From: Acheta domesticus
Taxonomy: Eukaryota; Arthropoda; Insecta; Orthoptera; Gryllidae
DNA: 64,000 nucleotides
NCBI GenBank assembly: GCA_031308135.1
Contig: JAHLJT010008756.1
Location: forward strand, 100,032,510 to 100,096,509
Direction: 5' to 3'
Both the position numbers and the translations under genes were made by a program. Each line of letters starts with the position of its first letter. Within the stretch, counting starts at the first letter, position 1. Under the pieces are notes generated by a model. It did no database searches, was not told where the DNA came from, and worked only from the letters and a program-made list of their open reading frames with translations. Of the stretch, positions 1 to 64,000 are shown in pieces.

Positions 1-44
1 ATAGAGAAAGATATATTTTTGAATATGTATCATTAGCTTTGCAG

Positions 45-107
45 GGACTGAGGCTAAAGCCCCATGATGATCCTTGGTTGCCTCCTTGTGTGTGCCACTG
101 CATTACA
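45..107 (+). CDS. Tentative IR exon, phase 0/0
   Basis: A 63-nt open segment lies between a TTTGCAG acceptor and a consensus GTATGT donor. It reads GLRLKPHDDPW then a Cys-rich end CVCHCIT, and joins in phase 0 to the next exon. The position fits the start of an IR ligand-binding domain, but the peptide is too short to recognise, and other upstream exons could join 352 instead. Confidence 0.4.
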
Positions 108-3100
108 GTATGTTTTATTTACAAAAAGAGTAATATAAAACTGATCATTATTAACCGCGGTTTTCCCTTATAGGTGCAAGATAAATGTCATGTTCCAAAT
201 GTAATATTCCCTATCCATTACACAGGAAAATACTTATATGTAATTAACAATACGTTTTAACAATAATGTTTTAATTAACAATTAAAAATAATGTTTTAAT
301 TAACAGTAATGTTTTTCTTGAGTGAGGAAACTGTTTGTGCGCTGCCCACAGGATCCACCGGTGACAGTATGGGAGGACAACAGTGATCCCAAGGGTTTCT
401 CGCCCACTCTGTGGGGTATTCTGGGCGACTTCTATAATTTCAGGTGAGAACAAACGGACATTGAGGTCTTGCACTACTTGAGAGGTTTTATTTTTAAATT
501 GTGGGTGTACACTATATTTTCATCATCTACGATTGATTTCGATTAATATTATCAGGTTAACTTCCTACTCCCCGTCTCTGAGGAATATCTGTTAGCATCT
601 GGCTGTCCGTCCGACAAAAGAGGCTTGAAAAATATTTAAAGTGGGGGGATTTAAATATGAAACAATACATTTTCACGTGTACATACGTATATACGGAGTA
701 ATATATAGTATTGGAGAAAGTTATGTAATGCTGTCTGATGAGGCAGGAGCTTAAGTTAAGTGGACACGAAAGCTGTTGTTTCAAAATCCGCTAAAGGCGT
801 GAATGTTTCGTGTTTGTGGGGTGGGACATTCCAAGTTTCTAGTCTATTACATCTACACACAAATCTTTCCAAAAAAGGGTCCCGTAACCGTTAGGTATCT
901 GTTTGTATAATCTGTGTGTGTAATAGAAAATCTGAATCTCTACACTCAAAACAATGGTACACGTACAGAGATGGTGCCAAGGGGAACCATGGTCAAATAT
1001 GTAACTTTACAGGACCAAAATAGACCTACGCAATGTTCGGGGAGCCCGAAGGTGCCCTTCACTGGGAAGGTCCATGGAGGGCCCGTTTGTATTGCAAGGA
1101 GCCCTGGTGGGTCTTTTAGGCGCCGATAGATACCTTAGCAGCTGGAAAGAAGGTAGGAAAAACGAAAAGCTAGTCCAGACTCAAGGGATGAGGACACTAA
1201 TACGAGAAAGACTATGCCATTCGGTAGCACCATTAGATTAAAAATATATTTATCTAGCAATAACTAGTAAACCACACATATATACTGAATATCAAATTAA
1301 ATGCAATTAAGTGACAAACGTTTTGAAAAGGAAATATCTAAATCATATTTTTTATTATAATCTCTCTACAAAATGAACCTTTTTCTACTTCCAGAAATAG
1401 TCTGAATCTTCTTCACGCGAACGTTTAAAAATAGAATTTTAAAAACAGGTTAATTTTTGTTATATTAAAATAAATTTAAAATAATTCATTTTAAGTCTAT
1501 TAATAATTATTAGTTTATTAGAAGTTTTGAATCAAGGCCGAAATGCAATGACGTCACCTACCCGGTGGTCATCACTGTACCGTTTGAACAGAATTTTTCG
1601 AGGTAGTGGTATACCTGCATGGTACTATACCATTACTACTACGTATTCTATTTTGCAATTTAGGCAGCTACTGTATCTTCTTTAAGAATTTCCAATTTTG
1701 GATTGCATTCGTAAACAAAAATAGAGTTCGGAAACAAAACTAGAAAACATTCATAAACTAAAATAGAAAACAAAAATACATGTGAAAATTGGAATATAAT
1801 ATATCTAATGTTTCAATTAGAGATATATTTGCCGCTATGAGAACTAAACTGAAACTGAAGAAGGCTCTCTGCAGCACAGTGAGTATTTTCATCTTTATTT
1901 CATCACTATTTTACTTGTTTCCACGAAAATAACTGAATTCTAATTACCATTACAGTTTTGAAACTAGGATTTCTTTAGTCGGATGTTACATAGTTTTATA
2001 CTGTAAAATGGTTTCAATAAAAACGCATAACTTTTGCAACAAACTTCAACAAATGGAAAAATCAAGCAACAGCGAACTATTACTTTTATCGGGCTGTTAA
2101 GAGCTCTTTATCAGTAACGGAAGATACTCATCTCATATCCTTTTATGTCGACGTACTGTATCAGGATTAAATTTGTTTAGTACCAGTTGGGAGACTTGTA
2201 TGTGCAACGACGTCAAGCTCTCGCCCATTTTCATGTGGCTGCTGGGATTCCCAGGCCTGATACCAAAATACATATGCTCAGGGGAGAAGATAGGAACATG
2301 GAAGAGGTGATACAGAAGCGCCCATAAGAAAACCTTGATGCGACAGAAGAATCGCGTCACCAGCAACAAAAAACTCACAGCATTCACACAGCACATGGCT
2401 GTTAGTTCAGTGATCTCTATAAAGAAACGAGGTGGCCTAGGGATGTACGCTCGAGCCTCCACATCCAGCAAAGATACAAGTGGCTGTTGGAAAGTGCATG
2501 GAAATAACGAAAGACAATTACACAACAGAAATAAATATTTAAAGAAAAGAAAATTACACTTAAATGAAAAGTTTTAAAAGAACTAAAAACCCACGTATTG
2601 CCACTGCCGAAATGTGAAGATTTTTGGACTAGATGACCCAACCTAAAAACATTCACATTCGGTCGATGATCATGGGCTTTAGTAAACTTATCTTGTAAAG
2701 TAGCCATTTATGAACTGTAAAAAAGCGAGACCAAAAACCTTCTTTCTACCGATGCCCACTCAATTAATTTTGTTCATAAAATAATGTAAACGTTGATAAT
2801 CCCATAACCTTGTAATATCCATTGGTTACAAGTGTGATGATTCTTGTTTATCCATTAATGAATTAACTTCATGGGGAGAAATATAGACATATTCATTTAA
2901 TTATTCTTTAGGGTCTGATGATTCTACGCCCAACACCGTAGATTTGAATACGGCAAATTACTGAACTATTAAATTCAAACGCTTTCAATTTAAAATAAAA
3001 AATAACATTAATTTGTAATAAAAATAACAACAAAAGTAAACTTTACCTAACATAATTTGAAACCAAAAGAATATAATACAACATTTGATTAATAAAAACA

Positions 3101-6100
3101 AAATTTTAGATTATACCTAAGTTTATCTTTTCTTCTTATTAAAAAAACAAAAGTTATTTCTGTTTTACGTTAAACTTTTATTACACTTCACTTTCTTAAA
3201 TATTTCATTCTATACACTTTTCCTTCGTACGTCTTCAATTAAATGTGCAGTCCACATCAAATTACTTCATACTACTCTGACTGACAACTCCATTTATAAC
3301 TGCAGATCATTTTCGAAACGTCCATTTCCCGTTTGTACCGTAAGTATTTCAGTACGTCCATTTGCCGTGGTATTTCAGAACGTCTACTTCTCGTCTATAT
3401 TTCAGAACGTCTACTTTCGTCTGCATTTTAGAACATTCACTCCTCGTATGTATTTCAGTAAGCCCGTATCTCTTCTGGATGTTGATTTCATTTCTTCTTC
3501 GTACATCGACCGTCTCCATGGCCAACCATTGCCAACCTGCGTTCTCATCCCAAGAAGGCCTTGCATATACATATATTCTTGATGTGAAATACTTTCGAAA
3601 TAAACACATTGAAATTCGACTCGTTACATAAGGGATATTAAGTTGTCATCAAGAATCGAGCCGTTTAGTGTGTACTGCTGCACATCACATTTGCACTTTA
3701 CCCAAAAATTTCGGTAAAAAGGTTCGAATGGGTGAAATGGAGAAACCTCAACTTAACAGTCGATTAACGGTACGGAAATGGCTTCTCTAAGGGATGAGTG
3801 ATTTTTAAATTTATAACATTTTCAAGGTGGGCCATGAACTACATTACCCCAGTCCCCCTTAGAGACTCCCTCGATGTTCTCGTTTTCCTCATTATAACCT
3901 CAAACCCATGAAACATTTCCTACGTGTCTGTGTTTGACGTCAAGTGAAACTTTATTTCAAGTTTTTTTCAACTAAACGACTTCAACGCATCGTAAATGCA
4001 AATGATTGTTGCCATCTTATTAAGAACGCTCATAACGTGAACGTAACCGTGAACAATAACACAAGACATTAAAGTTCGTAAGTCACAAGCTTATTATTTA
4101 TATTCTGACGCCTCCCTTCCATGTGTATACGCTTACTCTATCTGAACTTCTCTCTCTTAGCCCCACGTTGGGCGCCAACCTGACGCCTCCCTTTGTCTTC
4201 AATGCCCTTAGCGTCCAGACACTTACGAGGAGACGTAGAAGATTCCTCATCAATGAGCTTTATTTTATCTCAGGGCAGTGGGATCTTTTTGGGTGAAAAA
4301 GGTTAATCCAAATACGCACAAGTGAAATTGAATGAACCAACACATGTATTCTTAAAAGATAAAACGAAAATTTAAAACAGTCAAGTAAAACTTTTCAAAT
4401 ACACCACTTGCTTGTTCGGATTGCGAATAACACTAACTATTGTTACGTCATACTCTCTCTCTCTTTCTACTATTCCTCAAATAACTGCTTAGAGGCCGTC
4501 CATAAATTACGTAACGCATATTTTGAGTATTTTCAATACACCCCCCCTTGTAACGCACTTCCCTATCTCAATGTAACGTAGTGTAACGCTGCCTCAGACC
4601 CCCTCCCTCCCCCTTTAGCGTTACGCAAATTTATGGATGGCCCCTTATTTATTTCGGACTTGTGCACAGTTTCGATATAGTAACCACCCGTTACCTCCAA
4701 TTAGCTTGGTCACGTTCGTAATCTTAAGGAGAATAATGATTTCGTGATCTTGAACTAAAATTAGCATTTACTGCTTTAAGTAATACAAACAAAAGCAAAT
4801 CATTATCATTTACTTTGGATCTGATTAATTCACACACATTGACTAATTCACACACATTTTTTTTATTTCGCTACCCCTCGAAGTAGGAGTGGGTCCACGT
4901 CACCCCCCCCCCGTCTTCGGTCGACCTGGCGCGCGTCACGGCTTCTCCAACTCAGCAGTCTCGCTTGCGGGCAACGGCCACTAGTTTCGCCGTTTCTTAC
5001 CATTGCGGCGCTCTCTCTTGGCATTCATATAACTTTGGCGCGTCCGCACACGGTGCGTGGTTGCTTGGGACGTATGGCGGAGTTACCATACGTCACAATA
5101 TTGATAAGTGATTGTGATTACCTTTACGTTCACGGCCATTGTGAATAGTACTCCTCATTCTGGCTAGTGGATGATTATTTTGTCAGGTAAAAAGATTGAG
5201 CATCGCCGAAGACCGTTTCGTTCTGGGGAATGTTTTCTTATTAATTTGGTCTACAAGTTTTACTGAAAGGTTTTTTCCGCCAGCCACATGAGCGGAGAGC
5301 CAGCTGATAAAGCCTTGAAAGTATCAGTTCAGCGAGGGAAGCTGGAGATTTGGAAGCTTTCATGAGTGACTTAGTTTGTTCCCACATCGTCACAAATATA
5401 AAATTGATACAAATCATGTAGAAAAGCATGTGAGAGTATTAATATGAAATTTGTTATATAATTCAAAGTGATACCAAACACGTGAAAGATAAACTGGCAA
5501 CTCACAATTGTCTATTAACAAAGACCCCGAGCTATTCCACTTCAACATTCCATTTCTTTAAGCTTCGGAAGGAAGCTAGCTACATAAATACATTGGTTTC
5601 AAGCAAACATTCCCCAGTTGTCGAAGTCATAAATAATAGGAGTACTATACCCCCAGCACACGATAGGCAACGTTTATGAAAGAATGCGGAATAATTGAAT
5701 TTTATTTAAATACTTCAATTATTATTTTGAAGGAATTCTTTTAATTTACTTTTTGCTTCATGTCGTTTACTCAGCCATTGCTCTCTTTTAACATTTCATT
5801 ATTATTTCCGAGTTCATACAACAACGGTACACATACAACAACGAACAAATACAGTAGTTTCATTTGTTATAAAACATTCCCATCATTTTACGAGAGTCTT
5901 TTCTTAAGTAACCATTCTATTGTTTTGTTTACCAAGAAGAAAGATATTTATTTCGAACCAGAATCAAATTGATGACGTAGGTCATTTTAAGAAAGATTTA
6001 TGAACAAATGTGTAAGCCTTCCCAGGTGGTTTGTGGGAAGGGACTTGAATTTACGAAAAGGCAAATGCTCTGAAAGAATACGTCGTTCTATTTATTTATT

Positions 6101-9100
6101 TATTTATTTATTTTTAATGCACTCATCTGCTTTCTATTGTTGCCGTCGGGCGTTGTCAATCGGCGCTTGCAACAATACTTTGCGCTTGTCCCACGGTTAC
6201 GGTATACTAACAACATACTTCGTTAAAAAAGGCGTTCATTTAAAAATAGTCGCTGTGTTTGGAAACAACATACTTTTAATACACTTTGTTTATTTCGATA
6301 AGGGAGCATATAAATAATTCGGAGAGTGTACCATTGCAATGTTTATATCCTCTTATCTATTACAATGCACATTCTCTTGAGCCCCGGAATACCTACCCAC
6401 ACTCCTTTACAAAGTGTAGTTGAATTCAGAATAAATTATAACAATGGCGTTTGTTGACAACATCTGATAAAAGAAATATTCCTTCCAGTGTAACAGAAAC
6501 TATTTTGTATCGAAAAATGAGTTATAGATTTGATATAATAGTCCTGCTGACAAAATAACCCATCCTCACTCCTCTCGCATCTAGAGAAATGACGGCTCAA
6601 GAAAACGTGAGTGCGAATACATTAATCCCTCGACATCCGCGGATTCGCTATTCGCGAGTTCCGAACATTCGCGATTACAGAAATGCTAACAGTTTTAATA
6701 TTTGCGACTTCAACATTCGCGAGTGCGTCTTTCAGTCTTACATTTTCTTTTAAGTGAGCACATTTTATTTCGTTTATCATCGTCATTTGAGAACCGAACC
6801 GGGAAACTTGACAGACAGCGAAGCTCAAAGTATCACGTTCTGCAAAAATCTCAAATTTGGAATGTCAATTCACATTAATAATAGAAAAACAAAATTGTAA
6901 AATTATGTAGTTCAGTTGCGTCAAGTTGGAGGTAAGGGTTTTGGCCATACGAACAGAAAAGTCATTCAGGATCTGTGCATGTCATTGCAATGATTTCACT
7001 GAAGAGTAGCTTCGAGAAATAATCAGCAAAGAAAACTACTTCGAACGTAATAATGAACTAACGGAAACGAAACTACGTTCTGGAGAGAAATAGCAACTCT
7101 TCCACATGTAGATATTAGAATGAGTAGTGTGATGAAACAAAAAGTAACCAAATCCTATATGCAATCACTTTCAACTTTGAAATTAGTTTCAAATATTGTT
7201 TTATTTCTTCTCTTTGGAATATTAATAGTGAATTTTGTTTGTACTAGTGTCTATTCAATTCTACTGAAACTTTTTTATCATTTCTTCTTTCTTTTTTGAA
7301 GTTTTTCGATATCCAGGAACCTAACACAAGTTTTTTCATTAAAAGAGAAACTTAACATTCGCGGATTTGACATTCGCGATGCTTTTCAGGAACCCAACCC
7401 TCGCGAATGCTACGGGATTACTGTAATACGTCGAAGCGCGACTGAGCGTGTTGCGTGTGGCGGGCCGGGTTGCAGCATCCGCGCGTCGCGGCCGGCGGAC
7501 GGCGCGTACGGGGCGCTGCTGGCCAACGGCTCGTGGAGCGGCGCCGTGGGGATGCTGCACGGCGGGCGGGCGGACGCCCTCATCAACACGGCCGCGCTCA
7601 CCGCCGCCCGCCGCCCCATCATCAGCATCTCGCAGCCGCTCTTCCTCTCGCGGTAAGTCGCCCCCCCCCTCGCCTCGCCCTACCGGGAGAGATGACTCGG
7701 TGCATCGACTGATGTCACTGCAGTCCCTCTGACCGGGAGGTCCTAGGTTCGAGTCCCGGCGGCGCGGCAGGATTTTCGACACTAGCTTGTCAGCTAGGTC
7801 GAATTCAGTCGCTGCCTGGAGGAGAATTCTAGCGGCCGGCTGCTCCGATCTGTAGTTTTCCGTGGTTTCTGCAATCAACACCAGGCGAGTGCCAAGGCAG
7901 TACCCTAATAAACGGACCACATGGCGCGCCCGATCTTTCTTTCCTCTTCTTTATCCTATACTCACCCCTTACACCCACTTACACTAACATGCACCACAAT
8001 ATCACACACGCCGGGAGACCAGTCTGGAGCTTAGGGCTCGTCCCGGCTGGGGCGGTGCCCCGCTGGTGGGAGATATCTCTCGTGGTTCTTTCGTGAATAT
8101 TCAACGTTAACACTTAAAGTATTATGAAGCAAATATAAAATTCGAATGTTCATGGAGGTAGTTGGGATTCACATAGTTGATAAAATAAAAATATGTCATT
8201 GTTAAGAAGGGAAATCATTTGGTGTACTGTAACTAATTTGCAATGAATTATTCGTACTCCAGAGCACCGACGTTCATTGCTTTATTTGTGTGTGTGTGTG
8301 TTTGAACCACTAGAATGATTGCTCTGAAATTCTTCATTAATGCCGTTGAGCAATCTAAAAACCATAGATAAATACCATAGTCCAAAATAATACTGCAAAT
8401 TAAGTAACGCCCTAAATTTTTTTCACTAGAAAACACTCAACTTACTATGCATAAAAGCCACAACATTGGTGCGGTCGGGGCTGGCGGTGCAAACGAAATG
8501 GACAGAGCGGGCAGAGAACACAGTTGGGCGGAGTTCGTGTGGCAGACAGCGAGCGGCGCGGTGATTCACTACGAGGGAACGCCGAGAAATCAGCTCATTC
8601 TTGATAAATGCTAATCTAAATTCTTGAGTCATGACTTGGAAGATATTCCGTGCAGAATCTGTATCATCAAGAAAATGTTTAAACTTTCTACTACAGATGA
8701 GTTATTCTAAGAAGGAACCAATTTGACAGGTCGGGAAACAAATTAACATCATGCAGAGCTATGACATTGCAAGAGATAGTGGTGAAGCCATTTACAAATG
8801 AGCTATGTGTAACGAACACACTGATGATATGACTGCATGGACGTAAATTGCAGTTACATCCTCAGCAATGGCCAAGCAGTGGCTGTCAAACCGGTCTCTT
8901 CTTATATTAATCTCTCACTGAGAGAAATGTTGTAATAGAATGTACAAAATATGTTTAGTAAACGATTGTATAGTAAATACAATTAGTTTTGAAGTAATAT
9001 TCTCTAAACATGAAGTGCGAGAATTCAACGCTGTATTTAGTCTTATACGCTATATAAATGGCGTGTTTAGTATTTTAGTGGTTTTCAATAATTATGTTAT

Positions 9101-12100
9101 ATTCTCTAAACTAATTATAGAAATATCGTCGATAGCCTAAAGCCTGCAGCCTGCGTCCGTAACTGCTCTGCTAGGCTATGGTCTGTCAGAGAAGCGAGGT
9201 TAAGTAAGTGCAAGTCCACGGGGCCGTAGGATGGGTGACCGCTGCGGAACCCCAGTTCCTACCTGCTTGGAGGGACAGAAAGAAAGTATTCCCTTTCACA
9301 TTTCGTTTAGTTATTTTCACTGCACTGTTTAGTAAATATTACTCGATGTATTAGTCAACGCAACGATTCGTTTAGTTTTCTCCACTAGATGTCATTCGTC
9401 ATGGGGTACGACCTGTTTAGTGAACATTAATATATGTGCATTAGTGTGTTTAACAGCAGTTTCGTGAACTTGACTAAGCACTTTGTTCTACCAAAATCTA
9501 TTATACGGGTCATTCCATATTAAATCAACACAGTCATTTTACATCACCATCTCAGATTCAAATGAAATTTGACATATAGGTAGTATGCATGGAGAATACG
9601 AAAACTACAAATTTTGAGTAAAATATTTCCACCCGTTTCTGAAATACAGCCATGTAAAATTTTGCAAACTTGGCTTCCCGAAAATGTTTAAATTGATGTA
9701 GAACCTCTAAAAATCTAAAATAGTGAGGTAAAATTTTAATTAAAACTGTGTTGATTTAATATGGAATGACCCATACCGTTTAGTTGAATTTATTACGTAA
9801 TTAATTGTATGAATTAAACATTTCTCTCCGTGCTCTGCAGTAGCCTATCGTAAGTAAATCGTTCTGTTGCTTCGCGTGCACAGGACGTGGATGATGGTGC
9901 GGCCGCTGTCGCGCGGGGCGGACGCGGAGGTGGGGCTGGTCGACTGGCACGCCTACCTGTCGCCCTTCTCGCCCGCGCTGTGGGCGGGGTCGGCGGCGGG
10001 CGCCGTGCTGCTGGCGGCGACGTTGGCGGCGCTGGCGGCGGCGCGCGCCTTGGCCGCCCCCGGCCTGCCACCCGCCGCCAACGAGTTCCCGCCGCTCGAC
10101 GCCGCCCTCGCCATCTACGCCACCTTCACCTCGCAAGGTACGCCCCTCCTCTCCCCTGCTCTCTTCTGCTCGCCATGACCCCATGGGAGAAGTCCCCTGC
10201 CACGATGAGGACTCTTGCACGGTGTGGACGTTCACACTGGCGTTTCATTCTATGCCACCTTAATCTCGCAAGGTACACCACTCTCTTCACCTCTCCTTCC
10301 TTGATTCTCCTCTGCTCGCCCTGATCTTCCTTTCCACGATAAGAACTCTTGCACGGCATGTACGTTCACATTGGCGTTTCATTCTACGCCACCTTCACCT
10401 CTCAAGGTACGCCTCTCCTCTCCCCTGTTCTCCTGCCTCTCCTTTACCCTCCTCTGCTCGCCCTAATCCCACGGGAGAAGTCCCCTTCCATGATAAGGAC
10501 TCTTGCACGGCGTGGATGTTCACATTGGCGTTCCATTCTATGCCACCTTCATCGCTCAAGGTACGCCACTCCCCTCCACTTCTCTATTCTTCTCTGCTCG
10601 CCGTGACCCCACGGGATAACTCCCTTCAATAATGACTCTTGCACGGCGTGGACGTTCACATTGATGTTTCATTCTACACCTCCTTCACCTCGCCAAGTAC
10701 GACGCTCCCTTCCCCTTCTCTGCTAGTGAAGACACCGTGAAATAATATTCTTGCACGATAGCATCTTAACTATCGCTTAAACGAGTGAATGTTAAACAAC
10801 GAGTTAGTATATACTACATAGAGTGGCTGACTCTATGGTTTCAGTGCTCTTCGTGGGCGCTCGCAGAACTAGAGACCACCCAGTTTGTTTTGGTTTTTGC
10901 AGCCAAGACATGCGAGTCGTGGCCTGGAGGCGGCGTATAGAGCTGTTGTTACACTGAATCGACGGCTTGTTTGTATCAGATCTTATTTCTGTATTGCTGT
11001 ATTTTTCGTTCGACTACATTTCAATTATATATCACTGTATTTAAATATGATTGTGTTTAGTTCTTCGTTTCGTTGTGTTATTGACAATTATTAATGACAA
11101 CCGTCATTTTTGTTGGATATTGTTTATATTTGACGCCTTACATTCGATCGGTTTCTTTGCTTCGTATTGCAATAATATTCAATTTCAGGCTTATACTAAC
11201 TAGCTTATACTAACTTTCAAGAGCTTCCACTCTTATGACAATAATCGATGCAGGAAGCAACATGTTTCTAAAGTTTCTAAATTTGTTCTCCTTACTTAAT
11301 GTGATTTTGTTTCTAAATGATGGGTGTTTAGTCGTGAGAACGCAGAGTAAGAGGATTTATATTACTCGCGGCCCGCAGCCACCCGGCCTTAGCCAGCGCC
11401 AAACGGTATTCTAGAATACTCTGTTTCTCCTGAGGGCGCTGTTTTGACTGCAAAAAATGTTGCTTCAATTTACTGCAAAGATGGACGCGCTTCAGCCACT
11501 CCATATAGTATATTCTAACTTGTTGATGTTAACATTATCGTTCCATCCCCTGCCTCCACCTCTATCTCGCAAGACACGCCCCGCCCTTCCCTCCGTTTCC
11601 TGGTGTGTGGGAGCGTGTCGTGTACGGGCGTGCGCACGGTGTGCAGGGGTAGGGTTACTAGATGTCCGTATTTAGCAGGACACGTCCGTATATTTAGCGA
11701 TTGTCCTGGCGTTCGTACTTATTTTCCAGAATCAGCCAATTGTACGTATTTTGGTGTTACAAATAGCGATCGTCTTTTGAATCACAGTAAACTAATATTT
11801 TTTCTTAAGTTACATTTCTTACTTTCTTTACTGCAATGTTTTTGATATTAAGTTAGTGTACCATGTGTCAACGTTGCATCGTGGTTCTTAGCATGTTTAA
11901 AATTGTCAGTTTCTATTTGTTTGAGCTTTGTATCACACCCCTTATCTATTAAGCCATGAGCGACCCTTCTAAGAGAATTGTAGGTTTCACAGCCTGGTAG
12001 AAATAAACAGGAAGAAACAAGCCATCACTTCCACGCACGATTTGAGCAAAAGTGTGTCAATTTCAGCATTAGTTTATGCATTACGTATCAAAACAGTGAT

Positions 12101-15100
12101 TGGTGTTCCCTGTGTGGTATAATGAAAAAAAAGGTGTACGTATACAGCTGAATTCGAGGCGAAATACAAAACCGTCAAAAAGAGTAGCATTGCTGAGGAA
12201 GCAGTGCTTACTTTGCAAATTATAAACGTACGTATCTGTTAAGCCGTTTTAGTAAGTCCTGCTTTTGTCCTGCTTTTTAAACTCCATTGTCCTTTTTTAC
12301 GCCCATTCTCATCTGGTTCACCCCTACGCAGGTGTGAGCCCGGAGGCGGCAGCGTGGCCGGCGCGCGGGGCGCTGGCGGCGGCGGGCGCGGGGGCGGTGC
12401 CGCTAGCGGCCGCCTACGCCGCGCACCTGGTGGCGGCGCTGTGCGTGCCGCCGCCGCCCGCGCTGCCCTTCACCTCGGCCCAGGGGCTGCTGGAGCTCGC
12501 GCCGCCCTACGAGGCCGGCGCCCTGCGCGGCAGCACCTACGTCTCACTCATGGAGGTAACACTGTTATGAAAGAGTTACTCCAAGAAGGAACCAATATCC
12601 GGAGTCGATGGTGTGACGGTTAGCGTATCGGACTGTTATACCCATGTTCCCGGGTTCAAACACGATCCAAGTCATGGATTTTTAAGGGCGAAAAAATCCT
12701 TCCTACGCCTTCCTTCGGAGGGGAAGTAAAGCCAGTTGTCCCACGTTAGTAGATTTACTGCATGTAAAAGATCCTCAAGCCTAATGAATCCTCTGAGCCA
12801 AATTCAAATCGCCCAAGAAATACCTTCTTTCTCCGCTAGTTGGTGAAAGGACCGCAGCAAAATTTGCGAGGTCAGACGGAAGAGCAGGCCTCATGGCCTG
12901 AGTCTCGCCACGTAAAATAAAGCATCAATACAATTCAGTTACACAGGTCGGGAAGCAAATGAACGCCAGTTAGGGCGATAGCATTGATAAAACCAATTAC
13001 GAATGAGCTAACTGTAAACGAACACATTGACGAAATAAGAGCATGGGCATAACCTGCAGTTACATTGTCAGCAGAAGCCAAGCACGAGCTGTCAAAGTGG
13101 TCCCTTCTTATAAACATCTCTCTACATCTTCTTGTTTGACCGGACGACACCGCGTTCTAACCACGTTCGCATCCCCCGGACAGCGAAGTATTTGTATACA
13201 CTGAACTCCGGCTGCGATAGCCTACGCCTTCAACACGTTTCTAAACATTTATATCAATATTTCGTGATTTATGTTAATAGTTTCTTATCTTTTTAAAAAA
13301 TTCCCAAAATGTCAAAACGTCCAAATGAATTGCTGAAAAAGCATGAAGGTGTCTGTGTTTAGAAAGGCCGGAAACATTTAACATTAATAATATAAATAAT
13401 TTATTTCTGTAGGTTAATTTCTGTAGAGGAACTGGCTTAGCGGCCAAAGGGAATCCTCTGTCTTGGATTTTTTTTCAGCAATTATTCCTAATATTTTTAA
13501 ATGTTCCAATTGTTCTGTGATCCTCAACCGATATTAACCAAATTTCAAAGCGCATTTCTTCATACCACTGTCGCTCTTTGACTCCAGTATCGTCCATCGT
13601 TTGCTCCCTTCCATCTGGTGCTTGATTACCACGCGGGTCACATCGGTCCGCACATTTATAGGTCGTCCCGTGCGTTGCTGGTCACAAATTGCTACGAGTC
13701 CTCGCTGAAACTCTCCTGTTTACCTTGCGACTGTCCGGTATGGAAGGGCATTATTCCCAACAATTTCGATCAATTTCCTGTGACATCCCAGGGCATTTCT
13801 TCCACGGAGAACGGCTGTCCAGATGTAGAAGCGTTGCTAGAAATGTTTGTATTCATATCGCACGGCGCTCTGTGCTGTTGCTGTGAACACAAACTATTAC
13901 TGCATTTCTTTCACGCAACAAATAAAATTATGTTTGTATTTGGCATTTTGGATCGACTCTCCGACTTTGCGTGCTAGCTAAAGATGTCCTCCACGCATGG
14001 CTTAATTTAATTCACATGCTTGGCATATGGCTTCTAAAACCGAAACGATTTTAAAGGAAAGCTACAATTCTATTTTTGCCTCGACTGAGAATGGAACCCG
14101 GGGTCACATCACTGGAAGCTAGTAGGCCTCCTATGAGCCATCCTAGAGGCTTTTAAAATTATGTGATCCGATAAAATTTTTGTTGCCATGATTTTTCCCC
14201 AGCCCTCATTTACTCCACAAAAATCTTAGCAAAAACACATACTGCACCTTTATTCATACCACCCCATACGTGTAAGACGTAACCGTGCTCAAAGAACATC
14301 AACAGTCAGTCACCTTTACCGAACACGTGGTATCACTTTGAACGAAGGAGAAGAAGATACCTTCTCGTTGTCAGCGGATGCGGATGCGTCATAGTTGTCA
14401 ATCTAAATGTTTGCCGTTGCTTAGTAGAGTTTTCCTCTTCTACATGACTTAGGAACATACAGCTTGATATTTCTCATGCTACGTCTTAGAAATGCAGAAT
14501 TTTGTCGTTGAGTGAGTAGTGTCTGCGGTCGCGTCCACTGCTAGTAGTCAATTATTCCTGCAAGTGTAGTGCATGTTATATTCTGACAGGTGACGGTATT
14601 TATCCTGCTGGAACGCCAACCTAGACGACGACTAGCAAGGTCTCCCCCAGTGCGACACCGCCCCAGCCGAGATAAGCTCTAAGATACTGACTGGCTTCCA
14701 GAAATATGTGGTGATGTAATTGTGTAATTGTACTTATGTATGTGAAAATGGAGAGGAGTTGGCACGGATGTGAAAGGAAATATTAGTGTGTGTCCCATGG
14801 CCCGTTCGTTAAGACGATGCTCCGACATTCGGCTGGTATGGTTCAGAGAAACCACAGAAAACTGCAGATCACAACAGCCTACTGTTGGAATTCTCCTCTA
14901 GGTATTGGTTGAATTCGACCCAGCTACGCCGTTAGTGTCAAAATCCGCCACCGTCGGGTGCTCGAACTCTCTGAAACATGCGTCCAGAATCCACGGTTGT
15001 GGGTTCTTGATACTAAAAAATTGATACGTGTCTGTCGGTCCGATCACCCTTCCGTCCGTCCGTATCTGGTCATCACTAATGGATAAATTGTTCAAACTAT

Positions 15101-18100
15101 TTTCTACCCAACTGATATTCCTCCCATTGATCTGGCCGAACTCAGGCTCTACGCATTTGAAAAGGATATATTGATTTTGGGTGTACTTTACATAAGGCAT
15201 CAATGTTTTCTAAATGATCTCAAAAATGGATCCATTTTTTATTATTTTGTTACTTCGGTTAGGGCCGAAGGACGCTTAAAAATTGCGCAGATCTTCTTTT
15301 CGTTAAATTGACTGAATTTAATTTTTTTAAATTTTAAATAATGGAGAACGTATGTGCTGCTGTTGCATCACTATTTTATATTTTTGACAGACGCCGCCTT
15401 TTATACTTATAATCGTTATGTTTAGGAAAGTTATTAAAGTTTTTTAATTGAATGTATAGCGTAGTTTCTTTCACTTACGACTGAGTTCTCCATAGCATTG
15501 GCTCTGACTGCAGACATTCCGACTAGCTAGGTGGAATTCAGCTGCTGACAGGAGGAGAATTTTAACGACCGGCTACTCTGGACGGTAGTTTTCCGTGATT
15601 TCTCCGATCAACACCAGGCGAATGACGGAGCAATGCCCTAACAATAGGGCCACGGACCGCGCGCAATCTTTACTTCCTCTTTCTTGACTTATCCTCTCCC
15701 CTTATACACACACAGTCCATAATTTCATGGACTACATTACTACACATTTTGCAACACCAGCCAGTAGCCTAGAGCTTGTCCTGACTGGAGCGATGTTCTG
15801 CTTGGGGGAGATGTCTGGAGAGGAAATGCCCCGCAAGCTGACGCGACGTACAGATCGATGTTGAAGTCACTATCCAGTTGGGAAGGCGTCACCACCAACT
15901 CCCGGGAACAAATCACATTTAGGTATTTATGCAGTAGGGCAGCTCCGTGTTAAATGCCATAAGATTTGTTGGTCAGCGACTCTAGCGATCCGCGCGGCGA
16001 TCACGGAATACTACGCCGTCCTACTAAGGGTATCTAGGAGGTAACAGCATTTCTATTAGGAGGTAAAACCAAATATCCGTCTTTCTTTTTTTTTACGTCT
16101 ATTAGACAAGTAAAAAACAACATAACTCAGAGTTCTTTCCTGTATTATTGCTGCATTTAATTACAGAACAGTATGCTCCTTTCGATACATCCATTACTAT
16201 TAATGTGTTAACTGGAAAAGTATAAGGATTTAGTTCGTGCATATCAAATATGTTCCTATACTTTTTAATGTAAGGTTAAAACAGTTCTATTTAATTTTAC
16301 GTGTTATTTAACGACATGCTTCTGAAATCCTAGGAATATAAGAGGTCAAGTTATAATACGAATTATCTTTTACGTTTTTAACCAGCTCTTATAAAAATAA
16401 TTTAACAAACAAATCCGTACAGTTCAATAGCAGCTATCTGTAGTTTTACTTGATCTCCACCAGGAGTGCTAGCTGCATGCGCGTGCAGCCCTAACTAGCC
16501 AAAACACGGGATGAGCTGCGCTACAGTATAAATACTTTCACTCCTCTAAAGGGGACTAAAGACCACATTGTGCCCAGGTCGGCGCCGGATTTCACCATCC
16601 AGTGGGAGAAGATCACAGGCACTTCCAGAGATAAAACATCTACGGAACTAATGACCTTAGCAGTTGACCGCCCGGAATCCCTAATCAACCAAGCAACGAA
16701 GCCTTCCTGTGGCCCCCGTGGGCGTGTGCCCGCAGAGGTCGGCGGACGCGGCGCTGCGCGAGGTGTGGCGGCGGCTGGTGGCGCCGCGCGCGCACGCGCT
16801 GCCCACGTCCTACGTGCAGGGGCTGCGGCGCGCCTGCGCCGGCGCCTACGCCTTCGTGGCGGCCGACGTGACGGCGCTGCCGGCGCTGCCCGCGCTGCCC
16901 TGTGCGCTGCGCCCGGTGCCGCTGCCGCCGCACGCCTTCCCGCTGCTGCCCGCCGGCTGGCTGCTGCGCCCGCGCGCGCCGCTCAACCCGCTCCTCGCCG
17001 CCGGGTCAGTCGACACTTTGCTTACTTGTTTAGCAGTGCACCCGGCAATGCTTCGAACATTCATAAGAGTCAACCACACAGGATCAAACTAGGTATTAAT
17101 TGTAAAAACTTGGCTGTCGAGACGCCGAGACCTAGCCATAAAGGTCATAAAACTTGGTTCTTTAGCAGTGGACCCGGCAATGTTTTGCTAATGGAGAGTC
17201 TTACCTCATCACTGGGGGGGGGGTGATGACCTAAAAAATTGACAAAAATTATCAATCAAATGATCTTAAAATGTTTTTAAAATGACCTAAAACCAAAGGA
17301 AAATGACGTAAAAAATGTTATCAAAACCAGTTTGGGTGAACAACTCAAGCTCGATACGTTACTGATGTAATTGAGGCTTCAATTCGTTCAAGTGCACTCA
17401 GCTTGGAAAATTTTAGTTTGGACTGTTTTTTACCACGAAATCTCTGTCTTAAGTTATTCCGAAATCGTACGAACCGACAATGGCGCTGATAGGCGTCACA
17501 GGAACCTTAGATCACATACAGTGGCTGGCATTTCAATTTCTGAACAAAGGAAGGCTGAGCACTATTAGGCTACTTAAGAATTTTATGGAAAATGTTTGTT
17601 GCATCTCGTAAATATTATTTCAAGCAGGTTCAATTAAAATTATATTAAAATCGCTTTAATCAGCGAAAAGTGCACTAAGTATGACAGGAAAAGGTAAACA
17701 ATTACTTAATCCTCGAAATTGGTGAAAAATGCAAAAAATGACATAAAATATATCGTTTCCTTTTGTCATAACATAAAAGTAATTTATATACGAAAAGGAA
17801 ATGTTCTAAACTCAAAAGGAGAAAATGACATTTCATTAAAGTCCTCCCTTACACACCCCATACTACTGATCACGTGATTGTTAATCACGTTTTACGCTAC
17901 GCTGTGCAAAACCCTAATAGATGTAATAATTTCTCGCAAGTATGGGTTGATTCTATGTCCTGGTTTGTACTTGGTTGTCAAGTGTCCTATCGTTTAAACG
18001 TTCTTTCTCAAATTTGGTCATGCCTTCGCTATGACTATGATCTACTATCTTGGAGAAATATAATTTACTTGTCCGAGATTCAAGTATTCAGAGTATTCCA

Positions 18101-18811
18101 GTTCCGGCCGATCACAATCGTAGGGTCAGAATACTTGCCCTTAATCCTTGACTGTGCGGCGGGTTGCGTACAGTTCAGGAGTGCTTTGAGTCGTCATAAA
18201 CGAATAATTCATCAAGAACGCCTGCATTTGATCCAAACCACTCTTTTAACATTCCCATTACTAATAAGAACAAAGTGGGAAAATTTCAATTAAATCAGTC
18301 GAATATTTTTTGCGTCTATGTGTGACACGCATACGCATAATCTCTTTTATTTATAAATAGACTAGCTGGTACCCGGCGCGTTGCTGCCCCAGAAGAAATA
18401 TTCCTCTCCCCCTCTCTTTTCATCTCTCTTTTTCCTCCTCTCTCCCTCCCCTTCTGTCTTTTTCCTCCTCTCTCATTTCCCCCACTCTCTTTTCCCCTTA
18501 TGTGTCTCTTTTCTCCCTTTCCGTGTCTCTTCTTTCCCTCTGTCTCTTCACCCTCACTCGCTGACACTCTCTTTTCCCGGTCTCTCAGTTACCTCTCTAT
18601 TTCCGCCTTTCTCCATTTTCCCCTCTCTATTTTCCTTCTGTTTCACTATTTTCCCTCTTTCTCTATTTCCTTGTCTCTCTATTTTCCCTCTAGCCGGTAA
18701 CCGGCACGTTGCTGCCGCAGAAGAAATAATTGAGGAAATATTCCTCTCCTCCACTCTTTCCCCTCTCTCTATTTTCTCCTCTCTTGTTTCCCCTCTTTTT
18801 CCTCCTCTCTC

Positions 18812-18852
<41 letters not shown>

Positions 18853-21800
18853 CAGTCTGTCTTTTTCCATCTGTGTCTCCTTTCTCCCTCTGTGTCTCTT
18901 TTCTCCCTCTCTGTGTCTCTTTTCCCCCACTCTCTGACTCTTTTCCCGCTTTCTCATTTCCCTCTCTCTCTATTTCCTTCTCTCTCCATTTCTCCCTCTA
19001 TTTCCCTCCTCTCTTTTCTCTCTTTCTCTATTCCCCCTCTATATTTACCCTCTCCATTTTTTCCTCTCTCTTCCCCTCTCTGTTTTGCCCTCTCTCTTTG
19101 TCCGTGTCTCTCTTTCCCTTTCCTCTCATCAACTTGCGCCGCCTGCTCCTTGTGTTCTCCTCGATCTCGCCCCACGGCACCGCTCAGCAACAATGCAGCT
19201 CATGTGAATGGGGAATTGCGCTTAACTGAAACGCCATCATGTGCTCTAGCGCCATGGTTTAATTAACCCGACTTTGTTTTGTTAACTTAGATTCTGCACG
19301 TCTTTGAATAGGTAGGGTAACATTGAGAAGCGCCGGACCAGCAAAAATGTAACAAAATGTTCAAAAACATCTCATTCTTTAGAATACGGTGTGGGAGGCC
19401 TTTGGCCTCAAAATTTTAGTTTTTAAGGCCCTATAACGCTTTGTTTAGGAGTTATTTAATGATATAGATCAGGCGCGGCTCGTCATTAAAGGCTGCATGG
19501 CGAAGCCTCTCCTAGAGAAACGCTGTCCAAAAGAAATTTAAAAATATTTACAAATGTATTTATTAATTAATAATGAAATTCTGAGTTGTATTGTGTTACA
19601 ATCATATCAAAATTTTTCTTTATCGGTTCGTTAACGGCCGTCTGTAACGCATTTAAAGCTGTTGACAGGGAGGAGAGAAGCGTTAGGCTCCCACTTTATT
19701 CTCCCATAAGGCCTGTACAAAACGAGGAGGCGTGACGTCATGCATTCACTGCGGACGCTTACCAGTGGACGAAGGCTGCAGCGAGACAGCCTTCGGTGGA
19801 GCCTAGGGTCTGAAGAACGGCGGGCTCACCAGATAGCATTACTGTGCAGCTCCGCGAGTAGCATTGCGCTTCAACTAGTTTTCCCAGTATGCGGTAGGAG
19901 CGCTATACTCGGGTTTTTCTTTCTTTGCGCATGAGGTCTTGTCTTCTGGGGCTCGGCAAAATCGTTGTGAAACAGAACTCACGAGTACTTGTGACTACTA
20001 GCACTAGTAACTTGTAACCTTTGTGAAACGGGCTCCAGGATCTCACGGTATTTCGCGTCGTTCTCAATTGTCTGTATCAAACTTATTAATAGAAATACAA
20101 TGCAGGCAATGCAATGCACTGTAATGTAATGCACTGCAATGCATTTGCAGCCTTCCCCATTTATAAAACCACGAGCCGCGACTGATGTAGCGGGCTACGT
20201 TTGCATAAATATCGAGTTTTTTATTCATCAGCGCCATGAAGTGCCATTTTTTTGATATTTTATTAGTTATTTTGTTATTTTGTTATTATTAGTTATTATT
20301 ATTAGTTATTATTATTATTAGTTATTGTTATTATTATTATTATTTTATATTATTAGTTATTGTTATTATTATTAGTTATTATTATATTATTAGTTATTTT
20401 TATTAGTTATTTTGTTATTCGGGACGGAGATGAATTCAACAAAACAGAAATAATTAAAATTGGTTCAGTCGTTCTTGAGTTATAAGTGGTGTAACTAACA
20501 CAACTCTGTTTTATATATATAGAAGACATACTTTTCTGGAGTTTAATATTAAGTAACCTTACGATTATCAGCTGAAGCTCCCTGCTCTCAATTAATACCC
20601 CTGCCTTTTATGACACCTTAGAGTCCCTTGACTCTAGCCTCCACTTCCTTTCTCCGCAATGTCTCATAAGCCCATGGCGGCGCTTCAACCCTTCTACAGG
20701 TACGAAGGTACGCAGAGGTGACAAAAGTAACGGGATAGCAATATGCAGATGGCAGTAGTATCGCGTACAAAAGGTACAAAATGACAGTGCATGGGCAGAG
20801 CTTTCATTTGTACTCAAGTGTTTCATATGAAAAGATTTCCGCCGCGATTGTGACCGCACGACGGGAATTAACAGACTTTGGACAGAATGGAATGATAGTT
20901 GGAGCTAGACACATGGGACATTCCATTTCGTAAATTGTTAGGAAATTCATTTTTCGGAGATCCAGTGTCAAGAGTGTGCCGAGAATACCTAATTTCGGGC
21001 ATAACCTCTCCCCATGAACAACGCAGAGGCCGACGGTCTTCACTTAATCACCGTGAGCAGAGATGTTTGCATAGTTGTGTTTGCTAACCGACAAGTATCC
21101 GTCAGGACAGTGCAACGATATTTGGCGTTAACCTTTCATTGGTATCGCGGTCTGACATATCGCGCCGGCAACTTGGCACTTGTGCAACAATCACTGATTG
21201 TTGTGTCTACACGTCCAGCGGCTAAGTACCTTCCTTCTTAGTGTAGATCTATCTCTGAACAAAGTTAGAGCTTCACTAGTGGTTTCCTTTTAGAGTTATG
21301 TAATATTTTTGTGCTGTGCGATATGTGATACCGCCGATACCAATAGCATTAAGTATTTTTTTTTCGCCTAGTGATACCAAAACTACGAGATAACAAGGAA
21401 TGATAGAGATCATGTTCACGATTCTGAAACCTAACAGGAGCAAGAGAATGAACATGAAAATAGTTCAAATACTACCAGCCATGAACGCATTTATTACGAG
21501 AAAAAAATGCTTCAAGTGGTGTGCCTACCCACCATTGATTATTTGGTGTTTCTGGCCGCATCAACAACTGCATTTTGTCCCGTAAGTTTAGTGAATTATT
21601 TCCCCGTATTGTGCCGATGATCTTCCACCGCTGGGCAATAAGATTCGACGTCGACCTACACGTCGGCTAGGAGTTTCCCCTACTATCATTGCCATTTATC
21701 TCCCACTAGCGGAGTCCTGCCCGACATTGCTGTAGTGTGGTGTATGTAAGTGTAAGTGTGTGTAAGTAAGAGGTGAAGGTAGGTCAAGGAAGGGGAAGGA

Positions 21801-24156
21801 AAGATCGTGTGCGGTCCGTGGCGCGTTTGTTAGGGTACTGCACCGGCATTAGCTTAGCATTCATTGAAGAAACCAGGGAAAACTACCCCTCAGAGCAGCC
21901 GATCGCAAGAATTCTCCTCCAGAAAGAGGCTAAATTCGTCCTAGCTATCTAGCTAGTGCCGAAAATCCTGCCACCGTCAGGACTCGAACCCTAGAAGGGG
22001 GCACTGCAGTTCAGAGGTAGTGCAGTAACCTCAATTGAAGCCCTGTGCCACCTTAGCCGGTCGTCAGGTCGTCATGTTCCTCTACACAAGATTGTTTTAG
22101 AGTCAACCATACAGGATCAAATTAGGTATTAATTGTAAAAACTTGGCTCTCCGGGAAACGCCGAGACCTAGGCATAAAGGCCAAAGTTTCAGCCGATATA
22201 CAGCGACCTCCCTCAGGGTGGAATGTGGGGAGGTAGAATGCACGGGTTCTGTCTACTATGTCTCTCGCTCCGGTGCGCAGTCCATCTCCGTGCATTTTAC
22301 CCCCAGAAAGGTTGCAGGAGGGTGATCGAAGCGTTGGCATATGTGCATAGGGTGTGGGATCTCTCGCATAGCCAAGCAAGTACACACGATTTACAATTTT
22401 GCCAAGTAGACACGATTTGCATATTGGAGGAGCCTGACGATGTTTTTGTTGGATGTTGGCATCTATGCCTAGGATTCGGCGTCTCACGGACAGTCAATTA
22501 CGTAGATATTGACTTCTGCGGCAGAATCCTACGCTTTGCTACGAGGTGCTTCTTGATATGAGATTATCAGGAGTTATTGAATATGATCACTCTTTGCCGA
22601 ACAATATACGGTGAGAAATTTCATATAACGGAGTTACCCATGCAAAATCTGTGTATGGCGGATTGTTGAAATAAACAGCATCAGGACGTGTCCCGCCGGA
22701 CATTTGTGATTAAGGAGTTGCCTACCAATCAGGGGCTTGTGTACGGCAATAGAACTCCAGACGAACACACCTTGTTTCCCGCAAGCCTTAGAAACTACCC
22801 ATTACAGTCTTATTCCTGTTTAATACCTGCTATTCGCCGTCTTCGTAACGTACTTCACCTACCCTAGCTATTTCGTGTTCGCTAATGTATTTCATCCGGC
22901 TCGAGCTTGAAGAAGGGATGCTGCGAAGCTTTTTCTAGTTCAATGAGGCCCTATTTTAAGTGGCAAGGCCCGGGCCTTCCGGCCTGCTCATCCGCCTGAC
23001 CAAGCAAATTCCGCTACGATCCTTTCGCCATCTACCAGCGAAATAAGGTATCGGGCGACAAAACTGGCGACGGGAATTTAACCCAGAGGCATCTTTTAAG
23101 CATGAGAATCTTTTTCATGCAGTAAATCTATAACTCGGGAAAATCAGCTTAATTTCACCTCCGAAGGTATAAGGAGGACTTTTTGGCCCTTAAAAATCCA
23201 CGGCTACTTCGTACTTTTTCAATATTTGTTGAAATAATTATATTTATTCAGTCTCATAACAAAACATTACAATATTGACAATGTCAATTAAAAATGTAAA
23301 TCAACCAAAAAGTTATGATGGGTAATTGTTATAATAAATTGAAATATTTTTCTTTAATGGTATATTCATTAAATTTGTTGGAAAATATTCAAATATTGAT
23401 ATATAGCATATTCTAGGATACAATTAAATTGGCGTAATAGACTCGACGACCTTGTATCATCCACGACAGTGTGTTCACGGCTTGTCATAAATATTCGCGC
23501 ATACGCATCCTTCCTTCATCCAATAATTGGCTCCAAACTTATGGTTAGGGACAGTCCGCATCGCCAACTAATTCTGGTTCAATTCTGGTTACAGGGGGGG
23601 GTGAGAACAGTGTCGGATCTAGAGGAGGCATGGGAGCCGTGCTCCCCCTAGAAGAAAAGCCTGTAGTTTTCGTTCTTTTATTAGGCAAAATTGATGTAAA
23701 TACTCATGTTAGAATTATGTAATTTTTTAACAAAAAATATTGTATACACAGGCATATACCCTACAACTTAATAATACGTATTAACGTATTATTTGTTTAC
23801 AAAAATATGATCCCCCCCTAATGATGGTCTGGATCCGCCCCTGGGTGAGGGGATATTCACAAAACTGCAAATGTGCGTGACGTAATGTGTGGTCGGCTCC
23901 CAGGCTGCAGCGGCTGCGGGAGAGCGGGGTGCTGCGCCTGCACTACCGGCGCGTGTGGCCGCGCCCGCCGGCCGCGCCCGCCGACGACGCCAGCCCGCGG
24001 CCCGTGATGCTAGCGGACGTGGCGGCGCCGCTGGCGCTGTTCGCGGCCGCGCTCGCGCTCGCGGCCGCCGCCGGCGCCGTCGAAGTGGCCGCCCACCGCC
24101 TCCGCCCACGCCCGCACCCGAGCCCTCGCCTCGTCCACGCCCGCTGGCGCGACTGA
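45..24156 (+). CDS. Ionotropic receptor (IR75-like), spliced, 5' end missing
   Basis: This is a gene-level entry for exons 45-107 (tentative), 352-443, 7476-7652, 9884-10137, 12332-12555, 16736-17004 and 23904-24156. All junctions have AG/GT and matching phases (0, 2, 2, 1, 0, 2), and the total of 1332 nt is exactly 444 codons including TGA. Numbering the partial protein from 1: ligand-binding half S1 about 1-125, with ADGAYG, NGSWSGAVGML and a Thr..Arg..Ile-Ser-Ile-Ser-Gln-Pro segment; M1 about 143-167; pore loop ending ATFTSQG at 190-196; M3 about 208-234, with AYAAHLVAAL in place of the glutamate-receptor SYTANLAAF motif; S2 with LRESG at 364-368; M4 about 396-423; a short basic tail. There is no Ca-channel-type selectivity motif. 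The family forms ligand-gated cation channels in sensory dendrite membranes, mostly for acids and amines, usually with a co-receptor such as IR8a. IRs are usually 550-700 aa, so the N-terminal part lies left of the window. IR75 assignment rests on motif order and is less certain than IR membership. Confidence 0.8.
352..443 (+). CDS. IR exon, early S1 ligand-binding lobe
   Basis: It encodes PPVTVWEDNSDPKGFSPTLW and then GILGDFYNF. It follows a CCCACAG acceptor, ends in phase 2 before GTGAGA, and the final AG plus the first base of the next exon makes Ser. The pattern of a short beta strand, an acidic loop, then a helix ending in Tyr-Asn-Phe is typical of the start of S1 in IRs. Base composition is ordinary here, unlike the later exons. 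Confidence 0.7.
3317..3455 (+). repeat. Tandem repeat, unit about 29-40 bp
   Basis: Four to five degenerate units built on TATTTCAGAACGTCTACTT and variants lie in tandem, with the spacing slightly irregular. No coding function is supported. Confidence 0.7.
4492..4644. mobile_element. Short MITE with TTA target duplication (Harbinger-like)
   Basis: The left end GAGGCCGTCCATAAATTACG and the inverted right end GGGGCCATCCATAAATTTGC match over about 26 bp, both running on into GTAACGC. TTA flanks both sides (4489-4491 and 4645-4647), which fits PIF/Harbinger-type insertion. The 153-bp interior is non-coding and pyrimidine-rich. Confidence 0.75.
6620..7423. mobile_element. Tigger/pogo-like non-autonomous DNA transposon
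   Basis: The ends are CATTAATCCCTCGACATCCG (left) and, inverted, CAGTAATCCCGTAGCATTCG (right), each next to a TA dinucleotide. They resemble the CAGT..TCCCTCG ends of Tigger/pogo elements. Multiple ATTCGCGA blocks lie inside both ends. No transposase reading frame is visible in the 0.8-kb interior. It stops only 52 bp before the next IR exon. Confidence 0.7.
7476..7652 (+). CDS. IR exon, S1 core
   Basis: It follows GGGTTGCAG and ends in phase 2 at CG/GTAAGT. It encodes IRASRPADGAYGALLANGSW, SGAVGML, then the helix with Asp-Ala-Leu-Ile-Asn-Thr, and the strand RRPIISISQPLFLSR. The last part corresponds to the glutamate-receptor region carrying the ligand-binding Arg and the Asp/Ser-Phe-Ser-x-Pro strand; an Arg pair is present here. 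The exon is extremely GC-rich. Confidence 0.85.
7690..8090 (+). mobile_element. SINE family A, copy 1
   Basis: It has a polymerase III B-box-like GGTTCGAGTCCC (7746-7757), then a body shared with copies at 14615-14975, 15511-15830 and 21685-22065: GGAGGAGAATTCT, GTTTTCCGTGGTTTCT, CAATCAACACCAGGCGA and a pyrimidine-rich tail with CTCACCCCTTACACC. tRNA-derived origin is inferred from the B box. Confidence 0.7.
8700..8925 (+). repeat. Repeat family C, uninterrupted copy
   Basis: It begins GAGTTATTCTAAGAAGGAAC, continues ACAGGTCGGGAAACAAATTA, and ends near TCTCTTCTTATATTAATCTC. A second copy lies at 12563-13135, where it is split by another repeat. No coding content was recognised. Confidence 0.65.
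9155..9260 (+). mobile_element. 5S rRNA-derived repeat (SINE3-like head)
   Basis: GAGGTTAAGTAAGTGC (9196-9211) and GGATGGGTGACCGC (9229-9242) match the internal promoter boxes of metazoan 5S rRNA in order and spacing, with GGAAC following. The 5' part is degenerate, so this is not a functional 5S gene. It is most likely the head of a 5S-derived SINE. Confidence 0.65.
9507..9772. mobile_element. MITE with perfect 27-bp inverted repeats
   Basis: The left end, starting GGGTCATTCCATATTAAATC (9507-9533), is repeated exactly as the inverted right end (9746-9772). ATAC flanks both sides (9503-9506 and 9773-9776), giving a 4-bp target duplication. The 266-bp element is non-coding. Confidence 0.85.
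9884..10137 (+). CDS. IR exon, M1 and pore loop
   Basis: It follows a GTGCACAG acceptor and ends in phase 1 at CAAG/GTACGC. It encodes TWMMVRPLSRG, a linker with WHAYLSPFSPALW, a hydrophobic M1 helix of Ala/Leu/Val, an outer loop with NEFPPLD, and the pore helix AIYATFTSQ. Placement of Gln-Gly at the pore apex matches IR-family pore loops. GC content is very high. The last ~22 nt and the donor are copied downstream in tandem. Confidence 0.85.
10116..10705 (+). repeat. Tandem array copying the pore-exon end and splice donor
   Basis: The exon end TACGCCACCTTCACCTCGCA plus its donor recurs four more times in degenerate form. Donor-equivalent positions are 10138 (true), 10273, 10407, 10561 and about 697, so the spacing is 135, 134, 154 and 136 bp. 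Each unit also carries CTCTGCTCGCC, GACTCTTGCACGG and GTGGACGTTCACA. Reading past the true donor meets stops, so the copies look non-coding. Confidence 0.85.
10138..12331 (+). other. IR intron, 2.2 kb
   Basis: It begins with the tandem array of the preceding exon end, then holds a repeat copy at 10797-10885 that has an inverted partner near 25185-25290. From 10890 to 12300 nothing beyond AT-rich sequence is recognised. Confidence 0.6.
10797..10885 (+). repeat. Dispersed repeat D, plus copy
   Basis: ACATAGAGTGGCTGACTCTA, TGGTTTCAGTGCTCTT and GCTCGCAGAACTAG match in inverted orientation the stretch at 25185-25290. The family is unknown. Confidence 0.6.
12332..12555 (+). CDS. IR exon, M3 and start of S2
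   Basis: It follows CCTACGCAG and ends in phase 0 at GAG/GTAACA. It completes the Gly of the pore, then encodes VSPEAAAWPARG, the M3 helix with AAAYAAHLVAALCV, FTSAQGLLELAPPYEAG and GSTYVSLME. AYAAHLVAAL aligns with the SYTANLAAF gate of glutamate receptors, and the Pro-Phe-Thr-Ser...Leu-Leu stretch is the start of S2. Very GC-rich. Confidence 0.85.
12563..13135 (+). repeat. Repeat family C, copy split by a SINE
   Basis: The left part AGAGTTACTCCAAGAAGGAA (to about 12590) and the right part CACAGGTCGGGAAGCAAATG (about 12944 to 13135) are contiguous in the 8700-8925 copy. The intervening 350 bp is a different repeat. Confidence 0.75.
12591..12940 (+). mobile_element. SINE family B, inserted in repeat C
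   Basis: The tRNA-like head has an A-box region GGTGTGACGGTTAGCG and a B-box region CCCGGGTTCAAACACGATCC. The body has TCCTTCGGAGGGGAAGTAAA, TAGTAGATTTACTGCATGTA, and ends with AGCAGGCCTCATGGCCTGAG. A headless inverted copy lies near 22955-23220. A short CAAT lies on both sides and may be the target duplication. Confidence 0.75.
13583..13797 (-). pseudogene. mariner-like transposase fragment (N-terminal DNA-binding part)
   Basis: On the minus strand one frame reads LIEIVGNNALPYRTVAR, a stop, then EFQRGLVAICDQQRTGRP and VRTDVTRVV. The ALPYRTVAR..F..G...........RTGRP order is characteristic of the paired-domain-like N-terminus of mariner-family transposases. Only about 70 codons remain, with an in-frame stop where Trp is expected and no catalytic D..D region nearby. 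It is a dead remnant in an IR intron. Confidence 0.65.
14615..14975 (-). mobile_element. SINE family A, copy 2
   Basis: On the minus strand it has GGAGAATTCCAACAG, GTTTTCTGTGGTTTCTC and a degenerate B box (GAGTTCGAGCACCC), in the same order as copy 1. Confidence 0.65.
15511..15830 (+). mobile_element. SINE family A, copy 3 (5' truncated)
   Basis: AGGAGGAGAATTTTAACGAC, GTTTTCCGTGATTTCTCC and CAACACCAGGCGAATG align with copy 1, with no clear tRNA-like head. The tail has GCTTGTCCTGACTGGAGCGA. Confidence 0.65.
16736..17004 (+). CDS. IR exon, S2 lobe
   Basis: It follows TGCCCGCAG and ends in phase 2 at GG/GTCAGT. It encodes RSADAALREVWRRL, then RRACAGAYAFVAADVTAL, a Pro-Leu-rich stretch with PCALRPVP, AGWLLRPRAPLNPLLAAG. 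In IRs the Cys-x-Gly-x-Tyr-Ala-Phe-Val strand, the Cys-x-Leu-x-x-Val-Pro strand and the S/APLN/R turn occur in this order. The start was chosen because it keeps phase 0 with the previous exon and restores the S2 motif order; an acceptor at 16576-16577 was rejected. Confidence 0.8.
17060..17152 (+). repeat. Repeat E, short copy
   Basis: AGAGTCAACCACACAGGATC, AGGTATTAATTGTAAAAACT and CGCCGAGACCTAGCCATAAA match the left end of the element at 22095-22490. Confidence 0.65.
18366..19130. repeat. CT-rich low-complexity tract with duplicated GC motif
   Basis: About 750 bp of CTCT, CCCT and TTTC runs, including a (CT)n run near 18817-18846. A motif of the form AGC(T/C)GGTA(C/A)CCGGC(G/A)CGTTGCTGC occurs at 18365 and again at 18692, each followed by AGAAGAAAT and TATTCCTCTCC. 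Open frames of up to 282 codons through it are Ser/Leu/Pro low complexity and not supported as genes. Confidence 0.8.
19470..20184. mobile_element. hAT-like non-autonomous transposon
   Basis: The left end CAGGCGCGGCTCGT and the inverted right end CAGTCGCGGCTCGT match 13 of 14. Flanking octamers ATATAGAT and ATGTAGCG match only 5 of 8, suggesting an old insertion. The CAG(G/T).GCGGCTCGT end type is typical of a widespread hAT group. Inside near 20103-20145 is a small GCAATGCA/GTAATG repeat. No transposase is visible in 715 bp. Confidence 0.65.
20250..20425. repeat. TTA/TTATTAG microsatellite
   Basis: About 175 bp of TTA, TTAT and TTAG repeats. It is followed at 20440-20525 by GGTTCAGTCGTTCTTGAG and TATATATATAG, which resembles the 3' tail of insect LINE or SINE repeats. 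Confidence 0.8.
20885..21130 (+). pseudogene. Tc1-like transposase remnant
   Basis: Conserved N-terminal helix-turn-helix segments of Tc1-like transposases appear in order but in different frames: MIVGARHMGHSIS then a stop (from 20892), VSRVCREYLISGITSPHEQR with RGRRSSLNHREQRCL (about 20965-21065), and NRQVSVRTVQRYL (about 21087-21125). At least two frameshifts and one stop break it, and the DDE catalytic part is not recognised. It is non-functional. Confidence 0.65.
21685..22065 (-). mobile_element. SINE family A, copy 4
   Basis: On the minus strand it shows a tRNA-like head region, a B-box-like GGGTTCGAGTCC, GGAGGAGAATTCTTGCG and GTTTTCCCTGGTTTCTTC, then a C/T/A-rich tail with ACACTTACACTTACATACAC. 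Confidence 0.7.
22097..22492. mobile_element. Repeat E element with inverted ends
   Basis: The inner left end GGGAAACGCCGAGACCTAGG (about 22150) and the inverted right end GTGAGACGCCGAATCCTAGG (about 22490) match over roughly 35 bp, and both continue into GCATA(A/G)A(T/G)GCC. The left flank matches repeat E at 17060. The element type is unknown; the interior is non-coding. Confidence 0.5.
22955..23220 (-). mobile_element. SINE family B, headless inverted copy
   Basis: Plus-strand GGCCCGGGCCTTCCGGCCTG, CATGCAGTAAATCTATAACT, ACCTCCGAAGGTATAAGGAG and TTAAAAATCCACGGCTACTT are the reverse complement of the family B body at 12650-12905. The tRNA-like head is lost. Confidence 0.7.
23608..23843. mobile_element. 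hAT-like MITE
   Basis: The left end CAGTGTCGGATCTAGA and the inverted right end CAGGGGCGGATCCAGA match well. The flanking octamers GGTGAGAA (23600-23607) and GGTGAGGG (23844-23851) match 6 of 8, consistent with an aged 8-bp target duplication. It ends 60 bp before the last IR exon. Confidence 0.75.
23904..24156 (+). CDS. IR last exon, M4 and C-terminus
   Basis: It follows CTCCCAG, completes a Gly, then encodes LQRLRESGVLRLHYRRVWPR, a Pro/Ala/Asp linker, the M4 helix VMLADVAAPLALFAAALALA with more Ala/Val, and a basic tail ending HARWRD before TGA (24154-24156). RLRESG followed by an Arg-rich, Trp-containing helix and then M4 is the standard IR C-terminal order. GC content is very high. Confidence 0.85.
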
Positions 24157-24235
24157 GCGCCTGTGGTGACTCACGAGCGGGATACAAGGACCAACGAGCT
24201 AGAAGTGGCTGAAGCGTCGCTGAAGTGGCTACGTA

Positions 24236-24628
24236 AGGTCCGATTAAATTAAGAAGGTGATTGACAGTTCTGTGTGACGTCAGGACGCCTCTCCCGTTTC
24301 CATGGCAGCTGCCAACCAGAGAGACAAAATGTGACGTGTCAGGTCGCTCAGTTGCCACTGCCGAACACGGGGAACATTTGAGCATCGCAAGCGACTTCCC
24401 TGCCACCACGCAGCCCGCGTTTCTGCCTGTGCTGCGCGCCCAATGTGTACTGTGTTGTGATGAGTTGCGTTGAGGTTAGGCTTTTGTCGTATTTTTTAAA
24501 CTTTTACACGTATTTTTTGAAGTGTTTGTTTTCGTGTCCCGGTAACACGTGCTCAGTGGTTTGCGACCTGGCAACGTCGCTCCCCTCCACTCACAAATGT
24601 CAATCACCTTCTTAATTTAATCGGACCT
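24236..24628. mobile_element. MITE with 31-bp inverted repeats and TA flanks
   Basis: AGGTCCGATTAAATTAAGAA, continuing GGTGATTGACA, at the left end is exactly inverted at the right end. The match includes the flanking TA on both sides (33 bp, 24234-24266 and 24598-24630), which fits Tc1/mariner-type TA insertion. The 393-bp element is non-coding and begins 80 bp after the IR stop, so it probably lies in the 3' UTR. Confidence 0.85.
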
Positions 24629-25184
24629 TAGTGGCTGAAGCGCCTCCATCTTTGCAGCAAACTGAAGCAGCTTTACAGTCAAAGCAGCGCCCTCTAGAGA
24701 AACAGGGTATTGCAGTATACCATTTCGCGCTTGTTAAGACTGGGTGGGTGAGGGCCGCGTATAATAACGAAATCACCATGTGTATGGAGAACAATTTGAG
24801 AAACTTAAACGCACGTTATTTCCCGCATCGGTTATTGTCATAAGAATAGAAGCTGTTGAAATGTTATTGTAGATAACACGGCACCTGGAAGTGAATGTTA
24901 CAGCAATAAGAAAATAAACAGATCACAAATAAGGCTGCAAACTTGAAAAATTATTTATTTGTGGTTTGATGACTTCTATTTTCACCATTACATGCGGAGC
25001 ATACTGAAGGCATTGTGAATATTATTATTCTAACTACTAATATAATTAAAATACAGATGTACGAAACTACAATAGAGAAAGAAGATCTATTACAAACAAC
25101 CCGACAATTCAGTACGAAGTTCTACACGCCACCATCAGGCACATGTTTTGACTGAACAAAACACGGCGGCCAGCCGCCATATAT

Positions 25185-25290
25185 GGTGCAGCCCCGGTCC
25201 CTAGTTCGGCGAGCGTCCCCCAAGAGCGCTGAAACCATACGGTCAGTCACTCTATGTATGTTCTAGCTCGTTGACAAAGACTATACTTCG
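25185..25290 (-). repeat. Dispersed repeat D, minus copy
   Basis: The reverse complement contains CATAGAGTGACTGACCGTAT, GGTTTCAGCGCTCTT and GCTCGCCGAACTAGGGACC, matching 10797-10885. Confidence 0.6.
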
Positions 25291-27098
25291 ATTTAAACGC
25301 AGGGTTTGTTGACATAAATCCACTGTTACGGTATCATTCAATCGGGAGCTTGGATGACACCCACAGTAGTGACGTTTAAGCTTCCGATTGGGTGACACCA
25401 TGACAGCTGATCAAACGTCGACAGATTGTAAATAAATCGAAGTGTACCGAAATGATCTGTCACGGAGGGCGAATTTTCGCATGGACCGTGTCGGCATCAG
25501 AGGGCGGGTTTTCATGGCACTGGATCAAACTTTCCTTTATTTAACCAATAAATGATACAAATATTTATTTTTATTGATATATCAAGAATCTCATCACTTT
25601 TATGAGAATAATGTCGTTATTGAGCATAAAGTTATAAAGTACCTATTCTTTTGATTTAAGTATGTTTTATAGGTCACTATACAAGGAATAAGGAATAGGT
25701 TGCCGGTTTAAGGAATCTATCATAAACGCGTATCTTCTCGTTTTTAAAGTGTCAGAAATCAGCCCCCTAGTCATCAAGCTAAAATACAAACCTTCATTCA
25801 AACGTAAGCTAACAGTGAAGCGAAACACTTCAATGATAATGGGTAATATAAACGTAAATTTTTTTATACATAATAAACATAAAAATCAATGAATTTTCAC
25901 AGAAATATTGTCTCTAAATGGGTAGTATTTCAATTCTAAAATTAATTGTAATCGAAAAATCTCCCTGATCTCTTTAAAAGTTCATCCTCACAGAGAAGTC
26001 ATAAGTAATTTGTTCCAAAAGTTGTTTATTGACTTCATGGAGTGGCGAATCAAGGAAGTATTTCAGGAGGGAGTTATCAGTGCCGACCACCCTATAAATC
26101 CAATCAAGAAGCTAGTGGTGCTACAGAATGGCACAATCCTCATCCTTTTTTTGTCTAGATAGCTTTTCAGTAATGCCTCATCTTCTTACCAGCTGCATTT
26201 TTTTTCACCGTTTCTCAATTTTTCGGTCTCTTAATAGTAGAATTGATATATCGCTTTAAAAATATTAGATACGAGTAAAAGGTGGTCCTATATTAAATTT
26301 TCATTGAAAAATTAGGAGCCATTCTTGAGAAAATATATTTTGATCGTTTCTGAATATGCGCAATTTTGAGCTCATTTTAGCAGAAAATTTAGTTTTCGAG
26401 AAGTCATTGGAAATGATCTGAAGCATTTGTACTCACAAATGCAATTATGTAGAAAAACGTCGCTAAGGTAAATACTAACTACTTGAGAGATACGACACAA
26501 GTGGTGGTAAAGAATGGCAAAGACGTCCTTGTACTAGTTTCCTAAGCTATTTAGTCTGGACTAGCTTCCACCCTCTTCACAGCTACTATCTACCGGGGCT
26601 TAAAATACTTTCCTTTTTTTTAAATTTTTACTTCCTTCATACTTTAATTGAAATACGGGTTAAAATTATAATTCAAGGCTCAAAACCGTTTCTACATGCA
26701 CACTTTCAATGAAAAATATGCAGACATCGTTTTAAAAATCATCTTTATGCGGTTCTGGAAATGCGCAATTTTGAGCTCATTTTCACAAAAAACTTTTGAG
26801 TTTCGAGAAACTTCTTATGAAATCACTAGAAGCACTCGTACGCACAAATGCTTCTAATGACTTAAAACGCCCGTGATTTAAAACGCCCATGATGTAGAAA
26901 TTAACGACTTGAGTATTGTATAAAAAAATCATTAGTTTAATATTTGAAACAAAAGAATTCATCAAAATGGCGTTTTTTTCGTTATTTAAGGTCGCATCAA
27001 CTTCTAGGTCATTAGCTGTTTTTTTATTTTATCATGATGGTATCCATGAGGATGAAACGATATGATGATGATAGGGGGTGAAAGGACAAACACATACA

Positions 27099-27187
27099 AC
27101 CATGCCCGAAGCGGGACTCGAGCCCGCGACCTCTCGGTCCGAGATCGCTACAGCACAACTGCTTTAGCGATCTCGGCCACGAGGCCG
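27099..27187 (-). mobile_element. tRNA-Ser-like SINE head
   Basis: On the minus strand: A-box-like GTGGCCGAGATCGC, then GAGAGGTCGCGGGCTCGAGT and CCCGC as T-arm/B box, as in tRNA-Ser-derived SINEs. The insert between them is an imperfect palindrome. The tail runs to a T-rich stretch near 27010. Confidence 0.6.
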
Positions 27188-27198
27188 GCTTTTTTTAT

Positions 27199-27271
27199 GG
27201 CCGGCCCGGGAATCGAACCCGGACCTCCCGATTGCGAATCGGGCGCGCTACGCACTGAGCCATTTCGCTCG
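27199..27271 (-). mobile_element. tRNA-like SINE head, anticodon position CGC
   Basis: The minus strand has ATGGCTCAGTGCGTAGCGC, anticodon stem CCCGA-TTCGCAA-TCGGG, and T-arm CCGGG-TTCGATT-CCCGG. The T-arm and anticodon arms pair perfectly, but the 5' end CCGAGCG cannot pair with the 3' GCCGGCC, so a working tRNA is unlikely. Confidence 0.6.
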
Positions 27272-28495
27272 GTTTACGTCCTACATTTAGCACTATCCTT
27301 ACAAAAGGTAAAAAATATGGAAGCAGTTTTTGAGAAAATATTGTTTTCAATATTTTTAATATTGCCCACATTTCACTCAAAATTGAGCAAAAACTTCTAT
27401 TTTTAAAAAATGTAGATGACATTAATTAAAAACGAATCGTGGAGAACAAATTTCATTTGAAGAAATCCGTATCTTCAATATTGCAATTGAAGGAAAACGC
27501 CGAAAAAAAAACAACTTTTGCAATTTTTGAAATTTTGGAGATGACAGTGAAAACTGGACATTTGCCACCTTCGTAAGTGTATTCCACTCTATAATTACAA
27601 GAAATCTAAAGAAAAAATATGACCAGCACAAATCACAAAAACCCTAAGAATTTCCATCCGCGTTTTGACAACGCGTCAAACGAAACGCGGAAAATTTAAT
27701 TTGTTCAATTTTCCAAAATACAGAGAGCGCGCCGAGAATGGGTCCATCACTTTCTTTACCATTATTTCCTATATGCGCGAAAAAAAAATAAGAGAAAATT
27801 TGGAACCGTAAATAACTGTTTAAAATTTAAAAACTGACTGACGCAAAAACAAATAGTATTTTCGAAAAACTGAACATTTCAAAATCTGTTTCTGATGAAC
27901 ACATTTCATTCAGGAAAAAAAAAGATTTTGTCGATGACTTACGTGTTTACGTCATTTAGTCTTTAGCGTTGTTCACTGACGGACGCACATGTTTTGTCGT
28001 CAATCGATTTTTTGGTATCAAGGACTCACAAAATATGGATTCTGACTACACAACCAGAGGACGTAATCTTCTCTACATACTAATAAAAGTGACTTCAACA
28101 ACATGTAATAGACATCGATTCCGCAAAAAGGAGTGTATGAGTAGATACGAAATATTTACAGGCTCTTCTTCTGGATCTGACGCAGTGTCCTTGCAAAGTT
28201 TTGTAAAGATTAATACAACAAATGCGGCAAATAAATAATTTACATTATATGCTGGTAGATTCACCACGCTCATTAATCTTAGCATGTCGCTAAGAAACAT
28301 ATTCCTAATGGCATTTTCCGCCACAGGCCAGCAGCGGTGCGGTAGAACAAGTCCTTCTATATAGGACTATAGAAATGTCCACAATGACGTCAGAACGTTT
28401 GGCGGCAAAGCAGTTGGGTAAAATGGACTAACGCTGATCTTATCTTTGATTATATAACTATATATAACCTTCGATTATGTAGTTTCTCTAGTTCG

Positions 28496-28497
<2 letters not shown>

Positions 28498-28570
<73 letters not shown>
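28498..28570. repeat. (TA)n(GA)n microsatellite
   Basis: About 36 bp of TA followed by about 32 bp of GA, directly before the inverted-repeat element. Confidence 0.95.
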
Positions 28571-28571
<1 letters not shown>

Positions 28572-28574
28572 ATA

Positions 28575-30190
28575 CAGGCTGAGTCACGTAACTTTAGCAC
28601 TTCCTATAACGTTTGAACGGTTTGCAGAAGATATTGCAATGCAGTTTTCACGGAAGTGCATGAGGAAATGGGGCTAATTGAAATCTGTATTCATTTCTAT
28701 TTTATGACTTGTATTTCACGAGATATTTTAGGTAACTTTGTTTTTTCAAATAGAACTATAAATTTTTCCAGCTTACCATGATGAGCGTAAAAAGACGAAT
28801 CCAATGATATATATAAATTGTCATATGTTAGATAAGCATTTTTTGAGTAATTTTGTTTTTTTTTTGCGACTAGTGTTTAACTATTTTTTAAAACCTAGTA
28901 ACTTCCAAACGCGCGTGCTGTCTCTGCAACTATCTTCAATACAGCCTCATAGTGAATAAAGAAATCAGTCACAGAAGTGCGGCTCAAATGAGGCTTGCTA
29001 TCAGTGATGGCGCGCAGCGCAATTTTGGGCGATTGCAATGAAATAGTTCAATTGTGCGAAGTAAAGTTCTTAAAACAGAGATTTAAAGTTTTAATCTTCT
29101 CTAAATTAAAAGTATTTTACATAAGAAGTTACGGAGCTATGGCCAATTGAAAAGTGTCTTTTTATATCGTTTCAAACGTAAAACTGACCATATTCGGACT
29201 AATGTGGCCCACTTGAGTCAAATAAGTACTGTTTGGTAATCATAAAATTGTTGTGAAATAATATGGGCACCACGTCAGCCAAAAATAGGTTAATAAAAAC
29301 CATTAAAAATTTATTCGTTATTTTCTAAAAAGTAGCGAAAATGCCGAAAAAATGTGGTGTTTATGGCACCCCAGAACTAATTTTAAAAACGGTTTTATTG
29401 GTGCCAATATTATTCTTGCATCAAAAACTAACTTTTTTCGCTAAGGCTCTACAAATATCTTGAATTCAGCTTAATAATGAATAAAGAAATCATATAGAGC
29501 AGTGCGGAAGAAATGTGGGTCGTAAATAGCGATAGCGCGCGGCGAAGTTTTAGCCCATTGAAGTGAAATAGTTAAATTGTGTGAAGCAAAGTTCTTAAAG
29601 TAGAGATTTTAAGCTCTAATCTTATCTAAATTAAAATTATTTTGGACAAACATTTCCGGAGCTGTGGACAATTTAAATGTGTCTATGTCTATGGTTTTAA
29701 CGTAAAAGTGGCCATATTCGAGCTAATATGGGACACTAAGTCAGATAAGTATTAGTTGATCACAAAATTGTTGCGGGGTAACGTGGGCACCGCCTCAGCC
29801 CAAAATCCGTTGATAAAAATCAGGTTAAATAACATTTATTCGTCATTTTCTAAAAAGTAGCGAAAAACTGACTGTTTGGAGTATACATTCAAAATATTCG
29901 TTAAACCCTAGTCACAAAAATCAAAATTACTAAAAAAATGCCAATCTAACATATGACAATATGTATGTCATTCGATTCGTCTTTTTACGCTCGTCATAGT
30001 GGACTGAAAAAATATGTATAGTTCCATTTGAAAAAACAAAGTTACCTCAAAAATCTCGTAAAATACAAGTGATTATATAGAAATTAATGCACGTATCAAT
30101 TAGCCCCTTTCCCTCATGCACTTCCGTGAAAACTGCATTGCAATAACTTCAACCGTTCCAGAAGGTGCTTAAGTTACGTGACTCACCCTG
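28575..30190. mobile_element. 1.6-kb element with ~300-bp inverted ends and internal direct repeat
   Basis: The ends are CAGGCTGAGTCACGTAACTT and, inverted, CAGGGTGAGTCACGTAACTT, each next to TA. Similarity of the two ends continues about 300 bp (28575-28885 and 29880-30190). Between them two diverged direct copies of about 410 bp lie at 28932-29340 and 29457-29866, both starting near ATCTT.AAT.CAG and ending TTTTCTAAAAAGTAGCGAAA. No transposase frame is visible, so it is non-autonomous; TA flanks suggest a Tc1/mariner-superfamily mobiliser. Confidence 0.8.
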
Positions 30191-30194
30191 TATA

Positions 30195-31450
30195 TATATT
30201 TATATTGTAACGGTACGACCCGACGCGTACGATGATAGGAATATTATTTAATTTCTTATAAATTTCGAGTCGATCGGGCGTGTAACGAGAATTGGGAGCG
30301 GCTCTGCTCGCGTTCCGGCGAGCCAGGCACTCACAAAGAGAGGGGCGGTTGGGGTTTATGACCGGCTTTCCTTCGGCGGCCCCGCCGTCCGGACTGCGCG
30401 ACCGCCACGACCCAAGCAGGGGGAGGAGAAGGGCAGGCTTTGTCTGTTTGGCGGCGCTATCAACAAAGCACCGACCAGGAGACAAACACCCACTCCATGT
30501 TTACAACTAAATGGACTCTTCACACGTGCCGCTCTTGGGAACTAGGCCAGAACGAATTTTCGCGGACCGCGGAGCAAAAACCGACACTCGCCGGCCGAAC
30601 GAACTCCGAATTCAACGGAAATTTTTCGTCTGCGAGAAGACTAGACATTGGTCGAGGGGGTTCGCCCCGCCACTCCGCCGAAATTCAAGTTCCGTCAATC
30701 AGAGCAAACAAAAGAAGTAATGGGAGGGGTATCAGAGCTCTCGTCAGGACGGGAGAACTTCGCGGGAGACACTTCTAGTAAAACTTCGTGAGAGAGACTG
30801 CTATCCGAGTTACAAGAGAATCAATACTTCGAGTAGGACTTCGCGAAAGACTCTACTTCTAGTAAAACTGCGCGAGAACCGACACTTCCTTTCGAAGTTC
30901 GAGAGGAGAGATTGCTCTCAGGTTCTCATGAGGAACTTACACTCGCCTAGTTAGCGGGAAATAATCAGATGGGGACGTAAATGCAAGTTTTCCCACATCA
31001 GTCGTTGCGTGGACCGAGTCTCCAAATCGTGGCGTAAGCCCTAGCCGAACTTGACCTGCTACCAGTGCAAATGATAGGTCATAATCGTGATTGCACGCCA
31101 TACGCGTTTGCGTCACTCGCATGAACTGTTCGCGAGTCGCAAATTCGGAGAGGAAGGGAGCGCGCCGCTGCTGTCGCTCATGATGTCATCCCTGGATGCC
31201 TGGAAGGTGATGATCGCTGGGTAACGGCCTGGCGGCGGAAACCGACCGAGCGGCTGAGAGAGCGGTCGACCTTGGACACAGCGGGGGGCGAGGTGCTGTC
31301 TCCCCCTCCGTCTGCTCGAAGCCGACGCCAGCTGAGGAGCATTCCTCTCGAAAACATCAGACATGGTAATGTCGTAATTGTAACCGCAATAATGCGGAAG
31401 GACTACAATCATCAAAGGGAGGAGTTCATACGCCATCAGCGTAGTCTTGA
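30195..31450. other. GC-rich block of unknown nature
   Basis: GC-rich sequence begins at TGTAACGGTACGACCCGACG (30206). It contains a degenerate run of AGAACTTCGCG/AGTAAAACT units at 30745-30900 and a GC-rich segment at 31130-31330. Short open frames on both strands show no recognised domain. A long terminal repeat start (TGTAACGG) is possible, but no second copy is in the window. Confidence 0.4.
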
Positions 31451-31700
31451 ATAATCATCAGCGGCCTAAATTTAAAATTGCAGTGTATCATTTTGATTAA
31501 TTATGCCAGCCATTAATTGTCAATTAAATTTGATTGAGCCGCAAGGTATTATTTCTATGTAATTCAATGTAAAATTATCCATCACTTCATCTTTTTAGTA
31601 GATTAAATTGTTCTTGTAAAATTTTGTTATGTGTTATGTTTTTGTTATGAAAAACCTGTCCCCGATCCGAAGAGCCAAAGCAGAGAGGGGGAGGTTGATT

Positions 31701-31702
<2 letters not shown>

Positions 31703-31758
<56 letters not shown>
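31703..31758. repeat. (TA)n microsatellite
   Basis: A run of about 28 TA units. Confidence 0.95.
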
Positions 31759-31764
<6 letters not shown>

Positions 31765-32279
31765 ATACTCTTCTCCTTTATGCGCAGTCGCGCATAGGCA
31801 GACGCGCAGACGAATGCTTGAAAACGAGCTTTTGTAAATCTCAGGGGAGCAGGATCTTACAAGTGACAAGGGCTGACCAAATTAACACACAAATAATAAA
31901 TCAAAACACATGAATTTAATAAAAATCCAAAATCAAACAAAAAAATTATTACAAATTATAATGTTGTTGAAACACTCAAAATACTTGTCCGTCTTTGGCG
32001 GATTAGGAACTGAATTTACTTAAATTGCAAAATAGCATTTGCCTGAACCTTATTCTGACTTGTGCACAGTCTGCTATACCTTTCAACTACTTTATACAAC
32101 ATTTACTTTAAATCCTTTCATACAACAATAAACATGACCCTTTTAAAACATTACAAGACATAATCCCTTATAATTACAAATGTCTTTCTCTTTCTCAGAT
32201 CTTTGATCGTTAAGGCAATTGAATTTTACTAGTGTTTTCTGTTCATAGTCTGGCAAGGCACAAATTCTCTCTAATTATT

Positions 32280-33200
32280 CGGCTGGTACACAAACGGCGT
32301 TCTGAGCGCGCCGCACGAAATCCGTAACCTACGCCAACCTTGGCCTTCCCTTCCGTTCGGCGGTTACCTGACCCTGGCAGTTGCAACGTTGCGGCAGCGA
32401 AGCGATCTTAGCCGCGGGCGGCGGCGTTCACAGGCGTGGATTACACGCGGCGGGGAGCCGGCTCTCGTCAGCGCGTCGCACGTAATTCGCCGACCTCTTC
32501 GTCTCTTCTTCTCGTTCCGGAACACGCAGCTCGTCCCGTCCAGGTCCGTCTTGTCCCGTCTCGTCCAGATCCGTCCTGCCCTCGTTGGTAGGCTTCCGTG
32601 CGTAAACAATGCACGTCGCAATTTATAGCAATGCGAATAAAAAGTTATTTTGCGTACAGTGCAGCTACGTATAAGCAGTAAAGAGTTTAGTCCTTCTGCT
32701 GCACGTATTAGATTGCAGTGATTGCAATCTCACGCCACTCAACTTCACTTCCGAATTCACAGCGTTTCACTATCAATTTCTGCTGGAAACGTTCTAATTA
32801 TTCAACTTTTGATAACTTTCGTGGCCTATTTCCGACACAGTCTCCCGGAATGCATTAGAACTATTCCGACGTATTCTAGCTAACACAGCATCTACTGTGA
32901 AAACTCCTAAGAAACTGTAGATGTCGAGAGAGTAGCTGGATGAATAATAACCAAGTGCGAAGTGGCAAGCGACAAGAGAGCTTTTCTCTGGCTGTCGGCG
33001 GTATTTATCAGCACCTCTCCTCAAATGTAGGGGAGAGTTCCTTCGCTCCCTCCCCTAGGGGGCAGTTGCGCGCGTCGCAACCCCTTTCGTGCGGCCGGCC
33101 GGAGGTTTTCACGGGCTGCCGCCAGGTCGCGCTCCTGCGACTATCGCCGTGCTTACTTAAGGAACATACTGTTCCCTAGCGTCGCGTAAGTTGCGTGGGC
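32280..33200. other. Second GC-rich block, unknown
   Basis: GC-rich with a short minisatellite of CGTCC(A/C)GTC-type units at 32530-32580 and CGCG-rich sequence at 33045-33140. Open frames are short and unrecognised. Confidence 0.4.
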
Positions 33201-33236
33201 GTGCGTGAGACTTTGAATTTCTATCAAATGTCTATA

Positions 33237-33239
<3 letters not shown>

Positions 33240-33288
<49 letters not shown>
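33240..33288. repeat. (TA)n microsatellite
   Basis: A run of about 24 TA units. Confidence 0.95.
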
Positions 33289-33289
<1 letters not shown>

Positions 33290-34228
33290 CATTCTGGGCC
33301 TCAAGAAAATGTGCGCAGATAATCTCTTCCCTCATACGTCATATACAGTTTTTACTGTTTTTTTGACCAAATAAATAAATAAAATAAATAAACGCTGTAC
33401 AATACACTCATTGGCGATAGATAAACTTCCCGAAGTTTGCTGTGACATTTTTTGAAAATATTTTACGAACTTGACAATGGTTAACTTTGACACTATCACA
33501 TACTTAATATGTTGCAATTTTAACACTTAAAACACGCTTAATATAATCTATTATGTATGTGTACAATCACTACTAAACGTGTATGTCTTGCACAAACGCG
33601 CACATCTAATTTACTCTTTCCGTTTACTGCCCACTACTGCTCACTACACTATTTCCAAACTGCTCCGAATGTGTCAAGAAACCACTCGGGAAATCGACAA
33701 CTTGAGCCCTTGTTGGCTCGTATCTTGCTAGTAGGAGGGGGAAGTGAATCATGCAACGAACGCACGCTGTGCGGATGCCACTGGGTCCCAGCGGTTTCTT
33801 CAACGTTGCCTCCTCTTAAGACGACTGGTGCGCGAACGACCGAGATATTTAATACACATCTCAACAAAACAGATTACACAGAATGTGGAAAAATGTATGT
33901 CACTGAAAAAGAATGTGGCCTGTAATTATTTTCAATATAATTTATCTTGACATATTTTTGTTCTCGTAATTTTCTCGGGCTACCGCCGGTATCCCCCGTA
34001 GCAGTATACGCCACTGCGGAAAAGTGTTGGGTGGCAACCTCTGCTATGCGAGTAAGCTTTTCCTAGCAAGTTTTTGGCTGTTTTAGGCGGTTGTCGAGGT
34101 GTGTGTTTCATGACATATTTGTTATTTATATTTTTTGTATTCTTTCGGTTTGTTTAGAATCTGGCGTCTTGTTCACAAATTTCATTTAAAGAAGCACTAT
34201 TCTATCAGACAAACATCAAGTCACTATA

Positions 34229-34457
34229 GAGTGATTTTTATAACTCTGCCCCTCAAGCCCCTATGGGCCCGAGGGAATAGCACACTGCATTTCGTGTCTT
34301 TCTCGGTCGTGCCAGACGTCGCACGATCGCAAGCACTACTTGATACGGTCGCTATCATGCGATATTTAGCGGCGGCACGGCTGAGAAACACCCGAAATAT
34401 CGTGACATATTCCATAGTGAAGACGGGCTTCGAGGGGCAAAGTTACAAAAATCGCAC
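34229..34457. mobile_element. Fold-back MITE, TA flanks
   Basis: The left end has GTGATTTTTATAACTCTGCC and the inverted right end GCGATTTTTGTAACTTTGCC. Pairing continues inward through CTTTCTCGGTCGTGCC against its partner GTTTCTCAGCCGTGCC, so about 80 bp on each side can fold into a hairpin. TA flanks both ends (34227-34228, 34458-34459). Confidence 0.75.
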
Positions 34458-35339
34458 TATATCTTCTCATTTTCAAAGTACATATTATCATGTTCTAAGC
34501 GATGATGCTAAGGTGTTCATTTGTGATCAAATGTATGTATGAAACATTTGGATACACCAGTTTCCAGTTTCCATCCGATATGGAAAGTGCCAACGAATTT
34601 CGGGCCTCCGTACTATTCGAGTAGAAGAGTCTCCTTCCGCATATTTTTATAAACTGTGGGCTTTTTAAACATTTTTTTTAGAAAATTGTATCAATTGTAA
34701 TTAAACATTGAGAGAAATATTACTTACATTAAACTTTAATAATTGTTCGGGAAAATCCCGAAAATCATAAACATCCCCAAAATTATCGTAAATTTTCACG
34801 GACCGGAGGAACTTTCTACTAAGAACTAAGTTAACCACAATTTAAAAACATTTAACGTATTAATTTTACAAAGTATTAATTATAAAAATATATGGTTATT
34901 TAACAATATAAATAAATATTAGACATTTTACCATGTTTTTAAAAAATGTTTGCGGTTTCCTGTGCTGAAATCAAATTTTGATGGTTGATTTTTTTTATAA
35001 CTGGAAATAAACATCTCACTTTTCTCGCTTCAAACTAAAAATCCACTTTTAACCTGAGGATAGTTTTACTTTCCTGATTTCTAGGAACGGTAGGGAATCT
35101 AAAAAAAGCTTACTCTGTCTCTCCCGCTCCCTTTTCCTTCAGTCCAATACCTCACACAACTTGGTTATCGTGAAAATGTAACATTATTTAAGAAAAAAAA
35201 TTGGCCATTTTTTTCGCGCAGCATTACATAAGTTTCCCTATACTACGTATAACACTCCGTGTATACGTACGTATATGGGAAAGTAAAAAGTTACGTGCTC
35301 TGGACATCTCTATAGTGCAGGGCCAGTATTTATCCACTG

Positions 35340-35636
35340 CAGGGCTTTCCAACTGGCGGCCCACCGGATCTTTTTGGGTGGCTCGCGACTGCTTTGAAAA
35401 ATTGTACTATACCAACCAAACGCAATACAATTGCACAATTCATTTTTATTTAGTGATATATTAATTTTCTCGTATTCACATTAATTATGAAGTACGTTGA
35501 ATAAAAGTATAAAATATATATTTGTTTCAGTATAATCTCAGTAGTTAGTGTAAACACCATTTTAAATTACGGTGCTGTCCGCGGCTTGGCTAGAATTTAA
35601 TATGGCCTATAAGCCCTTCTAAGTTAGACAGCCCTG
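35340..35636. mobile_element. hAT-like short element
   Basis: The left end CAGGGCTTTCCAACT and the inverted right end CAGGGCTGTCTAACT match 13 of 15, a typical hAT end. The flanking octamers ATCCACTG and CGTTAATG do not match, so it is old or one boundary is off. Confidence 0.55.
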
Positions 35637-35884
35637 CGTTAATGCGTAGAAAGACTTCGATAGAGCCATGTGCCCCATCTCCATGGCAGATGACAATTCT
35701 ACGTGTTTTTTCAGGCAGAAGGCTTTTGTGTCGTTCATTTTGTTGATTTGTTTCAAATGGCGGAGCAGCACAAGAGTGCGCTTAATTTTTATTTAATTTC
35801 CATTCAAACTGAGCTCCACCTGGGCTTCATTGCTGCTGGACGACGGACGTTGCTGTGTGACGCAGGGCGAGGCCGAGGAGAGGA

Positions 35885-35972
35885 CAGGGCGAGAGAGAGA
35901 GAGAGAAAGACGAAGAGAGGCAGACAGAGAGACGAAGAGATAGAGGGAGGGAGAGAAAGAGAGAGAGAGACT
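35885..35972. repeat. GA-rich tract
   Basis: GAGAGAGA/GAAGAGA low-complexity sequence; the open frame through it is not supported. Confidence 0.8.
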
Positions 35973-38900
35973 GAAGATGAAATACTGAGTTTAGTTTACT
36001 ATATACAGGGACAAGATTTATCCGCTTTTTCGGTACCAGGACCCGGCAATTTTCGAAAATTGCAAATTCAGAATAGAAGAAAGCGAATTTAGATAAAATT
36101 AAAACAGTTTTAGCAGAACTAGTTAAATCTTACATCTTTGCTAAGATTTTTTCACAATAACAATAACTTTGATTCTTAGAAAAAGCCATTTTTCTTCTCA
36201 TAAATTACAGCTGAGATGGAAATTACTTACCACCATTTGATATTGTGAAGAACATCTCAAGAAATGGTTTTCTACAATTTCCTTTCCTTTTGCTATTATG
36301 AAAAAGCTAGGAATTGTTTTAAAGAGAAAATGAATTGACTTCGATGACCATCAATCATACACATAATTTTAGGAAGTTTAATATTTGAAATTATCAATTT
36401 TGTATGATATTCTTGTTCATTCACAAGTAAAATTCTCATAGACATCATGCTTTTCAGTTCAAGTTGCCAACTACAACAATTATTTGCTGTATATTAATGT
36501 AATAAAACATTAAAATTAAACCAAGAAATGAACAGAAAACAGACTCCAGATTTTGTCTGAATTCATAAACGTTTGTATGTGTGTCTCTTTCACAAACATC
36601 TTTGAATTACTAGAGTTGTTGCTCTCAAATTTTGCAAGAACACTTAAGAAACATGAGTAAACAAAAGATTGGTGGGGAGGGGAGTAGGAGATCACAATAC
36701 CAAAATGTTCCCCCAAATTTGGTTACACAAAAAAATTGACTGGAAATTACCTAACTCTCAATGCAACTAGGTGGCACTGCAGCCAGGGAACACAGAGCAT
36801 GACAGACTGGAACAGTGTACGCAACAGGTGTGGAAGCTATCTGAGCATATGTGGCACACACAACCGAGCATGTCAAGTCACTTAAAAGATGGTTGTGAAA
36901 ACCAAATACCCAGATAATTCTGAGTAATCAGTTCATTTATATTACTACTGATGTATAAGGCCTGTCCCACTGGTGTAGGGATAGACATTGTCAAACCACA
37001 CAAAGCTAGAAGAAGCAGGTTCAAAGATCATATGAAATGTGTGTATTTTCACTTTGAAGTAGGGACATGGACAGAAATGGCAGATCATCACATCTCACCC
37101 AACCTATCATTTCTTACAATCATATCACATCTCTCATGATTCATACCTACTAGTAGCGACAGGTACAAAATGCTATTGGGTGACAATTAGTGATGCAACA
37201 TCATTAACAAAACATTGATGTTACCAATTATCGATGTTCAAAATTAAAACACCGATGTTAATACAACATCGCTCAAAAATCTACATTTACATTTTTAAAC
37301 ATTGATGTGATATTTTAAAACTGGTTTAGTAATCTCTAAAATAAAATTTGTCAGCAACAAAATTTAATTTTGCGGTAACCGTGTTTATTAAGTTATAATG
37401 AAGATTAAATTGAAAACAAACCAAAAATTATAAAACAAATAAAAATACTCAGCCTTAAAGCCTGAGCACCCGAAATAACTGCAAGAGGTCACAGCTTCTT
37501 GAGTTCGCTGAAGAAGGGCAAAGGAAGACGAGGGGACACCGTCGGCCCATGGTGTACACCCCCTCTCTATGTGCAAAACACGAGGAAAGATTTATGAAAT
37601 ACCATGGCATCAGGGTCATCAGGCCTCCTGGAGTTAGCACAGGATCTGGGAGGTTGAAAACTTTTTAACTAGGTTTAACTAGTGCCTGGATACATACAAC
37701 ATACTCAATGAAAAAGTTTTTATGACCTTTTTCCCGGTAACCCCCCTTTTTCAGAACCTACCAACTGGACTATGGGCAGAGACTGTGTCAATACGTAGGT
37801 GGCCCCAAGGTTTAGGAGGAGGCCAACAGATAACACCACATCCTATGCATTTGAAGACTGTATTGATAGAGCATTGAATGATTAAGCGGTCGTTCAAATG
37901 AATTATTATAAAGAAAAATAGTTTGAAGAAACAATATTTTATACACACTTTTGTGGTGACAAATTTATTTTCCTTTCTTTTTGTTGGTGGTGCCTTGGCA
38001 CACTGGCACTACCCTACGAGCCACCACTGGTACCTACATTCCATACTTCCACTATTAATGTTAAAGGGCAATTGGAAGGTGTTTGGAATACAATGTAAAA
38101 TGTATGGATTGTTTGCAGATAATGTATTTAATACAAAATGATTTTACATTTCTATTATATGTTCTCAGCACAAACACACACAACTGCTGGCAGCTCAGTG
38201 AAAAATACAACTGGAAAGCGCAATTCACTGATATGTCACACTGATTATCCACTTCACAGTGCAGCATGTTGTGTGTGCTTGATGAGCACTCAAAGAATAA
38301 TACAAAAGGAAATACAAGTTTGTAATTTAATTCTACAATAAAAATAATTTCATTAAAATCATTTAAATTACTGGAAGTAATACAAAATATTCACCCCTCC
38401 TATTCAGTCTACATCACTCACAATTTCCCCGAGTTGCATTCTGAGGTTTCAAGACAAATGTACTTTAAATGCATACCAACCACTCTTACATCACTCAGCA
38501 TGCCAAATCACAAATTTCAAAAGCAGCAGGTAACCATGATAAGATTCTGATATTAAATATTACATCACCATCACTTGAAAAACAATAAATAAGTGAATGG
38601 TAATGAAGATATTAACAATTTCAAAGAAACCATAAAGTATAAAATAAAACAAGTTTTGTTAGGTTTAACAAGAAAGTCACATTTTCCATACATCCAAACT
38701 TCAACTTCCAAGTTGCTCCAGACCAACACTGCAGTCTGGATGTGTGCTGCAGTCTTAGCAGAAAATGTCAAAAATCATTCACAAAGGAAGAGTCAATAAA
38801 CATTTCAAGACTAGTATTACTTTTGGCTTTTAAATTACTACATTTAAAGATAATTTTTCTAAGTATTTCAGAATACGTATGTTTCTAAGAAACATTTCTT

Positions 38901-40375
38901 AGTCTAGTCTCAATGCAATCATTTTCTGAAGACTTAACAGCAAGAGACAATCTAAACGAAGCTGAGCGAGTATGTTCCCACAGATTAAATACACTTGTTC
39001 AATGACCTCTTTTCCTTACTGATTGAAGAGAGCAATTTGAAGAAAGAGGTCAATTACTAAAGTAAGATGAACTATGAATATTCATAACCCAGAGGAACAC
39101 ATAACCACATGAAATTATTTTTTTCTTTCAAGAGACACCTTGAAAATATATCAGTATGCCCAATTAAGTTCATTCAAATTCAGGCATTGATAAAACTGAA
39201 TAGAACTGGAAACGAAATACTGCCATTTAGGTCAGGAAACGTGAATACCAGAATCCATTCATGGTGTGTTTGTGGAATGTACAAACTATACTGGACTTCC
39301 TTATTGTTTTCACCTTTATTAGAGTTAAACTCTGTTGCTGCCACCACTGCCACCTCCACCACGTTTTGCACAAATCCACTTTGGTCCTGTTTATTGATTA
39401 CCAGAAACCTCCATCAACAATCAGACACAGCTGCCACTAGACCTCATGAAATCTACTCATGGGAAGAGAAACTATTAATGTCCTTGTACAATTGAATAAA
39501 ATACTTCAAGGTTGAAATATATATGTATGTATAGTGTAATTCTACTAATTTCTGCTAATGACTAGGCTAAAATACAAAGGAAGTTCTACCAACATCACAA
39601 GTTGCCATTTCTCTAACACTGAATACTCACAGACACACCAGACATGAGAAAAGGTCTTGCGCTATTCTCATAAAAAAGAGCACACTCAGTGTACACAAAA
39701 ATGCAAGCATGAAGATAGAATTATAAAAATTCAGGTTACACATGAATCAAATCAGGCCAATGGGAATTCTCCAACTTATCTCTTACGCTGTCGTGCCATC
39801 ACAATCATTAGATACATATACAATATTGAAATTACATATGGGTTAAAAATACTCTTCACAACAGAACATAAATTAGCTGCCCTATTAACATTGATAACAT
39901 GAATGATCAAGAAAATGATTTTCCTGGAATGCTAGCCCACCCTAAAATTCATTAAAAGATGAGCTTTTTCTTATGGAACTGCTGATAGGGGAAAAACAGG
40001 TTTAATTTGTGCTCTTAGAAACAGGACAGAAACAGTGCACAATAAGAATATAATTATCAGAATAATCAGGAATGCATGAGTCCATTGCCCGATACCCAAG
40101 GTTTTCACATTAACTACAAAAATATTGGAGATTAAGTACAACATTGGGCAGAGAAGGCCAGAACACTCCTTTTCATTTTCAATACATGCATATCTGAAAA
40201 TTCATTCAACTCTTACTCAAATCTCATGGCAGAAATCAAGGCCCAGAGATACTTTCCATGATAGGGAGAACAGGAAGCGCAAAAACAAGTCAACAAATCT
40301 CTCCTTGGCGCCATAATATAAATAATTATCTTTGTGCTCACCCACAGTACCTTATCTCTATTCTTCATACACTCT

Positions 40376-40540
40376 TTATATTGATTCTGTGGGGCTTTGG
40401 AATTCACTCAGAGCTTTAATAGGATTCTGCACTTTCTTCTGAGAACCTTTGCGAACCTTGGCCCTCACTTCCTCAGGTTTCTCTGGCCTCACCAATGGCT
40501 TCTTCTCGGGAGCCTTCATCTTCCACACAACAATGGGCGA
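40376..40540 (-). CDS. alpha-Cat: Alpha-catenin last exon, C-terminal tail
   Basis: It follows TTGCTTGCAG in phase 0. It encodes SPIVVWKMKAPEKKPLV, a basic stretch with VRAKVRKGSQKKVQNP, ALSEFQSPTESI and stop TAA (40376-40378). This is the conserved tail of the actin-binding domain. Confidence 0.97.
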   Translation of the reverse strand, partial: SPIVVWKMKAPEKKPLVRPEKPEEVRAKVRKGSQKKVQNPIKALSEFQSPTESI

Positions 40541-43500
40541 CTGCAAGCAAAGCATCAGAAATAATTATCTTCCGAATACATGATGGTGGTAAACTATCTT
40601 CAAAAACTAATTACAAAAATTGAAATAACAATAACAACAATAATATAATAATAAATTTAATCGTATGAATCAGTCATCATTGTGAAAATATTTATTTCCA
40701 CAATTTCCAGAGTTTTATCAACTTGAAATTTCATTTTAAAATCAATTTACACTGGAAAGTATATTTACAATAATACCCAAATTGAGTGTGTTTTAAAAAT
40801 ATATTTTTAGAATACCATCTCAACAAATGTTTGTTCAGGACTCTATGTAGTCATTTTTTAAATTATACCAATTTACAAGATACTTACAGAAACAGTGCCT
40901 TGTCGAGGGTATTTTGTGGATGCTACATATGAACATTTGACAGTTAACACTACAGCATTCATCAAGTTCTTTGCTGCTTGAATGAGTGAAGTAGCACTGT
41001 CCAACTGTAAAGAGCAAATCAAATTGTAAAGAATGAACATCCTTCAATGGCACATATTCACATCGCAAACAAAAACAAATCACCATAATAATAGAATCTA
41101 TCTGTCCCCCAAATATTTCCCTGACATAATAGCCTTTATTAGCACTACAGTACCGGCAGTGCATAAGCAAGTTGACAGTTGAAAGCGCTGTTGCCACACA
41201 TTAGTACGCACATGGCACCACCTACATCACAGATGAATTAAATCTCAAAACATTAACACTAAGTGACAGGCTACAACACATCTTCATATCATGTTCATAA
41301 CTTTTGCCAAATGAATCTCTTTTGAATCTTATCGCCTCGGCGACTTTGCGTATACCAGATGAGCAACAGCGTTGAACCCTGGCTGTAAGAAAGTAAACAA
41401 ATCCTCGCAAGCCAATTGCTCCAGAGCAGGTCACATGATGTACCACAGCACATGGCATCAGTTGCTTACATGCTGCCGGTACTGTAGGTCTTCATAGAAA
41501 ATCTTGGCATTATTCTTACATTTAAGCCCAAAATATTCTTGACATTCACCGATGACAGCGTACACATATCAAGGATAATGTGGATTTAATATCCTACAGA
41601 AAACTCTCAGTTCATTGTCCAATTTAAATTCTGAATAACATTTTTCTTATGATTAAATAAAATCCTAATTTATAATCATATAATCCAAAATTAAACAATG
41701 TGATTACTTGTCATCACAATCAAAAACATTTCTTATTAATTCTTTTAAATAAACTTACTTTAAACATAGTTAAAAAATTACATCAATGCAAAAAATAGTC
41801 TTTGCAAAGTAACATTTAATTTCTTAAGAATACTTCTAGGTTAAAAATGATTGACTCAAGCTTGAGATAGGCTTACTGATAACAATGGCACCATGATCAA
41901 CCATCTACGAAGCACAAACAAACGATTTATTAAAGTTTTTATTACTGAATGAGTGCTGCTACTCTTTCAAAGACTGACAGTTCTGTAAATTTTCTGAAAG
42001 CTTATTAACATGGAATGGGCCTCCACTACATCTTTCTTTTCAGGATCACTTGCCAGAAAAAATGAACCTTTACTTCAAAAGATTATCAAATAATTTGACC
42101 TAGAAATTCATCCAGAAAATTTGACAAAAAAGACGTAATTTAGAAAGGATTACTCAACAATAAGCCACTAATAACAGTATTTTAAATGTACTCTCCTATT
42201 ATTTTAAATGTACCAAATGATATTACGTATGCTATAATGCTATTAAGTATCTTCTAAATGCTATTGCTACATACCCCAGAAACAATAAGCTCTCCACTGA
42301 TGTTCTGAACATCTGCTTTTACTTTAGAAGTAATGTTCATTTGATGACAATACAGGGCAATTCTCTGCAAATAGGCCAAAAGATCTTTCTTTGTAGAAGA
42401 TTCTGGACATTGATCAGCAATCTGCCTTGTTAATTTATCAAGTTTTGTTCCAGCTTCAGATATCTTCTTAGCAGCATTAATAACATCCATTGTCGTTTTC
42501 AAAGGACCCCGACCTCTAAAAGAAGAAATTTCCATATTAGTTGAATTCATTGGAACATGTTAACTACCACACATTCTTCCATATTAGTTAAATTTTGTAA
42601 ATTATTATATCCGATAGGTTGTTCCACAGCACATTTACATAAAAATGTATCTCAGTAAATGATATTTACCGAGTAAAGTCTGTCATTTCCATCATTATCA
42701 TGCACATATGCTTAGCAAGAACAATGATGTCGTTTCCAGTGTCATCCCATTTTGCCACCTCACGGTCAAACTTCAGTTTCTCACTGCGGAAATACTCCAC
42801 TTGTTGAGCAATTTTCTGCTTATCTTCCTCTGTCATTTTTCTCATAGCCTCCTACAGAAATAAAAGATAATGACACAAAATGCCCCAATAACAGTATTAA
42901 CAATATATTATTAAGGGATATTATAAAGAGAATATCCCATAAACAAAAAAATACACAAATATTTACAAAATAAATTTAGAACGTTTATATAAAAAAACAT
43001 TAACACACACACACTAAATACATAGCTATTCAGAATAAATACCTGATAAATGACATAATATGCCAATAAATGACAACAAACTAGGCATTCCATATTGTAA
43101 ATTGGACATTCTGCTTACCCTTGCTGTAGTAATTCCACTAATATCAGGATATTCATCAACACCGTGTTCTCCAGTGTGTGCACTCGCTGAAACATACAAC
43201 ATTAACTTATTACAACATTTGATAATTTCTTTGTAAATATTATTATAAATACTTAATGATTTTGAATTCAATTTATACCAAATAATTACTTTAAACTTAT
43301 GAAAAATCAATGGTAACATTCTACAAATTTTCATGATTTCATTACTACAAATTTTTATTCATGACTATGTGAAACAGTATTAATAACTATTTTCCATTGT
43401 TTGTGGTTTTAACAATACTTAATATTTATTTTAATAACTAAAGCTACAAATTCATGTTTTCAATTTCTTTTCTTTCTTAATAAAATTTCCTTTTATATAT

Positions 43501-46500
43501 ATTACTTGCCCCTCTTTAAATTTATTTGCAATTACATAATTACGTGCTATTTACCACAACCAACTCAAAACAAATATTGTTTATTTTTATTCACCTTAAT
43601 ATAATAGTAAATAATGGTGTTTTAAGCATACAACTAACAAATTTCTGAAGTACATTAAGCATCATATAAGAAATTTGGACAAAATTTTCACCAAACTGGC
43701 AAGGTTATACTGAAATAAAATGCATTTCTTTTAAATGCAAAAAAGATATTTATTCCAATTATTGAAGCCGAATGCTTCAGTAAGACAACCGTTACCAGGC
43801 TCTGCCCTTATGTCTGTTTTGTGGCCTTACATCTGCTCCTGGTATCGATCGTCTGCTCCTCCGCGGGTTCAAACTCTGTATCAGTGTCGAGCTCTTCAGA
43901 ACTCTGAAAACATTGGCCACAACACACATCTTACTTCTACGAAAGGATAGTCCCAGCACTACAACATACTTAGTGGTTCAAATAAATAATTCACATCCAA
44001 TACCCTCTATTAAATTTTTTAACAACTGAAAGGGTACTTTGTTTGTGGGTTTCTTTCATTCTTTCTTTTTTTAAAGAACATGACCAACGAATATTTCACA
44101 AATTTTCAACCAAAGACATAAATTCCAGTCCCAAGAATGTACAGATGAACCACTCAGTTTGCTGAAATGCTGTTTTCCAGTGAGCCGTGCTTACATTTGC
44201 TCCTGGTCTCTATGGTGTAATGCTCATCAAACTCAACATCCTCAGGGTCCAGTTCCTCATCCGTCTGAAGAGAAAACAAGAGCAGGTTAGTCCCTCCCCA
44301 CATGCGACAGGTCAACCAGATGCCCAAGGACCCAACCTTGAGCAGCTGGCAAACACGCACTGCCCTTGCCTGAGTAAACTTCACCAATTCATTCACACAA
44401 TACAAGGGTAAATTGCAAATGCAGAAATTTTGAGAATAATCTTTTTTTTCTCTTAAGAACAAGAAAAGGGTGGTTTTCAGAAGTTGCAAATAGTCTGGTG
44501 TATGACCTTCACTGATGCTTTAGAATGGATGTTGCATCATTTATGTGTATAGAATGTTATAGAGATACTATTTTGTGTATCTATTAACAATTATTAAGGG
44601 TTATGTAACAAGAGAGAATTTTTTTCGTACTCCAGCACTAAACATTCTTTACCAGAGAATAAACTATTTTATATCAGACAAAAGGAAAATAAATGTTACA
44701 AAGGACACAGGCAAGCGCTTTGTTCATTAGTTGTTACAAGAAGCCCAACACCAGTCTACAATATGATTTCAAAATATATCACCTCTCCCTTCTTCAAAAA
44801 CAAAATACATTCAAAATAATTCATAAAAAGATTGCACTTGGGAACTTTGGTAAGAAGCATTTGCCAGTCAATTCTCCATTAGATTTCCAAGATTCTAATA
44901 CACTTTGGGAACTTTGGTAAGAAGCATTTGCCAGTCAATTCTCCATTAGATTTCCAAGATTCTAATACACTAATATCACAATTAATGAGGAGCACCTCAA
45001 TTGTTTTATAAGTTTCTGAAATTTACAAAATGTGAATACAACTGCACTCTTAATTAAAGCTATCAGTAAAGTAGGTTTCAAAGTGTTCTATTATAATGCA
45101 GACTATTATAGTATCTTTATTGGCAACAAAAATTAAATCTGATTTAATTGCATCCCTTTCCTTGCATTTGTTTCAATGCTAGGTATTTTTCATCTTCAGA
45201 AAAAACAACCTAATTGATTGTGATTACACTGACAACTGACTTCTAAAATTTTCTGACAATAGCTAGATTTTCCTCTCACTACAAGCATGCTTTTAACCCT
45301 GGCCAATTCCGTATGTCCCACCACAAAATTATCTAACCAGTCATCCTTCACCTTACACACAGTCAATGCATTTGGAATGAATCTTGGCAAATCACCTTCA
45401 ATTTTCGAACTGAAAATTAATAAGTAGAATGAAATTTGGAACAGAAGTTTCAATACTGAACTTCAAAATAACAAGAGGTGTTATATTGAAATAACATGAA
45501 AATTAAATCAAATCAAAAAAATTAAATCAATTAAATTTTAGTGGAAGAGAACATTTTGATTTATCCTTGAAATAGCACTTTGAAATAAATGAAAATTACC
45601 AATTAACTATTGCAAACCATTTACTATTATTGGAATTTTCTCAGAAATACATAACACATGATAAATTTAATTACAAAAACAGTTGGTTTTTTTAACGTAA
45701 ATCCACATAAATTATCACTAACATAATAAAGATTTTAAATTGAATTCCACATTAAGGAGAATTAAATGTACACTACTAACTCACTTAAAAAGTGTAACTC
45801 AATGAGATTTTTCACTATTTCTAAAATACTCTGCCATAAACCACTAGCTGGAATCAATTCTGTGTTAAATGCTACGTATACATACCACATGCCAGTGAAA
45901 GCAGTATCTTACCCTATTCATGAGGACAGCACGACGTATTTCACGAACACCATCATACACAAGCCGTGATGCATCTATGAACTCATTTTCATCTACATCC
46001 TTAGGGGGATTAGAAGAAAGGGCATCAACAGCTACTTCCACACGCTGTGCAAAGTTGGGCATTACTGTAAAAGGAAATATTTAATAAAATTTTGTCTTAA
46101 TCACAAATGTACAATAAAAATAATGATAATTCTTAAATGGAAAAACATTTTGAGAAAATACAAGCAAATTTCAATGATTCCCCATGAATTGTAAAAGAAA
46201 ATGTGAAATGTTGAGAGAATATATATACAAAATAAAATTAGGAACATAAATGATATTTTGTATACTTGTTAGGACACCAATTCCTAATGTTTGGACAAAA
46301 AGCCCTTTGCGTTTTGTACAGCATTACAATACATCCTCTCCTGTATTATTTCAGTAGCATAGATGACTTTTGCGGCTCTCACAATCGATCTTTCAATGAA
46401 GTCTCTAGCTACTGAAGAGAATTTCACAGACTTGATGAAAAGCACTTTAATTTAAAAAATATGAAAGATTTGTTGGGAAAAAAAGAGAGAAAAAAACAAA

Positions 46501-49500
46501 TTGAAATATTTATGTCAAAGGCAACTAACAACACCTGTGCAACGTAGTTGAAATCTATAGTTATATAACTCCAAAACTAGGAAAGGTAAAAAACCCTGGA
46601 AATTTGAAGCCAAAGGCCTCAATGAAATGTTCCCCACACCATAATTTAGAGGATGAGATCTTCTGGGGCATTTTATTACATTTTTGCTGTTTCGGTGCTT
46701 CTTGATACTTTGTTGCAGTGCAGTTTTAAACATAACAAAGAGTAGGGTTGTACTTGCTCAATCTTGTATTTTCAACGTGGACTACTTTATGTAGCTTTCT
46801 CAAAAGCAAAAAGCTTTTCTAATATTTTTGTGATTACCAAGGAAAGTGAAAAGCAAACCGCCAAGGAAAAGTGTATAGTTTTTTCAAATGTTGTTTTAAG
46901 GAAGAGTATTAAGTACTTAAGACATCTGTCTGTAGTACTTAGTGAACCTTTACTGAAAATTTGTTTCAAATATCAATTACATTGTTTTTCATTATTATTT
47001 GACATTCTGTAAGTACTTGGAAGAATACAATAGAAGTTACCTTCACTCATTTCATAAACAAGTGAGCATGTTTCTTTAACAACTTTCCCCTTAATATGGA
47101 AATGGAAGGATAGGTAAGAGGGAGGGGTTTAACATGTGGCGGGAGTTCTCTCACGGGTACTTTAGTTGTAATTAATACAATAGACAAAGAATCCTGTATG
47201 CAATAGAGCCCTCTCATATTTGGAGGATAGGAAAGATTAAGAGGGTGGGTCATTTAGAAGGGGACTCGCAAAGATGAATATTTTGTGTTTTAAGTTACCC
47301 TTAGGTAAAAACATTTCAAAAAATTTTAATTGTTCATGAAACTAACATTTCATTGTATCTGTGTCTGAGATTCTACATTTTTCATTTTCTACAAAGATAA
47401 AATTGTGGTGCCATAGAATGGCATACTCTTCCTTGCACTAGTTTTCTAATCTCTCTAGTCTAGGCTAGCTTTTTGCTATTCCCCCCCAGCTGCTACCTAT
47501 TGGCACCAAAACAACATTTTTTCACATTTTCTCAATTTTATGGTCATCTAATAGAATTGAAATATGTCTTTAAGACATATTTCAATTCTACCATTCAGGC
47601 ATCTTTCAGGCATTAAATAATACAGAAGAATAAAATGTAATCCTGTATGAATATTTTCATTGCAAAATTTGGAGTCATTCTTAAGAAAATGTTGTTTGAG
47701 CATTTCTGAAACTGCGCAAGTTGAAGCTCATTTTCAAAGAAGTTTTGAGTCTTTGAGAAACTTCAAAAGAAGTCATTTGAAGTAATTGGGTTCACAAATA
47801 CATGAACATATAGAAAATGCCCCTAATGCAAATATTGATGTGAGAGATAAATTTTGAAAAAATTACCTTACTGCAGTTCTTGAAAAATCAATGTATGTCA
47901 TGTAATTTAGAGTACATAGCATTATCCATACAAAAAGTTTAAAGAAAAAATTTGGAGACATTTTTGAGAAAATGTTGTTCTAGCTTTTCCGAAAATGAGC
48001 AACTTTAAGCTCATTTTTACTGAAAACTTGAGTTTTCAAGAAATTTCACAAGAACCCATTTGAAGTACACATACTCACAAATTCATACATATATATGTGT
48101 AATTTTTAAAACACCTAAAAAATACATCAAAATGGCGTTTATGTGATGTTATTCTCTGCATAAAGCCCTACCCATAAAAAAAGTTTTAACAAAAAATTTG
48201 GAGTCATTTTTTTAAAAAATTCTGTTTTTAAAATTGTCTTTATTTCACCCATGATCACTCAAAAACTTGTACTCAAATTTTGAAAAATGTGTATGTCTTC
48301 AATTAAAGATGTAATTTTGAAGAAAAGGGTTTATTCAGAGGAAAAATCTCTCTTCAATATTGTAGTGGGACACCAACAAAATTTTGAACTTTTGCAATTT
48401 TCAAAAATTCAGCTATTTCAACAAAACTGAGACTTGCACCATTTGTTTACACAAACTATTATTCTATCTGAGGACAAAGTGTTATCAAGAAATTTGGAAT
48501 CATTTTTGCAAAAAATATGAAAATATTCTAGAGGCTTCATGAAGTGTACCCCCCAAAAATTAAAACATCACTTTCATTAGAAAGTAATGGCTCCTTGAAT
48601 TATCAAGGAGCCATTACATCAGCCACGTCAATTAGGGAATATCAATTTAGATGAAAATTCTAATTATGGTTTAGCCATTAGTGTTGTTCACATACAGACG
48701 AACAGACAGATAAACAGATGGACAGACATTTTGGGGCAAAACCAATTTTTTGGGATCAAAGACCCACAAAACATGGATTCTGGTACACATTTGAGGAAAT
48801 AATTTACTACATAAAGCAAAGAGAATTATCAAATTTTTGGGTATTAGGGATCAACAATATAAACTTTTCTGCCAAAAAATTGCTGGCTTTCAGCAGCTTT
48901 ACAAACATTCTCTATACTACATATGTAGTATGCAAGAAAGTTAAAAACTACCCAAACACAAAAATTTCTGAAATTTAATCTTTACAAAACCTCCATTCTA
49001 TTGCAATTAAAAAGAATGCTAACAAAGCAGCGTCTTACCTTGGTCTCTCAAGACTTTCACTGCCTCTAACACTCGCTCAGTGTATATGCCTGGCTCATAG
49101 TTGTCCATCTCAGCTCCCACAACATTGCACACTCTTGATGATCGCCCTCTAATGGCTCCTGCAGTGCGATCCAGTGTATCTGCATCACCTTCTTGGAGGG
49201 CCAACACACATTTGTTCACATCTTCTAGTATATGGTTTTCTGTGGAAAATTAACAATGCTAAGTACCTATAATCTCTATAACTACTCATACCCATATATT
49301 GTAGGATGTAGCTATTAAATAAAAAGGTCTAGAGTACATTGCGAAAAGAATTCCAAGTCTTATCATGAACAAATGAAGAAAAAGTTTTTTAAATTAGCTT
49401 CAACCAGAAAATAAATTTTCCTAAAAGCGTCATAGCTAAATTTTTAGTAAAGGTCCTTTTCATTTTCTATGATACATCACTAACTTGTGGTGTTGTTGTT

Positions 49501-52500
49501 GTTATTATTGTTATTATAGCTCAGATTTCTAAGCTTTAATACTCATTCCTTTTCACACTTCAAAAGACGTGCAATAAAGTTATTTAAAGAAAAAAAAACA
49601 CTTTGACAAGCAATTTTAACCTCATTTGAAAATGCTAATAAATGCTTGGTTTCACAGAATTTTACCTTGCTTGCAATTTAAGATTGAATTGAAAAATTTT
49701 ACTCAACTCTGACATATTTAATGTGCAAATTTCACTTCTAGCTGTCATCACTGATTCCATTACCTTTTTCTTTATCAGCTGATAAAAAGTTTACTTAAAT
49801 GCGTAAAAGAACAAAGCTTGGATATGAATGCAGAAGGGGAAGTTTCAGCGTGTTCAGAATAGTAAACTTCTGAAGTTGTGAAATTATCTAATGTATAATT
49901 GATTTATTTGTGTAACCAATTATTCCAACATTCATTCATGCCACACCAAATTGGGGAACATAGTCAAAAAAGCGTAACAGAGAGTAACAAAGAGTAACAT
50001 GCAGAAATGATTCACATTTATTTCACAAAAATGACCAAACTTCTGCTGGGCCCATTGTAGTTCCTATTATTTTGTAATTCCACTAATGGGATAATATTTG
50101 CAAGAAAATAATTTACTTTCATTATGTTGTAATTCGAGAATACTGCCATTCAAAATGTTCTCTACAAGACATATTACATCCATGTATAATTTGACATTTA
50201 ATGATAATTTTCACTGCACTTCAGTGACAGGCAAAGAAATGTCATATAGGAAAATATCAAATGACCTTCCTAGTGTGTAGCTACAGTTTTGAAAAAGGTA
50301 AGAGTACCATTACAGTTTTTAATGAGATTTTTATGGAACAAATAATTTATACAATATCTGTGAATTTGTTTTCACTTATTTTAAAGCTTGAGTATCCATT
50401 TTTGTGCTTATTTTTTTGCCTTTTATTTTATCATTTAAAAGTGCTTATAAAAATTTGAGCTCTAGAAATTTAACTATAAAATGAATTTAAAAAAATAGTT
50501 TTAACAACTATTGTTAATTCAAACCAAATATCTATTAATAACTTTATCTCCTTAATACCTACCAGATACAGCAAGGAAGTCATCAATAGTCGTTATGTCA
50601 TCAACAGCCTCGGTCAAAATGCGGACTTGATTCTCCCAGGCATCACGGAAAACATCCATGTTCTCTTGGGCAACTTTGGAACGAGGTCGAGCAGCCAAGA
50701 TACGGGCAGCATTGATCACTTGTGGGCACAAGTTCTCTATTTGAGCAGCTGCATATCGAACCATTTTCACACCATCTTCATTTCCCGACATACTACAAGC
50801 CAAGTTAGCAACCTGTTCACAAGAAATGGAAATAACACTGTTACAAACAAACTATTCAATACTGACAGTAATGATGTGACAAAAATGTATCCTACAAATA
50901 TGAGTCAAATTTTTGTTATTCACATAATACATGTTTATCCTGGGAACCTACAAAGCAGCATTTTTGAGTTATGTACAATTGATGCATCAGGAAACAACCC
51001 ATTGAGCGAGTTGTTTGCATTGCGTTTCACATTTGGACTTGCCCAATTCAAACACACATTTTCAACAAATCCTCAATATTTATAATATCACAATGCTATT
51101 CATTACCTCTCTTTCTTTTGACTATTCATCTGTTAAAATTGGTTGGATGTGAAAGCTGCAGAGGACATCTACACCATGAAAATAACATACACAATGATAA
51201 CACAAGTGCTACAACAGCACATACTTTTTCACATTTAAGTAACGTTCTGTAACTTCTATCCTAGTAACACTTTGAGCCATCCCTAAATAAAACTCCTACC
51301 CAAACAAAGCATGAAAGGTTTTGAAAAAGATCTTCAATTTTTTGAAAATTCAATGGTATAATGCAAATGTTTTTCAGCCATTGAATTCAGCTTATTATAT
51401 TCTTTCCTTAAAAAGATGAAAGTAACCAAAAAATTACTTACTTAGATTTCTGAGTCTGGTGAGTAAGACTTGCCTATTTGGTATTATGCTAGTCAGGCCT
51501 ACAAAGTGATACAGAGTAATTGTGGAACTTAACAAATTTCTCATGATTTATTTCCAGTATTATTTACTCCAGAACTATTAATATTTCAAAATAATGTTCA
51601 CAATATGATTGAAAGGTCTAATAGTGAGGAATATAATGCATGAAGAAAACACAACCAACTTCAATAGTGAAACTAGAGGTCAAGTTCAATTTAAAAAAAT
51701 GAACTTTTGCCATATTTAATTTCCAGAGGACTATGGCATTTTATTAAGCACACCATGCTTAATTCTAGAAACAATTTGAATGATTTTTGAGAAAACTTCA
51801 GAAAATGTCCCAGGGGCTTCGGATTAATTACCTTTAAAAATTAAAAAATCGGTTTCAAATTTGAGGGGCTGTGAAATTATCCAGATCGATCAGGGATATC
51901 TGCTGTTTTGGTAAACATTATGTGCCCGGTTTATGCAATAGTGCAGGTGGGCAAAAAGACAAATTTTGCAAAAAAGCACTTCGTCAGTATCAAGGACTTC
52001 CAAAATGTGTTTTCTTTGACATTACTTATATGAAAAAGTGATATACTACGTACAGAAAAGTTAAATAACCATTTCAAAATACCATCAGGTGTTTTTCTGT
52101 CAATATCAACACATTTTTCTGCAGCATTAAATAATAATTAATAAATAATATCCTGATTTCTTACCGAGTTTTAGAGACATTAAAAGGAAAGAGTCAAATG
52201 ATCATTTATTACTGAGAGAAACAAATACAAATCTAATGAGAATATGGACCTTACCTCCACCAATTTATTAGCATGTTCTGTGAATACCAATGCGTATTCT
52301 TCAACTTCCTTCTCATTGCCAGCTTTAGCAGCTTCAATGAGTACCAATAAAGGTACGTTTGTCTCTAAGAAACTGTAAAATAGTAAACATCACAGAGATT
52401 ATACACACAAGCATATATAATACAATTGCTGAATGTTCATAGAGACTAGTTTTCTAAAAACAAATTTGCAAAATTGAATTTCAAAAAGAGAGCATAAAAT

Positions 52501-55500
52501 GGGCGGTTGCATCTTGTTTATGTTAAGAGTCTGCAGTTTGCAAAGCTAAATTTATTTAATGAAGTAAAAAATTGTATGCTATTAACTATTATAAAGTAAT
52601 GTGGTAGCACCCTGGTACCCTTATCCGACATACAAAAAAAGGTCTTGAAAAGATTATTGAAAACCCATTTTGTATTCAATTAACGATTTATTCAAATAAA
52701 ACAAGAATATACCAATCAAGAAGTTTTACATTGAAACGGCTTTAATGGTAAACTTTCCCATAATCCAAAGTGAATACAGAGAGCTTTGGCTGAACAAGAG
52801 ATGTCCTATTTTACCTCCTTTGCAGGTGAATAAGCAACTAGCAAAAACTAGTTATAGATGTGTTAGTAGAAAGGCTTTTGATGTATTAAGTTCTGATTTG
52901 AAAAATTGGGATTCTACCAGTTCTAAATTCAGGAAACTATTGAGATCCCGACTCATTGAACTTGATAATGATGTAATTAAGGCATTTATTCAATTTTCAT
53001 AAAAATATGTAAACAAATATTTGATAGTTACGAGAGCATTACTCTCTTATATTCTGTATGCCCTGTTTGTTATTTTATTACTATCTTTCTTCTATAAAGA
53101 TGATGTTTTACTTTATTTGAATGTTACTTAGTTTTGTATGGTTATTTCAGGGTCACACACAGGATCTCTTGTTGTCGCGAATAATCTTTGTGTAATTTTT
53201 TGTTATACAAAAATATCTGAGGCAGGGAAAAAGAGGACAGGAAACAATAGTGTGCTGTTCACTACGGGATGAACAATAGATAACAATAACAGAAAGATAG
53301 CAGTTTATTTAGCTTACATTTTGGGATAGCAATGTCTTATTAATAATGGTGTAAAAATCAGTTCTCAAAAGTTTGCTTATTGCCAAAAATTATTATATTA
53401 AAATGTAATATAATAATATTTAGAATTTTGTCTAAAGGACTCTTGTGAGAGAGCAACAGAAGGGTGTGAAACAAATCAATCAATAATTACAATAAACCGT
53501 TGTCCTCAAAATTGGATTAAATATTATTTAATTTCTTTTTGTGGACAGTGAAATAAATGTTGGGCCAAAATCATCAAAGAAAAAGGAACTGACCTAAATT
53601 ACCAGTGGTCATTCACTCAATGGACATCGATTCACTTAACTACAGTATCTTCTTGTATGCTCGTGCATGAGAAAGAAGCTCAGAAGAGCTGCATAGCAGT
53701 TGCATAACTATTTTGGAACTCATTTCTTACACTACATTATTATAGTGGAATGAAGAAAGTCAAAGGATTTGAGGTGTTTTGACTTGGCCTGGGCGATGTA
53801 AACGCAAGTCCATCCTGTTCAGCTCAAATTTGTATTAAACTAATTTTAATGCTTATATATCTAAGCAATCTAATTTGTGACAGTAATGTTGTTCTTCTCC
53901 ATAAGTCATACCAAGTTTTTAATGTTCTTTGACATAATAAATCAAATCTGGTATGGATCCTAACCAAATGAACAATAATGCTATGCTACCAGTTAAATTT
54001 AACCAGCCCTTGTCAGACAGTTAACTGCTTCATGTTCTCAGGATCCGATAAAACTTCCAGAAGACCAAAACTTACCATTCTTTAACTACACAAAAATTGA
54101 TCAATGGAAACAACATTGGACTCTGACAACCATTTCTCAAACCTTTGCTCACCTGTCAGACACATGGTCCACAACAGCCTTCCGTAGCTGCCGGCGCAAG
54201 TCACGTGTTTTGCGGCACATATGGTCCAGGGCACGCTCCAATCCTTCACTCTGCTCCTTTGTGCCCATCTGAAAATATTATTATACAAGTGAATTCCTCA
54301 CATCCAACAAACACCACATGCAACAACACACACTGGCCACTACAGAAACCAGAGTGAACTAGCCACACAGACAGCAAGCCACAGCACATAGTGCAATTAC
54401 TTCAAAACACTCAATTCAGTGCACTCCATTAATCAGTATTTTACATAGTGCTTCAAAGTCTCTTTGAGAAAAGTCTCATTTTCCACTACACAACACACAC
54501 CAAAGTAGAAATTTTCAAAACTGAAAATAAAACAAATTCCATGGACTTCATCAAGTAATTTACATTTTCCTCAAAGAGAAACATGTTTGTCACAGTGTTT
54601 TTAAAATAATGTTGTTAAGTTATATTGCCTTGAATCATCACAAAGCCATTCACATGGTCATTAATACTGAACCCTCTCAACAAGGTTTGATTATTACAAA
54701 ATGACCATATCCATTTTGGTTACAAAGTACTATTGTACTGAAAGCATTTTCTCAAGTATGATTTAATAATTTATCATTTCAGCCTGGATGACATTGGATC
54801 GAAACATTTTCCATAGCAGAAGATATTCAATACAATGGTAACTTTTATTACAAATTAAGAAAAGAGAGCAATAACTCTGATTACTTCCCATACACATGTA
54901 CACACGCCAACTCCATGTGCAGCTTGTTGTGTCGCAAATATCTAGAGCAGGGGTCTTCAACCTACTTTTACCTAAAGGGTCACTTTCTTTTGGAAGAGAC
55001 GCTAGATGGTCACACTGATTTATTAATAGGTTACTTAAGTAACACAAATATATAATTATAATACAAAACCTGTAAGGTTTACTTAACATTACAGGGCCTA
55101 CATGTAAATGTTTTATATTTTGTCTTCCTCTTTGGAATGTTAATGAATAACACAAAGCACATTAACATTCTTAAATTTAAAGGAAGGCTTGACACTTTGT
55201 TTTTGTCACTAAATTGCTTACACAGGTGTTAATGTTGGAAGAAATTCAAAAGCAGTTCTCTAAAAGAGCATCAGAAAGTATGTTCCTTAGTTTTGACTTC
55301 ACGATATTCATCTTTGAGAAAAGTGGCTCACATAAGTATATGAACCAAAAAGTGATGTGTGTACAGAGTATGTGAAATTGCTGGAAATTTCTTTTTCAAT
55401 ATATTTTGAGGATAACTCCAAAATTTCTACATTCTTAAATTTCTCCTTTAAATTACTGTTATGCTACAATTCAATACATAAAAATAAGTTGAAAATGAAT

Positions 55501-58500
55501 AGACAAAGAATACAATTTTATCTTTTCCTTTACCTGAGAAAAGGGTTGCACTGCAATTAAAAATGAGTATTTATATGGGTGTCATCAAAAATGAAGCTTG
55601 GGGCTGCCGGTTAAAGACAGCTGATCTAGAGTACGAATGTAAGTAATGTTCTTTTTGAGAAAAATGTACAAATTATTTTGGTTACAATAATGGGTTATCA
55701 GAAAATTCCCTTTTTCAGTTTCCATCATCTCAAACAGACTTTGGTTAGTACAGGAGGAAACTAGGAGAACAGCATCAGTTAGCATAAAACAGGATACACC
55801 AATGCTGTTAGAACAAAGCAAGACAGTGGCACCATTTAGCTGGCCTGGCTGAACACACTTGACTACTCTATTAATTGGGACACAAACATGGACAATCTGT
55901 GACAGTGACAGGTGGCCATACAGCATCCACAGAAAAAAAGCACTGTACAATGAAGCCTCAGTCCTGAACCTTGTTCACTTCAAAAGTGAACCAAATGCAA
56001 ACCTCCAAAATGAAGTGATGAAACAATCATAAGAAATGATGGATAACTTAAGTGATTATTAAGTCACTTCCACAAAACTAATGGTTTCAGTTTAAAATAC
56101 AAAGCATAATATATATTCTTTGAACATAAATCCTTGTAGAAGTCAATAGTTTATGATACAAATACAGCACTTTAATCATTACTCCAATTCATTTTTGCAC
56201 AAGTGATTAACATCCTTCTCATGGGGCAGAGCACTTAATGAAACAAATAGGGTGCTCAATTACTCAAACTTCTCTTCAATTAATAAGATAATTTTGAAAA
56301 ATTAAGCAAAATTTTGGTATTTAAAGCTAATTGCAATGAATCTACCTAAAAGTGTTTCTCTGATATTTATTTTAATTTTAAAAAAATGTAGGTTGCTGTT
56401 CCAGCTCTCAACAAAGTAATTATTTGCATTATTCATTTCACATACAGGATTCCAAGCTTGTTCCCAACAAAACTAAAAAATGTAAATTTTTATTTCAGAC
56501 AAAGCATTTGAAAATGAGAACATGTACAAACTCAGTGAAATACAAATAAGCTTTTGTTTATCACAAAGAACAGATAAAATAATTTCTGAGCCAGGAGAGA
56601 GGCCAAACTGTAAAGCTCAATTAAGTCAGTGAGTTTTGAAGATTGCTAATCATGCAAGTGGAAATGATATCAAGGAATCTGTGAGACATTTACATTTCTA
56701 CAAACCTCAGGAACTGTACATGAATATACACAGTGAGAAACATTGCTAAAAAATTTGACAGGTTTAGAACCAGATTTACAAATCAATGTTTCAAACCAAT
56801 ACAGAAGTTGTAATATTTTACACTGATCTCTGAGATATTCTGATTTACTTTCATACACATTATATTTGAACAATGTTGGGTATTTAAAGAAAATTATGTA
56901 AAAATAAATAAATTGTATATGCTTTCTAACCTTAAAAAAGCAGAATGACAATAATTAACGTACTATTTACAAGTTTCTCAATTCCAAGAGAACAATAAAA
57001 TGTATAAGATTATCTTCGCTTTTAAAACTGACCTAAATCAAAAACACAGTCTGTAAGTTAATTATATTTAATCAGGAATATCTCTGAGAAGAATAATGTG
57101 AATAACATGTCCAACACAGAATGACGAAAGTGGAAGGATAACTACAGCTCCAGCAAGGCATCTATGTCTGCCAAGAGAAATGGAGAAGTTCACATTAGAC
57201 TTTAGATGGAGCAGAAAAGAGCAGTGACTCAAGAGCCTAAAGTGCTACACACTCACACGCACACACTCATATTTACCCGATCCCCACGCTTGCCACCACG
57301 GCCACCTTGCAGCTGAGGACAAACAGAAGCAGTGAGTAAGAGACAGTCCATAGCCCAGGGGTTGGTCACAATGGTGTCAGAGTAACAGTCTACTCAACTC
57401 CAGGAGTGACAGCAATTCCAAATTCAAATTCCTATTTACAAAACTTCCAAAAAATTCCAAACACAATAGGCACTAAAAAGTACCATTTCCTTTTCAAATA
57501 TATACATGGGAATGTTTACACAAAACAACTTTTAAAGGTCACAGTGTTTAAAAAAACATTCAAATCACATTTATTAACATATGCTGGGCACAACCAATCC
57601 TGGAGCCAAGTAAAGAAAAAAGGTAAAAAAACTTGAAACTAAATATTCGGTGATAGAAAATTATTTTTGTTAACATATTAATTCACATGTAGTGCACAGT
57701 GCACTTCCTTGTAATGCGTAGAATGGCAACATGTAATTCTCTGGTACATAATTCTGAGAAATGACACATTACACATCCTTCAAATATCTCTCCAATAAAC
57801 ATAGTAAATTGATGATTTAATTATAAACTTAAGGTAACACAATAAATGTAGAATACTTTCTCATTGTACACAACTTTCAAGATTACATTATATTACATGA
57901 TAACTTTCATCTCAAAATCCATACACACTACGGAAAATGTGGTAGGGCACATTATTTAAAGCACACTTCGATGAACTCAATAACTCAAATTTGGAGACTT
58001 GCATGATGATATTTATTGATGGTACTACTTCAATATAAGCAAAAGCTTCATGTTCAGCAAATATAAGAAAGTTCAAGTTTCAATTAAAATCTAATTTTAA
58101 TGATTTTAAACAAAAACAAAATGATACAAATTAAAACAAAAAAAATACGGAGCCAACCAATTTTAATAATGCAACTAGGCAGGCAGGGTCCAGTGGACTC
58201 AGGAGTGTCAGCGACAGAATTATGCTTGCAGATGTACTTTTTGGGCATGGCTAATAGAACAGAACATTAACATAGAAGTTTAATTTAAAAACCTTTCAAA
58301 ATACTCTACATTTGTTTCTGAAACATTCTTACTTTTATTATAGATCGCATACACTGTTTATCTGGGTATGTTCATTACAGACAAGTTTTGATCAGATACT
58401 ACATTTCTTTGTTTTCTACTTTGTTCCCAAGGGCATATATGACAGTTTTTGGCATTGCTATAATTTTTCTGAGTTGTAGAATCTGCTCCTCTCCCGATAA

Positions 58501-61500
58501 CATATGCGATTGACAGGCTACACTTGTTATTCAATTATGTTGATTGACACCTTACATTTTCTTTACAAACCAAATTCTTTGCAATATCAACAATAAGTAA
58601 TCATATGATCTCATATTTTCTACCATTCAATTAGGGTCAGCAACACACCTATCGCTGTGCAGTTGTCTCGTAACACCTTGACCACACTACTTCAAAAACT
58701 CACTGTCTCGACACTTGGCTACATACTAACCCCATGCTGTCGACGAAGGCATCGTTCTTAGAATGGCGCAGTGTCAGATAACATCCTGACAAAAAGACAT
58801 TGCACAACTCAACATACATACATCCCTTGGACACAAAGCAATCAAGAAATTGACCAAACAAAACCAGAAAATGCAATGTTACATGCAGATTAAGCGACCT
58901 TGGTCCAATGGACCCCGCTTGCCCAGTTGCGGATGAAAAAAGATAAAGATTTTTTAATTTATTATTCAGTAACGCTTTCATAAAATGGTTACAGATTCAT
59001 TTAAAACACATCATAGCAAACAATGTCACAAAAAGCTACCCTAACATCTTTGATAATTTGCACGTACGATATTGAAAATTTTGCATCTGGGTCCAATGAC
59101 CTCGGTTGCCCGCATAAGGGTTAAGGGTTTTTGAAAATATACCATATTTTGGTTGAAAATATACCATTGAAGTTGGTTCAACCTGTACATACTAAATTTT
59201 TTTAAAACTTCGTAAGAGGACATTTATAGCTCATATTTATCAAAATCATAAGTACAGAAATAAACCCCAAGATTAAATGTGAGGGACACAGAAAAGATAA
59301 AATAAAAACAAACATTTGTAACATTTAAAAGGTCAAAGATTTTCACACAATAAAACTTGTAGTACAACAGAAACTTAAGTTCTCAAGGAGACACTGCACC
59401 CCAGGCAGAGTTGGCAATAATTTGATTGTCAATCCATGTCTGTCATCTTGAGGGCTAAATAACTTGATGTTGCATTATTTTTCAGAGAGCGAGAGAGCGC
59501 GATACACAACTCCAGGGATGTTTTACAAACTGATTTGGACATTGGGAGAGAATATGGTGGGAGGAAGCTCATTAATGAGTTTTAACAAAATTGTTATAAA
59601 TGTTAAATTATTTATTTGGAAAAAAGGCTAATTATTTGTAGTTAGTTGCCATCAATTCAAAAAACATCAGTTTTAATTAACAGAACTTCCAGCGATCGCA
59701 ATTCTGTACAGATTTGCACGTTTACATACAACAGGTAAGAAGATAGCATGTTGTATGTTGAAACCTATCAGCAAATAGAAAAAGAATCAAAATAACATTT
59801 CAGTATATAAGCAAATTTATCAGCATAGCAGGGCAAAGAAATGATAACATATTTATAGATCAATATTATACGAGTTTCAATAGCGTACCCAAGCAGGAAA
59901 TCATTTATAAACAAAAATAGTGAAATCCATTCTTTGATCAAATATTATTAGGAGAATATTATAAGTATATTTATCATTATATATAAAAGAGGGGGTATTT
60001 CACACAGACGAACCATATTTGCTTGTGTATAAACCATACTTTTTTCTCACAGTAACTCGTGAAATGGAGGTGCGGCTTATACAGGAGATTTTTCTTAAAA
60101 AAGATCATTGTAAGAAATAGAAAATTGTATGCCGAAAACAAACATTAATTTATCACAAATGCACACAGTATATAAGTTGACGTTAAATTTAATCTTCTTC
60201 GTTCACCCCCCGATTCAATTTAACTTGCACAATGGCTGCCAACATTCCATAACACATCGTCCTCACTCCCATCCATCGTGTTAGAAATGTCAACAAAAGA
60301 AAAACTTTTCACCACTTCAGAAGTCAGGTGGTATTGCATTGTCACACTGCCTCAGTTGTTCTCAGTTGGAATTAATGAAGTGTTGCACTCTGATGGATAC
60401 ACATAAACAGCCAATCAAATTTGGTATGGCACTCCCCCCTCCAATTTCACATTAAGGATTTACCTATTTTTTTAAAAATAAATACATATTTTTTTATTAT
60501 AAAATTTACTGAGCAACATTAAATTATTCAGTGCAACCTATATGAGACTTTTTTTTTATTGTGACATAGATCATTAGTGCACCTTATACACGGACACGGC
60601 TTATACACAAACAAATACAGTATTTCATATGAAATTTTTAAACGACTCTTCCCTTGATATAACGGTAAAATAGTTTAATATTGTTGATATGATTAAACCA
60701 AAATTTGGTTAATATATTAAAAACAATCTCTGCCTATGAGAAAATATGTATGATTCAAACTTTTGATGATGTAAGGGTTGGTTATAATCGGTTGAATACT
60801 GTTCATATGTTTAAACCAATTTTTTTGTAATTAGATTAATATCAATCCTTGTCTACCTAAAAGTATATTATATGATTTAAACTTTTTTTTGATGTTAGAG
60901 CAAAATAAGTTTAATATTGATGATCTGTCTAAATCAAAGTTTTGTTATAATTTTATAAATAATCCTTGTTTATGTAAAAGAATGTTACGTAAGATCTAAT
61001 TTTTTGTTGATGTAATTGTGGTCACTAATGGCCAAGTAGTTCAAAAGGGACCTAAAATAAATAAAATTTTTAAATAAATGCCTGATAATAAAATTACAGG
61101 AGATCTAAGATGCAAGACATGATAAAAGTCTATATTCGAGTGAAGCTGTCTTTGAGGTGCAGGAAAATTTTATTTCATTAAGGTATCTGTCTACTCAAAA
61201 GTGATCAAGAATGATGGGAAAAGGTATTTTTGTTTTTTTGCTATTCTGAAAGTGTCATTTATTACACTTTCTTGTGGTGAAATCCATTTTTTCGTATCTG
61301 CAATATTTTCAGAGATACAATAATTGTTTTCAAGATTCCATCGCCGCTACGCATCCTTGGATCTGTCAACGCCTCCATGTAATTGCAAATTTAAAAGAAA
61401 GCATTAGCTATTCAACAAAAAACCAGAAAACACCAAACCACCAACAAAGCAGGAAAATGTACTTTTGAGGAAATAAAAAGAAGGGAAAGGAAAAGATGTA

Positions 61501-64000
61501 AGTTATGCTTCAGGGGCACCATAGGTATGCAACCTTTCATTGCTTCTCCTGAGAAGTTCATTTCCCTGTGCGTGTTGATTAACAAAATGCATTATAACTC
61601 ACAAACTAATAGAGATAGTTAAATGATTCTTTCTGTATTTCACAGTTTATTTTTCACATTATTATGTGAACCACATATATTTCACAATACAATATTTGAA
61701 GAGATGGATTCAGAAGAAAGTAAAAGAAAATAAATCTAAAATATTTTTTTATAATTTAGAAATTTTTTAGCCCTTTAAAATTTTACTTCTTACAAAACAG
61801 TGAGGTTCACATAATGAAGCAGTTATTTCTTTCTTTTCTGGAAAAAGAATTATTAAAATATATTAAATATTAATTGAGATATTGTGTCACAAGTGAAACA
61901 CTGTAAAATCTTGTTTAACCCAAAATGTATTTTTATAAAAAAATTTGGAATGTTATTTTAAGTTTCCTGTATTAAAGTCATAAAATTAGGAGCTGCAACT
62001 AGATTTATAGGAAATTTTTGCTTTGAGTAGATATATACCTAACATATTAATGCCATTCTGACTCGCTTTCTGCTAGGCCAAATAAATGAATTATCTATTC
62101 AACTGAATGGTGCTATGAAAGTTGTAGCCATTTTTCTATATGTATTCCATTGTTGTGAATACATCAAAGAAAAACATCTTTGAAAAGCCCCAAAAACGTT
62201 TACTAGCAGATTGTGTAAGATTTCAAATATGGTAACCATGATTTTTTTTTATTTCGATTGGAATTTTTTGTTTGAATCAGATTTCAATCTGTAACATTAT
62301 GTGTTTAAAGTCTAGGTATATTTTAATAATTCCTGTGTATTTTTCTACTTAAGTGTTCTCTTTTTAATTCACTTACTAGTACAAGTAGTTACTTTTAAAA
62401 CATGTATTGCATGATTCGAATTTGTCGTTGATATTCATTTCTAAGCATAATCAGTAATCATTGGGTGAAACAATATTAGACTATTGTTGAATTCATTCAC
62501 TAAATACCTAAATAAAAGAACTAATTTTTATATCTGAGTAATTAGTAATTTCATATTAAACAAAATTACTTTTGAAAATCTCTGACTATGTCTTTATTAA
62601 GCTTTAAGTTACAGCTGTAAATATTCTGTTGTTAAGTGTTCAGTGTTTCATATCAGGAGTCATGAGAAAGTTTTCAATACCTACAATAAAGAAAGACATT
62701 TTACACTTAGAACATACAATGAATGCATGTGAGATGTGTGCAAGAAAAGATTTTTGGTTTATAGCTCACCAACTTACAAAAATTGGGGGCACTGGATATA
62801 TTGCTATTGCGCATACTAGCAGGCAAAGGCTTAACTTGCACAATCAAAAAACCCATTAGATTATAATCAAACATGATCAATGATCTATTTAACTCTTATA
62901 TTTTATTAAAGTTTCCTAAAATAACATCTTGAGCACACCCCAAACATCTATTATTGAAACAAAACCACTTCCAATGAAAACTACCAAATAAACAGTAATA
63001 TTAGCAAAAGCTGGAAAGATAAAAATTCTTTCAACTGAAATTACATTTGACAAGTCTGCTTCATCATTACACATACTCAAATCACAAGAGAGGAAAACTG
63101 TATGCTCTAACAGAAATTCAGAAAATAAATAATTCTGTTCACCTTAAATGCTCCAAACTTACATTAGACATGTATTCCGAAAGGAGGTCCTGCAGAGCCT
63201 GGCGAACAGCATTGCACTCGGCAACAATGCGCTCTCGTCGTTCATCACGTGTACATGATGAGTCAGCCATTAAAGCAGCCCCACTGATGATGCTCTCCAG
63301 GCGCTCTTCTAGTGAAGGACGGGTCCTCACCTCATTATATGTTAGGGGATCAATGACAACATGTTCCTGAAAATAAACAAACACATTTATTTACTGATGG
63401 AATTATTGATATTCCATTAGACAAAACCCATAGAAGTTCCTAAATTAAACAATATTTTATGTGAATATAATATTCAAAATAATAAAACATTTTAATATTC
63501 AAAGCATTTGTTACCCTAATCAGAATCAAAATAAAGATCTCCTAATTTCTGTTACTTGCTTTGACCATTTAACTACTGAGACAACTAACACTTAGAACAG
63601 ATTCACGGACATGTGATACCCTGCATAACAACTTGCAAATGGTTAATGTGAGTGTCATTCTAAATACACATTTTTCATTAATTTTTTGAAAGAAATATTT
63701 GCTATTATATGAAAACCATGCACTCTTCATCGTGCCCATAAGGTTTCCATTAATTATAATTTAAAAATAATGATTTTTCACTTCAAAATGCCAATTTAAA
63801 CTGAAATTCATCTTCACTACTACACATTGGAAACTATAGAGAAACAATTAAATCTCAAAAAATAATTTGGTCAACATTTAACAATCTAATCCAAACATAT
63901 TACATAATATTTTAAATATGAGTCCCCTAGACTTTTACTTACATCAAAGTCATCCAGTGCAGCAGCCAGTTCTCCAGGCCCATCATATGGGTGTTGCGGG
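40376..64000 (-). CDS. alpha-Cat: Alpha-catenin, spliced, 5' part beyond the window
   Basis: This is a gene-level entry; transcription runs right to left. Exons: 63943-64000 (cut by the edge), 63163-63366, 57277-57312 (microexon), 54153-54268, 52255-52372, 50563-50812, 49039-49239, 45913-46064, one of 44195-44264 or 43831-43903, 43119-43186, 42670-42851, 42275-42515, 40888-41004, 40376-40540. All introns have GT/AG and all phases agree, giving 659 residues with the 73-nt exon and the microexon. The product links the cadherin-beta-catenin complex to F-actin at adherens junctions. The order is: end of the N-domain (ALDDFD, RLESIISGAALMADSSC), M-domain with the vinculin-binding helices (RKAVVDHVSDSFLETNVPLL), the phospho-linker, and the actin-binding domain (WDDTGNDIIVLAKHMCMIMM, then SGELIVSG and VVWKMKAPEKKPLV). 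Alpha-catenin is usually about 900 aa, so roughly 250 residues lie right of the window. Confidence 0.97.
40888..41004 (-). CDS. alpha-Cat: Alpha-catenin exon, actin-binding domain helix
   Basis: 39 codons, phase 0/0: LDSATSLIQAAKNLMNAVVL, TVKCSYVASTKYPRQGTVS. The Ala-Lys-Asn-Leu-Met-Asn-Ala-Val-Val helix is the strongly conserved actin-contacting end of the domain. Confidence 0.97.
41005..42274 (-). other. Alpha-catenin intron, 1.3 kb
   Basis: AT-rich; nothing else recognised. Confidence 0.8.
42275..42515 (-). CDS. alpha-Cat: Alpha-catenin exon, actin-binding domain
   Basis: Phase 2 entry, phase 0 exit, 80 codons plus the base completing Arg. It encodes GRGPLKTTMDVINAAKKISE, DKLTRQIADQCPESSTKKDL, LAYLQRIALYCHQMN and KADVQNISGELIVSG, all hallmark segments of the actin-binding helix bundle. 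Confidence 0.97.
42670..42851 (-). CDS. alpha-Cat: Alpha-catenin exon, start of actin-binding domain
   Basis: Phase 0 entry, phase 2 exit. It encodes EAMRKMTEEDKQKIAQQVEY, KLKFDREVAKWDDTGNDIIV, LAKHMCMIMMEMTDFTR, the first helices of the actin-binding domain. Confidence 0.97.
42852..43118 (-). other. Alpha-catenin intron, 267 bp
   Basis: AT-rich; nothing else recognised. Confidence 0.7.
43119..43186 (-). CDS. alpha-Cat: Alpha-catenin exon, end of the phospho-linker
   Basis: It needs a phase 1 donor upstream: its first two bases complete Ser after either alternative exon. It encodes SAHTGEHGVDEYPDISGITT and AR, joining the linker to the actin-binding domain. Confidence 0.95.
43831..43903 (-). 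CDS. alpha-Cat: Alpha-catenin alternative linker exon, distal copy (Thr-containing)
   Basis: It is bounded by TTTTCAG and GTAAGG, phase 0 in and phase 1 out, 24 codons: SSEELDTDTEFEPAEEQ followed by TIDTRSR. It is homologous to the exon 291 bp upstream (44195-44264). Thr residues sit inside the acidic core at codons 7 and 9, the arrangement expected of a casein kinase 2 target; the vertebrate counterpart has Asp-Ser-Asp here. This copy looks like the ancestral form. Confidence 0.93.
44195..44264 (-). CDS. alpha-Cat: Alpha-catenin alternative linker exon, proximal copy (Thr-less core)
   Basis: It is bounded by CTCTTCAG and GTAAGC, phase 0 in and phase 1 out, 23 codons: TDEELDPEDVEFDEHY followed by TIETRSK. 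It shares EELD, a Thr-Ile-acid-Thr-Arg-Ser ending and both phases with 43831-43903, so it is a tandem exon duplicate. Codons 7 and 9 are Pro and Asp instead of Thr. Including both copies, or neither, would shift the frame, so use is mutually exclusive. Confidence 0.9.
44265..45912 (-). other. Alpha-catenin intron, 1.6 kb
   Basis: It lies upstream of the alternative linker exons. It holds the 66-bp tandem duplication; no further copy of the linker exon was seen. Confidence 0.7.
44838..44970. repeat. Exact 66-bp tandem duplication
   Basis: TTGGGAACTTTGGTAAGAAG through TTCTAATACAC occurs at 44838-44903 and again, identical, at 44905-44970, inside an alpha-catenin intron. Confidence 0.9.
45913..46064 (-). 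CDS. alpha-Cat: Alpha-catenin exon, end of M-domain
   Basis: Phase 1 in, phase 0 out: MPNFAQRVEVAVDALSSNPP, KDVDENEFIDASRLVYDGVR, EIRRAVLMNR. The ENEFIDASRLVYDG stretch is diagnostic of alpha-catenin. Confidence 0.97.
47552..47590. repeat. Perfect 19-bp palindrome with 1-nt spacer
   Basis: TAGAATTGAAATATGTCTT is followed by one T and its exact reverse complement. The corresponding place in the 26.2-kb copy has only a single arm. Confidence 0.9.
48584..48617. repeat. Perfect 15-bp hairpin, 4-nt loop
   Basis: GTAATGGCTCCTTGA, loop ATTA, then the exact reverse complement, inside the repeat F copy. Confidence 0.9.
49039..49239 (-). CDS. alpha-Cat: Alpha-catenin exon, M-domain
   Basis: Phase 1 in, phase 1 out: NHILEDVNKCVLALQEGDAD, RTAGAIRGRSSRVCNVVGAE, MDNYEPGIYTERVLEAVKVL, RDQ. 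ENHILEDVNKC and EMDNYEPG are hallmark segments. Confidence 0.97.
49240..50562 (-). other. Alpha-catenin intron, 1.3 kb
   Basis: AT-rich; nothing else recognised. Confidence 0.8.
50563..50812 (-). CDS. alpha-Cat: Alpha-catenin exon, M-domain
   Basis: Phase 0 in, phase 1 out, 83 codons: VANLACSMSGNEDGVKMVRY, CPQVINAARILAARPRSKVA, QENMDVFRDAWENQVRILTE, AVDDITTIDDFLAVS. It covers the helices following the vinculin-binding site. Confidence 0.97.
50813..52254 (-). other. Alpha-catenin intron, 1.4 kb
   Basis: It contains a repeat F fragment at about 51740-52090 (TATCAAGGACTTCCAAAATG and a preceding GGCAAAAAGACAAATTTTGC). The rest is unremarkable. Confidence 0.6.
51740..52090. repeat. Dispersed repeat F, 3' fragment
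   Basis: GTCAGTATCAAGGACTTCCA and TTATATGAAAAAGTGATATA correspond to the end of the copies at 28.0 and 48.7 kb. Confidence 0.5.
52255..52372 (-). CDS. alpha-Cat: Alpha-catenin exon, vinculin-binding region
   Basis: Phase 2 in, phase 0 out: FLETNVPLLVLIEAAKAGNE, KEVEEYALVFTEHANKLVE. Together with the exon at 54153 it makes the force-exposed vinculin-binding helices known in the family. Confidence 0.97.
52373..54152 (-). other. Alpha-catenin intron, 1.8 kb
   Basis: It holds a possible LINE remnant at 52745-53005; otherwise AT-rich. Confidence 0.6.
52745..53005 (+). pseudogene. Possible non-LTR retrotransposon 3' ORF remnant
   Basis: An 85-codon plus-strand frame contains YRCVSRKAFDVLSSDL, KNWDSTSSKFRKLLRSRL. 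The Ser-x-x-x-Phe-x-x-Leu...Ser-x-FRK-x-Leu-x-x-x-Leu spacing resembles the C-terminal end of LINE reverse-transcriptase ORFs. It lies antisense in an intron and has no upstream RT domain; recognition is weak. Confidence 0.3.
54153..54268 (-). CDS. alpha-Cat: Alpha-catenin exon, start of M-domain
   Basis: Phase 0 in, phase 2 out: MGTKEQSEGLERALDHMCRK, TRDLRRQLRKAVVDHVSD plus split Ser. RDLRRQLRKAV.DHVSD is diagnostic. It can follow either the microexon or exon 63163-63366 in phase 0. Confidence 0.97.
54269..57276 (-). other. Alpha-catenin intron, 3.0 kb
   Basis: It holds a hAT-like element (54948-55623). From 55650 to 57270 no other feature was recognised. Confidence 0.7.
54948..55623. mobile_element. 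hAT-like transposon with perfect 8-bp target duplication
   Basis: The left end CAGGGGTCTTCAACC and the inverted right end CAGCTGTCTTTAACC match 12 of 15. ATCTAGAG flanks both sides exactly (54940-54947 and 55624-55631). The 676-bp interior has no transposase frame. Confidence 0.88.
57277..57312 (-). CDS. alpha-Cat: Alpha-catenin 36-nt microexon
   Basis: On the minus strand a strong pyrimidine tract (CTTCTGTTTGTCCTCAG) precedes 36 nt reading LQGGRGGKRGDR, then GTAAAT. Phase 0 on both sides, so it can be included or skipped without altering frame. It would insert a Gly/Arg/Lys peptide after EYMSN and before MGTKEQSEG, in the hinge between the N-domain and the vinculin-binding M-domain. The flanking exons alone already join into the family consensus, so it is probably an alternative exon. 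Confidence 0.75.
60012..60622. mobile_element. Possible MITE with TTGTGTATAA ends
   Basis: Left ACCATATTTGCTTGTGTATA and inverted right TACTGTATTTGTTTGTGTAT align over about 25 bp and are each followed inward by AA(A/G)CC. No clean target duplication was found, although TATTTCA lies near both ends. Confidence 0.5.
60673..61026. repeat. Three tandem units of 118-119 bp
   Basis: Units begin at 60673, 60791 and 60910 with GTTTAATATTGTTGATATG and variants. Shared inner blocks are TAAACCAA, AATCCTTGT.TA.CT/GTAAAAG and TGATT.AAACTTTTT/TTGATGT. Units have diverged substantially. Confidence 0.8.
63163..63366 (-). CDS. alpha-Cat: Alpha-catenin exon, end of N-domain
   Basis: 68 codons, phase 0/0: EHVVIDPLTYNEVRTRPSLE, ERLESIISGAALMADSSCTR, DERRERIVAECNAVRQALQD, LLSEYMSN. 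RLESIISGAALMADS and RERIVAECNAVRQALQDLL are diagnostic of alpha-catenin. Confidence 0.98.
63367..63942 (-). other. Alpha-catenin intron, 576 bp
   Basis: AT-rich; nothing else recognised. Confidence 0.8.
63943..64000 (-). CDS. alpha-Cat: Alpha-catenin exon, N-domain, cut by window edge
   Basis: The last 19 codons of an exon, reading PQHPYDGPGELAAALDDFD before GTAAGT, phase 0 out. The Gly-Glu-Leu-Ala-x-Ala-Leu-Asp-x-Phe-Asp motif precedes EHVVIDP in the family. Confidence 0.93.

Follow-up and report, generated by a model that had tools for sequence, protein, structure and literature searches.

A tandem exon pair in alpha-catenin predicts two distinct insect linkers between the M-domain and the actin-binding domain

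The stretch of DNA analysed here, called the window throughout, comprises 64,000 nucleotides of the genome of the cricket Acheta domesticus (assembly GCA_031308135.1, contig JAHLJT010008756.1, positions 100,032,510 to 100,096,509). Its minus strand carries the 3' part of an alpha-catenin gene, within which two adjacent short exons, proximal (e8p) and distal (e8d), stand as alternatives between constant neighbours. The features are as follows, in window coordinates.

40376..64000, minus strand: alpha-catenin gene, 3' part; 14 exons counting both alternatives, with the stop codon ending at 40376
45913..46064, minus strand: constant exon e7, the upstream neighbour, ending ...AVLMNR on a codon boundary
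44195..44264, minus strand: proximal alternative exon e8p, 70 nt, encoding TDEELDPEDVEFDEHYTIETRSK plus 1 nt
43904..44194, minus strand: intron between e8p and e8d in the gene model, 291 nt
43831..43903, minus strand: distal alternative exon e8d, 73 nt, encoding SSEELDTDTEFEPAEEQTIDTRSR plus 1 nt
43119..43186, minus strand: constant exon e9, the downstream neighbour, encoding SAHTGEHGVDEYPDISGITTAR and holding the second and third CK1-type sites

Alpha-catenin is a central force-bearing link of cell junctions. The window gene is assigned to it, and with it to the vinculin superfamily, by orthology along the protein. The partial protein containing the proximal exon is identical to Gryllus proteins P0002 and P0016 at 645 of 646 residues, and the partial protein containing the distal exon is identical to Gryllus P0030 at 646 of 647. 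The 5' coding exons lie just past the end of the window, adjacent to it, and match the Gryllus protein. When the whole 2.33-Gb source genome was searched with Gryllus alpha-catenin, 17 of the 20 matches fell at this locus. The remaining three, at 32-36% identity, are on two other contigs (G000 C2935 and C5460) and probably come from other vinculin-superfamily genes of the cricket, an identification that is a guess.

Both alternative exons are entered in phase 0 and left in phase 1; their acceptors are AG and their donors GTAAG, and the splice positions proposed in a preliminary description of this DNA (45913, 44195, 43831 and 43119) are all exon ends in the gene model. With e8p alone or e8d alone the window part of the gene is open to its stop codon (647 and 648 codons, respectively). 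Joining the two creates a TAG at the junction (AAA T|AG), its T supplied by the final base of e8p and its AG by the start of e8d, and omitting both shifts the frame to a stop within e10. The peptides encoded by the two exons align with a BLOSUM62 score of 47. As a reference for this score, both strands of the window yielded 928 open AG...GT intervals that are 61-85 nt long and share these phases; the best of them not overlapping e8p or e8d scores 6, so the resemblance between the two exons is beyond chance. A tblastn search of the window with the peptides of all 14 exons, at E up to 1, recovered each exon itself and the cross-match between e8p and e8d (E 0.34 and 0.067); the eight weak extra matches consist of seven on the plus strand and a partial one on the minus strand (e12). 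Neither the interval scoring nor tblastn revealed a third copy of the exon, or a clear duplicate of any other exon, in the window. Length, phases, splice sites and homology, the features by which mutually exclusive exons born of tandem duplication are recognised (PMC3228551, as set out in part of that paper), are all as expected in e8p and e8d. The two exons are a homologous tandem pair of which exactly one is needed for an intact alpha-catenin. The preliminary description had already presented them as adjacent homologous exons of 70 and 73 nt with the same phases and good splice sites, the inclusion of both or neither breaking the frame, and the gene model, the score of 47 against 6, the junction TAG and the shifted frame stopping in e10 confirm it on each point.

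The distribution of the pair was followed in three protein searches, of which the best 120 of 1491, 225 and 677 matches were listed, giving 268 distinct proteins. As the queries were cricket proteins and one arthropod protein, the counts describe close relatives rather than all animals. Sorted by core motif, 136 of the listed homologues are proximal only, 127 distal only, five contain both types and none contains neither. One database protein thus carries one type in 263 of the 268 matches listed, and the other five are Lepidoptera models with both. These five (P0121, P0123, P0124, P0125 and P0158) have intron-like residues between the two exons and probably reflect misannotation to which the exon pair gave rise; the proximal exon precedes the distal one in each, so that the exon order is as in the cricket.

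At least 13 species have both types as separate proteins among the matches listed. They are Gryllus bimaculatus, Periplaneta americana, Halyomorpha halys and Cimex lectularius; Papilio machaon, Papilio xuthus, Pieris napi, Manduca sexta and Helicoverpa armigera among Lepidoptera; and Calliphora vicina, Episyrphus balteatus, Eupeodes corollae and Cochliomyia hominivorax among Diptera. In 11 of these 13 species the two types carry different isoform labels under the name 'catenin alpha' and agree in the length of their longest contig. In all nine pairs from Lepidoptera and Diptera the distal protein is the longer by one residue, which agrees with the prediction from exons of 73 and 70 nt. The two types of Periplaneta come from contigs that differ in length, and for both Periplaneta and G. 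bimaculatus the proximal entries are gene models in which inserts stand ahead of the exon. The peptide of e8p recurs unchanged in proteins of Schistocerca (P0001), Gryllus longicercus (P0002) and Zootermopsis (P0003), and that of e8d in P0030 and P0031 of G. bimaculatus. Absence of the proximal copy from all relatives had been held out earlier as grounds against the pair; locust, termite and another cricket have it. Further afield, proximal-type linkers are present in springtails and barnacles. Mosquito entries that have no contigs and are named 'putative alpha-catenin', which we take to be transcriptome submissions, are of the proximal type in Anopheles braziliensis and of the distal type in Anopheles marajoara.

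Some groups show a single type among the matches listed. The named beetle and Hymenoptera proteins among these matches are all proximal. In P0100, closest to beetle proteins, the proximal donor runs straight into e9 through a stretch of 102 nt, which cannot accommodate a distal exon plus introns; in this sequence the distal exon is therefore lacking where it would be expected. The named Drosophila proteins among the matches listed are all distal, for example P0215 (SSEDLDTDTEFEPVEDLTLETRSRS), and no named Drosophila protein of the proximal type occurs among the best 120 of 1491 and the best 120 of 677 matches to proximal-type queries. These groups indicate, as far as the matches listed go, that one type, proximal in beetles and Hymenoptera and distal in Drosophila, may suffice.

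The two types do not grade into one another. When the linkers of the 13 species and the window were compared (14 rows, several of them close kin or identical, so that the comparisons are not independent), the lowest score between two proximal linkers was 79 and the lowest between two distal linkers 53; the highest score between a proximal and a distal linker, within or between species, was 51. Judged from the protein sequences, the pair is old and both types have been kept distinct across insects, as two distinct linker types and not two drifting copies. Similarity to the human linker (scores of 30 and 29) does not tell which copy is ancestral.

The vertebrate counterpart of this linker is a known target of kinases. 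In the parts of two reports on which we draw (PMC12393524, PMC11744050), the vertebrate alpha-catenin linker is phosphorylated by CK2 at S641 and then by CK1 at S652, S655 and T658. Modification of the CK1 sites increases at mitosis and is actomyosin-dependent, and junction enrichment and M-domain accessibility are greater with a phospho-mimic linker. The logic of this two-kinase relay is called a puzzle in a 2025 preprint, in the portion cited (PMC12393524). The insect exons occupy the same site as the vertebrate alpha-E-catenin linker, between the M-domain and the actin-binding domain, and S641 falls in the core of both. The preliminary description had equated the cricket linker with the phosphorylated one of vertebrate alpha-E-catenin, and that equation is borne out, S641 being carried by this linker. 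The difference is that insects have two exons, with and without core acceptors; the string 'splic' occurs 0 times in the main text of PMC12393524.

Residues were counted in 64 distinct proximal linkers (from 131 proteins) and 23 distinct distal linkers (from 127 proteins), leaving out 10 of the 268 proteins from which no single linker could be delimited by script: the five with two exons, four with inserts and one with a changed anchor. The motifs used for sorting span positions 5-10 and 5-12, so that constancy there is partly built in, and none of the 268 proteins lies outside both motifs. Proximal linkers have no Ser or Thr at positions 2-15 (0 of 64), Pro7 in 64 of 64 and acidic residues at positions 8 and 9 in 64 of 64. 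Distal linkers have Thr7 and Thr9 in 23 of 23, in agreement with the two Thr that had been noticed in the acidic core (LDTDTEFE) of the cricket exon. The distal linker of Periplaneta americana P0068 retains LDTDTEFE and has a diverged CK1 region (TYSTSSRPSAQT), unlike most distal linkers. The three CK1 places hold Ser or Thr in 62, 63 and 63 of the 64 proximal linkers and in 20, 23 and 23 of the 23 distal linkers. By these counts both exon types keep the putative CK1 triplet S-xx-S-xx-T, and a predicted acceptor of the CK2 type, located in the core at S641 or next to it, is present in the distal type and absent from the proximal type. In the cricket itself, [ST]xx[DE] motifs of the CK2 type number three in the distal linker and one in the proximal, the latter at its first residue (TDEE).

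How the cores correspond in detail was examined by several alignments. Human numbering, counted in chain 9dva_F from residue 583, puts S641 within DDSDFE. HMMER and pairwise alignment pair human S641 with distal Thr9; when 88 linkers were aligned jointly, in three ways, its column holds distal Asp8, which lies between Thr7 and Thr9. The proximal type has Glu in that column in 61 of 64 linkers and Asp in the other 3, and pairwise alignment to the human linker likewise sets proximal Glu8 opposite S641. The insect CK1 triplet matches human S652/S655/T658. When the two cricket exons are aligned with each other, Thr7 lies opposite Pro7 in the DNA and joint alignments and opposite Glu8 in the pairwise protein alignment, and Thr9 lies opposite Val10 (DNA and pairwise protein) or a gap (joint). 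The preliminary description had set the two distal Thr against Pro and Asp of the proximal exon: the first match stands in the DNA and joint alignments and gives way to Glu8 in the pairwise one, and the second, Thr9 with Asp9, appears in no alignment. The residue matched to S641 depends on the alignment, and the match of acid for acceptor depends on it too. That an acid replaces the kinase site would thus hold against the human linker and fail against the distal exon. What is firm, on the residues predicted, is that the proximal core is without an acceptor.

The proximal linker had been called already acidic, and it does have an acid in the human S641 column in 64 of 64 cases, but it is hardly more acidic than the distal one; the cricket linkers contain 10 and 9 acidic residues (D/E), respectively. 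As acidity is almost equal, the case rests on the acceptors and their position.

Our preferred reading, held with only slightly better than even confidence, is that splicing chooses between a CK2-dependent and a CK2-independent alpha-catenin linker. Each transcript would include either e8p or e8d; transcripts with both or neither would carry early stops and would probably be removed by nonsense-mediated decay. Which exon is chosen would then determine how the alpha-catenin linker joins the relay of CK2 followed by CK1. The distal form would offer CK2 two invariant Thr (7 and 9), the predicted acceptors, in the region of human S641. The proximal form, with P-[E/D]-[D/E]-[V/I]-E and no core Ser or Thr, would be CK2-independent, perhaps in effect already primed, and its CK1 triplet would stay available. 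Splicing could in this way set the starting state of the linker, with tension or the cell cycle governing the CK1 step. The preliminary description had gone further and proposed that a kinase-regulated linker is swapped for a fixed acidic one. The consistent difference in core acceptors upholds the swap, but the proximal form is not a fixed linker, since it keeps the CK1 triplet and a conserved Tyr (Tyr16 in 58 of 64), besides Thr17 in 55 of 64 and the TDEE of the cricket. A broader proposition is that insects have long possessed a splice-encoded natural bypass of the CK2 step, one exon needing the kinase and the other not, by which tissues preset the mechanics of their junctions; this is possible, and we regard it as doubtful.

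The two exons might instead be functionally equivalent, with selection maintaining the ability to express them separately in different tissues or stages, which is what has been reported for N-cadherin. Arthropod N-cadherin resembles the present case in that a gene of the cadherin-catenin complex has paired alternative exons, kept across arthropods with a loss in the honeybee, and differs in that its exons encode extracellular and transmembrane parts, whereas the alpha-catenin pair encodes a cytoplasmic linker (PMC2655722, as described in part of that paper). Either isoform of N-cadherin exon 13 rescues lethality and the exons have been kept for >400 million years, according to the same part of that source (PMC2655722), and the groups that show one alpha-catenin type among the matches listed are as equivalence would have it. 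However, it is in the phosphorylation core that e8p and e8d differ, and no intermediate between the types occurs among the 64 + 23 distinct linkers, bearing in mind that part of this core lies within the sorting motifs. We consider equivalence rather unlikely.

A second alternative is that the proximal linker constitutes a binding motif of another kind (LDP[ED][DE][VI]E[LF]DE.Y) or a site for a Tyr kinase, so that the swap alters the partner or the class of kinase and does not mimic the CK2 step. Proximal position 10 is hydrophobic in 64 of 64 linkers (Val or Ile) and position 12 in 57 of 64 (Leu or Phe), and Tyr16 is conserved as noted above; the distal column matching it holds Met, Leu or Gln in 23 of 23. 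The conservation of these three residues suggests a binding motif or control through Tyr as much as a phospho-mimic, and Thr9 lies opposite Val10 in the direct alignments of the two exons. Against a binding motif, we know of no partner for the proximal sequence. This alternative is, in our estimate, unlikely. It is very improbable that the proximal copy is a relic or unused exon in crickets: its splice sites are intact, locust, termite and a second cricket share its peptide, and the core is conserved across the 64 distinct linkers. A relic or chance exon was rejected on the chance test (47 versus 6) and on residue conservation.

If the choice is indeed between CK2-dependent and CK2-independent linkers, a conserved pair that keeps the CK1 sites, with or without CK2-core acceptors, would be a natural separation of the two steps of the relay, and the CK2-bypass pair would offer a ready-made system for asking why two kinases are used in the relay. 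The named fly proteins among the matches listed resemble the cricket distal form, which suggests that work on Drosophila alpha-Catenin may reveal only one of the two linkers present in many insects. The exon pair of alpha-catenin is not described in the literature searched (full-text searches, read as titles and the starts of abstracts, most subscription papers lying outside this scope), and the word 'catenin' is absent from the main text, the part consulted, of papers on insect and fly mutually exclusive exons. Within that literature the earlier impression that the pair had not been described therefore stands, although public protein databases already contain both types of isoform under numbered names.

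How one exon is chosen may be sought in the introns. Three elements, all on the minus strand, are candidates.

44265..44394, minus strand: GC-rich (52% GC) intron end upstream of e8p; candidate splicing-control element with a putative function
43915..43922, minus strand: tentative candidate stem arm TTGTGGCC, upstream of e8d, on weak evidence
43819..43826, minus strand: tentative candidate stem arm GGCCACAA, beside the e8d donor, on weak evidence; pairing of the two arms would enclose e8d

Steric exclusion of neighbouring splice sites needs very short introns. With 291 nt between e8p and e8d, plain steric exclusion is unlikely in the cricket. The GC content of 44265..44394 (52%) equals the highest value among 130-nt windows taken every 5 nt, the whole intron having 31.7% GC. 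Within this region, at 44369-44265, use of an upstream acceptor (TTTACTCAG) would lengthen e8p in frame by 35 residues. Translated, these 105 nt share 33 of 35 residues with an insert in P0016, a gene model of Gryllus bimaculatus; the match may reflect constraint or just the close kinship of the two crickets. The stretch may represent a third variant of the linker, an error of gene prediction, or a control region that is conserved and has been read as protein.

Evidence for RNA structure is at most suggestive. A first scan of intron pairings gave scores equalled in 0, 0 and 1 of 40 shuffles, which mixed GC-rich and AT-rich stretches. With local shuffles, and in this one genome, two of six intron pairings were equalled in 2 of 100 shuffles each and the other four in 28, 30, 39 and 83 of 100. 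Folds around e8d and e8p are unremarkable, with z-scores of -1.42 each, 20 of 200 and 14 of 200 shuffles being as good. Competing RNA structure around e8d as the selector is offered as a lead only.

Two minor observations concern the surrounding DNA. The intron upstream of e8p contains, at 44838-44971, a perfect tandem duplication (67-bp unit, 2.0 copies, 100% match) that looks recent. Elsewhere in the window, open stretches of 203-243 codons at 7339-7950, 16495-17226 and 23789-24475 have low-complexity Ala/Arg/Gly translations and are possibly GC-rich exons or islands of another gene.
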